DNA of 64,000 nucleotides from an uncultured Ignavibacteriota bacterium (GCA_903884005.1 CAISDA010000033.1:186001-250000), one strand, 5' to 3'. Shown: positions 1 to 64,000, counted from the stretch's first letter. Notes: generated by a model not told the origin, from the sequence alone. Translations and numbers: made by a program.

Positions 1-326
1 ATCACGCCGCCGCAATACGCATACAGTCGTCTGGTGGAGTCGACACGGTCCGCACCAAGCTGCACGCCTCCGCCATAGGAATTATGCTGCCCCGTGTATT
101 GCTTCGCATCCACGATGACGGCGGAATTCGCAGGCCACTCGAACGACGGAATCCCGAGTTCGGTATTGGCATTCGACGTCGCATATTTGCGGCCCAGCTC
201 GCCGGTGTTATACACGGTCTGATTCAACATTCCGCGTTTGTGTATGAGATAATCTTTTTCCATCTGCGCAGCGGCGACGTTTCCGAGCAGACAGAGAAGA
301 CATGCGAGCGCTTTGAATTTGCCCAT
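1..326 (-). CDS. Secreted protein of unknown function (3' part outside window)
   Basis: The frame is open from an ATG at 326 to the window edge, so only the first 108 codons are seen. The product starts with a Sec signal peptide (MGKFKALACLLCLLGNVAAA) and continues with a polar segment containing HKRGMLNQTVYNTGELGRK. A good ribosome-binding site (AGGAGC) sits 6 bases before the ATG. The gene begins 21 bases after the stop of the TonB-dependent receptor and is almost certainly cotranscribed with it, so a cell-envelope or surface role is likely. I do not recognise a catalytic domain in the visible part. Confidence 0.75.
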   Translation of the reverse strand, partial: MGKFKALACLLCLLGNVAAAQMEKDYLIHKRGMLNQTVYNTGELGRKYATSNANTELGIPSFEWPANSAVIVDAKQYTGQHNSYGGGVQLGADRVDSTRRLYAYCGGV

Positions 327-346
327 GTGTTGCTCCTGAAAAAAAA

Positions 347-3181
347 TCAAAAGTTAATGATCATGCCAATATTCACCGAGCGCGGCGAGTTGGAGTATAT
401 TCTAAATTCCTGATTGATCTTGAATCCCGGACGAAGGTCGTCTTCATAATACGTGATGTCTTCGCCCTTCTCATACATGAGTGTCCATTTCGTAAGATTC
501 GATGTATTGGTCGGATCGGGATTGAACACGGCAGTGTAATCGTAGATCTTGTTGTCGAACAGGTTGGTGACCTCGAAGTAGAACGACGCTGTCGTGCCAA
601 GGAAATCGGAAAATTGTTTCGTCAGCTTCATATTGGTGTTGTATTCGGCCGGCGTTCTCTTTGTCATGAGCAACCCGGGATTGAGGCGGGATGTAAACGG
701 ACGGCCGCTGCGCGTAAACGACGTGAAGGCGCATGTGATTTGCTCCAACGGATAGGCTCCGAACATCTGCGGTCCCCATTGCTGAGGCGTATTAAATCCC
801 ACATTGGCCACAAGGTTATGCGTGCGGTCAAAATCCATCAGTATATCTTGCGGAGTCGGATCGTGGGACGGGCCGCTTTCATAGATCGTCGGAATCTGGT
901 TGCCGTCCGACGAACTGTTTTTTCCGGTCGCTACGCCGTATGTGTAATTCAACGTGCCGGTAAGCATGCCGCCGCGCTTTGCAATGCCGACCCGGAAGCC
1001 GCGGATGTCCGCGTAATCGCGGTTAACATACGTTGTATAGTTGCCCGATTTGGCGCTGTAGATGGCCTGCTGGAGCAGGTCCTTGACGTCTTTGTAATAA
1101 CCGCTGATGTCCAGTGTGAACCCCTCGCCCAGAGCCTGCGTGACGCCGATATCATAGCTGTTTGTCACTTCCGGGTTCAGGCGCGGGTTGCCAAGCGTTC
1201 CGGAGACCGTCTTTGCTCCGCCGTAGTTATAGAGTTCTTTTCTATTGATCGACTGCGAAACAATGCGGCTGAACGGAGGACGCTGTAAAAATGTTCCGTA
1301 GTTCACATGGAACACGGTATTGATCGAGACCGGGAATGAGAATCCGGCACGGGGCTGGAGTCGTGCAATGACCGGGGTCTTCGATTTGGGCGCATAGCGC
1401 TCGTCGATCTTTTGAAGGCCGGTGCTGTCTGTGTATCGATACGGCGCAAAGATATCGGTATAGTATTCCGTATTCGCGCTGTACACGTCGAAACGAAGTC
1501 CGATGTTGGCAATCATTCCTTCGAATTCCATCTTGTCCTGCACAAAGAGAGCGGCTTCATACGGCTTTGCGGAGTATGCAGAGACGCTGCCGCCGCTGCG
1601 CGAAGCGACCGAGCTGAGATCGCTCACATCGATGTTGTACATGTTTCCCTGCACGCCGGCCAGCAGCATATGAGACTTCGTCACCTGGCTTGTGAGAGAA
1701 GCGTCGAGACTGTACGTTTGCGTCTTGTCGGTATTAAAGTCCTGATCGAGCACGCCATAGGTAAACCCATCCGGCAGATTCGACCAGCTTGCCCAGACCA
1801 GCGGAGACGAGACTCCGTCCATCTGATTCGGATCGGTGACCGGTGAACCGTCGAGCGCCGTCGTCTGGAGCGTGTTCACTTTGATTTCATAAAATGTGCT
1901 CGTGCTCAGCGCCTGCGTCCAGCGAAGGCCGAGCTGAAGATTCTCGTCCAACGTACGCTTCACATCGAACACCCGATCCCACGTCCACGCATACCATCCG
2001 GTCGTTGTCTTGCCGCTGAGCGTATGGCCGTCCGCTCTGGAGTACGCTCCGCTGAACCGGAGATTCTTCCCGCTGCCGAAATCATAGACGATGTTACCCA
2101 TCACCTGCCGAGTGAGGTTCGGTTCCGGCGTCGGGAGGATAGGCCAGCTGTTCTCCGTGTGTATGGCAACGAACATGCGGGCATTGCTCGAGAGAGGGCC
2201 TCCGAAGTTCGCATCGAGGGAGTAATCGACCAGGTTATCGTAGCGCTTGCCGATGTCGCGGTGCGCCTGCTTATCCCACAGCGTGTAGAGCATTGTGGTA
2301 AGCGTGGCGGTGTCTTTTCCATACCGGTTCGTATATCCGGATCCGATCCCGGCCCAATATCCTGACGGATTATTGGGATCCGGTGATATCCATTTTCCGG
2401 GAGCATCCAGGACCGACAAATACGGATTGGCGGCGACATCCCACATACTGGGACCGTAATGCTTCAGTCCGGGCGCCCGCATGCGCGCTTCGGCCCGGGC
2501 AGTCCATTTATCCGCTCGGCCTTCCTTCATCGTGATGTTCACAATCCCGGACTGGGCATTGCCGTACTGTGCGCCAAAGCCGCTGGTGATCACTTCCACT
2601 TCTTCCACTGCGCTCATAATGGGATTGAATGCGCTTCCGCTGCTCAGCGGATTCATGATCCCCATGCCCTGAAGATTATAGAGCTCCTCATTGTCGCGCC
2701 CGCCCCTAAAATGTCCGTCGCTGATATCCGCCGACAGGGACAACACGCTGGAGATATTCTGAATACCGGGAACATTCACCACATCCTCGCCGCGGCGAAT
2801 TTCACTGGTCGATGTTTTTTCGCGCTCCACGTCAGGGCGTATTGCCGTCACGACCACTTCCTGGGCCTGAACCGTCGTCTCTTCCATCTGAAAATCGACT
2901 TCCGTCGTTCGGTTCACGTTGACAATGATCTTCTGCTGAAGAACGCCGCGGTACCCGACAATGGAAGCCGCAACGTTATACATGCCGGGAGGAACGTTCA
3001 GGATGAAATAATTTCCATCAACATCGGCCGCCGTTCCGAGCGAAGTCCCCCTCACTATTATATTGGCGAACGGCAGGGGTTCATGATTTTTTGCATCGAC
3101 AACGCGCCCGGAAATTTTACCGGCGTTTTGCGAGAATGCGGAAACGGATAGAAGAAAACACAAAGTAATTATTTTTTTCAT
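347..3181 (-). CDS. TonB-dependent outer-membrane receptor with CarboxypepD_reg-like domain
   Basis: The 944-residue product has a signal peptide (MKKIITLCFLLSVSAFSQ), a carboxypeptidase-regulatory-like beta-sandwich at about residues 22-105 (GRVVDAKNHEPLPFANI, then GNYFILNVPPGMYNV), a plug domain at about 115-230 and a long beta-barrel ending in ...GMIINF with the C-terminal Phe used by BAM. Proteins of this class import large substrates across the outer membrane with energy from TonB. No substrate can be assigned and no SusD partner is adjacent. I chose the ATG at 3181 because GGGAAG lies 4-5 bases upstream; an in-frame ATG at 3193 would add four residues and has no such site. The secreted protein at 1-326 follows in the same operon. 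Confidence 0.9.
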   Translation of the reverse strand: MKKIITLCFLLSVSAFSQNAGKISGRVVDAKNHEPLPFANIIVRGTSLGTAADVDGNYFILNVPPGMYNVAASIVGYRGVLQQKIIVNVNRTTEVDFQMEETTVQAQEVVVTAIRPDVEREKTSTSEIRRGEDVVNVPGIQNISSVLSLSADISDGHFRGGRDNEELYNLQGMGIMNPLSSGSAFNPIMSAVEEVEVITSGFGAQYGNAQSGIVNITMKEGRADKWTARAEARMRAPGLKHYGPSMWDVAANPYLSVLDAPGKWISPDPNNPSGYWAGIGSGYTNRYGKDTATLTTMLYTLWDKQAHRDIGKRYDNLVDYSLDANFGGPLSSNARMFVAIHTENSWPILPTPEPNLTRQVMGNIVYDFGSGKNLRFSGAYSRADGHTLSGKTTTGWYAWTWDRVFDVKRTLDENLQLGLRWTQALSTSTFYEIKVNTLQTTALDGSPVTDPNQMDGVSSPLVWASWSNLPDGFTYGVLDQDFNTDKTQTYSLDASLTSQVTKSHMLLAGVQGNMYNIDVSDLSSVASRSGGSVSAYSAKPYEAALFVQDKMEFEGMIANIGLRFDVYSANTEYYTDIFAPYRYTDSTGLQKIDERYAPKSKTPVIARLQPRAGFSFPVSINTVFHVNYGTFLQRPPFSRIVSQSINRKELYNYGGAKTVSGTLGNPRLNPEVTNSYDIGVTQALGEGFTLDISGYYKDVKDLLQQAIYSAKSGNYTTYVNRDYADIRGFRVGIAKRGGMLTGTLNYTYGVATGKNSSSDGNQIPTIYESGPSHDPTPQDILMDFDRTHNLVANVGFNTPQQWGPQMFGAYPLEQITCAFTSFTRSGRPFTSRLNPGLLMTKRTPAEYNTNMKLTKQFSDFLGTTASFYFEVTNLFDNKIYDYTAVFNPDPTNTSNLTKWTLMYEKGEDITYYEDDLRPGFKINQEFRIYSNSPRSVNIGMIINF

Positions 3182-3673
3182 ATGTCTTCCCATTGGTGCA
3201 CGAACGATAAGTGTGCGTTACATCGATGCCGATAGTGGTGAAAGAACGTACAACCAGCTGAACGTGTGGAACATTTTTTTTTAACGCGGCCACTCTCTCA
3301 ACTATCGTTTTTTTCTTTTGATGGCTCTCGAAAATAACTGATAAATATCGCACATCTGCACATCAAAGTATAGTAAAAAGCAGTAGAATCTAGGCAATTA
3401 ACGGTGCATTGCTGTAAATCGGTGCATTTTTCACCGGTTTCGATGTTTTTTAAGAGAAATTATTTTCCCATCTGGTAACCGGACATGATGGATAATCACG
3501 TAAATCTTTGTGCTTCCCGGAAAAAAAATTTACGCAGCCGAACAGCCGGCAGGCAGTCTGGAGAACATTTACGGTGTTGTTGCGAAAGGGGGGGGGCCAG
3601 ACTGCAGCGTCATTATCACGCTGCGCAGGTTCTGGGAAAACGGCGTCATTCGCGCGTGAGCGTACCTGCGGTG
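3182..3673. other. Intergenic region before the TonB receptor
   Basis: This 492-base stretch lies between the receptor start and the end of the coiled-coil/receiver gene and must hold the receptor promoter. It contains a direct repeat of CGGTGCATT at 3402-3410 and 3420-3428 and an eight-base G run near 3586-3593. Open frames on the plus strand here continue antisense into 3674-5203 and look spurious. No convincing terminator or RNA structure was seen. Confidence 0.5.
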
Positions 3674-5203
3674 TTACTCCTTTTCGAGTATCTCCCTCAC
3701 TGTTTTAATGAGCGTTTCCTTCGAAAACGGTTTGGAGAGGTACCGATTGACGCCAAGGTCTTCTGCAATTTTCTTCATATATTCGTCGGAACATCCGCTC
3801 ATAAAAATGAACGGGACCTTTTTCAGTTCCTCTCCATAATCTCCCCTCTGGATCATGTCGTAGAAAGCGAACCCGCTGATTTCCGGCATCATGACATCGG
3901 AGAGTATCACCGCCGGCATCTCTTCCATGATCTTCGATACGCCCTCTTTTACAGATCTTGCAGTTCGAATGTTGGTATAGGTTGCTTTCAGCACGTGATT
4001 GACAAACATGAGAACATCGTTGCTGTCATCGATGGCGAGAATAGACGCACTCTCTTCAGGCATGCCGAGCAGGCGTTTCACCTGTTTTGTGAGCCGTTCA
4101 TGTTCTTCCTGCGATATTCCATACAGTTCACAGAGATGGGCCAGGTGGTCTTTTTCCTGGTTGGTGAGCGAGCCCTTCTGCCAGCTTGCGCGGAGTGTAT
4201 CGATGTACGAATTGACTTGAAGCGAGCGACGCATTTCATTGTGTTCGGCTTCGCTGATGTCCAGAATTCCACGCAATGAAAGGAGGATCGCATCAAGACG
4301 GTCAGGTGCCATCGATACATCCATGATGATGAAAATCGTTTTGTACACATCGAGCAGGCGCTCTTTCATTTTTACCTGTTCGTGTTCGGTCCAATTGATC
4401 TTTTCCAGTTCAAAGTGCCGGCGCAGTTCCTCCTGCACATTCGCGTTTTCGATACGTACTTTTTCGAGCACCTCCTCGTGAAGCGCTACGCGTGCGGTTT
4501 CCAGTTTACCCTGCACGTCGCGCTCCATCTGTTCTTTGGATCGAAGGAGCTTCTCGGCATAATCGGCTTCCATTTGTGCCTGTTGTGCCAGGCTGGAAAC
4601 GCCGGCTCCGTCCGCCGTCGCATCATGCAGGCCGGCAGTGGCCGATATCGCCCCAAGACGTTCCGCCAATTCCTTCTCTAAACGGGTCCGTTCCTTTTCA
4701 ATGGCCGACTGCACTTCCTCTTTCATGGAGAGTTCCCACCGGGCCATGCGGCCGCGGTTTTCGTCATTCAGCGCGGCATATTCCTTCTTGCCCTCTTCCT
4801 TTTGCTCGTCGAGTGAAACCTTGCGCGCACGCAATTCAAGTTCCCGGTCCTCCTGCTCTTTCGCCTTGCGTTTTGCAGTTTCTTCTTCCCACTGGCGAAG
4901 ATAATCATTTAGCCTGCGTGTTATTTCAACCTGTGCTTTTTTGTCGATCTCTTCTTTCAACTCCAAATGCTGCTGCTCATATTTTATCTGCGACTCTTTC
5001 TCCCCCCGCTCCACGATCATCGCCAGGATACGCTCTTCAAACGCGCGGGCATACGCGTTTTTAATATCATACGCATACACTCTGCGGATTTTTTCGAGTG
5101 CATCGTCAAGGTTCCCTTTTTTTATTGCGTCCTCCACATTGTAGAGGATGGCATTCACTTTTTCCTCGCGGTCTTTGTCTTCCTGTCTTTTGGTCTCTGG
5201 CAT
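3674..5203 (-). CDS. Coiled-coil protein with C-terminal receiver domain
   Basis: The product has about 509 residues. Residues 1-60 are helical and TPR-like. Residues 70-280 are a highly charged coiled coil rich in Glu, Lys and Arg. Residues 290-380 form a helical segment in which two similar motifs recur (LDISEAEHNEMRR and YGISQEEHERLTK). Residues 388-509 are a canonical receiver domain: acidic pair in AIDDSND, phosphoacceptor Asp in SDVMMPE, Thr/Ser position in FMSG and Lys in LSKPFS. There is no DNA-binding or enzymatic output, so phosphorylation probably controls assembly of the coiled coil or binding to a partner. The ATG at 5203 is preferred over a GTG at 5218 because GGGAG lies 6 bases before it. 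No signal peptide or membrane segment is seen. Confidence 0.8.
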   Translation of the reverse strand: MPETKRQEDKDREEKVNAILYNVEDAIKKGNLDDALEKIRRVYAYDIKNAYARAFEERILAMIVERGEKESQIKYEQQHLELKEEIDKKAQVEITRRLNDYLRQWEEETAKRKAKEQEDRELELRARKVSLDEQKEEGKKEYAALNDENRGRMARWELSMKEEVQSAIEKERTRLEKELAERLGAISATAGLHDATADGAGVSSLAQQAQMEADYAEKLLRSKEQMERDVQGKLETARVALHEEVLEKVRIENANVQEELRRHFELEKINWTEHEQVKMKERLLDVYKTIFIIMDVSMAPDRLDAILLSLRGILDISEAEHNEMRRSLQVNSYIDTLRASWQKGSLTNQEKDHLAHLCELYGISQEEHERLTKQVKRLLGMPEESASILAIDDSNDVLMFVNHVLKATYTNIRTARSVKEGVSKIMEEMPAVILSDVMMPEISGFAFYDMIQRGDYGEELKKVPFIFMSGCSDEYMKKIAEDLGVNRYLSKPFSKETLIKTVREILEKE

Positions 5204-5281
5204 TGCATTCTCCCTCACGATATCTCTGTTGTAAAATGATTGTTCTCTCAGCCGTTTGTCTGTGCGGCGCCGAACATGCTC

Positions 5282-6484
5282 TTATTTATGTTTGAACAGC
5301 TTCGGAGCGAATTCGGCAAGATATTCGCGCCAATTATTCCACGTGTGTGCGCCGGAGGTTTCTTTATAGACGACGTCGAAACCGTGCTTCTTAAAGAGCT
5401 CAACGGTGCGCTGCGTTGTTTTCAGGAGAAAATCGTCTTTTCCTGTTGCGAACCAGAACAGATCGAGTCCTTTTTTTACATCCTTGTCGTCGAGCATCGC
5501 AATGTTTCGCTCCTCCCACGTAGGGCCATTCGGCGCGCCGGTTCCGGAGATTCCCCTGGAGAGTTCGAAAATGCCCGAGCTGAACACGCCGACGTAGGCG
5601 TATTCGGATAGATGCGGAATTGCGATATTCAAGGACTGGGCTCCGCCCATCGACAGACCGGCAATGGCTCTGTCTTTCCTGCCCGTCAAGACACGATACT
5701 GTTTTTCGACATACGGCCTGACATTGGTGACAAAATCTTCTATGAATTCTTCACGTCCGGTTTTCGAAACTCGCTGCATCGGCATGCCGAACCCAAAGGG
5801 GCCCGTGTGGCCTGCCGGCATCACGACCAACATTGGCACTGCTTTATGTTCCGCGATCAGATTGTCGAGAATGAGCCCGGCGCGCCCCACTGTTGTCCAT
5901 GCATCATCACAGTCGTATGCTCCATGAAGAAGATAGAGGACCGGATAGGAGTCGCCGCCCGATGCATAGCCCGGAGGCGTGTACACGTGCATCCGGCGGA
6001 ATCGCCCGAGCGGTTCGGAATAATATGTCACTTCCGATACAGCGCCGTGAGGAACATGTTTCATTTCCATGAACTCCGCCCCCGGCACATACATGAGACT
6101 CCATGTGTTGTCGTTCGACTCGCTCATTGCAGAATTCCGGGGGTCCAACACCGTGACACCGTCGATGATGAACGTGTAACGGTATGCACCGGGAACAAGA
6201 GGCCCGATCGTTGCTTCCCACACGCCCGTCGCTTGTTTTACCATGGCAGAGGAACGCAGGACTTCCGGAATATCACTGCCGCCGATCCTGACATCGGCGG
6301 CCTTCGGAGCATAGACACGGAGGATCGCCCGATTGTCGGGCAGCACGGACACGGAAACGAGTGTGTCGTTCGGTGTCGGTGTGTATTGGGCGGGAGCCTG
6401 TGCAGTGATCATGATGAGAAGTAAGAGTGTGAAGATCCAGTTATTCAGCAATAGTGATGTGCGGCGTCCAGTATGCTTCATCAT
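5282..6484 (-). CDS. Secreted carbohydrate esterase (CE1/enterochelin-esterase-like)
   Basis: The 400-residue protein has an N-terminal signal peptide (hydrophobic residues 12-33). Next comes an E-set/CBM48-like beta-sandwich at about 38-115 (RVYAPKAADVRIGG, GAYRYTFIIDG), then an alpha/beta-hydrolase fold at about 150-398. The nucleophile elbow is GLSMGG (Ser278), a likely catalytic acid is Asp350 or Asp351 in GKDDF, and the His is His380 in SGAHTW. This architecture is typical of feruloyl and acetyl-xylan esterases and of Fes-like esterases in polysaccharide utilisation. The substrate is unknown; plant-type ester cleavage in the periplasm or outside the cell is the best guess. AAGGAA precedes the start. 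The gene stands alone. Confidence 0.88.
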   Translation of the reverse strand: MMKHTGRRTSLLLNNWIFTLLLLIMITAQAPAQYTPTPNDTLVSVSVLPDNRAILRVYAPKAADVRIGGSDIPEVLRSSAMVKQATGVWEATIGPLVPGAYRYTFIIDGVTVLDPRNSAMSESNDNTWSLMYVPGAEFMEMKHVPHGAVSEVTYYSEPLGRFRRMHVYTPPGYASGGDSYPVLYLLHGAYDCDDAWTTVGRAGLILDNLIAEHKAVPMLVVMPAGHTGPFGFGMPMQRVSKTGREEFIEDFVTNVRPYVEKQYRVLTGRKDRAIAGLSMGGAQSLNIAIPHLSEYAYVGVFSSGIFELSRGISGTGAPNGPTWEERNIAMLDDKDVKKGLDLFWFATGKDDFLLKTTQRTVELFKKHGFDVVYKETSGAHTWNNWREYLAEFAPKLFKHK

Positions 6485-6698
6485 AATGAATTTCCTTCAG
6501 TCGATAGTAATTCGCAGGCGTAAGGGCGCCGGGAGGCGACCGTGGGATCGATGATATTCAAGCGCCTCACATTTTAAATATAGCAAAAAAATTTCAGGCA
6601 TCGAATATTTTTTTTATAATATTTCCGCTCACAGACGCCTGCATAATGATGACGAGCAGCCATTGATGCATGCCGGCCCTCCGCTTCCGATTGGCGGA

Positions 6699-7634
6699 TT
6701 ATGATGCCCTGTATCCATATCCGGCCGGATCCTGTTGAAAGATCGCGCACAGATATTCGTAGAGTTCAGGATGATGATAGGAACATTTTTCCGGATTGTT
6801 GAAAAAATATTCGCACGTCACGGCAAAAAATTCGGCGTGGTCGGTCAAAGCGTATTCATCGATATCAGACCTCCCCCGCTCGATGCTCTCCATTTCCTCG
6901 TCCATCAGCCCGAGCCATGCTTCGATCGACGCCTGGTTCATGAGAATCGCCGGAACTCCGTCTGTGGAGCCATCCGCTTTATCGAGCAAATGGGCAAATT
7001 CGTGTATTGCAACGTTGCGGCTGGTCCGTGTGCCGCTAAAACCGGCAAGAAGGTCGCGCCGTGAAAGGAGCAGCGAGTAATTCATGTAACCGGTGCCCAC
7101 CATGCCGGAGTTGTGTGCGTCGTCCCTGTCCGTGGAGTCCGTTTCGAAGCGTTCATTGAATGCCTCGGGATAGATCAGCACATTGCGAAGATTAGGATAG
7201 TCGAAGGTGGGAAACGCAAACGTCGGAATGATTGCCCCGGCGGCAACTATCAATTTTATCTCGTCATCGACCTCGGTCTCGACGCCTTCGATGCGGATCT
7301 CCTCCAGGAAAAACAACACGCGCACGCCGAAGAGGCGTTTGTCGTCGTCGCTCAGGCGGTTGTAATATGTTGAGTGATCGATGAGAATGAGATGCCACTG
7401 AGGGGGGAATTCTGCAGCCAAGAGGCGCAGCCTGGCGTGAAATCTTTCGGTCTTCCGGCGATAGACAAGCAGCGCCGCCATGAGAATGGAAAAGCTCCCC
7501 GCGAGTAATGCGAGGTACGCCTCTTTCGCTGCAGTCGCTGCTATGAAGACAACAAGAAGTATCCCTGCAACGATAACAATCTGTCTTCGCTGCCGGACGA
7601 CCGCATCACGATAATACGCATGGAGATCGACCAC
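6699..7634 (-). CDS. mtfA: MtfA-like zinc peptidase (M90) with N-terminal membrane anchor
   Basis: The 311-residue product carries the gluzincin motif HEFAH (His211, Glu212, His215) inside AIHEFAHLLDKADG, typical of the M90/MtfA family; E. coli MtfA acts on, or is sequestered by, the glucose-system regulator Mlc. Residues 16-56 are two hydrophobic stretches that would anchor the protein in the membrane, which cytosolic MtfA lacks. I chose the GTG at 7634 because GAAGGG lies 8 bases upstream and because the longer frame up to 7808 is antisense to a thioredoxin-like remnant and has no domain signal. The start is therefore uncertain. No glucose phosphotransferase genes are nearby. Confidence 0.85.
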   Translation of the reverse strand: MVDLHAYYRDAVVRQRRQIVIVAGILLVVFIAATAAKEAYLALLAGSFSILMAALLVYRRKTERFHARLRLLAAEFPPQWHLILIDHSTYYNRLSDDDKRLFGVRVLFFLEEIRIEGVETEVDDEIKLIVAAGAIIPTFAFPTFDYPNLRNVLIYPEAFNERFETDSTDRDDAHNSGMVGTGYMNYSLLLSRRDLLAGFSGTRTSRNVAIHEFAHLLDKADGSTDGVPAILMNQASIEAWLGLMDEEMESIERGRSDIDEYALTDHAEFFAVTCEYFFNNPEKCSYHHPELYEYLCAIFQQDPAGYGYRAS

Positions 7635-7781
7635 GGCACAGGCCCTTCGTTTGTTCGTACGCTGCAGGTAATGACGGTGCCCACGACAGTGCTGCTTGAC
7701 CACCGGGGGAAGGCCGCCGCATGGAATCCGGGATTGACGCCGTGGCGCACAATCGTGGAACAGTTTCAGACCATTGGCTGA
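7590..7781 (+). pseudogene. Thioredoxin-fold C-terminal remnant
   Basis: A plus-strand frame, open from 7509 and ending at TGA 7779-7781, encodes the back half of a thioredoxin fold: a beta strand (RITIIRMEID), a helix (GPSFVRTLQV), the cis-proline loop MTVPTTVLLD, a Gly-containing turn (HRGKAAAWNPG) and a final helix (WRTIVEQFQTIG). The front half with the CxxC active site is missing, because the frame upstream runs antisense into the mtfA coding sequence and has no recognisable domain. This looks like the tail of a gene cut off by a rearrangement that brought mtfA next to the kinase genes. A chance frame cannot be excluded without a database search. Confidence 0.5.
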
Positions 7782-7822
7782 GGCGGTCACCGAGTGTTTG
7801 ATGGCCATTGACAGTATGGCGC

Positions 7823-9841
7823 TTACCGCATCGCGCCTTCCACCTTTGCCGCCAACGCCCGCACGCTGTAGGGTTTCTGTATGAATGCCGACACTTTGGC
7901 TGTGCCCATTTGTTTCGTGACTTCCTCTTCAGAATAACCCGAGGAAATAATAATCCTCACATTCGGATCGATCGCCTGCAGCACATCCGCAACTTCTTTC
8001 CCCGACATTTTCGGCATCGTCAAATCGAGCAGCACCGCGCCGATTTCTATCCGGTGCTCCTTATACAGTTCGATTCCAAGGAGGGGATCCAATGCCATCA
8101 GCGTTCGGTAGTGTCTCGTTTCCAGTATCTCCTGCGCCATCGCGGCTATTTCCTCTTCGTCATCGATAACGAGTATGGTTGTTGTCGCCTGCACACCGTT
8201 GCATCGTACGCCAGCCTCAGCAGTGTCGGCACATTGCGGAGCATCCATAGCCGGAAGAATGAGCCGGAATGTCGTTCCCACTCCCGGCACGCTCTCTACC
8301 ATAACGCCCCCTTTGTGTCCCTTGATGATACCGAGCACCGCAGAGAGCCCCAGGCCGCGTCCTGTAAATTTCGTTGTGAAGAAGGGGTCGAATATTTTTG
8401 CGGCCGTTTCCTTGCTCATGCCGATGCCATTATCCGCCACTTCCAGCAGTGCGTAGTTCCCTTCGGCCAGCGTTGAGCGCGTGATCCTGCTGAACTGTAC
8501 AAGGCTTTCGGCGTTCATGGCGGCGGCCGAGAGCGAGATGGTGACAAGTCCCCGTTTATCTCCGATCGCATCTCCGCCGTTGATGATCAAATTCATAATG
8601 ATCTGCTCGATCTGCGCCGGGTCTCCGTTGATAAGGATGGGCGTCGAGGGAAGATGCGTGACCAATGTCACATTCTTGGCCAATGAGGCGGAGAAGAGAC
8701 TCACGTGCTCCTGCACCGCCGCCCCCAGATCGATCGTGCGGATTTGAAATTTTCCCTTGCCGGAATAGGCGAGCATTTGTCCGGTCAAGTGTGCGGCACG
8801 CTCTATCGCGGTCAGCGTTCTCTCAATATTCAGCGCCGCCGGATGGCTGGGGGGAATATGCGTCTGTGCAAGCGTCACATTCCCCAACATCACTCCGAGC
8901 AGATTGTTAAAATCGTGCGCGATGCCGCCGGCGAGGATGCCGATGCTTTCATGACGCTGAGCATCACGCAGCATCTCTTCGGTAGTATTGCGTTCGGTAA
9001 TATCGAATCCAAGAACTGCTATCTGTGTCACGTTTCCGTTCTCATCGATGATCGGCGTGAGAATATTATCGATGGTCCTTTCATCGCGGATATCTTCGAA
9101 CCGCACCCGCTGACGTGTATCGATGACCTGTTGCACAAAATTTCGGCGGTACGTTTCGACCGGCTTGTCGATGTGATCGTAGATGCTTTTTCCGAGCAGC
9201 GCTTCAACAGTCGTATGAAACCGCTGTGCTACGGTTGTATTCGCGGCGAGGACCACGCCTTCGGGTGATATTAAAATTGCCGATTCAGGAATCCCGTTCA
9301 TTAAAATCCGTGTGATCTCTTCTTTTTTCCGCAGTATCGCTTCCAGCTTGATTTTTCCCTCTATTTCATTCTGCAATTTTACGTTCGTATCCAAAATTTC
9401 AGCAGTTCGGCGGCGCACCTCATCCTCCAGATTCATCTGCATGATACGAAGCATGACATGTGTGCGCACGCGAGCCAGCACTTCATCCTTGTTAAATGGC
9501 TTGCTGATGTAATCGACGCCGCCCGCCTGAAATCCCCTGACTTTGTCGCTTTCATCCCCAAGGCCGCTGATAAAAATTATCGGGATCGAACTGGTATCCG
9601 GTGACGATTTCAGCGCTGCGCAGACATCGTAGCCGTTCATGCCCGGCATTTTAATGTCGAGCAGGATCAGTGTCGGTATTTTGGCCTCAATGCTGCGCAG
9701 CGACAATGAACCCTCGGACGCGGCACGGATTTTATAGCCCTCACGCTGCAGCATGTCGGTCAGGAATTTTAAATCAGCGGGAGAATCGTCCACGACAAGG
9801 ATCTCTGGAACACCGTTCTGCGGATTGCCTGGAAAACTCAT
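7823..9841 (-). CDS. Soluble hybrid histidine kinase (REC-PAS-HisKA-HATPase-REC)
   Basis: The 672-residue protein starts with a receiver domain (residues 12-130; Asp62 in LLDIKMPG, Lys114 in SKPFNK). A PAS domain follows at about 170-285. The HisKA segment has its H-box in GGIAHDFNN (His309), and a HATPase_c domain has N and G boxes (NLIINGGDA, DNGIGMS, GRGLGLSA). A second receiver closes the protein (about 550-670; LLDLTMPKMSG, QKPYS). There is no membrane segment, so the input is a cytoplasmic signal or phosphotransfer to the first receiver. Its start codon overlaps the stop of the membrane hybrid kinase by ATGA, which points to translational coupling and a shared phosphorelay. Confidence 0.92.
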   Translation of the reverse strand: MSFPGNPQNGVPEILVVDDSPADLKFLTDMLQREGYKIRAASEGSLSLRSIEAKIPTLILLDIKMPGMNGYDVCAALKSSPDTSSIPIIFISGLGDESDKVRGFQAGGVDYISKPFNKDEVLARVRTHVMLRIMQMNLEDEVRRRTAEILDTNVKLQNEIEGKIKLEAILRKKEEITRILMNGIPESAILISPEGVVLAANTTVAQRFHTTVEALLGKSIYDHIDKPVETYRRNFVQQVIDTRQRVRFEDIRDERTIDNILTPIIDENGNVTQIAVLGFDITERNTTEEMLRDAQRHESIGILAGGIAHDFNNLLGVMLGNVTLAQTHIPPSHPAALNIERTLTAIERAAHLTGQMLAYSGKGKFQIRTIDLGAAVQEHVSLFSASLAKNVTLVTHLPSTPILINGDPAQIEQIIMNLIINGGDAIGDKRGLVTISLSAAAMNAESLVQFSRITRSTLAEGNYALLEVADNGIGMSKETAAKIFDPFFTTKFTGRGLGLSAVLGIIKGHKGGVMVESVPGVGTTFRLILPAMDAPQCADTAEAGVRCNGVQATTTILVIDDEEEIAAMAQEILETRHYRTLMALDPLLGIELYKEHRIEIGAVLLDLTMPKMSGKEVADVLQAIDPNVRIIISSGYSEEEVTKQMGTAKVSAFIQKPYSVRALAAKVEGAMR

Positions 9842-11622
9842 TGCTGCCTCGTTGTTCTCACGGATTCGATCGTTTCAAGAATATGCTTGTAGCGTAAGTT
9901 AAGGACCGCGTCATGTAATCGCTCGCCGGCCTCGGCGTCGAACGTGCTGATGCGGTTTACCACTGCACTGCACAGGTCACTATCCAAGAGCACAGCGGCT
10001 TCACTTAATTCGTCGACGAGAGACTCGGGAATCTTTCGAAAATGGTCGGCTGATAATTCCATTAGACTGTTTTTCTGCGCCGTGTGTTCGATCACAAAAC
10101 GGACGTTGAGGTGTTTCCGCAGCATTGCATAAATATCATTTTCATGATAGGGTTTGCTGACCACATCATCGCATCCGGCTGCACGAATGTCTCTGATCTC
10201 TTCCTCCAGCGCATGAGCCGTCAATGCAATGATCGGACGATGGCCTGTCCCCTCCGTGCGCCGGATAGCTCGGGCTGCATCTTTGCCATTCATGACGGGC
10301 ATGCGTATATCCATGAAAATGAGATCCGGCATCCACTCTGTTGCGATGGATACGCCTTCCCCGCCATTGACCGCATCGCGCAGCTGAACATGCAGCGGCT
10401 CAAGCACACTGTGCAACAGCAGCCTGTTGGTGGGTTCATCTTCAACGATGAGGATCTTGAGGAGTTCATCCTGTCCCGCGATACCCATAATGCGCTCCTG
10501 CTGAGGCCTGGTCGACTCTGGCTGATCCGATGCAACGCTGACCGGGACGTCGAAATAAAAGAACGAACCCTGACCTTCATCGCTGCGGAAACCAATATGG
10601 CCGCCCATCAATTCTACATATTCCTTGCAGATGGCGAGTCCAAGGCCTGTGCCTGCCTCGATCACATCATGCTGCGCTGCCTGAGTGAATGGTGTAAAAA
10701 TTGTTCCCTTGTCGAGAGGATGAATTCCTATTCCCGTATCCTCCACTTCACATTTCAAGCGATGCCTGGCGGTCGCATCATCCTGCACCAACACAGCCCG
10801 AATCGCCACCGTGCCTTTTGCGGTAAACTTGATGGCGTTGCCGATCAGATTAAGAAGGACCTGCCGAAATTTCGCAGAGTCAACAATCACAAATTGCGGC
10901 AACTCATCGCCGAGTGACAGCGAACATGTGATGCCTTTTTCTATGGCGCGGACGCTCATCAACGAGTGTGTCTCTTCCAGAAGAAAGCGGATGTCGGTGA
11001 CCCGTTCATCGAGTTGTGTGCGCCCGGATTCAATCTTGGAAATATCCAGAATATTGTTGATCAAGTGCAGCAATTGTTCGCCGCTGTGGATGATGATATC
11101 CATATTGCTCTGCAACGGAGTCTCGGCCCCCGGAGCATTTCGCGATAGCCGAGCAAATCCGAGTATGGCATTCAACGGCGTGCGCAGTTCATGGCTCATA
11201 TTGGCAAGGAAGATGCTTTTTGCCTTATTCGCTTCGTCGGCTTCTTCCTTGGCGATCATCGCCTTAATACGCGCACGGCGCATCGCCTCGGCAATCGCCG
11301 AGATCATTGAACAGTTCACAAAAAAAACGGCCATGCCCAACCAATCGGCAAAAACGCGAATGAACGGCTGAAGGACAAAGAGGGGCCACAGGTAGAAAAT
11401 GATGAGACAGGAAAGAATTGTTGCGAGGAGGCCCGAAGCGAATCCTCCCAATAAGGCCGCCACCATCACAGCAGGATAAAAGGTAACCCAAGGCACACGG
11501 AATTCAAGAATGTTCAGGGGCCAGAAACGCAAGAACGCGGCAAGACATACCAGAGCGATGGCGAATACATACCCCTTCCACCAATTTTCATTCAGCCGGT
11601 GTTTCGGAGCATTGTGTGCCAT
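9838..11622 (-). CDS. Membrane hybrid histidine kinase (DUF4118-like TM domain-HisKA-HATPase-REC)
   Basis: The 594-residue product opens with a four-helix membrane domain (about residues 15-112) of the KdpD/DUF4118 type. HisKA follows with SHELRTPLNAILGFARL (His144), then HATPase_c (NLIGNAIKF, DTGIGIH, GTGLGLAI). A receiver lies at about 390-510 with EDEPTNRLL, FMDIRMPVMNG and SKPYHE. About 85 residues after it may be an Hpt-like helical tail, though no clear Hpt His motif was seen. I prefer the ATG at 11622 to a TTG at 11628 because AAGAAGG lies 9 bases before it. The gene ends in an ATGA overlap with the soluble hybrid kinase. Confidence 0.9.
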   Translation of the reverse strand: MAHNAPKHRLNENWWKGYVFAIALVCLAAFLRFWPLNILEFRVPWVTFYPAVMVAALLGGFASGLLATILSCLIIFYLWPLFVLQPFIRVFADWLGMAVFFVNCSMISAIAEAMRRARIKAMIAKEEADEANKAKSIFLANMSHELRTPLNAILGFARLSRNAPGAETPLQSNMDIIIHSGEQLLHLINNILDISKIESGRTQLDERVTDIRFLLEETHSLMSVRAIEKGITCSLSLGDELPQFVIVDSAKFRQVLLNLIGNAIKFTAKGTVAIRAVLVQDDATARHRLKCEVEDTGIGIHPLDKGTIFTPFTQAAQHDVIEAGTGLGLAICKEYVELMGGHIGFRSDEGQGSFFYFDVPVSVASDQPESTRPQQERIMGIAGQDELLKILIVEDEPTNRLLLHSVLEPLHVQLRDAVNGGEGVSIATEWMPDLIFMDIRMPVMNGKDAARAIRRTEGTGHRPIIALTAHALEEEIRDIRAAGCDDVVSKPYHENDIYAMLRKHLNVRFVIEHTAQKNSLMELSADHFRKIPESLVDELSEAAVLLDSDLCSAVVNRISTFDAEAGERLHDAVLNLRYKHILETIESVRTTRQQ

Positions 11623-11846
11623 GTGCAAATGCCTTCTTCGTACGTATCACATTGAACATAAAGCGTTCATGATCGGCCAGTGAGCATGGAAATACTATAG
11701 AACAAGCATAGTCATAATTTCCCTGCTAATCAAGCAGGCGCAATGGGCCGGATAATTTGAGACTATCAGACCATAATGTCTGCAATAAAATGATTGTCGG
11801 GGGGCTGCCAATGAGTTGAGTTCAACGCGGAATATAACGGAGGCCA

Positions 11847-12353
11847 CTACACACCATATTTATTTTTAAAATATTCAAACGCCTGGTTGATCTCGCGCAT
11901 CCGTTCGGTGGCCAGTTCCTGTATTTCGAGAGCAAGATGAGCAACCTTGTCCGGGTGATAGAGGCTGGCCTGTTCCCGGTAGGCACACTTGATATCCGAT
12001 TTTGTCACCTGCCCCTTGAGTCCAAGAAGCTCCCCATATCGGATCTCATCGTCCGTAAACTGCTGCAATTGAGTCTGGTGTTCGCAAAAATGTCCACTGC
12101 GCCTCCCACCCTGAGCCCGCTCGTCATGCGATCGATACACCGCTTTATCGACCTGGGCTCTGCGATAGTCCAGCCTGCACGGCCAATCGAAATATCTGAT
12201 GACCGCTTTGCAGAATCCACAATTGATGCACGTGTCATTAACATAGAGATGCGTGATGGACCGGCCGCTGCACGACCAACCAAAATAATCTATTGCAGCT
12301 TTGTCGCAGCCGCACTTCGTGCACGTCCCATTTTGAAATTTATGAATGTTCAT
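11847..12353 (-). CDS. J-domain protein with duplicated N-terminal Cys cluster
   Basis: The 168-residue protein has two tandem copies of a Cys-rich unit at residues 5-28 and 37-60: NGTCTKCGCDKAAIDYFGWS and NDTCINCGFCKAVIRYFDWP, each followed by a Cys. Each offers four Cys and could bind one zinc. After a linker of basic and His/Gln-rich sequence, residues 103-167 form a J domain with the HPD tripeptide in SLYHPDKVAHL and a final helix (REINQAFEYFKNK). J domains stimulate the ATPase of DnaK-type chaperones, so this may recruit Hsp70 to a client recognised by the zinc modules. It has no G/F region and is not a standard DnaJ. Cytoplasmic, apparently monocistronic. Confidence 0.75.
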   Translation of the reverse strand: MNIHKFQNGTCTKCGCDKAAIDYFGWSCSGRSITHLYVNDTCINCGFCKAVIRYFDWPCRLDYRRAQVDKAVYRSHDERAQGGRRSGHFCEHQTQLQQFTDDEIRYGELLGLKGQVTKSDIKCAYREQASLYHPDKVAHLALEIQELATERMREINQAFEYFKNKYGV

Positions 12354-12716
12354 CGCAGTTCCGTGCCAGAGGCAGGTTGTTTTTTTCGAGTCTCACCCTT
12401 ATTTCCGGGCGATCGCGTGACTCTCATCCATTGTTTTCTATGCTGTCGGTTTGTGTATGTGTCGGTCGTACATTTATGCTCTATTTACACAAACCATGCC
12501 ATTTTGAATTGCCCTAAAACAGGCTCATTTTGGGCATAGCTGCGAACGGCGATGGAACATTTGTTTCTTTAAAAGGAGCTTTTCGTTTCTTTTTGTGTGT
12601 CAGCTTCGTTGTATTCCCACATCAACTGTTCATTCTATTGTGCAATTTGTCCTCCTTCCATACCACGGCACTTCAGACACAGAACCACTCCATCCTCGCC
12701 ATCGGCCATGGCCTAC
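12354..12716. other. Intergenic region upstream of the J-domain gene
   Basis: These 363 bases separate the J-domain gene from the unknown membrane protein gene; both are on the minus strand. The region must hold the J-domain gene promoter. A weak sigma-54-like sequence at 12486-12501 (TGGCATG, then GTGTA in place of TTGCA) is the only regulatory hint. No terminator, repeat or RNA structure was convincing. Confidence 0.4.
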
Positions 12717-14198
12717 TTAATGGATTTTTTCTGAAAACACTTCTTCGATCCTTCGAATGCCGTCTCTATTAACGACAATTCGGTAATGTTTGTAGTCCGT
12801 TCCATGCGTTGAATGATATTTAATGACGACATTCATGTGATACACCCGTTTTCCATATATTTCTTTATGGCCCTGTTCTTTGAGAATGAACAGCGACTTT
12901 TTGGGATTGTCCATTTTTTGGAGATACCTGGAGATGTCATACCGCATGATATTATTGACGCCTTCCATTGTATAGTCTTTGTAGAGATCGATCAGTTTCT
13001 TGGAGAATAAATTCACGTTGCCGAGGTATACCGCGACCTTTTCGCCCATTCCCCCATTCTCTATTTCCGTCATATGATCCTTATTCCTGATCTGTAATAT
13101 CTCCTGAGGGACTTTTTCTTCCTTCGTAAAGAAAAACACTTCCTTGATCCACCCGATCGTTTCCTTTTCCGCTGTGAACAAAGTCGTTTTATAATCGTAG
13201 AGCGATTTTTGCATCTTCTTGGAGAAGTACATCCGCAATATTTCTTTGATGCGGTCTTTGAACATATAACTGACGATCAATATGGCGAACACCGATACGC
13301 CGATCGACCCGTATCGCATCTGCGAATAAAATGCGACGGAGGTCGCGAACAACATGGACAGGCCCGCCGCGATCCCGAATAACAGCTGCTCCAAAAACAA
13401 TCCCTCTTTTTCGGTCATCGTTTTCAGATACAGAACGCTGCTCATAAATTTTTTCAGGATGCTTTTTCTGAAAATGATGTCCTCATTGTCGTCGTCTTCT
13501 TTGGGGATCGAAGGATAATGATTATTATCCCTATGCCGAATTTCATTGCGAACGATGTCGTACAGTTTCGCCGAGTACTGGACAAATTCTTCCTCCCGGT
13601 TTTTTTTAAGATAATTAATTAAACTGTATGCCGATTCTTCAATCATCAAACTGAGATATTCGTCGCCAAAGAGAAAATACGCGCGGAGCTGATCTGAAAC
13701 AGCGGGAGTAGTGATAAGCGATCGGAGATTTCTATAGTCGGAAGCAATGACGGGGACAATCGCCAAATATTCACTGATGAGGGAATCAACATCTTCCTTG
13801 AGCTTTTGCTCTGCCACAAAATAGATGTGATCTCTGAGGGCGCTCTTGACAATGCACGAGAACATCTTGATCTGGCGTATATAGTTTGCGGCCATGCCGT
13901 CGTCCTGGCGGCGGAGCAGTTGAACGCAGCTGTTCTTGAGCTTCGTGACGGGATTATTCTCGCCGTCCCCGGCAATGGCTCGTAATTGAACGGTCGGCGA
14001 CTTGAATCGGATATATGTTTGAAGATCACCGTAAAAATCTTTTTTCGTATAGGTTTCCTTGTTGATATCGAGGCTGCTGGGAATGAAGAAATACATTTCA
14101 ATATTATACGAAGTATCTACTTCTTCCTCCGATATTCTATACCCCAGTTTCAGCTCGAATTGGTACCGGTCGTGCATCTCGATATTTTCATGTATCAT
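12717..14198 (-). CDS. Conserved-looking membrane protein of unknown function
   Basis: The product has about 493 residues and no domain I can name. The N-terminal 270 residues are soluble, charged and mostly helical. A hydrophobic hairpin of two membrane helices lies near residues 275-320 (FGIAAGLSMLFATSVAFYSQ, SIGVSVFAILIVSYMF), followed by a basic helix (KDRIKEILRMYFSKKM). The last 165 residues are soluble with alternating strands (YGKRVYHMNVVIKYH, YKHYRIVVNRDGIRRIEEVF). The short hairpin with both ends cytoplasmic is the main clue and suggests a membrane-tethered scaffold. The ATG at 14198 has GGAG 9 bases upstream; an ATG at 14222 is the alternative and lacks one. Confidence 0.6.
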   Translation of the reverse strand: MIHENIEMHDRYQFELKLGYRISEEEVDTSYNIEMYFFIPSSLDINKETYTKKDFYGDLQTYIRFKSPTVQLRAIAGDGENNPVTKLKNSCVQLLRRQDDGMAANYIRQIKMFSCIVKSALRDHIYFVAEQKLKEDVDSLISEYLAIVPVIASDYRNLRSLITTPAVSDQLRAYFLFGDEYLSLMIEESAYSLINYLKKNREEEFVQYSAKLYDIVRNEIRHRDNNHYPSIPKEDDDNEDIIFRKSILKKFMSSVLYLKTMTEKEGLFLEQLLFGIAAGLSMLFATSVAFYSQMRYGSIGVSVFAILIVSYMFKDRIKEILRMYFSKKMQKSLYDYKTTLFTAEKETIGWIKEVFFFTKEEKVPQEILQIRNKDHMTEIENGGMGEKVAVYLGNVNLFSKKLIDLYKDYTMEGVNNIMRYDISRYLQKMDNPKKSLFILKEQGHKEIYGKRVYHMNVVIKYHSTHGTDYKHYRIVVNRDGIRRIEEVFSEKIH

Positions 14199-14246
14199 GT
14201 CGCGTTTCTCCAGGCTATCCATCTATCGATGTGTGTTCATTCAGCG

Positions 14247-14286
14247 TAAAAAAAAAGAAAAGTCCGACAGTATGAGTGTCGGACTT
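14247..14286 (-). terminator. Rho-independent terminator of the DUF2911 gene
   Basis: A perfect 10-bp stem (AAGTCCGACA at 14260-14269 with TGTCGGACTT at 14277-14286, 7-base loop) is followed on the minus strand by TTTTC and nine T residues. It lies downstream of the DUF2911 gene and ahead of the next minus-strand gene. Confidence 0.9.
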
Positions 14287-14366
14287 CGATCGGCGGTACA
14301 GCACGAATCATCAGGCAACCAGCCGCACATGCCCCTCGGCACAAGGGGTCATACGTGATGGTGACA

Positions 14367-14948
14367 TTACTTCATTGCCGTTTCGATCTTGAAAGGGATT
14401 TTCAATTCTGCCCAATGCAGAGAGGCCACAGCCGATTGAGGCATGAGCTCGTCGAAGCCGTACGCGAGCCACTCCTGAAAAGGAGCTTGTACCGGCGTCA
14501 CCGTAATTCGCAGCGCATCCTCATCCTGATTATACTTGTAACTTCCCCACAGCGAGTCGTTCTTGCTGAAAATGACGATCCATGTTGTCGGTGATGGAAT
14601 AAAATGCATGCTGTATTTTCCTGCCGGCAGTTTATTGCCGTCTATCGCAACATCACCCGTGAATTCGATGGTCGTATTTTCGTTGGCCCCGCCCCTCCAG
14701 GGAAACGGCTTGCCGTTGGACGATTTGTTGCCGGGAGCCAGGCCGTACGGCACAAGTTCACCCCAAATCTTCCGCCCTTTCACTCCTGGACGGCCGTATT
14801 CGATTTTGATATCGGTCGCGATTCCGATCCGTTGACTAACGCTTGCCTTCGGGCTCGGCCGCGGTTTTTCGGGCTGCTGTGCATGCACCGATACTGAACC
14901 CATGATCAACACCATGGCAATGGCAAGAAACGACATGCTGTGTTTCAT
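14367..14948 (-). CDS. DUF2911 secreted protein
   Basis: The 193-residue product has a signal peptide (MKHSMSFLAIAMVLIMGSVS to VHAQ). Its DUF2911 domain covers about residues 28-150 and includes SPKASVSQRIG, YGRPGVKGRKIWGELVPYG, the WRGGANENTTIEF block and LPAGKYSMHFIPS. The family is common in Bacteroidota and predicted to be a periplasmic beta-rich fold; no activity is established. The ATG at 14948 has GGAGATACT directly upstream; a longer frame to 15074 adds residues without signal character. A strong terminator follows at 14247-14286. Confidence 0.88.
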   Translation of the reverse strand: MKHSMSFLAIAMVLIMGSVSVHAQQPEKPRPSPKASVSQRIGIATDIKIEYGRPGVKGRKIWGELVPYGLAPGNKSSNGKPFPWRGGANENTTIEFTGDVAIDGNKLPAGKYSMHFIPSPTTWIVIFSKNDSLWGSYKYNQDEDALRITVTPVQAPFQEWLAYGFDELMPQSAVASLHWAELKIPFKIETAMK

Positions 14949-15163
14949 AGTATCTCCTGAAAAAAATGGTGTGACATCCCGGAATGTCCCGATGGTACAG
15001 TATCGAACAACGCGACGGATAGTCCCGGTCTTTTCTGACTTCATTAATTTACATAATGGCAGGGACATTCCCAAACGAAACGGTTCAACAATTTCTAACC
15101 ATTTCTAACGTGTGATGGACGACGGCTCGTGATCCTCCGGGCACAGAGGGATCGGAATTTTTT

Positions 15164-17626
15164 TTAATTTATTTGGACATGCGCTTCAACTCCGAGGACG
15201 GTCCTGATCGCCTGTTGTATATCCTGCAGCTTCGACGGCTTTGTGAGCACATCCTTGATTCCCAGATGGAGCAAATGCTCCCTGGTGATCCCGTCGAGGT
15301 ACCCGGATGAGACCATCACCTTCACCCCGGTGTCGATCTCCTTCAGCCTCCTGAATAATTCCTCACCCCCCATGTGGGGCATGCCGAGGTCCGTGATGAC
15401 AAGATCAATGGAACGATGATGCGTCCGGAATAGATCCAACGCCTCGGTCCCGTTGGAAGCGGCCAGGATCTGGTAGCCGGAATCTCCCAGATATTCCGTC
15501 AGCATTTCGCGCAGATGCTCCTCATCGTCGACGAGGAGGATCGTTTCCTCGTGCTGCTGCGGCGGATGAACCGTCTCTGCACACGGAGCTTCGATGCTAT
15601 GGATGACAGACGGGAAATACAGTGTGAATGTTGTTCCTTCACCCACGGCGCTGGTGACATCGATGAACCCGTTGTGATTTTTCATGATGCCATGCACCAT
15701 CGCCAAACCGAGTCCGGTTCCTTTTCCGCGCTCCTTCGTCGAAAAAAACGGATCGAATATCTTGGCGATGACAGAATCGTCCATGCCCGTTCCCGTATCC
15801 GATACGCTGACGGCGACGTGCGGTACAACACTCTCCACCGAAAATTTTTTCCGTATGAACTCCGCGGGGACCGAAAATTCTTTCACGCTCAGCGTTCCGT
15901 GGTGGGTCATCGCATCGCCCGCATTCAAGGCAAGGTTTAACAGCGCCTGATGGATCTGTCCTCCATCCCCCATGATGATGCCGTGGTCGACATCGATCGA
16001 CGTGGTGATCTCGATGGACTTCGGAAGAAAGTGTTTGAGCATTTCCTGCAGTTCCGAGATCGTATGAGACAAGGAGATGGGCATCAGCTTTGCCTGATCG
16101 GGGCGGGAAAAAATGAGCAGCTGGCGGGAGATGGACGAGCCGCGTTCGGACGCTTCAATGATACGATCGACATATTTCTTCAGCTGCGGCTGCTCGGATA
16201 ATTGCCGCTGCAGCAATTCCGCCGAGCCGAGCACCATGGCCAATAAATTATTAAAGTCGTGGGCGATGCCCCCGGCCAATGTCCCGACGCCCTCGAGTTT
16301 TTGGGACTGAAGCAGCTGCTGCTCCAGGCGTTTGCGTTCGGTGATGTCGCGGATGATAACCTGTACTGCGGGCTTGTGTTCATAGATCGTGGGAATAGCC
16401 TTTACTTCAACATCGACCGCAGTGCTGTCCACGCGGAAAAATATTTCCGTTTCCGTCTGCGCCGTTGTCCCGCCGCTGTCCGCATCTGTCATTTGTTGAG
16501 CGGCGTGCGCGCCGGTATCCGAATGAATGAATTGGATGATAGGCTTCCCGATCAGCTCCTCTTTATTCACGGCTCCCATCAACCGAACGCATTCATTGTT
16601 CACGAACACAATTGTTCCATCCACATGCATCACGATCGCATCGGGAGAATTCTCGACCAACCCGCGATATTTTTCTTCATTTTCGCGCAGCGCCTCCTCC
16701 GCTCGTTTGCGTTGCCGTATGTTCACCAGCATATGGGCAAAGACCATGAGAAGATGCTGCTCAATGTCCGAATATGTGCGTTGCCGCCGCACCGAGTCGA
16801 AGCCGGCGAAACCAATGAGCTCGCCCGTGCTGATCAGCGGAACGGTCAACATACTGATGATGCCCTGCGGTTCGAGCACCAGGCGCATTCCGCCCGGTGG
16901 CAAAGAGGGAACGTTCGGCACATACATCGGTTCACCCCGAAGATGTGTTTCCACCCAGCCCGGCAAGAGCGCCAACGGGACATCCTGCAATTCGCCGATC
17001 TGCGGCTCTATCCCGTCATCGCACCATTCATGCGTGTTGCTGCAGGTCTGTTTATTAAAATCGTAGTCAAAAATATAGGACCGATCCGCCCCCACAAACC
17101 GGGCCAGCTTCCCCAACGATACATCGATGGTGGAATCAACGGCATCCAGGGGAAGATTGATATACGTGGAAGAGAGCTCCATCAGCGTGCGCTGCAAACT
17201 GGATTGCTGATGCAGCACCTCCTCCGCCTTCTTCCTCTCTGAAATATCCTGGGCCGTTCCGCGTGCCCCGATAATTTCCCCATCTGCACCGCGAATATAT
17301 TTCGCATTGATGACCAGATGGATTGTGTTCCCCGATTTCCCCCTGTGCATGGTTTCATATCCCGTGATCCTGTCTCCCCTGAAGAACAGGCCGCATTCGT
17401 CACTACCGCCCGAGTGTGGTTCGGGGACCTGGAAGTCTGTAAATTTACGCCCGAGCATTTCGTCCACTGTATACCCAAACGTCGTTTCCCACACCGGATT
17501 AAGGTACGTATACCGGCCTTCAGCATCGCATTGCCATGTGAGATCCTGCGAAGTCTCTACGAGATCCTGGTATAATTTGAGCTGTTCCTGAAGCAGTGTC
17601 ACGTGTGGATTCTCTGTCAATTCCAT
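15164..17626 (-). CDS. Hybrid histidine kinase (PAS-GAF-PAS-HisKA-HATPase-REC)
   Basis: The 820-residue cytoplasmic protein has a first PAS domain (about 12-130; WETTFGYTVDEMLGRKF), a GAF domain (about 165-310; GADRSYIFDYDFN, IISMLTVPLISTGELIG) and a second PAS (about 318-430). The kinase core has its phospho-His in GGIAHDFNNLLAM and ATP-binding boxes NLALNAGDA, DTGTGMD and GTGLGLAM. A C-terminal receiver lies at about 690-810 (LLVDDEEHLRE, VITDLGMPHMGG, TKPSK). The GAF and PAS inputs suggest a small-molecule or redox signal. No response regulator is adjacent, so phosphate must pass in trans. A 13-bp tandem array and a weak sigma-54-like site lie upstream. Confidence 0.92.
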   Translation of the reverse strand: MELTENPHVTLLQEQLKLYQDLVETSQDLTWQCDAEGRYTYLNPVWETTFGYTVDEMLGRKFTDFQVPEPHSGGSDECGLFFRGDRITGYETMHRGKSGNTIHLVINAKYIRGADGEIIGARGTAQDISERKKAEEVLHQQSSLQRTLMELSSTYINLPLDAVDSTIDVSLGKLARFVGADRSYIFDYDFNKQTCSNTHEWCDDGIEPQIGELQDVPLALLPGWVETHLRGEPMYVPNVPSLPPGGMRLVLEPQGIISMLTVPLISTGELIGFAGFDSVRRQRTYSDIEQHLLMVFAHMLVNIRQRKRAEEALRENEEKYRGLVENSPDAIVMHVDGTIVFVNNECVRLMGAVNKEELIGKPIIQFIHSDTGAHAAQQMTDADSGGTTAQTETEIFFRVDSTAVDVEVKAIPTIYEHKPAVQVIIRDITERKRLEQQLLQSQKLEGVGTLAGGIAHDFNNLLAMVLGSAELLQRQLSEQPQLKKYVDRIIEASERGSSISRQLLIFSRPDQAKLMPISLSHTISELQEMLKHFLPKSIEITTSIDVDHGIIMGDGGQIHQALLNLALNAGDAMTHHGTLSVKEFSVPAEFIRKKFSVESVVPHVAVSVSDTGTGMDDSVIAKIFDPFFSTKERGKGTGLGLAMVHGIMKNHNGFIDVTSAVGEGTTFTLYFPSVIHSIEAPCAETVHPPQQHEETILLVDDEEHLREMLTEYLGDSGYQILAASNGTEALDLFRTHHRSIDLVITDLGMPHMGGEELFRRLKEIDTGVKVMVSSGYLDGITREHLLHLGIKDVLTKPSKLQDIQQAIRTVLGVEAHVQIN

Positions 17627-17729
17627 GTCATGCTTTCTTTTTTTTCCTCACGGTGAGGGAAAAATACAACGCAAGGGGGGACGCGTCTGCGATTCACACT
17701 TCTCCCCGATTTTGGGCACTTAAATGAAC

Positions 17730-17745
17730 CACACTATTTGTGCCA
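17730..17745 (-). promoter_or_regulatory. Weak sigma-54-like promoter candidate
   Basis: The minus strand reads TGGCACAAATAGTGTG. The -24 half (TGGCACA) matches the sigma-54 consensus, but the -12 half has GT where GC is expected. It lies 104 bases before the hybrid kinase start at 17626. It resembles the better site at 27124-27139 (TGGCACAAAT shared), which is why it is listed. Confidence 0.22.
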
Positions 17746-17949
17746 TCTCCTCTTTCGAATATTTATAGATTTTCCTGAAGATTTTCAATTGTAATTTTAT
17801 TATACATCATCACGGGGCACGCATTATTTGCCAATTGGATGATATTGGCCACACATGTGTGCAGAGCGAATCACAACGACCGATTTTATTGTTGCCTCGG
17901 TCGTCATCAGTACTTGAGCGAAAAATTGAAGTACGGAGGAGGAGACTCT

Positions 17950-18092
17950 GTATGGAAGCGACGTATGGAAGCGACGTATGGAAGCAGCGTATGGAAGCAG
18001 CGTATGGAAGTGACGTACGGAAGTGACGTATGGAAGTGACGTACGGAAGTGACGTATGGAAGTGACGTATGGAAGTGACGTATGGAAGCGGC
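17950..18092. repeat. Eleven-copy 13-bp tandem repeat
   Basis: Eleven head-to-tail copies of a 13-base unit, consensus GTATGGAAGTGAC, fill 17950-18092 without interruption. Variation falls at three sites: the fourth base (T or C) and bases 10-12 (CGA, CAG, TGA, CGG). Neighbouring units share variants, as expected from slippage or unequal exchange. A degenerate partial unit may precede it near 17931. Because 13 is not a multiple of three, each reading frame cycles every 39 bases; frames through it (YGSDVWK-like) have no support as genes. The array lies between the DUF4337 terminator and the upstream region of the hybrid kinase. Confidence 0.95.
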
Positions 18093-18099
18093 CGCTCTT

Positions 18100-18120
18100 G
18101 AAAAAAAAACGGCCGCCGTT
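18100..18120 (-). terminator. Probable terminator of the DUF4337 gene
   Basis: Directly after the DUF4337 stop the minus strand reads AACGGCGGCCGTT, a 5-bp G/C-rich stem with a 3-base loop, followed by about ten T residues. The stem is short but the U tract is long. A second CGGCCG at 18089-18094 could extend the pairing. Confidence 0.5.
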
Positions 18121-18121
18121 C

Positions 18122-18703
18122 TTAGCCGAGGAATGAGAGGATGAAGAGCGCGATGCCCGACAGCCCCACGACCAGCGATCCGATCCACAGAGGACGGTTG
18201 CGCGTTAAGGCTGCCAGTGCTCCGAGTGCGATGGAGACTTGAAAAAGAGCGACCGTATCGGCGAAGCGATGATGTTCATGAAGCAGGATATCCGCTTCGG
18301 AAGATTTTTCATCCCTCGATTTTTCCAACTCTTCGGCATGTTTTTTTATCTCACCCTGCTCCTGTGTGTATCGAGCGGCCTTGTCGGCAAAATGGGGAGG
18401 CGCGTCCTTCCCCAATGCCTCCCAGGCGGTCGTCGACGCCTCCTGAATCGCGGCCTTCAGGCCCTTGGCCTGGTAATATGCCCATTGGTCCGACGCCTGA
18501 GCTTGAAGACGGGTCGATTCAGTCTTCAGCACGAGCGCTTCGTTCACGGTGGATCCGGCTTTGAGCGCCGCCACGGCGGCGAAGGCTGCCAGAACCGCCG
18601 TTGTCAGTGCTATCTGCCTCAGAAAACGGCCGCCTTCTTTTTCCATCTCTTCGTGGATGGCCTCATTGAGTTTATCGAGTTCGATTTCGGGTCCTTCGGG
18701 CAT
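18122..18703 (-). CDS. DUF4337 membrane protein
   Basis: The 193-residue protein has a membrane helix near residues 25-42 (LTTAVLAAFAAVAALKAGS) and the DUF4337 hallmark ASDQWAYYQAKGLK. A charged helical periplasmic or cytoplasmic segment follows (EEL, DEK and HEHH rich, about 85-140), and two more membrane helices sit at the C-terminus (about 143-190). The family is widespread and has no established function. The ATG at 18703 is preceded by AAGGAGA at 5 bases, making it much better than the upstream ATG at 18790. Confidence 0.85.
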   Translation of the reverse strand: MPEGPEIELDKLNEAIHEEMEKEGGRFLRQIALTTAVLAAFAAVAALKAGSTVNEALVLKTESTRLQAQASDQWAYYQAKGLKAAIQEASTTAWEALGKDAPPHFADKAARYTQEQGEIKKHAEELEKSRDEKSSEADILLHEHHRFADTVALFQVSIALGALAALTRNRPLWIGSLVVGLSGIALFILSFLG

Positions 18704-18841
18704 TGCGTTCTCCTTGTCTGAGCAATGAAACCATTGCTGTTGTTGCAGGCATGTTCTGAATTGCGTGTACTTGAACAGAACCGTCGGCACAATAGTTCAC
18801 AACAACTGCCTGACTCCGCACCATGCCGCCTGCATCCGGCG

Positions 18842-19552
18842 CTATATACCGTGCAGGCTGTCGCGCACAATCTCACCATCGACGAGATGAATGTTGCGTT
18901 TCGTTTTTGCTGCGAACGATTCATCATGCGTGACAACGACAATGGTCTGGCCGCTCTCGGCATTCAAGCGCTGAAAGAGGTCGTAGATCAATTCGGAATT
19001 TTTAGAATCAAGGTTGCCTGTCGGTTCATCCGCCAGGATCAGGATCGGCTCGTTGGCGAGCGCCCGGGCAATGGCAACGCGCTGCTGCTGCCCTCCGGAA
19101 AGCTGATTCGGTTTGTTGTGCAGACGGTCCGACATGTCCACCTGGTGCAGTAACTCTTTCGCACGTTCTCTGGCTTTGTTGATCGCATACCTGCCTCGGG
19201 CAAGCATGGGCATCATGACATTTTCGAGCGATGAAAATTCGGGCAGCAGAAAATGAAACTGATACACAAAACCAAGTTTGCTGTTGCGCAGGCCGGCCAG
19301 TTCCTCTTCATTGTTCAGCGTGACGTCATCGCCCTCCAGGAAAATTGACCCGGAGGTGGGCTGGTCGAGTATTCCCATCAGATAGAGCAGCGTTGTTTTA
19401 CCCGAACCGCTCGGGCCCGTGATGGCGGCAAACTCCCCTCTGTTGATCTCAAGCGAGATGCCCGGCAAGATCACGGTGGAAATGGTGTGCCCGTCGCTCC
19501 GGATGGAAAGTTCTTTGCGGACACCGACTAATTTCAGCAAGGGTATGGTCAT
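18842..19552 (-). CDS. ABC transporter ATPase, MacB/LolD type
   Basis: The 236-residue ATPase has Walker [10 protein letters not shown] (residues 46-54), signature [15 protein letters not shown], Walker [13 protein letters not shown] and the H-loop VTHD. This set is characteristic of the LolD/MacB/FtsE group, which powers mechanotransmission through FtsX-like permeases rather than substrate passage through a channel. It is the last gene of a four-gene operon, and its ATG overlaps the stop of the permease at 19552 (TAATG). Lipoprotein release or efflux through a periplasmic adaptor is likely; the presence of the adaptor favours MacAB-like export. Confidence 0.92.
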
Positions 19553-20817
19553 TAACGTTCACCGCGCAATAATTCAACTGGATTGACCTTCGCGGCATTG
19601 CGCGAAGGGCCGACCGATGCCAGTAGGCTGATAAGAATAGCGAAACCGGAGGCCGAAACAAAATACCATATACTTTTACCCATCTCAAGATGATCGGACC
19701 GCACAATCCCGCTCTTCGATCCTTCCATGGGGATCGAGGAAAGCACCTCTATCATTCCGAACCCGAGAAGAGAGCCAGCCGCGGCGCCCACGACTGCCAC
19801 AAAGAGCCCCTGCACCAGATAGATCACGGTTATTTCGCTGCTGCGATATCCCATCGACTTCATGATCGCAATATCGCGCGTTTTTTCAAGAACGTTGGTG
19901 ATGAGAACATTCGCAACGCTGAATCCGGAGACAAGGATAACAAAGAACGTGAGAAAATACACGATCATCGTGATCATCTTAAAGAGCGACATGAACCCTT
20001 GCGCGCTTTCTTCCCACGTAGCCGACATGTAATTCGTCTGCGCTTCGATCGCCCTCGCGATAGAGGTGTTTGCCGTCAGGTCGTTCACCCGAACGTACAA
20101 TTTGGTCACCTGCCCGGTTTGTAATCCGCTCAGAATCTGAGCCAGCCGCAGGTTCACATAGCAATTGTTGTCTACTTCGTTCAAGCCTGTGCTGAAAATT
20201 CCGGTCACACGGACGCTGATCAATCTGCCGCCCGCCGACGACAGCTGTATGCGGTCGCCGGGACGCACCGGAAAATCCTTGACAGCCGAAGACCCGATCA
20301 TCAATCCATCGGGAAAACGTTCGAGGTCCTCAAAAATTCCCTCGGTCATATTCGTGGAAAACCCTTCGATCTTATTTTCGATCGATGGAATGATGCCGCG
20401 GATTTTTAGCGGAGTTATCATCGTACCGAATGTGCCCACTTCATCGTTCAGCACGACAGGCGAGACAAAATTCACGCGTGTGTCCTTCATGATCGCACCG
20501 ACGACACCGGCATAATTGGTAATGACATCGTCATCGTCGCGTTCAACGTGTTTGCTGAGATTGAAAAACACGCCCGGGATGGAATCCACGATGAGGTCGG
20601 GCGTGAGCGGCCGGATCCTGTCGCTGCTGACAACGATATGCGGAGTGTTGTCCACGATCTTGCGGAGGAAACTCTGCAGGATGCCATCCATGAGCGAAAT
20701 TGCCGTGATGAGGACCATGACGCCGACGCCGATGCCGGATATTGTGAGTGCCGTCTGCCGCTTCTTCGTGCTGAGCTGTCTGAACGCGATCGTAGACAGC
20801 GGCGATTGAAAGATCAT
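19552..20817 (-). CDS. FtsX-like ABC permease (MacB/LolCE type), copy 2
   Basis: The 421-residue permease has one N-terminal membrane helix (about 22-48), a large periplasmic MacB_PCD-type domain (about 50-275) and three C-terminal helices (about 285-400) that form the FtsX domain ([31 protein letters not shown]). The last residues [10 protein letters not shown] match the usual FtsX-domain end. It is paralogous to the permease at 20819-22087, separated from it by one base, so the transporter is probably a heterodimer as in LolCE. Confidence 0.9.
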
Positions 20818-20818
20818 A

Positions 20819-22087
20819 TTACCCTCGGAGGATCTCCACCGGGTTCAGCCGCGCGGCACGGCGTGCCGGGCCGAGGCTGGAAACGGCGCTGATGATGATG
20901 GAAAATGCCGTGGTAAGCACATAAAAATACGCATGCTGAATCGTCACGATATGATCGTTTCTGACAACAGCACTCTCTCCGTACGATATGGGAAGGCTGG
21001 AAATAACATTCGTTAACACGTGCCCCGCAATTCCGCCCACAACGGCGCCGATGACCCCCAGTATGATCCCTTCAATCAGGAAGATACTTTCGATCGATCT
21101 GCGCGAGACGCCCATCGATTTCATGATCGCAATATCATGCTGCTTCTGCAAAACAATGGTGATCAGAACATTGGCAATGCCGAATCCCGATACGACGAAC
21201 ACGAACAACACTAAAAATACCGTAATGCTGTTATTGCGCTTAAAGAGCGAGATCACGTTTTTATTTGTCTCTTCCCATGTTTCGGTTCTATAGCCGGTCA
21301 TTGCTGCGAGCTGTACCGACGTCTCGTTCACCACGGCGAGCGACGTGGTATGAATGCCGATGCCGTTGACAGCGTCGTCCGGCACATTGTTCAGCTGCTG
21401 GGCAAGCACAAGGTTGATGTACACCGTATTGTCGTCGACGGCGCCGAATCCGCTCGTAAACGTTCCCACAACACGCACCTGGAACACCTTTCCGCTTTCG
21501 CCGGTGATATTGATGCGAGTGTGATACACCGCTTTCAGCTTTTTGGCCATGCCGCTGCCAAGCAGAATGCCGTCTTTTGTAAATGCAAGTTCATTGAGCG
21601 ACCCCGTCACAACATTCGATTTCAGGTTTCCGATGCCCGATTCAAGCGAGGGGATGATGCCTTTGATCAGTCCCTGCCTCGACATGGTGTGATACCGCAG
21701 GACACCGCGCGTAAAAACAAATGGAGCAGCTCCGTCGATCGTTGGTATCGATGCCACGAGCGCCATGGTTTCGGGATACGGCTTGATTTGTTTTTTTTCG
21801 GAGGGCTTCACGCGGGAGATCATGGAATACACGATGGATGAATCGGCAGGAGCACGATAGAGCTGTGTTTCTTTGGGGTGCAGCTTCTCGCCGGTAACAA
21901 CGATATACGGTGAGGTCTCGATGATCTTATCTTTAATATCCTGCACGATCCCTTCGCCCAGCGCAAGGGTGAGGATCATCACCATCGAGCCGATCGTGAC
22001 CCCGGCAATGACCAGCAGCGTCTGGCGCCGCTTGCCGTTCAGGTGCCTGACGGCGATTGAAAGAACAAAACGGAGTTGTTCGGTCAT
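20819..22087 (-). CDS. FtsX-like ABC permease (MacB/LolCE type), copy 1
   Basis: The 422-residue protein has the same plan as its neighbour: an N-terminal helix (GKRRQTLLVIAGVTIGSMVM), a periplasmic domain of about 230 residues and three C-terminal helices with SGFGIANVLITIVLQKQHDI and MKSMGVSRRSIESIF. It ends with NPVEILRG. The two permeases share the FtsX core but differ in the periplasmic domain, consistent with two non-identical half-transporters. It follows the adaptor gene by 35 bases. Confidence 0.9.
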   Translation of the reverse strand: MTEQLRFVLSIAVRHLNGKRRQTLLVIAGVTIGSMVMILTLALGEGIVQDIKDKIIETSPYIVVTGEKLHPKETQLYRAPADSSIVYSMISRVKPSEKKQIKPYPETMALVASIPTIDGAAPFVFTRGVLRYHTMSRQGLIKGIIPSLESGIGNLKSNVVTGSLNELAFTKDGILLGSGMAKKLKAVYHTRINITGESGKVFQVRVVGTFTSGFGAVDDNTVYINLVLAQQLNNVPDDAVNGIGIHTTSLAVVNETSVQLAAMTGYRTETWEETNKNVISLFKRNNSITVFLVLFVFVVSGFGIANVLITIVLQKQHDIAIMKSMGVSRRSIESIFLIEGIILGVIGAVVGGIAGHVLTNVISSLPISYGESAVVRNDHIVTIQHAYFYVLTTAFSIIISAVSSLGPARRAARLNPVEILRG

Positions 22088-22122
22088 GGCCGCATACCGG
22101 CCGTTGCATGCATGAGCCGCAT

Positions 22123-23169
22123 TTACAGCGCCACTTTCATTTTATCCTTTAATGCCGCCCTCGGTTCACGAACGACCTGCATGTCCTGGCCGATGCCCGA
22201 CAGCACCTCGACATAGTTCCCCTCAATGATTCCAAGTGTGACGTCGGTCTCCGCAAGGCTTCCATCTACGATCCGGAACACACACTGCTTATTGGTTTTG
22301 TTGACGATCGCGGATTTCGGGAGAATGAGGATGCCGTTTTTTTCCCCCGCGATGATGTTCACCGTGGCGGTCATGCCGATATTGAGGTGGGGCGGCGCAC
22401 TAAGTGTCAGAAAGACCTTCGAGGTTTTTGTGGCCTCGTCCGTCTGGGGCACGATGCGCACGACAACGGCGTCATATTTTTTTTCGGGATACGCGTCGAA
22501 CGCCACGCGGGCATGCAGGCCCACAGTCACCTTCGCAAGATCCTGTTCATCCACCTGCGCTTCGACCACCATCGAGCGCGGCGCAAGCACTCGGAAGCAT
22601 TCGGTATTGGGCGGAAGATAATCGCCCACATTGACGCTCACGCTGTAGACCAGACAATCGAACGGTGCGGTGATCGCCCGTTTGGAAAGATTTTTTTTCT
22701 CCTGATCCAGCATGATCCTGCGGCGGTCAAGCATGATCTGTGCAAGATCAAAATCCCGCTTTGCCGTGTCGAAGTCTTTTTGCGGGATTGAATGCTCCCG
22801 AAGCAGGCTGCCCAGCCGGTCGGTCTCGGTCTTTTTATTCTGCACATCAACGTCGGCCGCTCTGATTTCATTCTCGGCCTGGTTAATTTTTAACGCGATC
22901 TCGGACTTATCGGAACTCAACAGCAGCGCCCCTTTGCGGACCGATGCGCCTTCGCGCGCGCCCAGGAATGTGACATCCCCTCCCGATTCACACCGCAGTA
23001 TGGCAATGTCATCGGCACTGACTTTCCCTGTCGCATAGATCAATGAGACCAATGTGCCCCGCGTCACGACTGCGGATACCACCTTTTCATAAACAAAAAA
23101 TATTCGGTAGGCTGCATACGCGCTCAGCAGCATCACGCCCGCCAGTACAAGAATATATTTCAGTTTCAT
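22123..23169 (-). CDS. Periplasmic adaptor protein (HlyD/MacA-like)
   Basis: The 348-residue protein has an N-terminal signal anchor (YILVLAGVMLLSAYAAYRIF), a lipoyl/barrel-sandwich half (GKVSADDIAILRCESGGDV), and a long alpha-hairpin coiled coil at about 95-165 (IKINQAENEI region to LDQEKKNLSKRA). The second lipoyl half (ITAPFDCLVYSVSVNVGDYL) and a beta-barrel plus membrane-proximal domain follow. This is the membrane-fusion-protein plan. As first gene of the operon with two FtsX permeases and an ATPase it would form a MacAB-like export pump; an outer-membrane TolC partner is not encoded here. GAGG lies 9 bases before the ATG. Confidence 0.9.
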   Translation of the reverse strand: MKLKYILVLAGVMLLSAYAAYRIFFVYEKVVSAVVTRGTLVSLIYATGKVSADDIAILRCESGGDVTFLGAREGASVRKGALLLSSDKSEIALKINQAENEIRAADVDVQNKKTETDRLGSLLREHSIPQKDFDTAKRDFDLAQIMLDRRRIMLDQEKKNLSKRAITAPFDCLVYSVSVNVGDYLPPNTECFRVLAPRSMVVEAQVDEQDLAKVTVGLHARVAFDAYPEKKYDAVVVRIVPQTDEATKTSKVFLTLSAPPHLNIGMTATVNIIAGEKNGILILPKSAIVNKTNKQCVFRIVDGSLAETDVTLGIIEGNYVEVLSGIGQDMQVVREPRAALKDKMKVAL

Positions 23170-23296
23170 GCCGTTGACCTCGTAACACTTCCGTGGAAAA
23201 AAAGATATCGACCATCACCAGGATGGCATGTGTTCCTGCTGCCGGATCATTCTCAAGCATTCCTTACCCCCCTGCACGAAGGGGGCCGGGACGGTC

Positions 23297-25807
23297 TCAG
23301 GCATCACCCGGCACTCCCGTTCGCTGCATATCGCTGAGGACCAGTTCGTGATTTTTGCGTCCACTGAGATCGGAAAAAAAACTGAATGACACAGGCCCGT
23401 CGGACAGGACGATGCGGGCCACTGAAACGAGAAATGGGAAATGAGTTCCGTCCCTGCGGAGTCCGATCGTTTCATACGATGTTTCAACATTCTTCCCTTC
23501 TGCGCGCGATCGAATCCGGTTCACAACATCCTCCCGGCAGTGAGGAGCGATCTGGTCGATCAGCAGTGTGTTGCGCAGCTCGCCGACGTCCAAGTATCCG
23601 AACATTTTCAGATATGCCGGATTGGCGTCGAGCGTGATCCCGTCATGCGATTGTGCGATTCCGACCGGCGATGCTGCGATCAACGTTCGCAGACGCTCTT
23701 CATTTTCGCGGAACGCTTTTTCGGTGTTCCTGCGTTCGGCCTCCGAAGCAATCGCGTCCAGCGCGAAAGAAATCGTATCGCCAATCTCGCGGAGCATCTG
23801 TTGCTCCTCCGGGGTGAAAAATCCCGGCTCCCCCGCATACAGTGTAAATATACCTATGATTTTTCCTTTTTGTCGGAAGGGAACTGCCGCCGAAGATCGG
23901 TATCCCCGTTTGAGCGCCCCATCCCTCCACGGCAACATCCGCGGTTCTGTGGCAATATCATACGTTGCATCGATCGTTCCTTCGCGAAACGCAGAACCTG
24001 TAGGGCCAGCCCCGGTGGATACATTTCCAATCGTGATGTGGATGTCGTCCAGATATCCATCTTCATCACCCGCATGCGCAACAGCCATGATCCTGTCGCT
24101 TGTTTCATCATACAAGCCGATCCAGGCCATACAAAAATGCCCGTAGTCGATGGCCACCTGACAGATCGTGCGGAAGAGTTCTTCCTGCTCTCTGGTGCGG
24201 ACGATCGCCTGGTTGATCTGGCTGAGCAGCGCGTACAGACGCATAACGTGACGAATGCTGGCCTCGGCCCGCTTACGCTCTGTGATATCCCGCATAAACG
24301 CCACAAATCGTCCGTCTTGCGTCGGTTGATATTGGACACTCACTTCGATGTCAAATATGCTCCCGTCCTTGCGGCGGTGCCGGGTTTCGAATCGATCCTC
24401 GCCTTGGGTGATGATTCTTTTCATGTGGTCGGCGGTATCGGCAGTCAATTCGGCATACTCCAAATCGGGAATGCGCATGGCGAGTAATTCCTGAATGCCA
24501 TACCCGCTCATTTCGGCATAGGCTTCATTGACTTCCAGCAGTTTCCCTTGAACGTCCGTCAGCCAATATCCATCCATCGCCGTCAGCAGTGTGATGCGAT
24601 GCCGTTCGTCGCTCTCGCGAAGCGCTTCCTCACGCAGTTTCCGCTCCGTGATATTTTTCACAGCGCCGAAAATCCGGCCCTTCCCCGAACCGGCAGCATC
24701 AGCGGTACATTCTATTTTGTTGTTGATCCATATTACGCTGCCGTTTTTCGCCAACAGCCTGAATTCGTGCTCAAGAGATTCGCCTGTGCGCAAGGCGTTA
24801 AATTGCCTCATGATGCGGGAACGATCATCGGGATGCATGGTGAACAACCAACATTTTTTTTCCTGCAATTCTTTTTCGTTATAGCCGGTCAATGCATGGA
24901 ATGCTTCCGTTATCCACTCGTCCATAAATCCGTTGAAGCCGATATGCGTGCAGGAATATGAAAAATCGGAGCTTAAACGCGAAACAGTTTTGAACCGCGC
25001 TTCCGATTTTGTCAATCCCTCTTCCATCCGCTTGCGGCTGCTGATGTCCCGGCTGACACCGACGAGTCCGATCACGTCGCCTTTGGCATCGAGAAACGGC
25101 ACTTTACTCGTGAGCATCGTTCCATGCTCACCCGTGGGTAAGATCGTCGATTCTTCCCTGTTGCAGATCGCTTCACCCGAGAGAATAACGCGCCGATCGT
25201 CACTCAAATAGCTGTTGGCAAGTTCCCACTGCCGGAAATCCTGATCTGTTTTACCGGCAACCTCTGACTGAGAGTGAGCCCCCAGTGCCGCGAGGTGTGC
25301 GGCGTTATTCAGTATATACCGGCACTCCTTGTCGATGATATACACTCTGTCCGGGATCGTGTTGATCATCGTCAGAAGAAGATTCCGTTCCGTTGCCAAC
25401 GATTCTTCTGCACGCACCCGTTCTGTACTTTGAATTTTATCCTGCGTAATATCCAGAAACAACGTGATGATATGATTTTTTTCAGAAGCATAAGCATACA
25501 CTTTGTACCAGCGCTTCAGCGGATCGGAATACGACTCGAATTCTTTTTCTTCCCCCTTGAGGGCTATACTGTCGAACAAGGCGATCCATTCCTGTGCGCC
25601 GTTCGAAAGACCTGGAATGCCCAGAGAAATTTTCCGGTCGATGAATTCTCGGGACGTGAGTCCGGCCAGGCCTTCAAAGACCGGATTCATTTCGACACAC
25701 TCATAGTCAGCCGATGTTCCTCCCTTATCGGCAGATTTTTTAAAATTCGCATATCCGAATGGGGCCGTGGTGATAAGGCGCCTGTAAAAATTATCTTCCA
25801 TTGTCAT
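23297..25807 (-). CDS. Multi-PAS/GAF sensor protein without a kinase domain
   Basis: The 836-residue protein is built of sensor domains only. There are PAS-like domains at about 10-130, 140-265, 270-395 and 400-520, each followed by a DITERK-type PAC end. A GAF domain lies at about 530-680 (FCMAWIGLYDETSDR), and a last PAS at about 695-820 ends SFFSDLSGRKNHELVL. No H-box, HATPase, GGDEF, EAL or receiver follows, and the stop comes 15 residues after the last PAC. There is no signal peptide or membrane helix. It lies 127 bases before the exporter operon. It may work by protein contact, or it may have lost its output domain. Confidence 0.85.
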   Translation of the reverse strand: MTMEDNFYRRLITTAPFGYANFKKSADKGGTSADYECVEMNPVFEGLAGLTSREFIDRKISLGIPGLSNGAQEWIALFDSIALKGEEKEFESYSDPLKRWYKVYAYASEKNHIITLFLDITQDKIQSTERVRAEESLATERNLLLTMINTIPDRVYIIDKECRYILNNAAHLAALGAHSQSEVAGKTDQDFRQWELANSYLSDDRRVILSGEAICNREESTILPTGEHGTMLTSKVPFLDAKGDVIGLVGVSRDISSRKRMEEGLTKSEARFKTVSRLSSDFSYSCTHIGFNGFMDEWITEAFHALTGYNEKELQEKKCWLFTMHPDDRSRIMRQFNALRTGESLEHEFRLLAKNGSVIWINNKIECTADAAGSGKGRIFGAVKNITERKLREEALRESDERHRITLLTAMDGYWLTDVQGKLLEVNEAYAEMSGYGIQELLAMRIPDLEYAELTADTADHMKRIITQGEDRFETRHRRKDGSIFDIEVSVQYQPTQDGRFVAFMRDITERKRAEASIRHVMRLYALLSQINQAIVRTREQEELFRTICQVAIDYGHFCMAWIGLYDETSDRIMAVAHAGDEDGYLDDIHITIGNVSTGAGPTGSAFREGTIDATYDIATEPRMLPWRDGALKRGYRSSAAVPFRQKGKIIGIFTLYAGEPGFFTPEEQQMLREIGDTISFALDAIASEAERRNTEKAFRENEERLRTLIAASPVGIAQSHDGITLDANPAYLKMFGYLDVGELRNTLLIDQIAPHCREDVVNRIRSRAEGKNVETSYETIGLRRDGTHFPFLVSVARIVLSDGPVSFSFFSDLSGRKNHELVLSDMQRTGVPGDA

Positions 25808-26116
25808 TTACTGTCTCGTTTGTATGCGCAGTTCCTGGGTTGGCTGAAATTGGAATCCGTGTTCAATATAGTATAATAATGTTTTATGGAATCATGCGCA
25901 ATTCCTGAAAAACAGTTCGCAGACGCAGACAGCTCTGACGGGGGCACGATGGCATCTCGCCCACACAGAGGAGCGGTGTGGAGTGCGTTGATGCCGTAAC
26001 AATGCAGTGCACGACAGATCGGTGATAGCATGTGTCTTTTTTAAAATGACAAAAGGCCGAACGATCTCACTGGTCGGCCTTTTGTGTTCCATGCAACAAG
26101 CGTCGTTTTTATTCTT
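25808..26116. other. Intergenic region between sensor and cheY-like gene
   Basis: The 309 bases hold the terminator at 26047-26083 and the presumed promoter of the multi-PAS sensor. A 15-base imperfect direct repeat occurs twice: ATGCGCAGTTCCTG near 25827 and ATGCGCAATTCCTG near 25896, about 69 bases apart. Small minus-strand frames here have no coding support. Confidence 0.5.
26047..26083 (-). terminator. Terminator of the cheX-cheY operon
   Basis: A perfect 10-bp stem (AAAAGGCCGA at 26051-26060 with TCGGCCTTTT at 26074-26083) ends in T residues on both strands. It lies 34 bases after the cheY-like stop on the minus strand. Confidence 0.9.
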
Positions 26117-26506
26117 TTACGATTTTCCCAGCGCCTTCTGGACGGCAGACAGGAGTGCCGGCGCTTCATACGGTTTCACCAGATAGTCCGTCACTCCCAG
26201 ACGCAGCACTTTATCGATCTCTTCTTTGTTTTTTTCAGCAGTCGCCATGATCACTGCGAGTGATTTGAACTTTGAGCTGGCCCTGATCTTGTGCAGCAAT
26301 TCAAATCCCGAAAGGACCGGCATATGCCAATCGGCGATGATCATATCGTACGGAGGAGTGGCCTCCTGGATCCTCATCCATGCCTGCTCGCCGTCGCAGG
26401 CTTCATCGATCAACGTATAGCCGCCGTCGGCAAGATAATGCGAAATTATTTTTCGTGTCGTCAGCGAATCATCGACGATCAATATTTTTGCGCTAGTCTG
26501 TGACAT
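26117..26506 (-). CDS. CheY-like stand-alone receiver
   Basis: The 129-residue protein is a single receiver domain: acidic pair in LIVDDSLTTRK, phosphoacceptor Asp59 in IADWHMPVLSG, Thr in MATAEK and Lys in LVKPYE. There is no output domain, so it signals by binding a partner when phosphorylated. It starts 5 bases after the CheX-like stop, with AAGGATAGG upstream. No flagellar, chemoreceptor or cheA gene is nearby, so control of motility is unproven. Confidence 0.92.
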   Translation of the reverse strand: MSQTSAKILIVDDSLTTRKIISHYLADGGYTLIDEACDGEQAWMRIQEATPPYDMIIADWHMPVLSGFELLHKIRASSKFKSLAVIMATAEKNKEEIDKVLRLGVTDYLVKPYEAPALLSAVQKALGKS

Positions 26507-26511
26507 TCGGC

Positions 26512-27009
26512 CTATCCTTTCGTTTCAAAGATTTCAAATAAAATATCACCGGTCCCGGTAGAGAACGGCAGTATAAGTGACTGTTCGACGGAAATTTGCA
26601 CCCATTCATGACGGGGTGATTGTGTGAGCACTTTCGGCAGCGATGCTTCAAATAAGTACCCCAATTTTCGAAGCTCGGGATCGACCGATTGGAAAATGAT
26701 ATTGATCAATTCGCCTGCCAGGTCGGCAGTTTCCAGGGAAACGTCAATCAGCTTTTCCTTGAACATATTTTCATAGATCGCAACGAAGACTTCGTGCGAA
26801 AATCCGATGGCAAGCACGCTCGTGGTGTCGCGCCTTGTCAGTTCCAGCATGCCGATCACCGTGACCTCAACAGCGGCGGCGTGAGATTGTAAATAATGGG
26901 CCTTCGGAACAATTTCCGAAGAGGCATAGACCTTCAATGCTGAGTACACCGATTCCTGGATGTGCCGTATCATCTCGGGATGCGATTGTACCACCTCGAA
27001 GAGGGTCAT
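26512..27009 (-). CDS. CheX-like CheY-P phosphatase
   Basis: The 165-residue product matches the CheX/CheC/FliY fold. The conserved phosphatase motif E-x2-N is seen in LAGELINIIFQSVDPELRKLG, with a preceding strand block (TTSVLAIGFSHEVFVAIYENMF) and a final pair of strands (SLILPFSTGTGDILFEIFE). CheX removes phosphate from CheY-type receivers, which fits the receiver gene directly after it. I prefer the ATG at 27009 to the TTG at 27024, because GGGA lies about 9 bases upstream. A near-consensus sigma-54 promoter lies about 115 bases before the start. Confidence 0.8.
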   Translation of the reverse strand: MTLFEVVQSHPEMIRHIQESVYSALKVYASSEIVPKAHYLQSHAAAVEVTVIGMLELTRRDTTSVLAIGFSHEVFVAIYENMFKEKLIDVSLETADLAGELINIIFQSVDPELRKLGYLFEASLPKVLTQSPRHEWVQISVEQSLILPFSTGTGDILFEIFETKG

Positions 27010-27421
27010 AGCATTCGATCCCAAAATAGTACTTCCATATTCGCTGAGTATGCGTTATTAAAAAAAATTGCAAGCACGCCGGTCCCCCTCACGATCGACC
27101 AGGTTCATGGCAGTAAAAAGACTTGCATAATTTGTGCCATTTTTCTATGATAATTTCACTGTTTTTCGACAGCATTGTTAATGATTTCCAGGCCATGGGG
27201 AATGAACGCATCACCATAAGCACCATTTGGCGCATATTAACCAATACCGTGCGTAAAGATACTGATTGATAATACTGCAAGATCTTTTTATATTCCTCCA
27301 TCCACAAAACGTATGCTGGCGCAGTTTTCGTTTATGCCCCACAGAAAGTGGTGCACGGTGACGCGATCGCACGCGGTGTTACCGGCATTTCCTCCGCACA
27401 CATTCCGGAAGAATCTCTGCA
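27010..27421. other. Divergent intergenic region (cheX-like / sugar ABC operon)
   Basis: This 412-base region separates the minus-strand cheX-cheY pair from the plus-strand sugar ABC operon and must hold both promoters. It contains the sigma-54-like site at 27124-27139 and a short dyad CTGT-TTTTCG-ACAG at 27159-27172. Short frames on both strands have no coding support. No sugar-specific repressor site was recognised. Confidence 0.5.
27124..27139 (-). promoter_or_regulatory. Sigma-54 promoter candidate for cheX-cheY
   Basis: The minus strand reads TGGCACAAATTATGCA. Against the sigma-54 consensus TGGCACR-N4-TTGCW, only one T of the -12 element differs (A), and GG and GC have the exact 10-base spacing. 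Transcription would start about 100 bases before the cheX-like ATG. Confidence 0.5.
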
Positions 27422-28414
27422 ATGAAAAAAATTATTCTGCTGTTCATGTGTTCCGCATTGCTGTTCGCTGTGTTTGCCTGCCGCAAACAACAGGATCAGA
27501 ACACCAAGATAACGATTGCTGTTATTCCGAAAGGAACGACGCACGAATTTTGGAAGTCGGTCCATGCCGGGGCGGTCAAAGCATCGCAAGAATTGGGTGT
27601 CGAGATCATTTGGAAAGGACCGCTCAAAGAGGACGACAGGGAAGCTCAGATCTCCATTATGGAGGACTTTATCAATCGAGGTGTCAAGGGGATCGTGCTT
27701 GCACCGCTGGACGACATTGCCATGCGGACACCCGTCGCAAATGCGAACCGAGCGGGCATCCCCGTTGTCATTTTCGATTCCGATTTGAAAAGCGACGACT
27801 ATGTCAGCTTCGTCGCAACGGACAATTATCTCGGTGGAAAAATGGCCGCGCGCCGTATGGTCGAACTGTTACAGGGAAAAGGGAAAGTCATCATGCTCCG
27901 CTGTCTCGAAGGTTCTGCAAGCACGTCAAAACGCGAGCAGGGATTCCTGGATGAAATTGCCGCAGCACACGGCATTCAGATTGTCAGCTCCAATCAATAT
28001 GGCGGCGCCACAATCGAGACCGCATACAGGGCAAGTGAAAATCTGCTGTCGCCTTATAAAATCGCATCAGGTGCACTGGGGATCGACGGCATTTTCTGTC
28101 CGAACGAATCCACTACGTTCGGCATGCTGCGCGCGCTGCAGGACGGCGGATTTGCCGGCCACGTGCGCTTCATCGGATTCGACAGTTCCACGAAACTCGT
28201 TGAGGCATTGGAAAATGGCCAGCTCGATGCGCTCATCCTTCAGTCTCCATTCAATATGGGATACGTCGGAGTGAAGTCCATTGTCGCCCATATCAACGGC
28301 AAACAGGTGGAAAAAAAAATCGATACCGGCGTTACGCTCGTGACTAAAGACAACATGAACGAACCCGAAATCCGCGAACTCCTTCAACCCGATCTCGCGC
28401 GATGGCTTCAGTAA
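27422..28414 (+). CDS. rbsB: Sugar-binding lipoprotein of an RbsABC-type transporter
   Basis: The 330-residue product starts with a lipoprotein signal ending FAVFAC (Cys20). It has the periplasmic-binding-protein type 1 fold: IAVIPKGTTHEFWKSVHAGA, GIVLAPLDD, a hinge near FDSDLKSDDYVSFVATDNY, and GIFCPNESTTFGMLRAL. This is the high-affinity capture component of a ribose/xylose/galactofuranose-class importer. The substrate cannot be read from sequence. The ATPase gene starts 13 bases before its stop codon. Confidence 0.9.
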   Translation: MKKIILLFMCSALLFAVFACRKQQDQNTKITIAVIPKGTTHEFWKSVHAGAVKASQELGVEIIWKGPLKEDDREAQISIMEDFINRGVKGIVLAPLDDIAMRTPVANANRAGIPVVIFDSDLKSDDYVSFVATDNYLGGKMAARRMVELLQGKGKVIMLRCLEGSASTSKREQGFLDEIAAAHGIQIVSSNQYGGATIETAYRASENLLSPYKIASGALGIDGIFCPNESTTFGMLRALQDGGFAGHVRFIGFDSSTKLVEALENGQLDALILQSPFNMGYVGVKSIVAHINGKQVEKKIDTGVTLVTKDNMNEPEIRELLQPDLARWLQ

Positions 28415-29940
28415 ACTCTCCGGCCCCCGGTCCTTCGCTGCGGATGCGGAATATACGAAAATCGTTCGGAGCAACCGCCGCCCTCGGCGGCGTGGATTTT
28501 GACCTTATGCCTGGTGAGGTTCATGCGCTCGTCGGCGAAAACGGGGCCGGCAAAAGTACGCTGATGAAGATCCTCTCCGGCGCTATCGCAGCAGACAGCG
28601 GCACGATCGAACTGCTCGGCACGCCATTCCTTCCGCGCACCACCTTCGACGCGCGCACGGCGGGAATTGCGATGATCTACCAGGAACTTGCCCTTGCTCC
28701 TCATCTCTCCGTCGCCGACAATATTGTGCTCGGGATGGAACCGGAGCGTTGCGGAATCCTCCGGCGGTCCGTCATCAGTCGGAAGGCACAGGATGCACTC
28801 GCACAGCTTGGCCATGAGAATATTCCGGTCGACGTACACGTTGGCACGCTGCCTCCGGCTTCGCAGCAGATCATCGAGATCGCACGCGCACTTGCAACCG
28901 GATGTTCCGTTCTCGTGCTGGATGAACCGACAAGTTCACTGTCCAGGGAAGATGTTGAACGTCTCTTCAAAACGATACGCCGCCTTAAAGCCGCAGGTAC
29001 TTCTGTTATCTATATATCCCATTTTCTTGAAGAAGTGCAGGAGATCTCCGATCGGTATACCGTGCTCCGTGATGGATGCTCCGTTGGCAACGGCATGACC
29101 GGCGAGGCAACCACGGGCGATATTGTCCGGCTCATGATCGGACGATCGATCGATCAATTGTATCCCCATTCCGTTCACGAGAGAGGCGAAGAGCTGTTGT
29201 CTGTGAAAGACCTGCAGGGAGTCCGGAAGCCGCGTTCGGCGAGTTTTGCGCTGCATCGCGGTGAAGTACTCGGCATCGCGGGACTGATCGGTGCGGGACG
29301 GACCGAACTGCTGCGCTCCATTTTCGGACTTGACCGAATAAAAAACGGGAGCATTCGTGTTGGGCACTCGATCGGATGCGCGACGCCACAGAAGCGGTGG
29401 TCCCAAAGCGTCGGAATGGTGAGTGAAAACCGAAGCAGCGAAGGACTCGCCGTGCACTTATCGGTGATGGATAATATTACAATGAATCTGCGGCGAGATG
29501 CCACGCGGCTGGGGTTTATTTCGCCGCGCCGGTTACAGCGGCGCGCGGAAGAATCCATGCGCCTGCTCGGGATCCGCGCAGACGCAGCGCTGCACAGCGT
29601 CGACACTCTTTCGGGGGGCAACCAACAGCGAGTAGCCCTTGCGCGCCTCCTGCATGAAGATGTGGACGTTGTGATACTCGATGAACCGACGCGCGGCATC
29701 GATGTCGCAAGCAAGTCGAATATCTACTCGCTCATCGATCGGATGGCGGCCGGCGATCCGGCGCTGAATCTCAAGCCGCGCGGAGTGCTTGTCGTCAGCA
29801 GTTACATACCTGAACTGCTCGGCATTTGCGATTCGATCGCGGTGATGTGCCGGGGAGTGCTGGGCCCGAGCTATGCGACAAAGGATATCGATCAACACAG
29901 GCTCCTTGAGGAAGCCATAGGCAAGGGAATGACTGAATGA
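28402..29940 (+). CDS. rbsA: RbsA-type sugar ABC ATPase (two nucleotide-binding domains)
   Basis: The 512-residue ATPase has two tandem cassettes. The first has Walker A GENGAGKST, a degenerate signature PPASQQIIEIARAL and Walker B VLVLDEPTSSL. The second has the usual degenerate Walker A GLIGAGRTE, signature LSGGNQQRVALARLL and Walker B VVILDEPTRGID. This is the canonical RbsA/MglA layout with one fully active site. It overlaps the binding-protein gene by 13 bases and the permease gene by ATGA, so all three are translationally coupled. Confidence 0.94.
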   Translation: MASVNSPAPGPSLRMRNIRKSFGATAALGGVDFDLMPGEVHALVGENGAGKSTLMKILSGAIAADSGTIELLGTPFLPRTTFDARTAGIAMIYQELALAPHLSVADNIVLGMEPERCGILRRSVISRKAQDALAQLGHENIPVDVHVGTLPPASQQIIEIARALATGCSVLVLDEPTSSLSREDVERLFKTIRRLKAAGTSVIYISHFLEEVQEISDRYTVLRDGCSVGNGMTGEATTGDIVRLMIGRSIDQLYPHSVHERGEELLSVKDLQGVRKPRSASFALHRGEVLGIAGLIGAGRTELLRSIFGLDRIKNGSIRVGHSIGCATPQKRWSQSVGMVSENRSSEGLAVHLSVMDNITMNLRRDATRLGFISPRRLQRRAEESMRLLGIRADAALHSVDTLSGGNQQRVALARLLHEDVDVVILDEPTRGIDVASKSNIYSLIDRMAAGDPALNLKPRGVLVVSSYIPELLGICDSIAVMCRGVLGPSYATKDIDQHRLLEEAIGKGMTE

Positions 29941-30902
29941 AAAAAATCTCCATACTATTAAACTCGCTCGCCCCGTTTTTCGGCCTCTCGGCCATCTATC
30001 TCCTCTTCATGGCGATAGGTCCCGAGAGTTTTTCATCACCCCACAATCTGGAGACAATTCTGCGGCAGACGGCCATTGTCGGCACGGCTGCTCTCGGCAT
30101 GACTCTCGTGATCATTGCCGGAGGGATCGATCTCTCTGTCGGATCGATGATCGCCCTGGTGACCGTGGTGATCGCGGCGTTCCTCCAGGCAGGCATTTCG
30201 CCACTGCTCTCGGCGGCGGCCGGTGTCGGTGCGGGTGTGTTGTGCGGATTGGTGAACGGCCTGCTCGTGACACGGCTTCGGGTCGTTCCCTTCATCGTGA
30301 CGCTCGGCACGATGCTCATCATCCGGGGAAGCGCAAAAGGGATTGCTCATGAACAAAAGATCGACGCCCCCCTGAGCTGGCTCAATACTCTTTTGGCGGC
30401 CCTTGCACCGGATGCCCTCTGGCAGCTTCTGCCTGCCGGAGTCTGGATCACGCTCCTTCTGGCCGTGACGGTCGCGCTCCTTCTCCGCTACACAAAATTG
30501 GGAAAGCATATCATTGCGGTCGGTTCGAATGAACAGACGGCGCTCCTGTGCGGCGTTCCAGTGGACCGCATAAAAGTGATCGTCTACACGATGAGCGCCG
30601 GGTTTGCGGGCGTGGCCGGATTGATGCAATTTTCCCGTTTGACCGTCGGCGATCCGACGGTCGCGATCGGACTCGAATTGGACGTCATTGCCGCGGTCGT
30701 GATAGGAGGAGGAAGCCTGTCCGGTGGAGAGGGTTCGGTGGCAGGAACGATCGCCGGCGCGCTGATCATGACCACGATCCGCTCCGGCTGTTCGCAGATG
30801 GGACTGCCCAACTGGGTTCAGGAGATCATCACCGGTGCGATCATTGTGATCGCCGTGTCGCTCGACAGGCTGCGTCACAGAAGACGCGAGTCGGAGCAAT
30901 AG
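29937..30902 (+). CDS. rbsC: RbsC-type sugar ABC permease
   Basis: The 321-residue membrane protein has 8-10 predicted helices. It carries the family signatures GGIDLSVGSMIAL, NGLLVTRLRVVPFIVTLGT and the cytoplasmic coupling loop AVGSNEQTALLCGVPVDRIK. It homodimerises to form the translocation path for the sugar. It closes a B-A-C operon, and no sugar kinase or regulator follows. Confidence 0.94.
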   Translation: MKKISILLNSLAPFFGLSAIYLLFMAIGPESFSSPHNLETILRQTAIVGTAALGMTLVIIAGGIDLSVGSMIALVTVVIAAFLQAGISPLLSAAAGVGAGVLCGLVNGLLVTRLRVVPFIVTLGTMLIIRGSAKGIAHEQKIDAPLSWLNTLLAALAPDALWQLLPAGVWITLLLAVTVALLLRYTKLGKHIIAVGSNEQTALLCGVPVDRIKVIVYTMSAGFAGVAGLMQFSRLTVGDPTVAIGLELDVIAAVVIGGGSLSGGEGSVAGTIAGALIMTTIRSGCSQMGLPNWVQEIITGAIIVIAVSLDRLRHRRRESEQ

Positions 30903-31003
30903 CGTGGGCGGGATACACTCAGCCCGGCACACTGTCTACGCGCACGTCAATGAAATGAATCATGCAATATCATTTGCCGCAGCCGTGCGCTTCGCGCTCC
31001 TCA

Positions 31004-32500
31004 TCACCTCATCACCGTCAGCCTCTTCACGTCCGAGAATTGTCCGGCATCCAGTTTGTACACATACACACCGCTTGAGAGCCATGAGCCGTCAAACTCC
31101 GCGGTATAACTGCCCTGGTCGTGTTGTCCGTTGACGAGCAGCGCCACTTCCCTGCCGAGCATATCATACACGGCCAGACGCACCATGGTTGCCGACGCAA
31201 CATCGTAGCCGATGAGTGTGGATGGATTAAAGGGATTGGGATAGTTCTGATGCAGCACCGTGGTAATGGGTGCAGAGATTACTTCGGATTCACCCGAATA
31301 CTCGAAGGCTCCGCCATTGTCCACTTGCTTGAGACGATAGACCAGCTTGCCGCCTGTCACAGCGTTATCGGAGAAGGCATAGCGGTGCGGAGAACTGCTG
31401 GTCCCATTACCGGCGATGAAGCCGATCTTCGTCCACGCCGGAGAGTGTGATGTTTTTCGTTCGATCTCAAATCCGTAGTTGTTCACTTCGGTCGCCGTAT
31501 TCCAGCGCAGGTCAACAGCATTGCCTCTGGAGGATGCGAGAAACGATATCAGTTCCACCGGCAACGCCGCATTCGTTGTGCGCAGGATCGTTCCTTCGTC
31601 GCCAACACTAGTGCCAGTGTTGGCAGTAGTGAAGCACACGCACCGCAGCGCGTTTGCTGTTCCGCTATTTTGCACAAACCACGTTGTTCCGCCATTCGTT
31701 GTTCGCACGATCGTTCCAGAGGCGCCAACCGCGGTGCCGTTATTTGCATCGGTAAAGGATACACTGTTTAAAAAGCTGGATGTCACGCTTGTTTGCGCTG
31801 TCCAGAGTGTGCCTCCGTTGATAGTTCTTAGTATTGTCCCGCCGCCGCCGACAACCGTGCCGGTATTTGCATCGCTAAATGATACACTCATTAAGGGGCT
31901 TGTTGTCCCGCTTGTTTGAGACGTCCAGCTTAGTCCACCATCGGTAGTTTTCAGTATCTTTCCTCCGCCCCCAACAGCAAATCCGACTGCTCCAGTGGCA
32001 AAAGTGACACCATACAAGTCGACTGCGGTTCCGCTCGTTTGCGGCGTCCACGTACCCCCTGCGTCGATCGTTTGCACAATGGTGCCGGCGGATCCGACAG
32101 CGGCACCGTTATTGGCATCGGTAAAGCAGACGCCATACAGCGGTTGCGCCGTCGTACTCACTTGATGCGTCCAGGTTGTTCCGCCATTTGTCGTTCTGAA
32201 TATATTTCCGCTTGAACCAACAGCAGTAATGATATTTGCGCTGAGAATGGATACGGCGTTGAAGACATATGTTATATCTATCGTTGTTGGGGTCCATGTT
32301 GTTCCGCCATTCACTGTTTGCAGTATTTTCCCAAAATCGCCGACGGCACAGCCGGTATTGACGTCGCTGAAGGAAACTGCCCATATAACGGATCCGGAAA
32401 ACCCGCTCGTTTGCGGTGTCCACGTCTGCGACAAGGAGATGCTCGCCGCAGCAGTGATAAGCAGAAACATGGTAAGCGAGATACGTAGCAGTCTTTTCAT
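31004..32500 (-). CDS. YCF48-repeat protein with Type IX secretion sorting domain
   Basis: The 498-residue protein has a signal peptide (LLRISLTMFLLITAAASISL to SQ). Six or seven BNR/YCF48-like repeats of about 42 residues follow, with the core AVGxxGTIxRTTNGGTTW (about 30-315), expected to form a beta-propeller. A fibronectin-like linker comes next (ALPVELISFLASSRG, WNTATEVNNYGFEIERK). The C-terminal Type IX sorting domain (about 410-498) has NYPNPFNPST, YDMLGREVALLV and SGVYVYKLDAG. The protein is thus predicted to cross the outer membrane by the Type IX system and to be surface attached or released. It converges with the sugar ABC operon. Confidence 0.9.
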   Translation of the reverse strand: MKRLLRISLTMFLLITAAASISLSQTWTPQTSGFSGSVIWAVSFSDVNTGCAVGDFGKILQTVNGGTTWTPTTIDITYVFNAVSILSANIITAVGSSGNIFRTTNGGTTWTHQVSTTAQPLYGVCFTDANNGAAVGSAGTIVQTIDAGGTWTPQTSGTAVDLYGVTFATGAVGFAVGGGGKILKTTDGGLSWTSQTSGTTSPLMSVSFSDANTGTVVGGGGTILRTINGGTLWTAQTSVTSSFLNSVSFTDANNGTAVGASGTIVRTTNGGTTWFVQNSGTANALRCVCFTTANTGTSVGDEGTILRTTNAALPVELISFLASSRGNAVDLRWNTATEVNNYGFEIERKTSHSPAWTKIGFIAGNGTSSSPHRYAFSDNAVTGGKLVYRLKQVDNGGAFEYSGESEVISAPITTVLHQNYPNPFNPSTLIGYDVASATMVRLAVYDMLGREVALLVNGQHDQGSYTAEFDGSWLSSGVYVYKLDAGQFSDVKRLTVMR

Positions 32501-32719
32501 TACAGCCCCCTAATTGAGAACAATGAACGATGACGGTGATCCGTTGTTTATTAATACACCGATGATTTCCCAACACAGCGCAGCGAACAACGCAAATCCA
32601 AGGTATTTCGGAAGGTTGCGGCCGATAACAACGGATTCGTAGTTTAAGCTCTTAATGTATTAATACAACCTGCAACACGACGTCCGCCCCTGGCGTTCCT
32701 TCACTGGCGTCGTGGGCAG

Positions 32720-33238
32720 TTATTTTTCTTTTTGATTGACGTAGAGCAGCTGTGTCGTATCGAAGCCCAGCGCCGAGGCTTTTTCTACCAACATGCGTTT
32801 CGTCGCTTCACCGAGCTCGGGTGTTCTGGAAAGAATCCATAGATATGACTTGTCCGGGCCGCAGACGAGTGAATACTGATACTCGTCCCGATCGAGGTCA
32901 ACAATGATATACGATGCATAAAAGGGGCCGAAGAAGGATACTTTCAAGTATCCGACATTCGGGGCTTCAACGAAAAACGCCTTTCCTTCCGCTTCCTTCC
33001 ATTTGTTCGCTTCGGAAGCATATCCGCGATTGATCACCCGCACGCCTCCGTCATCGCGCAGACTGTACTGGGCCGTTGTTCGCGTCAGGCCCCGTTCGAA
33101 CGAATGGTCGAGCCGCGCTATTTCATACCATGTGCCCAGGTACCGCTCTACTTTGAAATTATCGACCGGTTTAATGTTCTCGGGCATTCCAACACACCCC
33201 GCGAATAGGAATGTCATCACCGCTGTCATCGATTTCAT
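32720..33238 (-). CDS. blc: Outer-membrane lipocalin (Blc-like)
   Basis: The 172-residue product begins with a lipobox (MTFLFAGC), so it is a lipoprotein. It shows the lipocalin motif GTWYEIARLDHSFERGL, the strand block TTAQYSLRDDGGVRVINRGY and a C-terminal TPELGEATKRMLVEKA helix. Bacterial lipocalins bind fatty acids or lysophospholipids and are linked to membrane maintenance. GAGG lies 8 bases before the ATG at 33238; the frame extends upstream without signal character. Confidence 0.92.
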   Translation of the reverse strand: MKSMTAVMTFLFAGCVGMPENIKPVDNFKVERYLGTWYEIARLDHSFERGLTRTTAQYSLRDDGGVRVINRGYASEANKWKEAEGKAFFVEAPNVGYLKVSFFGPFYASYIIVDLDRDEYQYSLVCGPDKSYLWILSRTPELGEATKRMLVEKASALGFDTTQLLYVNQKEK

Positions 33239-33353
33239 CACAGTCGCCTCTCGCTCTGTTCGTGCGAATCCATTGCTGCTGCTTTCTCGTACATGGACTT
33301 TGGCGCCCGCACACATATGACGGTGCCGTATTCTGTGAATTGTTGTGACGTCC

Positions 33354-34748
33354 TTACGATTCGATCTTATACCGTTCGATGAGGCGATACAATGTTGCAC
33401 GGCCGATCTTCAGCCGCTTCGCCGCTTCAAGGACGTTGCCGTGGGTGACTTTGAGCGCATGGCGAATCCCCTCTTCTTTCATTTTCTCGAAAGGCAGCAC
33501 GATGTCGTTGTCGGAAAAGAGAGACCGCAGAGAAGTTGTTTCACCGTCGCCGGAAGAAAAGGCCTGCACCGCCATCGGAAGATCGCTACATTGAATTGTC
33601 TCCTGCTCCGCCATCAGTACCGAGTGCTCAATGGCATGTTCGAGTTCGCGAACGTTGCCCGGCCACGGATACTCATACAACATTTTGAGCGTCTTGCGCG
33701 AGAATGAGTGCGTTGCCTTTTTCTGCTCGGCGCAGGATTTTCTCATAAAATGTTCCGCCAGAAGAAGTATATCCGCCCTTCGCTCCCGCAGCGATGGAAG
33801 CTGTATCATAAATGCCGACAGGCGGTAGAAGAGATCCTCTCGGAATGTCTTTTCTTTAACGCCGAGCATAAGGTCGCGGTTGGTTGCGGAAACGATGCGG
33901 ACATCCGTGGAAATGGTGACATTGCCGCCGACGCGTTCGAATTGTTTTGTTTGGATGATCCGAAGCAGTTTCGCCTGAAGACTGAAATCCAATTCGCCTA
34001 TTTCATCGAGAAAAATCGTCCCACCGTTCGCAAATTCGAATTTGCCGATCTTGCGCTGAATGGCTCCCGTAAACGCCCCGCGTTCATGCCCAAAAATTTC
34101 ACTCTCTAAAAGATCCCGCGGTAACGATGCGCAATTGACAACAACAAACGGCCCGGTCCGGCGCTTCCCGGTGAAATGCAGCGCGCGGGCAATCAATTCT
34201 TTCCCTGAACCGCTTTCGCCCTGGATGAGGACTGAGATGTCGCTTTCCTTCGCTTTGTTGACGAGCGCAAAGACGCTTTTCATCGTCCCGTCAACTGAGA
34301 CGATATTGTCGAACTTCAGTCCCTTCTGCAGCATCGCGCGCAAGCGTACTACTTCTCTGGCGAGATCGTGCATCTCCAGACAGTTCTTGATGGAGATCTC
34401 CAGCTTTTGAAAATCGATGGGTTTGCTGAAATAGTCGCTTGCACCCAATTTAAGGCTTTCGACAGCCACTTCAATTCTGCCCTGCGCTGAAAGCATGATC
34501 ACCGGCAGTTCCGGAAAACGCTGCTTCAAGACTTTGAGCGCATCAATACCGCCAATGCCCGGAAGCATGATGTCGAGGATGATGAGGTCCGGAGCGGTTT
34601 CCGCTTCGTCCAGGCAGGATTCCCCGTCACCGAACGTGCGCAGCGTGTACCCCCATTTTTCCCTGACCCAATGATCAAGGAGTCTCTGGATGGATTCTTC
34701 ATCGTCAACGACATAAATGGTACGATCTGCGTTGTTTATGCTCAGCAC
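33354..34748 (-). CDS. Sigma-54-dependent response regulator (NtrC family)
   Basis: The 464-residue regulator has a receiver domain (Asp59 in LILDIMLPG, Lys109 in FSKPID). Its AAA+ domain has Walker A GESGSGKE (177-184), the sigma-54 contact loop GAFTGA (224-229) and Walker B FLDEIGEL, with R-finger region SLRERRADI. A Fis-type helix-turn-helix closes it (AAKRLKIGRATLYRLIERYK). It drives open-complex formation at sigma-54 promoters. The receiver gene upstream overlaps it by 7 bases, and a histidine kinase gene precedes that, so the three form one phosphorelay operon. The operon follows the surface-fibre-like locus, whose upstream region has a sigma-54-like site and a dyad. Confidence 0.95.
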   Translation of the reverse strand: MLSINNADRTIYVVDDEESIQRLLDHWVREKWGYTLRTFGDGESCLDEAETAPDLIILDIMLPGIGGIDALKVLKQRFPELPVIMLSAQGRIEVAVESLKLGASDYFSKPIDFQKLEISIKNCLEMHDLAREVVRLRAMLQKGLKFDNIVSVDGTMKSVFALVNKAKESDISVLIQGESGSGKELIARALHFTGKRRTGPFVVVNCASLPRDLLESEIFGHERGAFTGAIQRKIGKFEFANGGTIFLDEIGELDFSLQAKLLRIIQTKQFERVGGNVTISTDVRIVSATNRDLMLGVKEKTFREDLFYRLSAFMIQLPSLRERRADILLLAEHFMRKSCAEQKKATHSFSRKTLKMLYEYPWPGNVRELEHAIEHSVLMAEQETIQCSDLPMAVQAFSSGDGETTSLRSLFSDNDIVLPFEKMKEEGIRHALKVTHGNVLEAAKRLKIGRATLYRLIERYKIES

Positions 34749-35128
34749 ATGCTCTCCCTCACCAGTGCCGTTGCAATAACGGATAAAAGATTTCTCATAT
34801 GAAATGGTTTGGTGAGATAATAATCGGCTCCGGCCTTATATCCGTCTGCGATCTCGGCGAGCTGGGCGCACGATGAAAGGATGACGAATGGCACGGCATT
34901 CATGGTATCCTGGGACTTTACCCACGTGCACAGCTCAATTCCGTCGACTCCGGACATCATCACATCGGAACAAATGAGATCGAAATATTCTTTGGCCAGG
35001 AACTGTTTTGCCTCGAGACCGTTTGTTGCCAGGGTGACGGCATAGCCCGCTCCGGACAAGACGTGCAGGAGAAGGATCTGCATGCTTTTTTCGTCTTCCA
35101 CCACCAGAACTTTTCGAGGTGTCATCAT
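34742..35128 (-). CDS. Stand-alone receiver domain protein
   Basis: This 128-residue receiver has the acidic pair in VVEDEKSM, Asp55 in CSDVMMSGVDG, Ser in ILSSCAQ and Lys in LTKPFHM. It lies between the kinase (5-base gap) and the sigma-54 regulator (7-base overlap). It could compete for phosphate as a sink or relay it to the regulator. Two adjacent ATG codons (35128, 35125) are possible starts. Confidence 0.92.
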   Translation of the reverse strand: MMTPRKVLVVEDEKSMQILLLHVLSGAGYAVTLATNGLEAKQFLAKEYFDLICSDVMMSGVDGIELCTWVKSQDTMNAVPFVILSSCAQLAEIADGYKAGADYYLTKPFHMRNLLSVIATALVRESMC

Positions 35129-35133
35129 ATGAT

Positions 35134-36201
35134 CTATATGGGAATGCGAACGGTGAAAATGGAACCCTTCGCTTCTTCGCTCTCGGCGTGAATCGTTCCG
35201 CCGTGCAATTCGACAAGATGCTTGACGATCGCCAAACCAAGTCCTGTCCCGCGTATCTGAAGGCGGGGCCGATACACGCGAAAGAACTTGGTAAAAATAA
35301 ATTGTATGTCTGAGGCCGGAATACCCATGCCATTATCTTTCACGGTCACTTCAAGACAGCCGTCGATGATACCGGATGAAATCGCAACAGCCCCTCCATC
35401 CTGCGTAAACTTGACGGCATTGCTCAAGAGGTTTATGATGATCTGCGTCATGCGCTCTTTATCGAATCGTGCGATGAGTGCCGGATGTTCACATGTCGAC
35501 GTCAGGGTAATGGACTTATTTTCCGCCTCCGTGATGACGAGTGAAATCGCATGAGAGATAATAGGAACGATATTCGTCTCTGTTTTTTCAATTTCCACGT
35601 GTCTGCTTTCTATCCGGGAAAGATCAAGCAGATCGTTGATCAGCTTTGCCAGCCGCTGCGATTCGTTGAAAATGATCCCCAAAAATTCCCGTTCTGTCTC
35701 CCACAGCATCTCCGGATCGATCAGTATCGTCTCGATAAAACCGAGGATCGAAGCAAGCGGCGTGCGCAATTCGTGAGAAACGGACGACACGAAATCACTT
35801 TTCATCTGCGTCAGATCCTCAAGCATCCTGACATGCTCATTTTGGCGGTCCCGTTCGCTGGTGAGCAGCGTATTGGCATCGAGCAGTTTCTGATTCAGCA
35901 TCCGGACATCGCGTTCCACTATGACGGCGTCGTCCTCGTCCTTCGCACGAATATGCGTCGGAGTCGGATCCACATCCTGCTTGATGAAGTCCGTCTCCTG
36001 GTTCAAATCTTGATCCTCTCGATCACGAGCACGGCCCGGCTCACGATCCCGGAACGCCAAATCAATGTCGGCGAACAGGCGGACAATCTCGGGCGGTATG
36101 GCATCACCGGCCCGATAATGCTTGTCGATAATCTGTTGCAGCAGCGCTGTATACATCAGTTCGCGGGCTTTCAGCGAGGTCACCATAATAGTAGCAATCA
36201 T
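35134..36201 (-). CDS. Cytoplasmic histidine kinase
   Basis: The 355-residue protein has no membrane segment. Residues 1-130 are helical, with an acidic/basic linker and a coiled coil (about 95-130). HisKA carries VSHELRTPLASILGF (His143). HATPase_c has NLLSNAVKF, DNGMGIP and GTGLGLAIVKHL. The C-terminus ends in EAKGSIFTVRIPI. With no sensor domain recognised, it probably needs a partner or senses through the N-terminal helices. It heads the kinase-receiver-regulator operon and lies 71 bases after the large outer-membrane protein gene, so it may be read through from the subunit operon. An ATG at 36186 is an alternative start; neither has a clear ribosome site. Confidence 0.9.
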   Translation of the reverse strand: MIATIMVTSLKARELMYTALLQQIIDKHYRAGDAIPPEIVRLFADIDLAFRDREPGRARDREDQDLNQETDFIKQDVDPTPTHIRAKDEDDAVIVERDVRMLNQKLLDANTLLTSERDRQNEHVRMLEDLTQMKSDFVSSVSHELRTPLASILGFIETILIDPEMLWETEREFLGIIFNESQRLAKLINDLLDLSRIESRHVEIEKTETNIVPIISHAISLVITEAENKSITLTSTCEHPALIARFDKERMTQIIINLLSNAVKFTQDGGAVAISSGIIDGCLEVTVKDNGMGIPASDIQFIFTKFFRVYRPRLQIRGTGLGLAIVKHLVELHGGTIHAESEEAKGSIFTVRIPI

Positions 36202-36272
36202 GTAATTATCAAAATTTTACATCGGAATTCAAGTGCAGGACAAACGTATCGGCTGGCAGGGGGAGGCGTACG

Positions 36273-39140
36273 TTATTCGAGCACACCTTTTTTAATGATC
36301 TTGATCGTTCGGATGATCGGAATCACTTTGAAGACGGCGTTTTTGGTCTCGCCGGCAGCGACACCAATTGAAATATTATTCTTCTCGATCTGATAGTACT
36401 CGGGCAGATCGTCACTTGCGATGGACAACGTATAGTCTCCCGGTTTCAAATCGGGGAACGAAAAACTTCCCCTGACGTCGGTGACCTTTCGGTAGACGTC
36501 CTTGTTGTTTCTAAGTTCGACGAAAATTCCCTCCATCCCGCCGATATGCTGCAGTTTTTTCAGTGTCGAGTCCACGTATCCGGTATTCTGATATCCAAAG
36601 AGGTCAACGATGCCCGAGATCCTGCAGGCGGGAACGGCGGTGAATGCTACCGTTCTCTCTCCGCCCTTTGGCACATTCACTGTGATTGGATTATCCTGCA
36701 GCGTGATGCGGTCCACTCCCATCGTGGATCTGTCGATGAGCAGGTAATTTTCTCCCGGGGCGATACTCGCAAAAATAAATCGTCCATCCCGGTCCGTCAT
36801 GGTCACGAGGTCGCCGGACGAAATGATGACGTTCGAAATCGGCTTGCCATTCTCGTCTTTCAATGTGCCGGAAAGGATGCCGATATTATCGATGCGTCCG
36901 AGCGGCATGGAAAGCGGGAGGGAATATTCCAGCCCTCCGCTGAACCGGTCGTTCAGCTGGTTCGGATTGGAAATGTATCGACCCCGCAGCTGGATGTGGT
37001 GTCCATTGCCGATCTCGTATTGGAGCGATGATTCAAGAGTGCCGCTGGTCATGTCGCCCGCACCGAATTGCCGCGACACGTTGCCGTAGACGCGGAAATT
37101 CACGGTCTTGAAGAAATTCAGGAACGCGGCGAATCCCCCCATCAGTTGATCCGTCCGAATCGAATCACCCGGTTGATTCTGCTGGGCATAATCGATATTG
37201 ATCGAAACATTGCTGAGGTCGTTGAGCTGTACGCTGGCCTGAACACCGTACCGCCGCTGCAAGAGATCCACCGCCCGGTGCTCTTCGTTGAGGAGTCCAT
37301 ATTCAACCGAGGTGAGAAAATTCCAGCGGCTCGCCTGCAGACCGTTGCGCAGCTGGATGCTTTTTTGTTCGCGTGTGACGGATTGTCCAGGGAACACGAT
37401 GTTGTCGCTCTGCTCCCGGAAATACAGTGAGACAAGGTTGCCGTAGCCGGTTCCGGCCTGATAGAACGTGGAGCTGCCGCCCGATACCGTCGAGTCGTTA
37501 TTTAAATTGCGATTGTCTTTGCGTCCCGAAAATTCGATACGCATGTTGTTGTCGAAGAAATGGGAAAGATTGGCGGCGAACATATCCTGGTCTTTCACAT
37601 ATCCCGTAAACCGGCTCCCGCCCGAGAGCTTTTTCAGATCGTAATACGTGTTCTGGAAATTGCCTTTGAAGTCGATCGCGTGTCCGCTGCCGATCACGCC
37701 GTGTGCACTGCTCACCCCGTACTCCACGTTCAGCTCATGACGGGCGAAAGGGAGCATCGAGACCTGCACCGACGCCGCCGTGCTTTTTTCCAGGTAATTT
37801 CTTTGCAGCACGTGTGCGCTCGCTGAAACAGCTTCCGAGATCTTTGCCGCGACCGATGCGCCGGCCTGCTCATGGCGATCGCTGGACCAACGGTCATACG
37901 AGTAGTAGGAGGCCATCGATACATTGCCGATCGCATAGGACAACTCTGCGCCAGTCGCGTACTGACCGGCCTGCAGCAGCGGCGACAGCGAGAAGACCAG
38001 ATCGCCGCCGCGGAACTTGAAATTATCGTGCTGATACGACAGGCGGTATTCGTCGCGCTGGCCGTTCGCGAATCGATTTTGTGTGTTTGGGCCGCGTGCC
38101 AGAAAAATCAACCGATGCGTTTTCTCTTCGTCGAGAAAGCCGGCTCCCGATATTTCCCCCTCCAGCGCGCTGCCGTTCTCATCCTTCAGCGCCGATACCG
38201 TCATGATAACCGGAAAATATACAAAAGGAATCTCGGCGGTTCCGTGGCGCGGAATGATGTCCGACGACGCCGATGCCGTAGCAAGCACATCGCCCGAACG
38301 GGGAGATACGATTGCCGCTTCCAACAAGTGTGTTTCTTTTTTATCCACGTCGCCTGTCTGAACCGTTACGGCCACACCGACGCGCTGCCGCGGAGCAATC
38401 CGGAGCGAGTCGCCCTCATTTGAGATCGTGTACCCTTTTGAGCTCTTCAACGAAAGAACAACCGGCAGGGAAGTATTTCCCGTATTCCGGACCGTCACCT
38501 CAAACGCGATCTGCGTTCCGCCGATTACGAACGGTTTGGTTTTTGTGATCTCAATGTCATATCCCTCCTTGGGCTTGACATTGACGATGAATGTGGCAGA
38601 ATCACAATCCGTGACCACGGCCAGGGAACGCACGATGTAGACAATGGGGTAGGTGCCGGCAGCGGCATTCTTCGGGATGCTTAAAGGGATCATGCGCAGC
38701 AGATCGGATTGTTTCTTCACGAAAAAACTCTTTGCACGGGGGAAACGGAGCCATCCTGCCGGGGCGTTGACGGTTTCCGCATACCCTGTCGTCAATGGAA
38801 ATCGGCCTGACATTTTTGCAAGAATGATCTGTGCGGTTCCGGGATCGGCCGTGATGCCGTCGGGCTGAAGGTTCCTGACGGCAAACGTCGTCTCCGCTCC
38901 GGTAAGTGAATCACCCGGCTTGTGCCCTTGTGCGGCACGCGGGGAAGAAAACGAAAGAGAGTCGCCGCTTACAATGTCCGATGAGGAATCCGACCGGCGC
39001 ATCGTGCTGTCGGCCGAAGCCGCTGCGAAACGGCGGGCATGCTGTTTATTGGCTGCCGATAGCATAGTGATCGGCGCAGCGCAGAAGATCAGTATGGCAA
39101 TGAGGTAGGCGTTTCTATATGTTGTGATGAATATCGGCAT
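36273..39140 (-). CDS. Large outer-membrane protein with usher-like architecture
   Basis: The 955-residue product has a signal sequence (residues 8-30). Next come two Ig-like domains (about 60-310; the second resembles NEW3, with FEVTVRNTGNTSLPVVLSL), and a long region of alternating aromatic strands (about 330-755) that should form a beta-barrel. Two C-terminal CarboxypepD/SdrD-B-like beta-sandwiches follow (about 760-830, SGTLKDENGKPISNVI; and 845-940, TDVRGSFSFPDLKPGDYTLS). Barrel plus terminal beta-sandwich domains, behind a chaperone-like gene and four small secreted proteins, recalls fimbrial ushers. I found no diagnostic usher motif, so this is an inference from layout and context. Alternatives are an autotransporter-like or large porin protein. 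Confidence 0.7.
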   Translation of the reverse strand: MPIFITTYRNAYLIAILIFCAAPITMLSAANKQHARRFAAASADSTMRRSDSSSDIVSGDSLSFSSPRAAQGHKPGDSLTGAETTFAVRNLQPDGITADPGTAQIILAKMSGRFPLTTGYAETVNAPAGWLRFPRAKSFFVKKQSDLLRMIPLSIPKNAAAGTYPIVYIVRSLAVVTDCDSATFIVNVKPKEGYDIEITKTKPFVIGGTQIAFEVTVRNTGNTSLPVVLSLKSSKGYTISNEGDSLRIAPRQRVGVAVTVQTGDVDKKETHLLEAAIVSPRSGDVLATASASSDIIPRHGTAEIPFVYFPVIMTVSALKDENGSALEGEISGAGFLDEEKTHRLIFLARGPNTQNRFANGQRDEYRLSYQHDNFKFRGGDLVFSLSPLLQAGQYATGAELSYAIGNVSMASYYSYDRWSSDRHEQAGASVAAKISEAVSASAHVLQRNYLEKSTAASVQVSMLPFARHELNVEYGVSSAHGVIGSGHAIDFKGNFQNTYYDLKKLSGGSRFTGYVKDQDMFAANLSHFFDNNMRIEFSGRKDNRNLNNDSTVSGGSSTFYQAGTGYGNLVSLYFREQSDNIVFPGQSVTREQKSIQLRNGLQASRWNFLTSVEYGLLNEEHRAVDLLQRRYGVQASVQLNDLSNVSINIDYAQQNQPGDSIRTDQLMGGFAAFLNFFKTVNFRVYGNVSRQFGAGDMTSGTLESSLQYEIGNGHHIQLRGRYISNPNQLNDRFSGGLEYSLPLSMPLGRIDNIGILSGTLKDENGKPISNVIISSGDLVTMTDRDGRFIFASIAPGENYLLIDRSTMGVDRITLQDNPITVNVPKGGERTVAFTAVPACRISGIVDLFGYQNTGYVDSTLKKLQHIGGMEGIFVELRNNKDVYRKVTDVRGSFSFPDLKPGDYTLSIASDDLPEYYQIEKNNISIGVAAGETKNAVFKVIPIIRTIKIIKKGVLE

Positions 39141-39149
39141 TGGGATATT

Positions 39150-39956
39150 TTATATCGCGATCTCATATTCTGCTCCGAACACGTCGTCTCCGCCCGCATC
39201 GACGACGATAAGGGCCTTATACTTGCCGGCCGTTAAGGTGGACAGATCGATGGTGTTCCGCACCGAGGTCGTCGGAAAAAGACGGAACTTAGATCCATAG
39301 AACTTACCGCAGCTCGCACCGTCGAGTGTATAGATCTCGGCATAGCAGTCGGGACGGACGAACAACGTCCCCGTATTTTTCATGTCGATGACGAGGTGCT
39401 TCCCCTTATCATCTTTGACCAGTTCCGTTTTGGCAATGTCCATATCTTTCTTCCCGGTATTAAGGATGGTGGCGGACAATTGCACGGCGTATCGCATTGA
39501 CTGGCTGATGTTCATTTCCTTGCGTTTCTTTTTGCCGGAGAGCGTCGACTCGTCGCCATCCTTGTTCAATCCTTCAATCATCAGCACGCTCCAGTACGAG
39601 CCCTCCATCTTTTTTTGCGCTGAATCCATCGGCACGGTGATCACGTACGAAACGGTGCCGGTCGATCGGGGTGCAATCGTGATGACCGACGGCGTATAGG
39701 TGATCCACGCTGCGTTGGACCGCGTATGCGCCCCGGGCGGATTGTAGTAGTTGCTTCCGTCGGCCTGAAATGTGTAGTCTGTCTGATAGATCTTTGCCTG
39801 CTGCGGTTCGTCAGTTTCATTCCTGATCTGGATCGATCCTGTGGCTGATTCTCCCGTTTGCATCACCCTGTCGTTACTGAGATCGCTCAAGACGGCGATC
39901 TGAGAAAAGGAAATTTGTATGCCGAGAAGCAGCGCGAAGAACATTGTCTTTTTCAT
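39150..39956 (-). CDS. Periplasmic pilus-chaperone-like Ig-fold protein
   Basis: The 268-residue protein has a signal peptide (MKKTMFFALLLGIQISFSQ) and two beta-sandwich domains. Domain 1 (about 25-130) has SNDRVMQTGESATGSIQIRN and SNAAWITYTPSVITIAPRST followed by a VITVP strand; this 'W-x-x-x-xP-x-x-I-x-I-xP' layout is the conserved core of PapD-type chaperones. Domain 2 (about 165-265) is a second Ig-like unit ending in YEIAI. Such chaperones donate a strand to pilin-like subunits and deliver them to an usher, which would be the next gene, 9 bases on. The ATG at 39956 is the start just before the signal peptide; a longer frame to 40103 is antisense-like. Confidence 0.75.
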   Translation of the reverse strand: MKKTMFFALLLGIQISFSQIAVLSDLSNDRVMQTGESATGSIQIRNETDEPQQAKIYQTDYTFQADGSNYYNPPGAHTRSNAAWITYTPSVITIAPRSTGTVSYVITVPMDSAQKKMEGSYWSVLMIEGLNKDGDESTLSGKKKRKEMNISQSMRYAVQLSATILNTGKKDMDIAKTELVKDDKGKHLVIDMKNTGTLFVRPDCYAEIYTLDGASCGKFYGSKFRLFPTTSVRNTIDLSTLTAGKYKALIVVDAGGDDVFGAEYEIAI

Positions 39957-39960
39957 AATT

Positions 39961-40422
39961 TTACTGAGCCGTTTGTGTATAAGTGATTGTGAACGTATCG
40001 TTCCCCAATTCTGTTGAATTTCCCTGCGCGAACGTCGATGCTGCCTTGTATGCCAATGTCGCCGTGTGGTACGTGGAGCCATTTCCCGATGTACCACTAA
40101 CACTCACGATCAGGTCAGCGGCAGCCATTCCATTGACCAGGTTGATAATACCGGCGGACGAACCTAAATTTGGTGAGGTGGCTTGAACAGAGAGTGTGAA
40201 TTTCTGATTCGGGCAGCTTGTCTGTACTGAGATCTTTGAAAGCACCGTCATCCGTTTGTATGAAAAAGTGGTAACCGAATTCGACACGACGGTCATGCCG
40301 CCGGCGATCGTTCCCGTGGTGACACTCAGCGCGAGTGTGCTTTGGGATACCTTGATCGCCTGCGCATGGGTCAATGATGCACCGATAAGAAGACAAGAAA
40401 ATATGGTCAGCAGAGTCTTCAT
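39961..40422 (-). CDS. Small secreted beta-rich protein, subunit-like (4th)
   Basis: The 153-residue product has a signal peptide (LLTIFSCLLIGASLTHA) and a mature part of about 133 residues rich in Ser, Thr, Ala and Val, with alternating strands (AIKVSQSTLALSVTTGTIAG at the start, LTFTITYTQTAQ-like end). It contains a single mature Cys (TSCPNQKF). Its start overlaps the stop of the preceding subunit gene by ATGA. It shares with its three neighbours a V-S-Q-type first strand and an I-T-Y-T last strand. This suggests paralogous Ig-like subunits of a surface structure, possibly a tip or adaptor subunit because it is the last one before the chaperone gene. Confidence 0.7.
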   Translation of the reverse strand: MKTLLTIFSCLLIGASLTHAQAIKVSQSTLALSVTTGTIAGGMTVVSNSVTTFSYKRMTVLSKISVQTSCPNQKFTLSVQATSPNLGSSAGIINLVNGMAAADLIVSVSGTSGNGSTYHTATLAYKAASTFAQGNSTELGNDTFTITYTQTAQ

Positions 40423-40913
40423 TGATTTTTCATTTCAAAAATAATGTTGGGGGTGTCAGTGACCACCCCTTTGTCGGCGGTGATCTGTATCGTATACGAA
40501 ATCGTTGCCGATCCCTGCGATCTTCCGACCGTTAACAGGATGTCTTGCGCTGTCGTCGTCGCCAAAATTTGGGGAGTGGCGACTCCGGCGGTCGGATTGA
40601 GGACCTGGAGGTACACCTGAAACTTCGATGCCGCACTCAGGCGCGCGGTGATCTTCTGCGTTCCCCTGTTCGTGCCCCATTGAAGCGTCGTCGTCTGATT
40701 GGCGACCGACAGAGTGGCGACACCGGCGGATGTGCCGGCACCGGTGATCGTCGCGCTCACGGCACCCGACGTCTGCAGCAAGGCGATCTGACTGACTTGA
40801 AGCGTCACCGTCTGTGCTGCCGTCTGGGAATAACCGCTCTGAAACACGAACAGGAGGGCCGGAAGAATGACCATCGCGACGCGTGACGACCGATATGTTA
40901 GGTTTGCTGCCAT
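40419..40913 (-). CDS. Small secreted beta-rich protein, subunit-like (3rd)
   Basis: The 164-residue product has a signal peptide with a basic start and hydrophobic core (RSSRVAMVILPALLFVFQSG, then YSQ). The mature region begins TVTLQVSQIALLQTSGAVSA and ends SYTIQITADKGVVTDTPNII with a short MKNQ tail. It has no Cys. The strand pattern and size match the neighbouring genes, supporting a pilin- or fibre-subunit role. The ATG at 40913 follows the previous stop by 2 bases; a TTG at 40919 is the alternative. Confidence 0.7.
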   Translation of the reverse strand: MAANLTYRSSRVAMVILPALLFVFQSGYSQTAAQTVTLQVSQIALLQTSGAVSATITGAGTSAGVATLSVANQTTTLQWGTNRGTQKITARLSAASKFQVYLQVLNPTAGVATPQILATTTAQDILLTVGRSQGSATISYTIQITADKGVVTDTPNIIFEMKNQ

Positions 40914-40915
40914 AA

Positions 40916-41386
40916 TCAACTGTTCGTAAATGTGTACACGATCTTTGAAATATCTTCTTCCGACGAAGCGCGTTCGGCGGCGGGATCTATGCAGATTTCA
41001 AGATCGATGCTGCCCGATTTTCCGATCGTCGTCAGTGTGGCACCGGCTGCCTTCGTGTTCCGCAGTGCGACACCCTCTACATTTTTCGTCGACGAGCCGC
41101 CGAGTATCACGACCATCGTATTGCCCGTTGCTTCGAGGGAAATCTTTTTTTCGTCGGAGGTTGAAACCCAATTTAACGATGTCGCTGCCAAGGGCACCGC
41201 TCCCGCCAATTTGCCTTTTGGCGATCCGCTTTTGCCCCGATCCGGTAAATGGTCCAACGGCAAGTGGGATAATCCGGCTTTATTGATATTGAACACGTTT
41301 AATATGAGCGATTGCACGGCAACATTGTTTTGTGCTGCAACCGTCATCGTCGCAAAAATCGTCATGAGTAAGAGTGCTTTTGCCAT
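40916..41386 (-). CDS. Small secreted beta-rich protein, subunit-like (2nd)
   Basis: The 156-residue product has a signal peptide (MAKALLLMTIFATMTVAAQ). The mature sequence starts NVAVQSLILNVFNINK, has a basic Pro/Gly loop (DHLPDRGKSGSPKGK), and ends with acidic sequence and a final strand (SEEDISKIVYTFTNS). The terminal strand and a C-terminal aromatic pattern are shared with the other subunits. The ATG at 41386 was chosen because the signal peptide begins there; a TTG at 41434 would put 16 residues in front of it. It is separated from the first subunit gene by a hairpin. Confidence 0.7.
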   Translation of the reverse strand: MAKALLLMTIFATMTVAAQNNVAVQSLILNVFNINKAGLSHLPLDHLPDRGKSGSPKGKLAGAVPLAATSLNWVSTSDEKKISLEATGNTMVVILGGSSTKNVEGVALRNTKAAGATLTTIGKSGSIDLEICIDPAAERASSEEDISKIVYTFTNS

Positions 41387-41394
41387 AACTATCT

Positions 41395-41427
41395 GAGGCA
41401 GGCGCCCCGTGAAGGACACGCTGCCTC
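41395..41427 (-). promoter_or_regulatory. Intercistronic hairpin between subunit genes 1 and 2
   Basis: On the minus strand GAGGCAG pairs with CTGCCTC (7 bp), with an inner 4-bp CGTG/CACG helix and an AAGGA-complement loop. No T run follows, so it is not a standard terminator. It could stabilise or process the mRNA so that the first subunit is made in excess, as happens in many pilus operons. Confidence 0.5.
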
Positions 41428-41446
41428 TCCTCAAAGAAAAATGAAA

Positions 41447-41941
41447 TTAGTTTGCTGTCAACGTCATTGTTACTGTGCGGGCCGTGCTTGCCAACGCACC
41501 CGATGAAGCAAGGGCATCAAAGGTGTAGGTAATCACCTGGCTTGCATCGGCACCCGGACCGATAGCGGTAACGACGTTCTGCGCTGTGGCTCCCGAGATA
41601 TCAACATCACCGGAGCTTGTTCCCTTGGTGCTGGCAAGTTTCACTTTCAGGACATAACCCGTCGTGAGCGCGGTGTTGAGCTGCGCAGAGATCTTGGCAT
41701 TCGCTGCATTGTTGTGCGTGATGCTGTAGCTGGTTGAAGCGTCCGACACAACGGACAAAGCGTTCGTGCCGGCGGTACCGTCAGAGATTGTCAGGGCGGG
41801 AACGGTTCCCGTTGCCGCGAGCTTGTACACTTGCAGAACCGTCAGATTCAAACCCTGAGTGGCAGTGGCATTTGTCTGTTGTGCAAACGACATTGCAGAG
41901 ACCAGTGTCAAGGAAACTGCGATAAGGAGTAATTTTTTCAT
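41447..41941 (-). CDS. Small secreted beta-rich protein, putative major fibre subunit (1st)
   Basis: The 164-residue product has a signal peptide (MKKLLLIAVSLTLVSAMSFA, then Q) and a mature part of about 143 residues dominated by Ala, Thr, Ser, Val and Gly, with no Cys and few aromatics. Strands run from LNLTVLQVYKLAATG to ITYTFDALASSG and VTMTLTAN. It is the promoter-proximal gene with a good GAGG site, and is followed by a hairpin, which together suggest the most abundant product of the operon. The fold resembles DUF4402/coat-protein-U type subunits in size and composition, but I could not confirm a family. Confidence 0.72.
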   Translation of the reverse strand: MKKLLLIAVSLTLVSAMSFAQQTNATATQGLNLTVLQVYKLAATGTVPALTISDGTAGTNALSVVSDASTSYSITHNNAANAKISAQLNTALTTGYVLKVKLASTKGTSSGDVDISGATAQNVVTAIGPGADASQVITYTFDALASSGALASTARTVTMTLTAN

Positions 41942-42003
41942 TGTAAACCTCTATTATGATGGTGAGAGTGATTAGTTGTTTGTAGTGCGTTGCACTCTTA
42001 TAC

Positions 42004-42019
42004 TTCAATCACCGTGCCA
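42004..42019 (-). promoter_or_regulatory. Sigma-54-like promoter of the subunit operon
   Basis: The minus strand reads TGGCACGGTGATTGAA. The -24 element is perfect (TGGCACG) and the spacing is right, but the -12 element is TTGAA where TTGCA is expected, a mismatch at a conserved base. It lies 63 bases before the first subunit ATG, giving a leader of about 50 bases. A sigma-54 activator gene lies at the far end of the same gene cluster. Confidence 0.4.
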
Positions 42020-42088
42020 AAAAATTGCAATGAAAAACAGCCGAAAAACGGAGGTTTTGTTGTATGCACTGGCTCAAAATAAGATTGC

Positions 42089-42105
42089 TGTCCCAAATTG
42101 AGACA
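42089..42105. promoter_or_regulatory. Seventeen-base dyad, candidate activator-binding site
   Basis: TGTCCCAAATTGAGACA is an inverted repeat with 7 of 8 pairs matched around a central A. It lies about 95-115 bases upstream of the predicted transcription start, the usual place for enhancer-binding-protein sites. A dimeric Fis-type domain such as that of the regulator at 33354-34748 would fit such a dyad. Confidence 0.4.
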
Positions 42106-42239
42106 GAAATGCGAAGCAGAACGAAATACAATCGACGCCGAGCATGGAATAATTCGAACTGATATCTGAAAGGAAACAGCGGAAAGATTCGGTGGATTTT
42201 GTTAAGGTTATGCCGGGAGTCTATATTACGTGGTGCCTA

Positions 42240-42280
42240 CACCCACACTCCGGAATATACATGCATTCCGGAGCAGGGCG
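42240..42280 (-). terminator. Long hairpin after the DUF6599 gene
   Basis: CTCCGGAAT (42248-42256) and ATTCCGGAG (42265-42273) form a perfect 9-bp stem with an 8-base loop. It is extended across a small internal loop by CACCC with GGGCG (one wobble pair). It lies 29 bases after the DUF6599 stop. No T tract follows on the minus strand, so it may be a 3'-end stabiliser or a factor-dependent end rather than an intrinsic terminator. Confidence 0.45.
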
Positions 42281-42308
42281 TGTCTGGCATCGTTGGTTTC
42301 GGAAATGT

Positions 42309-43190
42309 TCAGGGTGGGGAAAGATTTTTTTTCAGGTCGGCCAGAAATTCATTATTGACTGCTTCATCCGTGCAATTCACCGTGCCATAAATATAATTCC
42401 CCAGCTGTGCGATGGACACCGGCCCGTTGTTCGGATCCTGAATGTCGTACCGGTCACCGCCGAGCGCCGCACGACGATCGTTGGGCACCTTTGTGAAGTA
42501 TGCATGAACGATCGTATCGGCGTCCGCCCTCGATGTTTTTTTGATAATGAACGCCTTGAAGGGATGGCTTCCCTGGTACGAGGCGGTATACACCGATCGC
42601 AAAAATCCGTATCCTAAAAAATTCTGCGCAATAAATTGTTCACCATTGATCTGCTTCCCTTTCAATGGAAAGAGACGCAGCATGCGTGGAAGAGAATCGC
42701 TCCGGTTTAACTGCTTTTCAATTTCCTTCGCGATCGTCAGCAGATCGTCGGCACTCGCACGATCGGACTGATACGATGAAAGCCGTACATAAAACTCTCC
42801 TTCAACAAAATTCAGGACAGACGTTCGCCGGTATCCCTGCGATCCGATCGAAATAAAATTATTTTCCGGGCTCCTCTCCGCCGCATAGATGCCGAATGCA
42901 TTCTCGGCGTCCCTGTGCCGGTACAGTTCAGCCTTCACCTCGCGATGCGTTCCGGTCGTGTATCGCGCGATATGCAGATCGTCGAAAACATATTCAAGGT
43001 AAAGATCGGCCGCGCCGTCTATGATGTCCCACAGATCGTTCGCATCATACACGCGGCTTTCCATGGACACATTCCAGCCGGGTACGCGGGGAAAAAGAGA
43101 GTCCTGGGCGAAGGCATTCGCCGCCGCCGCAACGACGAAGCACGCAATGATCACGCAACGTTTCAGCATCGACGTGCGGGCTCCCATCAT
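42309..43190 (-). CDS. DUF6599 secreted protein
   Basis: The 293-residue product has a signal peptide (LKRCVIIACFVVAAAANAFA). It contains the DUF6599 hallmark LWDIIDGAADLYLEYVF at about residue 45 and a C-terminal block (VPNDRRAALGGDRYDIQDP). This family is found in Bacteroidota and Acidobacteriota, often beside oxidoreductases, and has no known activity. Its ATG overlaps the aldo/keto reductase stop (ATGA), so the two proteins are made together and may act together in the periplasm. Confidence 0.82.
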   Translation of the reverse strand: MMGARTSMLKRCVIIACFVVAAAANAFAQDSLFPRVPGWNVSMESRVYDANDLWDIIDGAADLYLEYVFDDLHIARYTTGTHREVKAELYRHRDAENAFGIYAAERSPENNFISIGSQGYRRTSVLNFVEGEFYVRLSSYQSDRASADDLLTIAKEIEKQLNRSDSLPRMLRLFPLKGKQINGEQFIAQNFLGYGFLRSVYTASYQGSHPFKAFIIKKTSRADADTIVHAYFTKVPNDRRAALGGDRYDIQDPNNGPVSIAQLGNYIYGTVNCTDEAVNNEFLADLKKNLSPP

Positions 43191-44401
43191 GATAAAAATT
43201 CCGCGGGGATCTGCGCCACTCTCATCACGTCCGATATCCTCTCCGAGACGGAAAAATTTTTGGCGCACGTCGCCGTGCACACGGCACACCCGGCACACGG
43301 ATGTTCTTCCAGCGCGAGACTCGTCAATAACGCATGAGCCTGATGTGTATCGCGGTACCCATACGTATACATGTATGCCCTCATCAGATCGGGGATCGGC
43401 AGCGCTTTGGAACAATTGGGAACGCATTGCCGGCATCCCTGGCAATACAGGCCGCCCTCAAGAGTATCGAGAAGCGCCAGATCGGATTGTTCTTCCTTGG
43501 TCAACACAAGGTCACGGTTCACGCTGGCGTTCATGGCAAGATGATCGAAATTCGTAATGCCGGGAATGGAGGTGGTGATATTCTCATCGCTTAACACAAA
43601 TTTAAGCGCCGCTTTGCAGTTGATGGGTTTTGTCCGCTCCTTGTCGTGGAAGCCGCCGGCCATTGTTTTCATCGCGATGATGCCCAACCCGGCCTTTGCG
43701 GCCGCCGCAATGGCTTTCCGCACTTCCGCCACATGCCCCTGCTTAAAATTGATCGAGGTCAGGACCACTTCATATACGCCGCTGTCGATCGCCGCCTGGA
43801 TCACTTCGGGCTCATTCCTGTGCGTTGAGACACCGACGTGTCTCGCCTTCCCTGCTTTCTTCGCGGCAGTGACAGCCTCGAGCATTTCCGGATACAACAC
43901 GCCGCTTCGTGCAGAGTTGTCGTGGACGTAGAGGATATCGACATACTCCATTTTAAGGCGTTGCAGACTGATATCCAATGTTTCGAGAAACGCTTTTTTC
44001 GTCGACCCCGGGCCGAGCTCTCCGTTTTTGCCGACGTCGGCGGGTTTTACTTTGGTCGAGATCACGAACGAGTCGCGCCGCTGGTCCTTAAATATATTTC
44101 CCAGCATTTCTTCATTTTTACCATTCTGATATCCATGTGCGGTATCGAAATGGACCAGCCCTTCGGTGATCGCCGCTTTGATGAGAGCCGGGCTGTCGGC
44201 GCGCATGACGCCGAAGCTGACAACCGGCAATTCAATGCCGGTCTTTCCCAATGTGCGTTTGATGATTGGCCGTTCGTCTTTTTCGGGATCCGGACGCGGG
44301 TCCTTTTCCCCTGCGACCAGCGAAGACGCCATCAATGCGCCGGCGCCGCCGATGAGTGAATGTTTAATGAATTTTCTGCGGTCGAATTCATTTGATGCCA
44401 T
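43187..44401 (-). CDS. Tat-exported aldo/keto reductase with two [4Fe-4S] motifs
   Basis: The 404-residue enzyme begins with a twin-arginine signal (DRRKFIKHSLIGGAGALMAS). The AKR barrel spans about 45-315 with the catalytic tetrad Asp86 and Tyr91 (FDTAHGY), Lys117 (STKVKP) and His160 (YVHDNS). The C-terminal 85 residues hold two CxxCxxCxxxC motifs (CQGCRQCVPNC and CAGCAVCTATC), enough for two [4Fe-4S] clusters. Tat export means the protein folds and gains its clusters in the cytoplasm before reaching the periplasm, where free NADPH is absent. The iron-sulfur domain may therefore supply electrons. The substrate is unknown. Confidence 0.92.
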   Translation of the reverse strand: MASNEFDRRKFIKHSLIGGAGALMASSLVAGEKDPRPDPEKDERPIIKRTLGKTGIELPVVSFGVMRADSPALIKAAITEGLVHFDTAHGYQNGKNEEMLGNIFKDQRRDSFVISTKVKPADVGKNGELGPGSTKKAFLETLDISLQRLKMEYVDILYVHDNSARSGVLYPEMLEAVTAAKKAGKARHVGVSTHRNEPEVIQAAIDSGVYEVVLTSINFKQGHVAEVRKAIAAAAKAGLGIIAMKTMAGGFHDKERTKPINCKAALKFVLSDENITTSIPGITNFDHLAMNASVNRDLVLTKEEQSDLALLDTLEGGLYCQGCRQCVPNCSKALPIPDLMRAYMYTYGYRDTHQAHALLTSLALEEHPCAGCAVCTATCAKNFSVSERISDVMRVAQIPAEFLS

Positions 44402-44527
44402 AGCGCTTCTCCATAATTATTCGGTTGCCGTGTAGTCGAATGAGGCATCCATGTCCATGCCTCTAAAAATTCATCACTGTCGAATTACCGCATGTGCAAG
44501 TACGTCACACGTGATCGGTTCGCAGTG

Positions 44528-45904
44528 CTAAAGAATTTTTTTAATCAATTGAAAATATTTAAATGGCGCGTACTTAAACGGAAGATCGATCCATGTGGGT
44601 GAATGTACAATGGCCCGTTGATTACTGAATGCGAGGAAACTTTGATGCCCATGATACGTTCCCATACCGCTGTTGCCGACTCCGCCGAACGGCAAATGGT
44701 GGTTTGTAATATGCATGAGAGTATCGTTGATGCATCCTCCTCCTGATGTGGTCTTTGCCAACACCTCCCTGGCTTGTTCGTTCTTGCCGAAATAATATAA
44801 TGCCAGCGGTTTTTCATGATCATTAACATACCCTATCGCTTCTTCGATACGATCGAACGGCATGACAGGAAGCAACGGGCCGAATATTTCTTCCTGCATG
44901 ATCGGATGGCCGTACTGCACATCGTCGATGATCGTCGGAGCGATATATTTTTCGTCGTGGTCGATCTCGCCGCCGAAAACAATTCTGCCGTCTTTCATCA
45001 GGCCCTCCAAACGATTCATTGCCTGCGTATTCACGATACGGGGATAGAACGCGCTCTGCCTGATATCTTCACCATGCATCTGGGTGATACTGAGGCCGAT
45101 CTTGTTCACCAATTCCTCTTTCACAGACCGGTGGACAAAGAGGTAATCGGGCGCAATGCACGTCTGGCCGGCGTTGATGGTCTTCCCCCATGCGATACGC
45201 CGTGCGGCAATCTCAATGTCCGCGCCTCTATCGACGATGCAGGGGCTTTTTCCTCCCAATTCCAGAACGACCGGCGTCAGATGTTCGGCAGCGGCCCTCA
45301 TCACGACCTTGCCGAGACTCGGACTTCCGGTAAAGAAAATGATGTCGAAGCGCTGCTCCATCAGCAATTGGTTGACCTTTCGGCCGCCCTGAACAACGCC
45401 GATGTATTCTTCATCAAAGGTGTCTTTGATCAGTTCCTCGATCGCTCGTGCGACCGAAGGCGTGTATGGAGACGGCTTCAACATGGAACAGCACCCGGCA
45501 GACAGGGCACCGACCAATGGATTCATCAACAGTTGGAAGGGGTAATTCCACGGGGCAATGATAAGCGACACTCCGAGAGGTTCGGACATGATCATGCTTG
45601 ACGAAGGAAGCAGTTGGATCGGCGTGTGGACGCGCTTCGGTTTCGACCATCGTTCCAGATGCGCAAGATGATTGTCTATCTCCTGCGTTACCAGGCTGAT
45701 CTCGGTCAGGTACGCCTCTTCATACGACTTGTGCAGATCCTCCCACAATGCGTTAGTGATATTTTTCTCATGTTTCCGGATCGCCGCCTTGAATCGTTTC
45801 AGATTCCCGATCCTGAATTCCACACTCTTCGTGCGATATGAAGAAAAAAAATTCTTCTGCGCATTCAACATGTCTTGTATCACACGTTCCGAAGTATCTT
45901 CCAT
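44528..45904 (-). CDS. Aldehyde dehydrogenase (class 3 / fatty-aldehyde type)
   Basis: The 458-residue enzyme has Asn120 (APWNYPF), the nucleotide-site motif FTGSPSLGK, catalytic Glu215 (LELGGKSP) and Cys249 (NAGQTCIAPDY), and the family end FGGVGNSGMGTYHG. Its short length, an N-terminus without a signal peptide and the hydrophobic C-terminal tail (YAPFKYFQLIKKIL) match class 3 dehydrogenases, which oxidise medium- and long-chain aldehydes with NAD(P)+. It lies 28 bases after a short-chain dehydrogenase gene. The two may convert an alcohol to an acid in sequence. The ATG at 45904 matches the family N-terminus; the frame extends upstream without support. Confidence 0.93.
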   Translation of the reverse strand: MEDTSERVIQDMLNAQKNFFSSYRTKSVEFRIGNLKRFKAAIRKHEKNITNALWEDLHKSYEEAYLTEISLVTQEIDNHLAHLERWSKPKRVHTPIQLLPSSSMIMSEPLGVSLIIAPWNYPFQLLMNPLVGALSAGCCSMLKPSPYTPSVARAIEELIKDTFDEEYIGVVQGGRKVNQLLMEQRFDIIFFTGSPSLGKVVMRAAAEHLTPVVLELGGKSPCIVDRGADIEIAARRIAWGKTINAGQTCIAPDYLFVHRSVKEELVNKIGLSITQMHGEDIRQSAFYPRIVNTQAMNRLEGLMKDGRIVFGGEIDHDEKYIAPTIIDDVQYGHPIMQEEIFGPLLPVMPFDRIEEAIGYVNDHEKPLALYYFGKNEQAREVLAKTTSGGGCINDTLMHITNHHLPFGGVGNSGMGTYHGHQSFLAFSNQRAIVHSPTWIDLPFKYAPFKYFQLIKKIL

Positions 45905-45932
45905 GGCAATTGTATTTTTGGTGGGCGCACAA

Positions 45933-46736
45933 TTATTTCTGACGGCCGGTAAAATGCTCCATCGTCCTATAGATGCCGAGCACCGAACCGACGAACCAAT
46001 CGAAAAACCAAATAGGCAGCAGACCCTGGCTGAATCTGACAAAATGCATGCTCCAGGGCATGGAGAGAATAATACGGTTCTGTTCGATCGCGCGGATAAT
46101 TTTTTTCGCCACTTTTTCCGGTTTTAAGATCGGTATGATGGACCGCACTCCGTCGAACATGCCGGTGTTGATATAATACGGGGTAACGGTGGTGACGCCG
46201 ATGTTTTTTTCCAGCTGACGCATTTCGAGGCGAAGACTATCCGACCAGCCGATGACCGACCATTTGCTTGCAGCATAGACGGACATTCTGGGATTTGAGA
46301 TCAATCCGGCCGACGAAGCGATGTTGCAGATATGTCCGGCATTTCGTTCAAGCATCGCAGGCAGAAATGTAAGCGTGACATACATCGGAGCCGACGCATT
46401 GATATCCATTGTTCTGGCAATATCCTCGACCGTATGCTCGTGAAAATATTTTCCCACAACGATACCGGCATTGTTGATCAGTACGTCCACCGGGCCGTGA
46501 TTTTTTTTCACGAGCGCAGCCGCAGATTCCACCTGGGTCGGGTTCGACACATCGGCCTGGTATCCGGCAACGCGGCCAAGAGGCGAAAACTCGGCAACAA
46601 CAGCGTTGATTTTTTGCTGATCGATGTCCCAGATGATCAGCTCCGCTCCCCGCTCCAGCACGATGCGGCCCATGATCTTTCCAATACCGGAGGCTCCCCC
46701 GGTGATCAAAACGGTTTTTCCTCGCAGCTGCTTCAT
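45933..46736 (-). CDS. Short-chain dehydrogenase/reductase
   Basis: The 267-residue protein has the cofactor motif TGGASGIG (residues 11-18), NNAG, catalytic Ser in NIASSAG and YAASK. After the core, a C-terminal extension with hydrophobic segments (LLPIWFFDWFVGSVLGIY) resembles retinol- and sterol-dehydrogenase-like SDRs that sit on membranes. Asp near residue 36 (IIWDID) suggests NAD(H). GGGAAAGGG precedes the ATG at 46736. It is likely cotranscribed with the aldehyde dehydrogenase. Confidence 0.9.
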   Translation of the reverse strand: MKQLRGKTVLITGGASGIGKIMGRIVLERGAELIIWDIDQQKINAVVAEFSPLGRVAGYQADVSNPTQVESAAALVKKNHGPVDVLINNAGIVVGKYFHEHTVEDIARTMDINASAPMYVTLTFLPAMLERNAGHICNIASSAGLISNPRMSVYAASKWSVIGWSDSLRLEMRQLEKNIGVTTVTPYYINTGMFDGVRSIIPILKPEKVAKKIIRAIEQNRIILSMPWSMHFVRFSQGLLPIWFFDWFVGSVLGIYRTMEHFTGRQK

Positions 46737-46935
46737 TTTTTCCCTTTCCCGAGATTGTGCAATAATTCCAGCGACCAAAATCGTGAGACATCCATTCGAA
46801 TGCACAACCGATCAGCAAGCGCAGCCGCGACGGAATGTTCCGGGGCGATCTTCATCCTGCTTCAATAACACAGATAGTTGCACCGGCAATGGCCATTGCA
46901 TGAATGATACATGCTGCGCCTGGTGCCGCACGACA

Positions 46936-48660
46936 TTACACGACGGCCCCTTCTTTTATATACGGGCCCAGTATCATGTCCTTGTACCCCTTGCCGATGG
47001 GTATCAGAGGATACACCGTCTCATCACGGTCGATCACGATCTCCAGAAAGCACGGGCCTTCTGCAGCAAGGAAATCATTGAGCGACGGCTCCAGCTCTTC
47101 GTGCCTGCGAATTTTTCGGGTCCACGAGAATCCGCATTCCCTGGCTATGTTGGCGAAGTGTGCATCGGTCGCGCGCTCCGATCCGGTGTATTGTTTGTCG
47201 TAAAGCGTTGTCTGTATCCCCCTGATCATCCCATCGCCATGGTTATTTAAGAGGAGGACTTTGATCGGCAGTCCGAGCGACCCGATGGTGTGGATCTCTC
47301 CCATATTCATCTTGATGCTGCTGTCGCCGTCTATCGCAATGACCATGGCATTCGGATTGGCATAATAAGCGCCGATGGAACTCGGCAGAGAGAACCCCAT
47401 GGTGCCGAATGCGCCCGATGTCAAAAAGGAATGGGGCCGCAGCGTCTTCAGATATTGCGCGGCAAACATCTGATGGTTCCCGACGCCGGTCGTGAATATC
47501 GTGTTTTGTGTAATACGCCGCGACAGATGGTCCATCACTTCGGCGCACTGGATCTGGTCCGACTCGCGGTTATAATTCAACACGAATTTTTGCTTCAAAG
47601 CCACGGCTCTCTGCCGCCATTCGTCGATCATCAGTGTAAGGGGGTGCTCGCGTTCATATTCCAGCAAGTCTTCGAGCACCGTACACGCGTCGCCGATAAA
47701 AGAAAATTTCGGATTGCGCGTGGCTCTGACTTCCTGCACTTTCTCGGCATTGATATCAATATAGGCGATCTCCGCGACCAAGCCTTCTTCTCCGACTTTC
47801 TGGACGACCCTGTCGTTCCATCGGACACCAAAGGCAACGAACAGGTCGGTCTCCTGTATGGCCATATTGGCATAAGGAGTTCCATACAATCCAAGCATGC
47901 CCAGAGAGGTGTCAAGAGACTCATCCAGGATGCCTTTCCCCGTCAGGCTGTTAATTGAAGGGATGTTCAGTTTTTTATTGAACCTGCGGATCACGTCGCT
48001 CGCTGCTTGCGAATTCAGGCCGCCGCCGATGTACAGCAGCGGACGCTTGGAACGCTGCAGCAAGCCGAAGAACTCACGGCACTGGTTGCGCCCCAGGTGA
48101 TTTTCCTGATCGTATTTTAAACGATACCGCTCGATGTCGGTTCCTTTGTACACGCCTGCTTTTCGTTGAAGGTCCATCGGAAAATCGATGACCACCGGTC
48201 CCGGTTTTCCTGTCTTGGCGAAAAAATACGCGTCTTTGATCGTATCTTCGATATCCGTATTTTCTGCGATCAGTATGACCCTCTTCGCAGCCTCGCTAAA
48301 CACTTCTTTTACGTTGATATGCTGAAATTCATCAGTGCCAAGCCGGTTTTGCGGCACCTGGCCGGCAAACACGAGCAGCGGTATCGAGTCCGCATTAGCG
48401 TCTGCGACCGCGGTAAGTGTGTTGGTAATGGCAGGCCCGGATGTGACGACGGCAACACCGGCTCTGGCGCTCGAGCGGGAAAACGCGGCTGCGCTGAAGG
48501 CGCTGGATTGTTCGTTAGCGTTGATGACAATGTCAATCGGACTCTTACCCAGAGCGTGATACACCGGAAGAACGATCGCCCCGGTATACCCGAAGACTTG
48601 CGTGACACCCAGGTCCTCGAGGCTCCTGACCATTATTTCCGCACCGTTCATTTCTTTCAT
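46936..48660 (-). CDS. ilvB: Acetolactate synthase large-subunit-like ThDP enzyme
   Basis: The 574-residue protein has the three-domain ThDP-enzyme plan. The N-terminal pyrimidine-binding domain has YTGAIVLPVYHAL, Glu50 in NANEQSSAF and VTSGPAITN. The central domain covers about 190-330. The C-terminal pyrophosphate domain has GTMGFSLPSSIGA, the IDGDSSIKMN motif (Ser replacing the second Gly of GDG) and NNHGD. Its tail (VYPLIPIGKGYKDMIL) is typical of acetolactate synthase. The Asn before the catalytic Glu replaces the usual His. No regulatory subunit or other branched-chain genes are near, so a related carboligase reaction is possible. Confidence 0.8.
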   Translation of the reverse strand: MKEMNGAEIMVRSLEDLGVTQVFGYTGAIVLPVYHALGKSPIDIVINANEQSSAFSAAAFSRSSARAGVAVVTSGPAITNTLTAVADANADSIPLLVFAGQVPQNRLGTDEFQHINVKEVFSEAAKRVILIAENTDIEDTIKDAYFFAKTGKPGPVVIDFPMDLQRKAGVYKGTDIERYRLKYDQENHLGRNQCREFFGLLQRSKRPLLYIGGGLNSQAASDVIRRFNKKLNIPSINSLTGKGILDESLDTSLGMLGLYGTPYANMAIQETDLFVAFGVRWNDRVVQKVGEEGLVAEIAYIDINAEKVQEVRATRNPKFSFIGDACTVLEDLLEYEREHPLTLMIDEWRQRAVALKQKFVLNYNRESDQIQCAEVMDHLSRRITQNTIFTTGVGNHQMFAAQYLKTLRPHSFLTSGAFGTMGFSLPSSIGAYYANPNAMVIAIDGDSSIKMNMGEIHTIGSLGLPIKVLLLNNHGDGMIRGIQTTLYDKQYTGSERATDAHFANIARECGFSWTRKIRRHEELEPSLNDFLAAEGPCFLEIVIDRDETVYPLIPIGKGYKDMILGPYIKEGAVV

Positions 48661-48821
48661 TATGGATATCCTGGTTAGGTGGGCAGATGTGGATTCACTC
48701 TACACAAAGTAACGCATACGCAATCAATATACAAATCCATTGGTGAGGTTTCTCACGAATGGCTTATCGTGGCGTGAAGGCAAGAGGAGGGACAAAACAG
48801 GCGGGGGAATTCTGGGTGGTA

Positions 48822-51065
48822 TTATGTTCTGATCAAGTACTGAAACTTCAAGAAATATTGCCGCGCGGTAGTCCTTATTCCATAGGGCGTGGCAAAGTCT
48901 GTCATAGCGTATGTTGATCCGGCGTAAAAAATGGTCAGCGGATTCAGCTTATAGCTGACGAGCGGATACAGATCAATAGCTTTGTTGAACTGATCGTACT
49001 GTCCGATGACGCGAAGAAACAATTCCGGCGTGAATTGATACGTGCCCACGCCCCTGGCAATGTAACCGTCATAGAACAACTCGCCCGTGGCAACACTCGA
49101 CAACCGCGCGCGCGAGTACGACAATTCGATGTAGAGCTGCGACGTCGGCCTCATCTGCGCGCTCAGCGAAACAGTGTGTCCCGTTCCCATCGAAGGCGCA
49201 TCCGACCGGTTGATGAATCGGCCAATTGTGCCGTTGAAGAACAGCGCCAGCGAGCTGAGCGGACGCGAGCTGACGTTGCATTCGATCCGGTTGATATTGT
49301 TGAATTGGATTCCCTTGAAGAATTCATCGTTGACGAGAAACCACAGGATATTGATATTGGTCTGGCTCTTGAGCTGCGCCGACACTCCGGGCAGTAACCA
49401 CTGCTCTTTCTTTTTGCCGCCGTAATTGAAGTGAAGGCCCTGGTCCGCATACAGAGACCATTGGTCTGCGGCCGTATTCACCGGATAGAATGTGTACTGC
49501 TCGTACGACGAGGCCGTTCGCATATTGGTGTTCGGAACAAATCCATTCTGCGCCTGAAAGACCGGACTTCGATCCTGATACGAAATATTGAAACTCAGAT
49601 CGCGGGCATCGCGGCGAAGGGAGATGAGTGCGGCCGTGCCGCCGTACTGTTCGCCGTCGAACGCTGCGGTATACCCCGTGGGCGCGAACGTTCTCGTTGT
49701 GCTCAGCAGCGTGCTGTCGTTCACTTCCTTCGTGTCCGAAAAAAACACCTCTCCGTTGAATGTGTAGCTGTCTGCGAAGCGGTATCCCCAATCGACACCT
49801 GCGACATAATTATGCGACGCCACGGAATTCCGCGTCGTCACCATCGCTCCGGCGAATGTCTCCTTGCCAAAATCATACCGCGCGCGCGCCACATTGGAAA
49901 ACGACTCCAGATTGGTCGAAATGTAGTCGCTGCTTTCTTCGCCGGGAACAATGAACGGCGTATTTCTGTCCGACGCCGCGAGGTACGCATACGACAACGG
50001 ACCCGATTTTCCGTTCAATCGCGCCGAGCCGATCGGGTTATTGATTGTCCGGGAATAAAATATTTGCGTTTGATTCTTGAACATGTCCGATCCCTGGAGG
50101 AAGAACGGGCGTTTCTCGGGATAGAACAGGGCATATGTCGAGTTCACGCTGATCTGCGCGGCATCCGATTCGACCTGACTGAAATCCGGGTTCACCACTC
50201 CCTCAATTGCCAGATCCGGGCTTGGTGAATATCGAAGGCCCCCGCCGATGCGGCCTTGTATTTTTCCATTTTCGAATGTGGATGCTGGGTCCGAATTGTC
50301 GCGGAGCGAACCGCTCTGCTGCCCGGCGACGTACGGGAGGATGTCGACGGATGTAACGGATTGAACGTCTGAGATGCCGGTGATAACGCCTCCCTGACAG
50401 GCGAAACAAGGATTATTCCGATCGTACGCCGTCCATGAGAACATGGAGCGGCTCGCTCTCGGATACACGCGGCCGAGCACCGCATACCATTGCTGTTCTC
50501 TCTGCGACGGGAATCGAATGCTCTTCAATGGGATCGCCAATTCCGCCGTCCACCCCGACTCATTCATGGCGGCGGCAGATTCCCAGATCGTATCAAAGCT
50601 GTCGTCCTCATTGGTGGCCGTTTTTAAAAGGTCCATCTGAATGCCGTACGGATTGACGAAGAATTCGTAGGAGCGCTGAAAGTCGCCGTATGTGTCCAGA
50701 ACAACGGCCACAAAATCGTCGTCCGATATTTTGTCCCGGTCGGTAATGTGGGCTCGTATTGCGGAAGGATTCGAGTCGCTGCAGAAGAAGCCGAAATAGA
50801 CATACTCCTGGTTGTAGAGTATCCTGGCCGTTGTTCGCTGCGGTGCGGGAATGTTCTCACCCGGTTGAATTTCAAACACGGCTTCGACCGGCTGCGCCAG
50901 ATTCCAGCGCGGGTCATCGAGCTTCCCCGAGAGTTTCATATTCCCATCGATGCGGACGGCGCGGATCGACGGTCGTATTGCTGTCACCGGTTCGTCCGCC
51001 AGAAGAGAGAGGCGAAGGGTGACGCTGAGAAGAAACAGGAACGCACAGCTGCGAAACGAGGGCAT
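48822..51065 (-). CDS. DUF5916 outer-membrane protein with CBM9-like domain
   Basis: The 747-residue product has a signal peptide (CAFLFLLSVTLRLSLLA). A CBM9-like domain covers about 30-220 (IDGNMKLSGKLDDPRWNLAQ, WTAELAIPLKSIRFP), and the DUF5916 region follows from about 225 (SSVDILPY-like start, then VVNPDFSQVESDAAQISVNS and YPEKRPFFLQGSD). The remainder is strand-rich and should be a barrel of the outer membrane. The family is frequent in Bacteroidota and its role is unknown; sugar binding or hydrolase accessory function has been proposed from the CBM9-like fold. The gene is monocistronic. Confidence 0.88.
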   Translation of the reverse strand: MPSFRSCAFLFLLSVTLRLSLLADEPVTAIRPSIRAVRIDGNMKLSGKLDDPRWNLAQPVEAVFEIQPGENIPAPQRTTARILYNQEYVYFGFFCSDSNPSAIRAHITDRDKISDDDFVAVVLDTYGDFQRSYEFFVNPYGIQMDLLKTATNEDDSFDTIWESAAAMNESGWTAELAIPLKSIRFPSQREQQWYAVLGRVYPRASRSMFSWTAYDRNNPCFACQGGVITGISDVQSVTSVDILPYVAGQQSGSLRDNSDPASTFENGKIQGRIGGGLRYSPSPDLAIEGVVNPDFSQVESDAAQISVNSTYALFYPEKRPFFLQGSDMFKNQTQIFYSRTINNPIGSARLNGKSGPLSYAYLAASDRNTPFIVPGEESSDYISTNLESFSNVARARYDFGKETFAGAMVTTRNSVASHNYVAGVDWGYRFADSYTFNGEVFFSDTKEVNDSTLLSTTRTFAPTGYTAAFDGEQYGGTAALISLRRDARDLSFNISYQDRSPVFQAQNGFVPNTNMRTASSYEQYTFYPVNTAADQWSLYADQGLHFNYGGKKKEQWLLPGVSAQLKSQTNINILWFLVNDEFFKGIQFNNINRIECNVSSRPLSSLALFFNGTIGRFINRSDAPSMGTGHTVSLSAQMRPTSQLYIELSYSRARLSSVATGELFYDGYIARGVGTYQFTPELFLRVIGQYDQFNKAIDLYPLVSYKLNPLTIFYAGSTYAMTDFATPYGIRTTARQYFLKFQYLIRT

Positions 51066-51399
51066 GGCACATGTTGCCTTTTACTGATTGCAGTTGACGA
51101 TGACTTCGACGATTACGTACTATACTGGAATTCCTGCGAATTGTTGCATCGTGCACATGCCGTTACGATAAACACACAATATGATCGTCGTCGCCTCGGT
51201 CACCATTCTCTCAGGGTTGGCAATGGTTTTGCCTATTCGAGGTATTGCAAATGCCGGGCACACTAAAAAAAACACCCGAAACGCATGTTCCGGGTGCTTC
51301 AAGTGTATGAACTTCGGGACGGGCACGGGAAGACGAACCCGTGCCCTGTTGACACCCCAATGTAACTGTGGTCTTAATGCCGCCTGAGGTCAGCGCACA
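51066..51399. other. Intergenic region between DUF5916 and lipoprotein copy A
   Basis: The 334 bases hold the terminator of the copy A module (51264-51296) and the presumed DUF5916 promoter. Small frames on both strands are not supported as genes. Confidence 0.5.
51264..51296 (-). terminator. Terminator of module copy A
   Basis: CACCCGAAAC (51273-51282) and GTTCCGGGTG (51287-51296) pair with one A/C mismatch around a 4-base loop, and the minus strand continues with eight T residues. A near-identical terminator follows copy B at 54263-54296. Confidence 0.9.
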
Positions 51400-53100
51400 T
51401 TAATTGCATGCATCCGTCGTCAAAAGATAATATTGTAGCACGATCGGAGACACAGTAGCATCCACTCGAATCACCTGGATGTCGGCTCCGCTGATCACCG
51501 GCACGCCGTTGGCGTCCACAGCCAGAGTGGCTTGGTAGTCTTTTCCGTTGTATCTGCTGCTTACCACATAATTTCCCGCCTTCCGAAGAAAGAGCCGCGC
51601 TTCCCCGGTATTGCTCAATGTGATATTGCCCAAAATTCGATTGCCCATATATTGATATCCAGACTCATCGGATATCGTGACCACCGTGCCTCCGGGTATG
51701 ATCTCCTTGGTCGCATCGTTCGGACACTTACCTTTCACCAACACATCGTATATGCGGACATCGGCCGGCGCTTGATATTCGATCGCATTGGTGCCGGATG
51801 AAAGGGACTTCATCGCCGACAACCGAATGTCATCATTTCCCGCAACCCGCAAGTATGCATACTTGACATAACCTGCGGCAAATGGCAAGTAAGTGAAGGA
51901 TTTTGAATAGCCGATGTCTCGAACGGAAGAGACTTCCCCATAAAAGCCGAACGGTGTAATACCATCATTCACAACGAGCTCAATCGGCGCCTTGGTGAAA
52001 TCCCACGTATTGAAACTGGCACCTAAAGTAATAGTACTGGAAGTTGATTGGTATTGTTGGAAAAAGTTAAATGAAGTATTACCAGGTATTTGAATGTTTA
52101 AAAAGGCTGACCACCCGACAATATTAATGGCAACCTGTTTCACCGAATTGGATATTTTCGGTGAGGCAACAGAAACGTATTGAGCTTCACCCGTTTTCAC
52201 GAGCTGTCCGGTCGCGGGATCAGTATACCCCATCTGTAATTTATCACCCAGCACAAATGATGCGCCCGTTAAAGGATTTTTGAATGTATTATCGACCGGA
52301 ATAAAGACCTGGCTGCCGACGGGACTGGCAACCTTACCGGATGGATCCGTCACCGTGACTGACAGGGACAGCAATGTATTGGAGGTTGTAGTACCGTTTG
52401 TCACTACACCCTGGGGAATGAGTCCTGCCGCCTTAGGATAAAACACCGTCGTGGCAACGGTGAGCTTGCCGGTGAGGGCGCTGCCCGATGCGTCTTTTAA
52501 TATTGTGCCCTGCGGAATTGTGACCTGGCTTCCTGCAGTTGTCTGCACCGCGATCGGCGCCGTCGTCTTTCCCGTGTTATCCGAAGAAACTGCCGTCGGA
52601 GTGGACGTCTGCTCGATGCCCGCTGCGGCCATGTCCGTCTTCTTGACCATATTCACGACAAACACCTGGGGCCCGCCCGATGTGATCGTGATCGGATAAT
52701 CGACACTCATATATGCAGCCGATGTGATCTTGAGTATCAGTTTCACCGGGCTCGCAACCGAAAAAGTGGTGCCGTTCTGTATCGCAAATGTCAGGAAGCC
52801 GTGATTGACCGTAGCCGATGTCAGCTTGTTGTTGACCTCGTCTGTGACCTTGCCGGCGTCCTGGCCCTGAATTGCAACAGTGACAATTGATGAGGCCACG
52901 CCGCCTGTCACGACGTCATTCAGCGTCACGGACACCGTGTTGTCGCGTGTGATGGTGTTCACGATAACTTTTAGATCCTTGGTCGGATCGTTGATCTGGC
53001 AACCCGAGATCAGAAATATGGTAATTGCCGCTGCCGCCACTATCCTGGCCGATACCCTGGCCGATACCCTGGATGGAAATGAAATTCTGCTCTTTGTCAT
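51400..53100 (-). CDS. Surface or periplasmic lipoprotein of unknown function, copy A
   Basis: The 566-residue product has a lipoprotein signal (AAAAITIFLISGC). The mature part is Thr/Ser/Val rich, in successive Ig-like segments: about 45-160, a low-complexity linker at about 165-185, a CarboxypepD-like unit (GSQVTIPQGTILKDASGSAL), then segments to LQYYLLTTDACN. There is no enzyme motif. Residues about 320-420 differ strongly from copy B while the rest is nearly identical. The n-region of the signal is longer than in copy B because a 12-base unit is duplicated (RVSARVSA). It follows the barrel gene by 14 bases with AAGGAGA before the start. Confidence 0.8.
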   Translation of the reverse strand: MTKSRISFPSRVSARVSARIVAAAAITIFLISGCQINDPTKDLKVIVNTITRDNTVSVTLNDVVTGGVASSIVTVAIQGQDAGKVTDEVNNKLTSATVNHGFLTFAIQNGTTFSVASPVKLILKITSAAYMSVDYPITITSGGPQVFVVNMVKKTDMAAAGIEQTSTPTAVSSDNTGKTTAPIAVQTTAGSQVTIPQGTILKDASGSALTGKLTVATTVFYPKAAGLIPQGVVTNGTTTSNTLLSLSVTVTDPSGKVASPVGSQVFIPVDNTFKNPLTGASFVLGDKLQMGYTDPATGQLVKTGEAQYVSVASPKISNSVKQVAINIVGWSAFLNIQIPGNTSFNFFQQYQSTSSTITLGASFNTWDFTKAPIELVVNDGITPFGFYGEVSSVRDIGYSKSFTYLPFAAGYVKYAYLRVAGNDDIRLSAMKSLSSGTNAIEYQAPADVRIYDVLVKGKCPNDATKEIIPGGTVVTISDESGYQYMGNRILGNITLSNTGEARLFLRKAGNYVVSSRYNGKDYQATLAVDANGVPVISGADIQVIRVDATVSPIVLQYYLLTTDACN

Positions 53101-53114
53101 TATGATGATTCTCC

Positions 53115-53771
53115 TTAAAATTTATATGAAAGGCCGAGTGAGACAACGGGATAGAACTTGAACCAATTCAAGTTCGATGCAACAACAGCTTCCTGTTCGG
53201 GCGACGCAGAGGGCGCAAGCAGTCCGGTTGCCGTCATGGACACTTTCGGAGCGCCCTGGTAGTATGCGCCTACATCCATCACGAAGCCAAGCCCTTTGTC
53301 GCCCGCGGTCGGGTTGCCGATGCCGATACCGATGTAGGGAGCGACCTTGTTGAAGGCGAGGTCGATGCCGATCGTGCCGAGATTGTCCTTGTTATAGACA
53401 TCACCGCCGATCGTTTTTGAGATCGTCGGTATTGCCGTGACCACCGGCTTATTCAGATTCACGACAGCCCCCCCTGTCACATGCAGCGATGTCGATTGGA
53501 ACGGGTACCAGTCGCCTAACAGGGCCACCGATGACAGGTCCAATTTCGCGTTCATTTCATAGTCCTGTCCTTGCTGCACACCGGACTGGTACGTATAGCT
53601 GAACATCGAACCGCCCAACCGAAGGTTGAATGAAGGGCCGAACGATCTGTACACTTCAACATTCACACCAAGCGTACTGAGTTTAACCGATGCTGCATAG
53701 TCCTGAGCAAAGAGATTGCCGGACAGCAGAAGAAGGGTGCAGAGCGTTGCAACTGCTTGTTTTATTTTCAT
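53115..53771 (-). CDS. Small outer-membrane beta-barrel protein, copy A
   Basis: The 218-residue product has a signal peptide (AVATLCTLLLLSGNLFA). Amphipathic strands throughout (FNLRLGGSMFSYTYQ, FKFYPVVSLGLSYKF) and a C-terminal Phe give the profile of an 8- to 10-stranded barrel of the outer membrane. It differs from copy B at only about a dozen residues. The lipoprotein gene follows in the same operon, and the pair may form one surface complex. AGGTG lies 6 bases before the ATG. A structured leader precedes it. Confidence 0.85.
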   Translation of the reverse strand: MKIKQAVATLCTLLLLSGNLFAQDYAASVKLSTLGVNVEVYRSFGPSFNLRLGGSMFSYTYQSGVQQGQDYEMNAKLDLSSVALLGDWYPFQSTSLHVTGGAVVNLNKPVVTAIPTISKTIGGDVYNKDNLGTIGIDLAFNKVAPYIGIGIGNPTAGDKGLGFVMDVGAYYQGAPKVSMTATGLLAPSASPEQEAVVASNLNWFKFYPVVSLGLSYKF

Positions 53772-53854
53772 GCGACACCTTTTTGAATAGTGACAAATGA
53801 CCGTAGAACGTTGAATTAATTGACTCTTTGAACATCGTTGCTCTTAAACGAAAA

Positions 53855-53933
53855 AAGCCGCTATCGAACGCTTCACGCATTCTCCAGAGGCTTCATCACA
53901 GATTCCTTCCGCACACTTCTGCCTGTCTGGGAG
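53855..53933 (-). promoter_or_regulatory. Structured 5' leader with alternative folds, copy A
   Basis: On the minus strand the leader runs CTCCCAGACAGGC, then about 29 bases, then GCCTCTGGAG, GAATGC-GTGAA-GCGTTC and GGCTT with a T run. GCCTCTGGAG can pair with the upstream CTCC-AGA-GGC, or AAGCC can pair with GGCTT to make a terminator-like hairpin enclosing the GAATGC stem. The two folds share bases and exclude one another. The GCGTTC here versus GCATTC in copy B keeps pairing by a G-U pair. It lies 84-162 bases before the barrel ATG. Confidence 0.6.
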
Positions 53934-54262
53934 TTCCGTAGACAACAATCGTAACAGCTCATGCCGAAAATGTCTTTATCTGCAACACATGGTCCAGTGT
54001 TCACCATGAGCTATTGAATTATTGAACCAATGGAACGGAGCAAAAGTTCCCATGATTGTAAATACACGTAACTACCACCCGAAACATATCACCCGAAACT
54101 GCTCCGATTTACGCTTTTCAGGCGCATACGATAGCGGTATTCCTTTCATCCGAGGGCTGGGGTATTTTTTTTACCATGGGAGGAACGTGGAGAAGCGCAG
54201 ATTGTTTTGACGATAGTGTTGAGCGGCGATTTGTTGATGTGATGTCCAGACCGGATACACCC

Positions 54263-54296
54263 AAAAAAAAGCACCCGAAACGCAGGTTCCGGGTGC
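54263..54296 (-). terminator. Terminator of module copy B
   Basis: GCACCCGAAAC and GTTCCGGGTGC form an 11-bp stem with one mismatch and a GCAG loop (54271-54296), followed on the minus strand by eight T residues. It is nearly the same as the copy A terminator. Confidence 0.9.
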
Positions 54297-54396
54297 TTCA
54301 TGTTGGGCAGCTTCGGGGCAGGCACGGAAAGACGAACCCGTGCGCCGTGAAAACCCCTCTATTGTTTGTCTTAGTGCCGACCGACGTCAGCGCACA

Positions 54397-56085
54397 TTAT
54401 TTGTTGCATGCATCCGTCGTCAAGAGATAATATTGCAGCACGATCGGAGATACAGTAGCGTCCACTCGAATCACCTGAATGTCGGCTCCGCTGATCACCG
54501 GCACGCCGCTGGCGTCGACCGTCAGCGTGGCTTCATAGTCTACATCATTGTAGCTGCTGCGCACTGTATATTTTCCCGCCTGCCGAAGGAAGAGCCGTGC
54601 TTCCCCGGTATTGTTCAATGTGATATTGCCCATAATTTGATATCCCGTCTCATCGTACACCGTAACCACCGTGCCTCGGGGAACGATCTCCTTGGTCCCA
54701 TCGTTCGGACACTTCCCTTTCACCAACACATCGTACACGCGCACATTGGCCGGCGCTACATATTCCATCACATTGCTACTCGTGACAAGGAGCTTAGTAG
54801 CCGACAACCGAACGTCATCATTTCCCGCAACCCGCAAGTATGCATTCTTGTTTAAGGTTATACCCGGATAAATATTGATGGATTTTGAATAGCCGATCCC
54901 CCCAACGGAATAGACATCCCCCATAACGCCGTACGGTACATAAACAGAATTCACAACGAGCTCCATTGGCGCCTTGGTGAAATCCCACGAATTGAAACTG
55001 GCAGCTAAAGTAATAGTTGCGGATATTATTTGGTAGTCTTGGAAAAAGTTAATCGAAGCATTAAAGTAATTCGCAGTATTACTCAGTAAATTTAGTGGAA
55101 TGCTAGGCCAAATGGATGTAAAACCACCCAAAGCTAGGCCAACCTGTTTCACCGAATTGGATATTTTCGATGAGGTAACAGAAACGTATTGAGCTTCACC
55201 CGTTTTCACGAGCTGTCCGGTCGCGGGATCGGTATACCCCATCTGTAATTTATCACCGAGAACGAATGAGGCACCGGTTAAAGGATTTTTGACTGTATTA
55301 TCGACAGGAATAAAGATCTGGCTGCCGGCGGGACTGGCAACCTTACCGGATGGATCCGTCACCGTTACTGACAGGGACAGCAACGTATTGGAGGATGTAG
55401 TACCGGTTGTCACTACACCCTGGGGAATGAGTGCTGCCGCCTTAGGATAAAACACCGTCGTGGCAACGGTGAGTTTGCCGCTGAGGGCGCTGCCCGATGC
55501 GTCTTTTAATATTGTGCCCTGCGGAATTGTGACCTGGCTTCCTGCAGTCGTCTGCACCGCGATCGGCGCCGTCGTCTTTCCCGTGTTATCCGAAGAAACT
55601 GCCGTCGGAGTAGACGTCTGCTCGATGCCCGCAGTGGCCATGTCCGTCTTCTTGACCATATTCACAACAAAGACCTGGGGCCCGCCCGATGTGATCGTGA
55701 TCGGATAATCGACATTCATATATGCAGCCGATGTGATCTTGAGGATCAGTTTCACCGGGCTCGCGGCCGAAAAAGTGGTGCCGTTCTGTATTGCAAACGT
55801 CAGGAACCCGTGATTGACCGTAACCGATGTCAGCTTGTTGTTGACCTCGTCTGTGACCTTGCCGGCATCCTGGCCCGTAATTGCAACAGTGACAATTGAT
55901 GAAGGCACGCCGCCCGTCAGGACGTCATTCAGCGTCACGGACACCGTATTGTCGCGTGTGATCGTATTGACAATAACCTTGAGGTCTTTTGTCGGATCGT
56001 TGATCTGGCAGCCGGAGATCAGAAATAGGGTAATTGCCGCTGCCGCCGCTATCCTGGATGAGAATGAAATTCTGCTCTGTGTCAT
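54397..56085 (-). CDS. Surface or periplasmic lipoprotein of unknown function, copy B
   Basis: The 562-residue paralogue of 51400-53100 has the lipobox FLISGC and the same segment order. It is nearly identical to copy A up to about residue 315 (SNSVKQV). Residues about 316-420 differ: this copy has GLALGGFTSIWPSIPLNLLS, which copy A lacks. It converges again at KAYLRVAGNDD-like sequence and is highly similar to the end (TTDACNK). Sharp divergence in the middle with conserved ends suggests recombination or selection on an exposed segment. Function unknown. Confidence 0.8.
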   Translation of the reverse strand: MTQSRISFSSRIAAAAAITLFLISGCQINDPTKDLKVIVNTITRDNTVSVTLNDVLTGGVPSSIVTVAITGQDAGKVTDEVNNKLTSVTVNHGFLTFAIQNGTTFSAASPVKLILKITSAAYMNVDYPITITSGGPQVFVVNMVKKTDMATAGIEQTSTPTAVSSDNTGKTTAPIAVQTTAGSQVTIPQGTILKDASGSALSGKLTVATTVFYPKAAALIPQGVVTTGTTSSNTLLSLSVTVTDPSGKVASPAGSQIFIPVDNTVKNPLTGASFVLGDKLQMGYTDPATGQLVKTGEAQYVSVTSSKISNSVKQVGLALGGFTSIWPSIPLNLLSNTANYFNASINFFQDYQIISATITLAASFNSWDFTKAPMELVVNSVYVPYGVMGDVYSVGGIGYSKSINIYPGITLNKNAYLRVAGNDDVRLSATKLLVTSSNVMEYVAPANVRVYDVLVKGKCPNDGTKEIVPRGTVVTVYDETGYQIMGNITLNNTGEARLFLRQAGKYTVRSSYNDVDYEATLTVDASGVPVISGADIQVIRVDATVSPIVLQYYLLTTDACNK

Positions 56086-56099
56086 TAGGATGATTCTCC

Positions 56100-56756
56100 T
56101 TAAAATTTATATGAAAGGCCGAGTGAGACAACGGGATAGAACTTGAACCAATCCAGGTTCGTTGCAACGATCGCTTCCTGTTCCGGCGATGCCGAGGGTG
56201 CAAGCAGTCCTGTTGCCTTCATGGACACTTTCGGAGGCCCCTGGTAGTACGCGCCGATGTCCATCACGAAGCCGAGTCCTTTATCGCCGGCGGTGGGGTT
56301 GCCGATACCGATGCCAATGTAGGGAGCAACCTTGTTGAAGGAGAGGTCGATCCCGATCGTGCCGAGATTGTCCTTGTTATACACATCCCCGCCGATCGTT
56401 TTTGTGATCGTCGGTATCGCCGTGACCACGGGCTTGTTCAGATTCACGACCGCCCCTCCTGTGACATGGAGCGAGGTCGATTCGAACGGGTACCAGTCGC
56501 CCAACAGGGCCACCGATGACAGGTCCAGTTTCGCGTTCATCTCATAATCCTCCCCTTGTTTGACACCGGACTGGTACGTATAGCTGAACATCGAACCGCC
56601 CAACCGAAGGTTGAATGAAGGGCCGAACGATCTGTACACTTCAACATTCACACCAAGCGTACTGAGTTTAACCGATGCTGCATAGTCCTGGGCAAAAAGA
56701 TTGCCGGAGAGCAGAAGAAGGGTGCACAGCGTTGCAACTGCTTGTTTTATTTTCAT
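56100..56756 (-). CDS. Small outer-membrane beta-barrel protein, copy B
   Basis: The 218-residue product has the same signal peptide, strands and C-terminal Phe as copy A. Changes are conservative and scattered (for example VQQGQ to VKQGE, ISKTI to ITKTI, SNLNW to TNLDW). The lipoprotein gene follows after 14 bases, and the ribosome site AGGTG is shared. The near identity suggests recent duplication or gene conversion. Confidence 0.85.
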   Translation of the reverse strand: MKIKQAVATLCTLLLLSGNLFAQDYAASVKLSTLGVNVEVYRSFGPSFNLRLGGSMFSYTYQSGVKQGEDYEMNAKLDLSSVALLGDWYPFESTSLHVTGGAVVNLNKPVVTAIPTITKTIGGDVYNKDNLGTIGIDLSFNKVAPYIGIGIGNPTAGDKGLGFVMDIGAYYQGPPKVSMKATGLLAPSASPEQEAIVATNLDWFKFYPVVSLGLSYKF

Positions 56757-57061
56757 GCGACACCTTTTTTAAAATAGTGACAAATGACCATATAACGTGG
56801 AATTAATTACATTATGAAACATCTCTGTTCTTAAACAAAAGAAGCCCCGATCGAATGCTTCACGCATTCTCCAGAGGCTTCGTCACGATTCTTTCCGCCC
56901 AATTGCGCCTGTCTGGGAGTTTTCTTATAGCATCAATATAAATAGCCCCCGCCACAAATTCATCAAAATAAAAAAATATTCTGAACCTGAGCTGCTCTGT
57001 GTGCAGCCTATCGCAGCGAATGAACGTTCCCAGTCTGCACAAAAAAATGCATTGTTCAACG
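56757..57061. other. Intergenic region upstream of module copy B
   Basis: The 305 bases hold the copy B leader and its promoter. A TATAAG hexamer on the minus strand (56924-56929) lies just before the CTCC that starts the leader structure, so the transcript could begin at the first stem. No gene is supported. Confidence 0.5.
56841..56919 (-). promoter_or_regulatory. Structured 5' leader with alternative folds, copy B
   Basis: This is the same element as in copy A: CTCCCAGACAGGC (56907-56919 reversed), GCCTCTGGAG, the perfect GAATGC-GTGAA-GCATTC hairpin, and an outer 6-bp GAAGCC/GGCTTC stem followed by TTTTGTTT. Paired bases are kept while the joining segments (TCTG, CGATCGG and the 28-base spacer) vary between copies. 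This is the pattern expected of a functional RNA. Confidence 0.6.
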
Positions 57062-60000
57062 TTAGCGCGAAGCTGCGCGCATCATATTCAACAGCAGGCG
57101 CTGCCCCACGACGAGCGAGCGTTCATACTGTACCGAATTCATCTCCCTGAATGCGGCGTTCTGCCCTTCAGTGTCCGGAGCGTGTTCCTTGATCGTGATC
57201 CCTTTCACGCATGCAAGCATATCGAGAGCACACAGGATGATCTTGCCGCGCCCGTGCTGAATGACGCTCAGCGCCGAGAAGACTTCCTTCTTATGGTCAG
57301 ACACGCAGCCGACCACGGTCTCGCCGTTCATGATACGAAGGCCGATGCGGTTTCTGTTATAGAGCGAGAAGCATTGATATTCCCAGTTGAACGCGCATGC
57401 CTGCGGCAGCCCCGAGAAGAGTTCGTGGTTCTTCACAACATAATTCCCGCCATACCACGTCTTGCCCATCACCTGCGCTCCGCGGTACTCGAGCACCTCT
57501 TTTTGCGCCAGGAATTCGGCCCACTTCTCTGCATTGTTCACGACGATGAGCGTGTTGCCGTCGTTGACCCATTCGAGTACATTCGTGACCAGCTCCCTCT
57601 CCGGCGGCGGTGCGGATTCTCCCGCGATCAAATATTTGCCTGTGGGTTTTCCGCTTTTATACACCCTGAGCGGGCCAACGCCGACTGAGGAAAGGAATTT
57701 TCCGAACACCTGGTTCGTATCCAGGATCATGCCGTCCGTGCTGATACCGGCAATATCCAGTTTCACGGCGAAGATGTCGTCGCTTCCCGACGCAGCCGGC
57801 TTCCCGTTCCGCACCAGCTCCGCACTCACGGTCGTGTAGCCTTCGGCCCGCGTGACGATCGGGATTCCCATTTTCAAAGGCTGCCCGTAGACGCTCCCGC
57901 CTGCAGCCGTCACGGCGTATTCAGACGTGAACAACTGCCCCGACGCATCGCTCGCCTTCACCCGTAATGTGTACGAGCCGTGTATATCCGATTCGTTGAC
58001 GAGATAACAATCGGCTTTCGTCGTGTCGCCTACGGTGCCGACCTTTCTGTTCAGCTTCACCGCAACATAGAGCGGCTTGGTATACCGGGCAATCAGATCG
58101 ACATCTCCTTTCGGATTGCGGTAATCGTCCACAATGCCCGAATGGTTCTCGAGTATCATGCTTTCCCATCCGTTCACCGCATACCCGTCTGTGATGTTGT
58201 TGATGCGTATGTTCTCGATGATGCGCCCCTGATAGTAATACGCGACGTTGCCCATCGACACGGTCAGATGGTCGACGTCCGTGAATGCTTCAGTGAACCC
58301 TTTCGTTTTCAGGAACGTGTCGTATGCATCATACCATTTCAGGTACGTGTCTGTTTCCCATCCGCGTTTCGTTCCGGTCTTCATGATCTCGTTCCGGATG
58401 AGCTGCAGGCGCGGCGGCGTGCCGATGGCGCCCTCTTCGCCGAAGTAGATGATCTCGTCCTTATGGTCGGTGAAGCGAAGGTACTCCTTCTCGCTTTTAT
58501 AGAGGTTGTCGTGATACACGCCCGGACCTCCGGCATGATGCTGGTCGAACCAGCCGTAATCGCGGAACGTGGTGTCGTACGGAAGCAGGTGAAGTTTGAA
58601 ACGCGGATCCGGCCCCATCTTGATGTCGCCGTTCAATGAATTGTATGTGAGGATGCGCGTCTCGTCCAACTGGTGCGCATCTCTCATGTCCGTGCTGTCC
58701 TGGAAACCGGGATCGGTGCCGCGTTCGTTGTGAAGATTGTAGATGACGAGCGACGGATGGTTCCTGTCCCGTTTGATCATGCGGAAGAGTTTCTCGCGCC
58801 TCGCCGGAACGGCGAACGCGCCCTGGAATTTTCCGAACGGGTCCTTCGGCGCAAAGAGTTCGGAGGGAACCTGATATCCTCCCGGCTCTTCAAAATAGAG
58901 AAGGCCGAGCTCGTCCGCATAGTCGAGCACATTCGATGTGCCGATCGTGCGGTGGAAGTTCAGCATGTTGAGGCCGATCTTTTTAGCCGTCTCGATCTGC
59001 TTCTTTGCAAGCTCGTCCGACGGAGTGATGCCGTTGAGCGGCCAGAATCCCCACGAGATCGCCGTGCGAAGCACGATGCGCCTGCCATTAAGATAGAATT
59101 GCTTATCGCCTGCGATGTCTTTCACCTCGAACCATCGAAAACCGAAGCGCTGCGTGTAGGTATCGGAAGAGTTGTCCGATCCCTTCCACTGTGCACTCAT
59201 CACGTAGAGGTTCGGATCCTCGACGCTCCAGAGTTTCGCCTCATTCAGTGAGACAGTGAGCGGGATCACCTGAGCGCCTGGAGCGAGGGATGGAACGCTG
59301 ATTTCTTTCTCATAGACTGCATGCGCATCGTTCTTGTATTCGCTGATCCTGACACGGAGCGTCCCGCTCACTGCCGTCTTCGTCGCGTTGACCGCGGTGA
59401 TCGCGGCATCGATCGTTTTCGGGTTCGGTGTGTTCTTAATATAGATGTCGTCGATGAAAATCGGGTCTGTCGCTACGAGCGCAACCTTTCCTGTGATGCC
59501 CCCGAATCCATGCGATGGTATGGTTCGGTACTGTCCCCAGAGGAACATTTTCGAATCCCGCCAGTCGAAATTGCCGTTGGGATCGGTGATGCGCACGGCG
59601 ATCTCATTCTGCGCGCCGGGCTTCACATACCGCGTGATGTCCACGTCGAACGGCGTGCTATTGATCAGGTCGTATCCCGCAAGCATGCGGTTCGCGAACA
59701 CCTCGGCACGGAACCGGACGCTTTCGAATTTCAACACGATGCGCCTGCCCGTCATAGAAGCGGGGACGTTCACACTCGTGCTGAACCAGGAAACGCCGAG
59801 ATAATTTCCCGCAAGACCGAAGGCATTGCCGTTCGATCCCCAGAAATATTCTTCGACCGTCGCCGGAAGATGGACCGTCGGGCCCTTCACTGCTGCAAGT
59901 CCCTTCCATCCCATCGTGGGCGGATGCACGGGAAGCGATGCGATCGGCGGCGGGACGACGTAGAGCGTATCGTCCATCCAGCGCGCATCGGTATCCAGCC

Positions 60001-60118
60001 TGAGTATCCAGTCGTTGTGCGAAAGGTCGACGGCTATCCTTCCGCTGCCGCGCGCCGAAACAGCCTCATATGCGCCGAAGCACAATGCGATGAGCAGGAA
60101 CAGCCGGGAAATGCGCAT
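57062..60118 (-). CDS. Secreted glycoside hydrolase family 2 protein
   Basis: The 1018-residue enzyme has a signal peptide (RLFLLIALCFGAYEAVSA). A sugar-binding jelly roll covers about 60-215 and an Ig-like domain 220-325. The TIM barrel spans about 330-640, with acid/base Glu in YNLHNERG and a probable nucleophile Glu in YFGEEGAIG. The C-terminal domains include a GATase-like flavodoxin fold at about 850-1010 (LIVVNNAEKW, GRGKIILCALDML). Galactosidase, glucuronidase or mannosidase specificity cannot be decided. AAGGG lies 8 bases before the ATG at 60118. It follows the M16 pair by 64 bases and may be cotranscribed. Confidence 0.88.
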   Translation of the reverse strand: MRISRLFLLIALCFGAYEAVSARGSGRIAVDLSHNDWILRLDTDARWMDDTLYVVPPPIASLPVHPPTMGWKGLAAVKGPTVHLPATVEEYFWGSNGNAFGLAGNYLGVSWFSTSVNVPASMTGRRIVLKFESVRFRAEVFANRMLAGYDLINSTPFDVDITRYVKPGAQNEIAVRITDPNGNFDWRDSKMFLWGQYRTIPSHGFGGITGKVALVATDPIFIDDIYIKNTPNPKTIDAAITAVNATKTAVSGTLRVRISEYKNDAHAVYEKEISVPSLAPGAQVIPLTVSLNEAKLWSVEDPNLYVMSAQWKGSDNSSDTYTQRFGFRWFEVKDIAGDKQFYLNGRRIVLRTAISWGFWPLNGITPSDELAKKQIETAKKIGLNMLNFHRTIGTSNVLDYADELGLLYFEEPGGYQVPSELFAPKDPFGKFQGAFAVPARREKLFRMIKRDRNHPSLVIYNLHNERGTDPGFQDSTDMRDAHQLDETRILTYNSLNGDIKMGPDPRFKLHLLPYDTTFRDYGWFDQHHAGGPGVYHDNLYKSEKEYLRFTDHKDEIIYFGEEGAIGTPPRLQLIRNEIMKTGTKRGWETDTYLKWYDAYDTFLKTKGFTEAFTDVDHLTVSMGNVAYYYQGRIIENIRINNITDGYAVNGWESMILENHSGIVDDYRNPKGDVDLIARYTKPLYVAVKLNRKVGTVGDTTKADCYLVNESDIHGSYTLRVKASDASGQLFTSEYAVTAAGGSVYGQPLKMGIPIVTRAEGYTTVSAELVRNGKPAASGSDDIFAVKLDIAGISTDGMILDTNQVFGKFLSSVGVGPLRVYKSGKPTGKYLIAGESAPPPERELVTNVLEWVNDGNTLIVVNNAEKWAEFLAQKEVLEYRGAQVMGKTWYGGNYVVKNHELFSGLPQACAFNWEYQCFSLYNRNRIGLRIMNGETVVGCVSDHKKEVFSALSVIQHGRGKIILCALDMLACVKGITIKEHAPDTEGQNAAFREMNSVQYERSLVVGQRLLLNMMRAASR

Positions 60119-60182
60119 ACGTGGATCCCTTCGTTTGAGTACCGGTCTCACGGGTCGAGTCACAAAGAACCTCTGCCGTGTA

Positions 60183-61718
60183 TTATTTGAATGTCTCTTT
60201 CGAATCGACGATGCGCACATTCTTCACATTGAGTTTGTATGCCGCCACGATGTCGTCCTCGTCGAGCACCGATTTCGGCAATCCGGCTTTCACGACATTG
60301 GAATAACTCATCGGCGACGGGGTGTTCTCCTTCAGGCTCTTTGCAAGCCCCTCCGCTTCGCTCCTGTCCGTGACGATCGTGACGAACATAGTATCCGTCC
60401 GCCAATATTTTTTGATCGCGTTGTTCACATCGGCCGCCGTGAGCGCCGCAAGCTGCGCATCCATCTCTTTGATGTAATCCTTGCGTCCGTAGAACCTCGA
60501 ATCCATCAAATATCCAAGCTGTTCCGCCGGCGATGCCACGTACAATTTCATGTAACTGCGCAGGAATGTTCTGGTCGCGTCAAAATCCTTCTCCGATATG
60601 CCGTTCTTGATCAGCAGATCGACTTCCCGGACGGCCATGCGAAGCGCGAAATGCGCGTGCCCGATCCTGATGTCCGATAATTCCTTGTACTGTTGTTTCA
60701 ATTGTTTTGCAATCTGCACGGGACGGATCCAGAGCGAAAAATAATTCGAGGTGCGCGGCACCCCGGATGGAGGAAGCATGTTTTCCCCGCCGCCGTTATA
60801 CCATTCGATATAGGAATAATCGCCGTAGTTCATCGAGCGTATCTCGCGCAGTTTCTGATACAACTGTCCGTACGATTTCCGGTGCTCGCCGAGATACGAA
60901 TTGGCGACCATCAATGCGGCAAAATCAATGCTGGAACGCGTGATCGCAAGCGGCGTTCCGGCGAATATTGCGGAACCGAATGCGCCATCCTTCGCAATGA
61001 TCTCTACATCCATGCCGTTCGGCATCGATGGCGGTTCAGCAGCCGGAAGTGCCGGTTTCACACCGGAGAGCGCGGCCAGATCTGCTTTCAGCTGTTTCAG
61101 GAATGCGGGCGAATATTTTCCCGCTATGCCGATCGTGACATTATGCCTGGTGAACATTGCGGCGTAGTGCTGCTTCACATCGTCCAGCGTGATCCCTTTG
61201 ACGCTTTCCGATTTTCCCTGCACCATGGATTGATACCTCGTTCCGCGGAAGAGAAGATCTTCAAGCGATTTTTTACTGTATTCTTCATCGGACGAGGCGC
61301 GGATGACCTGATCCACATAGTTCTGCTGGTTCTTCATCACGCGTTTGAAATCGTTTTCCGCAAACGACGGCGTCACGATCAATCCTTTGATGATGGGATA
61401 GAATTGATCCAGAAAATCGACATGGACGGCGAATGTAAAGATCGTCACTTCCTTGTCCACGTGCGAGCCGTAGGCGGCCGCCCAGGGATACGTTTTATCC
61501 TTAATTTCACTGTACGTCATTGCTTTTGTGCCGCCCTGCGTGATCATGGTCGCCGTCGCGTACGTCAAGCCTTCTTTTCCCTTCGGATCGGAAATGGAAC
61601 CGTTGCGGAACATGAGCTTGATGACCACCTTATTGGAGTTCGGCTGTTTCAGTTCAACAACTTCCTGCGCGCAGAGCACCGCCGTGAGAACGATCGTTAG
61701 AATGAATGCTTTCATCAT
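60183..61718 (-). CDS. M16 peptidase-like protein lacking the zinc motif
   Basis: The 511-residue product has a signal peptide (AFILTIVLTAVLC, then AQ) and the two-domain M16 fold. The position of HxxEH instead reads GLTYATATMITQGGTKAM, so zinc cannot be bound. The conserved R/Y region for substrate closure is present late (LRSYMKLYVASPAEQLGYL). In two-subunit M16 proteases the inactive subunit is needed for the active clam-shell. The start overlaps the stop of the active subunit gene by ATGA. Confidence 0.9.
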   Translation of the reverse strand: MMKAFILTIVLTAVLCAQEVVELKQPNSNKVVIKLMFRNGSISDPKGKEGLTYATATMITQGGTKAMTYSEIKDKTYPWAAAYGSHVDKEVTIFTFAVHVDFLDQFYPIIKGLIVTPSFAENDFKRVMKNQQNYVDQVIRASSDEEYSKKSLEDLLFRGTRYQSMVQGKSESVKGITLDDVKQHYAAMFTRHNVTIGIAGKYSPAFLKQLKADLAALSGVKPALPAAEPPSMPNGMDVEIIAKDGAFGSAIFAGTPLAITRSSIDFAALMVANSYLGEHRKSYGQLYQKLREIRSMNYGDYSYIEWYNGGGENMLPPSGVPRTSNYFSLWIRPVQIAKQLKQQYKELSDIRIGHAHFALRMAVREVDLLIKNGISEKDFDATRTFLRSYMKLYVASPAEQLGYLMDSRFYGRKDYIKEMDAQLAALTAADVNNAIKKYWRTDTMFVTIVTDRSEAEGLAKSLKENTPSPMSYSNVVKAGLPKSVLDEDDIVAAYKLNVKNVRIVDSKETFK

Positions 61719-63064
61719 TTCACACCTCCTTCAGCATCGGCAGAGATCGTCGCAACGGTCAGGCCCGATGGAACAAAATATTTATCAGCCGCCATTTTCA
61801 GATCGGCAATGGTCACATTATTGTACAGTGCATACATCCGATTCAACGATTCAGGATCGCCCGTCAGCGTGATGTACGCGCAGAGCGAATTTGCGATCGT
61901 GGACGGATTATCGATCCCCATGGCAAAACTGTATTTCAACAGCGATTTTGTTTTCGCCAGCAATTGTTCGTCCACCCCATTCGCTTGTATTTCCCCGATC
62001 GCCTTCAGAATTTCATCCTTCACATACTGCAAGTCGGCCTTGTTGACAAGCGACGCCTGTATGGTGATCAGGTTCGGATCCCGCGCATCGGCCGCGCCGC
62101 CGCCGAGGGAGCGCACTTTTTGTTCCTGGATGACCAGCTTCTTATACAATGCCGACGTGGGCGAGAAGAGTATCGTTGTCAGAACGTCCAGCGCGGGCAT
62201 GTCTATCCGTGAATCCGAAAATGCGGGGCCTTTATAATTTAAGCTGAGCGAAGGCGGAATGTTGCCGTTTTGCAGATGCGTGTACCGTGGAGCATCCTGC
62301 TTCGGCTCGACGGGAACGACGGAAACGTACGTGCCGTGTTTCCATGCGCCGAAATATTTTTCGGCGAGCGCATTCACCCTGTCGGGAGTGACGTCTCCTA
62401 CGACAACAATGGTTGCATATTCGGGCCGGTAATACCGGTTGAAGAACTCGAGGGAATAGGTGTACTGATTCGGCATATCAACGATGTCCTTAAAAAATCC
62501 CATCGTCGTGTGCTTATAGGGATGTTTGACGAACGCGGTGTTCATGGTGTTTTCATACGACTGCTGGTACGGGCTGGCGAAGTTTTTGGTGTATTCACCC
62601 TTCACGGCGCCGGCTTCGGTCTTAAAATCATGTTCCGAGTAGTTCAGGCTCATGAACCGGTCGGATTCGAGATCGAACATCGTTTCCAATTTTGTCGCAT
62701 CGCCCGTCATATGGTAGATCGTGCGGTCAAGCGATGTGTTTGCATTGGCGCCTGCGCCGATCGATTTCAACACGTCGTTATATGTATCGCGCGGATATTT
62801 GTCCGTCCCGCGGAACATCATATGCTCGAAAAAATGCGCGAATCCGGTCACCCCTTCTTCCACTTCGTTGCGTGAACCGACGCGGGCGTCGATAAAAAAT
62901 GAGGCCAGTCCGGGACTGTCGAACTGTACGGTCACGACATTGAGTCCGTTCGCCATCATGTGCTGGTGGATGGGATAGGGAAGGATCTTTTCCGCTGCCA
63001 TCAGCGGGCCATTCCATATCACGCCAGCCAGCACGACGGCGGCAAAAGTCAACAGTGATTTCAT
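61715..63064 (-). CDS. M16 zinc metalloprotease, catalytic subunit
   Basis: The 449-residue product has a signal peptide (LLTFAAVVLAGVIWNGPLMA). It carries the inverted zinc motif HFFEH (His77, Glu80, His81), and a third ligand Glu lies in AVKGEYTKN about 75 residues later. It should degrade peptides inside a closed chamber formed with the inactive partner encoded next. Location is periplasmic or outer-membrane attached. The gene is divergent from the methyltransferase at 63306. Confidence 0.93.
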   Translation of the reverse strand: MKSLLTFAAVVLAGVIWNGPLMAAEKILPYPIHQHMMANGLNVVTVQFDSPGLASFFIDARVGSRNEVEEGVTGFAHFFEHMMFRGTDKYPRDTYNDVLKSIGAGANANTSLDRTIYHMTGDATKLETMFDLESDRFMSLNYSEHDFKTEAGAVKGEYTKNFASPYQQSYENTMNTAFVKHPYKHTTMGFFKDIVDMPNQYTYSLEFFNRYYRPEYATIVVVGDVTPDRVNALAEKYFGAWKHGTYVSVVPVEPKQDAPRYTHLQNGNIPPSLSLNYKGPAFSDSRIDMPALDVLTTILFSPTSALYKKLVIQEQKVRSLGGGAADARDPNLITIQASLVNKADLQYVKDEILKAIGEIQANGVDEQLLAKTKSLLKYSFAMGIDNPSTIANSLCAYITLTGDPESLNRMYALYNNVTIADLKMAADKYFVPSGLTVATISADAEGGVK

Positions 63065-63305
63065 CGTTTCTCTCCTTCGTAATTGGCAATTGTTGAGCGG
63101 TAATTATCAGCGTGTAGAAGTTGGGGGAATATTCTTGAAAATGCAAGCGGAAAATGTGTTACGTCCCGATACCGTCGATTGTTCGTTCGCTTCACGATGC
63201 CGTCAACAATTGGACGTTGTACGTAAATGGATTATATTTAACAAACAGGTGTGCTGTTGTGCGGCTTCACTCACGATCGTTCATTACATTTTGGAACTCC
63301 ATGCT

Positions 63306-64000
63306 ATGCGCGCGAAAAATCTGATCGATAAAAGTTACGAGGCACAAGAAGCCGATATCGCCAAAATCGTGCCCAACAAGGAACAAAATTTATTCCATAT
63401 CAAAAATAAGGATTGCGCCGCATACCGGTTGACCGCGGAACCGCTGGAGAATTTGACGCCATTTCTCGATGCGCAGAAGTCGTGGCTGACCGTGGCGGAT
63501 TACAACGGTTTTGAAGCGAATTTTCTGATGGAGAAAGGGCAAAACGTGGTCGCTTCCGATATTTCGGATGCCATGTTGAAGGAGGCGAATGCCGACGGCC
63601 TTATCGGTGAGTATCGCAAAGAGAATGTGGAAGCGCTGACATTCGAAGATGAATCGTTCGATTACGTCATGTGCAAAGAAGCCTTCCACCATTTTCCGCG
63701 CGCGTATTTGGCCCTCTACGAAATGATCCGGGTGAGCCGTTCCGCGGCTATCCTGGTGGGCGAGCCGATAGACATCCTTTCGAAAATGTCTCTTCTTGTT
63801 TTCGTCAAAAATATTCTGGATGCGATCAACCCCCGCCTGATCGATCGATTCTGGAAGAACCGGTTCTCGTTCGAGACTGTCGGAAATTACGTCTTCAAAA
63901 TTTCCGTGCGGGAAGTCGAAAAAATTGCCATGGGCATCGGACTTCCCTGCATCGCATATCGCAAGTTCAATATTTATCTCAGCAATGGTCCGACAGAAGG
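63306..64000 (+). CDS. Class I SAM-dependent methyltransferase (3' end outside window)
   Basis: The visible 231 codons encode a methyltransferase_11-like fold: an N-terminal helical cap (about 1-60), motif I region (TVADYNGFEANFLMEKGQNV) leading to the acidic ASDIS, motif II NVEALTFEDESFDYVMCKEA and FHHFPRAYLALYEMIRVSR. The usual Gly-rich loop (GxGxG) is replaced by DYNGFEA, which is weak for cofactor binding but seen in some glycan-cluster methyltransferases. The ATG at 63306 is in frame; an ATG at 63301 stops at once. The frame runs off the right edge. Confidence 0.8.
   Translation, partial: MRAKNLIDKSYEAQEADIAKIVPNKEQNLFHIKNKDCAAYRLTAEPLENLTPFLDAQKSWLTVADYNGFEANFLMEKGQNVVASDISDAMLKEANADGLIGEYRKENVEALTFEDESFDYVMCKEAFHHFPRAYLALYEMIRVSRSAAILVGEPIDILSKMSLLVFVKNILDAINPRLIDRFWKNRFSFETVGNYVFKISVREVEKIAMGIGLPCIAYRKFNIYLSNGPTE

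Follow-up and report, generated by a model that had tools for sequence, protein, structure and literature searches.

A subunit-chaperone-barrel locus as an undescribed, widespread variant or analogue of the chaperone-usher system

In a 64,000-nt stretch of DNA from an uncultured Ignavibacteriota bacterium (GCA_903884005.1, CAISDA010000033.1:186001-250000; hereafter the window), we characterized a six-gene unit that is an undescribed, widespread variant or analogue of the chaperone-usher system. Sequence profiles and structural models suggest, with a probability of about 70% by our estimate, that the locus encodes a pathway dedicated to secreting and assembling a thin surface fibre, working in a chaperone-usher-like manner with a non-canonical barrel. 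We found no account of such a gene set in the open-access literature, and the chaperone-barrel unit carries no proper name. Chaperone-usher pili fall into three families and occur in Proteobacteria, Cyanobacteria and Deinococcus-Thermus (PMC4654587); to these the present unit contributes a relative or analogue that is itself widespread, with carriers in Ignavibacteriota, Bacteroidota, Rhodothermota, Verrucomicrobiota, Armatimonadota, Spirochaetota, Synergistota, Planctomycetota and other phyla. A connection between the Gram-positive WxL system and pilus chaperones may run through it, and its plugless barrel gives a means of asking what function the plug serves in ushers.

A conserved gene set and its distribution

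The first-pass annotation had recognized the gene order of fimbrial operons (subunits, chaperone, barrel) in this region. This order holds: all six ORFs are present on the minus strand between positions 36273 and 41941, and the gene set recurs in relatives (Table 1). Gaps between neighbouring genes do not exceed 12 bp, and some neighbours overlap at ATGA-type junctions, so that the six look like one operon. The TTG start of s2 is uncertain, an internal ATG (MAKALLL...) being likelier, and the chaperone start was corrected from the GTG of a 317-aa form, which runs into the fourth subunit gene, to the ATG at 39956, four bases past the s4 stop.

Table 1 Coordinates of the features described (window positions unless a locus is named; domain limits in residues)
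Feature	Coordinates	Strand	Remarks
s1, probable major subunit	41447..41941	-	long-N; 37 residues before conserved Gly
s2, subunit	40916..41434	-	long-N; 35 residues before conserved Gly
s3, subunit	40419..40919	-	long-N; 30 residues by heuristic cleavage
s4, subunit, probable tip	39961..40422	-	short-N; 19 residues; no N-terminal donor-like segment
Periplasmic chaperone	39150..39956	-	268 aa; two Ig-like domains, WxLIP/PapD-like
Outer-membrane barrel protein	36273..39140	-	955 aa with signal peptide
Barrel protein, Ig domains	about 86-188, 194-296		model, Pfam
Barrel protein, barrel	306-749		model, Pfam
Barrel protein, C-terminal TTR-like domains	754-850, 863-941		model, Pfam
Candidate sigma-54 (-24/-12) site	42004..42019	-	TGGCACGGTGATTGAA; one mismatch; 62 nt upstream of s1
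Histidine kinase	35134..36201	-	directly downstream; possible operon regulator, association only
Response-regulator receiver protein	34742..35128	-	association only
NtrC-type sigma-54 activator	33354..34748	-	association only
Successive gene pairs	51400-56756	-	566+218 aa and 562+218 aa
Chaperone homologue, Chlorobiaceae	L055:8917-9774
Chaperone homologue, Ozemobacter	L075:8974-9792
PAS histidine kinase and/or LuxR-type response regulator, Bacteroidales	L061:4569-6740		upstream of subunits
GldM homologue	L061:13128-14732		535 aa, four domains
Deinococcus deserti plasmid unit	L192:6001-9292
Tandem units, Emticicia	L088:8430-18697
Tandem long-N subunits, Ignavibacteriota	L015:1-4900

Scanning the chaperone alignment against 84,980 genomes yielded 74 loci. 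The barrel gene lies directly 3' of the chaperone gene on the same strand in 71 of the 73 loci with enough sequence, a recurrence that makes the gene set more than a chance arrangement. The two exceptions are L055, where no barrel gene lies directly downstream of the chaperone homologue, and L075, which has no adjoining downstream barrel and carries barrel-like pieces on the opposite strand. Distance matrices of chaperone and barrel correlate across 51 loci (r 0.86; maximum 0.18 in 999 permutations), and subunit-like genes lie upstream and/or downstream in nearly all loci. Conservation of the neighbourhood in relatives, proposed at the outset as a check of the reading, is thus borne out.

The chaperone tree holds rows from 13 named phyla (Ignavibacteriota, Bacteroidota, Rhodothermota, Thermodesulfobacteriota, Myxococcota, Zixiibacteriota, Spirochaetota, Planctomycetota, Armatimonadota, Verrucomicrobiota, Synergistota, Chlorobiota and Pseudomonadota), to which a plasmid search added Deinococcota. 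With at least 13 phyla in the tree, the initial confinement to Bacteroidota/Ignavibacteriota proved far too narrow. The window chaperone clusters with Ignavibacteriota and Rhodothermota (support 100). Many carriers are metagenome bins; named strains belong to Mariniphaga, Draconibacterium, Thiohalocapsa, Pseudarcicella and Emticicia, the last with two tandem subunit-chaperone-barrel-subunit copies. Among 60 relatives of the source genome, close barrel matches are confined to a different family within its order, with none in its own family, which points to a patchy distribution; the other matches (E near 1e-4 to 1e-3) are weak and cover only the CarboxypepD part. Within the window's phylum, the chaperone profile matched 74 of 395 genomes at E <= 0.001, the weakest of which may be other Ig proteins. 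A Deinococcus deserti plasmid encodes a subunit, chaperone, barrel and second subunit in the same order; its barrel is annotated as a 'carboxypeptidase regulatory-like domain-containing protein' and its chaperone as a 'FimB/Mfa2' family fimbrial subunit, and both annotations appear to miss the system.

Sites as weak as the candidate sigma-54 site upstream of s1 arise by chance across the window. Among the 250-nt upstream regions of 48 loci, 11 have a site with at most two mismatches on the coding strand versus 0 on the other, which speaks for sigma-54 control in some members of the family, namely the Ignavibacteriota and delta-type groups; expression of the window operon may be sigma-54 dependent. 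In Bacteroidales, a PAS histidine kinase and/or LuxR-type response regulator precedes the subunits in L061, L063, L064, L073, L074 and L078. A GldM homologue with four domains lies 3' of the short-N subunit in L061 (Pfam was run on L061 only) and at the same place in L062-L064, L067, L070, L071, L073, L074, L077 and L078, about eleven Bacteroidales-type loci in which GldL was not seen beside it; this hints that the unit is coupled there to a gliding/T9SS-like motor part. Elsewhere in the window, two successive gene pairs look like a tandem duplication.

Chaperone and barrel in structural models

The chaperone model (AlphaFold2, alignment of 60 sequences) reached a mean pLDDT of 93.5 and comprises two Ig-like domains, with F1 at residues 120-130, a long loop, and G1 at residues 155-164. 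Its PapD-superfamily fold, together with W84 in 59 and P89 in 51 of the 60 members, confirms the two-domain Ig chaperone-like protein with a W-x4-P core that had been proposed from the sequence. The proline of strand D1 is invariant in all pilus chaperones (PMC4654587); the nine members without P89 include the Bacteroidota group L081-L088. The closest solved structure is the Enterococcus faecium WxLIP (9i25: Z 16.4, 230 aligned residues, rmsd 6.5, 13% identity), followed by a second WxLIP structure (9i1y, Z 15.7), the two matches representing the free form and the form bound to a long WxL protein. Pilus chaperones match over both domains as well (CfaA Z 12.9, YadV 12.6, FimC 12.5, CsuC 12.2, PapD 11). 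As modelled, the chaperone therefore has a PapD-superfamily fold that resembles Gram-positive WxLIP more closely than it does any pilus chaperone.

At the level of profiles, the family matches ten alternative-type chaperones collected from TcfC-bearing loci with a score of 59.6 (E 6.8e-8, 213 columns), compared to 18.9 for the reversed profile and at most 29.9 in 60 shuffles. Pfam returned only sub-threshold fn3_5 and WxLIP_PGBD for the window chaperone; among the 60 members, WxLIP_PGBD appeared in 20 and WxLIP_HBD in 6, all below cut-off, and a single-sequence PDB search gave no match. Residues invariant in all 60 members include S80, G119, Y121, W122, S123, M126, R155 and P228. Of these, Arg155 lies in G1 between hydrophobic residues 154 and 156, a position that we take to resemble that of Lys112 in PapD. 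The hallmark of non-classical chaperones is an arginine in F1 (Arg89 of CsuC/EcpB) that anchors the subunit C-terminus (PMC4654587); it is absent here, the position aligned with it by the profiles being Trp122 in 60/60 chaperones.

For the 955-aa protein, the model (pLDDT 86.7) and Pfam (CarboxypepD_reg at E 1e-12, plus weaker related folds) agree with the originally described succession of N-terminal Ig-like domains, barrel and C-terminal CarboxypepD-like domains. Several relatives carry extra SPOR domains at the C-terminus. We counted 26 strand segments in the modelled barrel. A plug is absent, with no between-strand segment exceeding 22 residues in 56 barrel members, and the N-terminal domains are of Ig type, a PapC_N-type usher domain not being present. 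PF00577 (Usher) gave no match to the window protein at E up to 1 and does not rank within the top 25 Pfam families by frequency in 30 barrel members, while the same model recovered ushers in 11 of 185 other genomes; the earlier remark that no diagnostic usher motif is visible thus stands. A single-sequence PDB search gave no match. We rejected a CooC_C identity, which stayed below cut-off as a protein scan, scored 29.1 against 29 in another comparison and appeared in only 3 of 30 members, with CarboxypepD_reg scoring far higher.

Structural comparison depends on which part of the chain is weighed. Foldseek places FimD ushers first for the whole chain (E 1e-13) because barrel and C-terminal domains (CTDs) align together. 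The comparison with ushers that had been suggested as a check gave a divided answer: FimD is the best whole-chain match and two usher-like CTDs are present, but plug, Usher domain and usher N-terminal domain are lacking. VIA-align, which weighs the barrel, places MtrB first (Z 20.7, 411 residues, rmsd 4.7), with PapC and FimD at about Z 16-17 (PapC 16.9); its alignment to FimD extends to residue 939 (rows 9fy9, 9fw9). Among the families collected for profile comparison, the barrel-only profile scored 60 against MtrB (46-63 in random half-alignments; about 180 columns), 33 against alternative ushers, 28 against LptD, 25 against PF00577 ushers and 24 against porins. Alternative and PF00577 usher profiles recognized each other with 99.3% probability, and neither recognized MtrB. 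When the CTDs were included, the score against alternative ushers was 60 (E 4e-6), colinear over barrel and CTD1; the MtrB profile matched neither the CTDs nor the N-terminal Ig domains. Judged by profiles and models, the barrel carries both MtrB-like and usher-like signal, the former being the stronger for the barrel alone.

Two subunit classes and a model of fibre assembly

The small operon proteins, 169 in all, fit one profile with a T-V-T-Y-T-like last strand. All four window proteins have signal-peptide-like N-termini and a beta-rich last strand, but the I-T-Y-T ending attributed to them does not extend to s3, which ends in IIFEMK. The closest relatives of s1 are tandem major-like subunits of Ignavibacteriota loci; in L015, five near-identical long-N copies stand in tandem, as if for dosage or antigenic variety. 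No named family was assigned to the four proteins by Pfam or NCBIfam, and Pfam searches with 41 subunits at E up to 0.1 returned no known pilin and no WxL family. Subunit profiles did not match alternative pilins, Fimbrial_CS1 (PF04449) matched in none of the genomes searched, controls included, and comparison with single E. coli Ecp proteins was uninformative. A match to the CfaE pilin domain (E 0.008) was not reproduced with a cleaner long-N alignment, and the short-N profile matched complement C3 and designed proteins, not CfaE.

The number of residues from the mature N-terminus, as assigned by a heuristic cleavage predictor that limits these counts, to a conserved Gly is bimodal: 15-24 in 50 subunits (short-N; mean 20.7, sd 2.2), 28-46 in nearly all others (long-N; mean 36.0, sd 3.0), and 25-27 in none. 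The extra segment of about 15 residues follows a phi-x-phi-x-phi pattern in 93 of 105 long-N subunits. Of 54 loci, 48 contain exactly one short-N subunit, whose gene immediately precedes that of the chaperone in 25 and comes last, after the barrel, in 23. Five loci have none; in three of them (L044, L046, L069), a short subunit seems on visual inspection to stand where one would be expected, with its cleavage site misassigned. MAFFT often matches the first strand of a short subunit with the N-terminal strand of a long one, and the strand lacking in short-N subunits is assigned from spacing. The previous division into one major and three further subunits is thereby refined to three long-N, donor-type proteins (s1-s3) and one short-N protein (s4), the probable tip. 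In chaperone-usher pili, each subunit is an Ig fold without its final strand, which the N-terminal extension of the following subunit supplies. The extension pattern and the single short-N subunit per locus fit such donor-strand polymerization with one tip subunit, as strand donation requires that one and only one type of unit, at the distal end of the fibre, be donor-less.

From these features, we infer the following pathway. Sec would carry each small protein across the inner membrane; once in the periplasm, the protein would be capped by the chaperone, which would donate its G1 strand (with alternating hydrophobic residues at 148, 150 and 154), the invariant Arg155 being a putative anchor for the subunit C-terminus. 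The complex would dock on the barrel protein, either at its N-terminal Ig domains or at its C-terminal TTR-like domains, and the chaperone strand would give way to the N-terminal segment of an incoming long-N subunit. Lacking such a donor-like segment, s4 could only start the chain and would become the distal tip, with s1-s3 forming the remainder, and the chain would presumably reach the surface through the plugless barrel.

The chaperone/usher-like reading of the first-pass annotation is supported by the PapD-superfamily fold, the whole-chain match to FimD and the conserved unit; between its two options, a highly diverged chaperone-usher system and an analogous route, the evidence is divided, with a chaperone nearer to WxLIP and an MtrB-like barrel that lacks plug, Usher domain and usher N-terminal domain. 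We do not class the unit as a chaperone-usher member, because the barrel shows no Usher-family match, no plug and no 24-strand build, and the chaperone lacks the arginine that marks the non-classical type. We tentatively consider an independent origin of fibre export, combining a chaperone from the WxLIP branch with a plugless barrel of about 26 strands and MtrB-like, not usher, ancestry, and spread over many Gram-negative phyla in which chaperone-usher pili are not known. It is also possible, though we would not presume it, that the unit is a true but extremely divergent member in which a homologous usher has shed its plug and replaced its N-terminal domain by another; the mechanism would be the same and only the ancestry different. 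The match to alternative chaperones, the whole-chain FimD alignment with two CTDs and the colinearity of barrel and CTD1 with alternative ushers favour this descent, whereas the barrel alone scores against ushers near the level of LptD and porins and well below MtrB, has about 26 strands and a plug in 0/56 members, and is paired with a chaperone nearest to WxLIP.

Two further readings dispense with the fibre. That the locus is a Gram-negative WxL system, its two-domain protein a stable structural adaptor and its barrel merely displaying a non-polymeric surface complex, would explain why free and WxL-bound WxLIP are the closest solved structures and why weak WxLIP domains recur in Pfam; we consider it unlikely, given that the subunits match no Pfam WxL model, that pilus chaperones also align over the whole two-domain protein, and that the division of subunits by N-terminal length, with one short subunit to a locus, agrees with polymerization. 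Less probable still is a conduit or porin of the MtrB/PioB kind, with the small proteins as accessory partners in the periplasm and no link to a fibre: although MtrB is the best structural and profile match to the barrel, none of the loci contains an ORF carrying three or more CxxCH haem motifs, a PapD-like chaperone is a constant partner, and the CTDs and N-terminal Ig domains find no match in MtrB.

Comparison with known systems

With alternative (alpha, CFA/I- and Ecp-type) and archaic (Csu) chaperone-usher systems, the unit shares operon logic, a two-Ig chaperone with detectable profile similarity, a barrel with two C-terminal domains, and an N-terminal extension on all subunits but one. 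It differs from them in the chaperone, where Trp122 replaces the F1 arginine and Arg155 stands in G1 instead, in a barrel of about 26 strands with Ig-type N-terminal domains and no TcfC/plug or Usher domain, and in subunits that are not recognizably homologous.

In the WxL system of Gram-positive bacteria, WxLIP corresponds to DUF916/DUF3324 (PMC10599100). Both domains of the window chaperone are closest in fold to this protein, with weak Pfam matches to both, whereas the window locus is diderm, includes an outer-membrane barrel and shows no WxL-domain match in its subunits.

The 26-stranded MtrB/PioB barrel resembles the window barrel in size, fold and profile, but the loci described here have no haem-protein partners, add Ig and TTR-like domains and lie in a different neighbourhood. 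The classical ushers FimD and PapC have a 24-strand barrel, a plug and a PapC_N-type N-terminal domain. Plug and PapC_N-type domain are missing from the window protein, which has about 26 strands and not 24, and yet the classical ushers are its best whole-chain Foldseek matches, with the PapC barrel itself aligning at Z 16.9.
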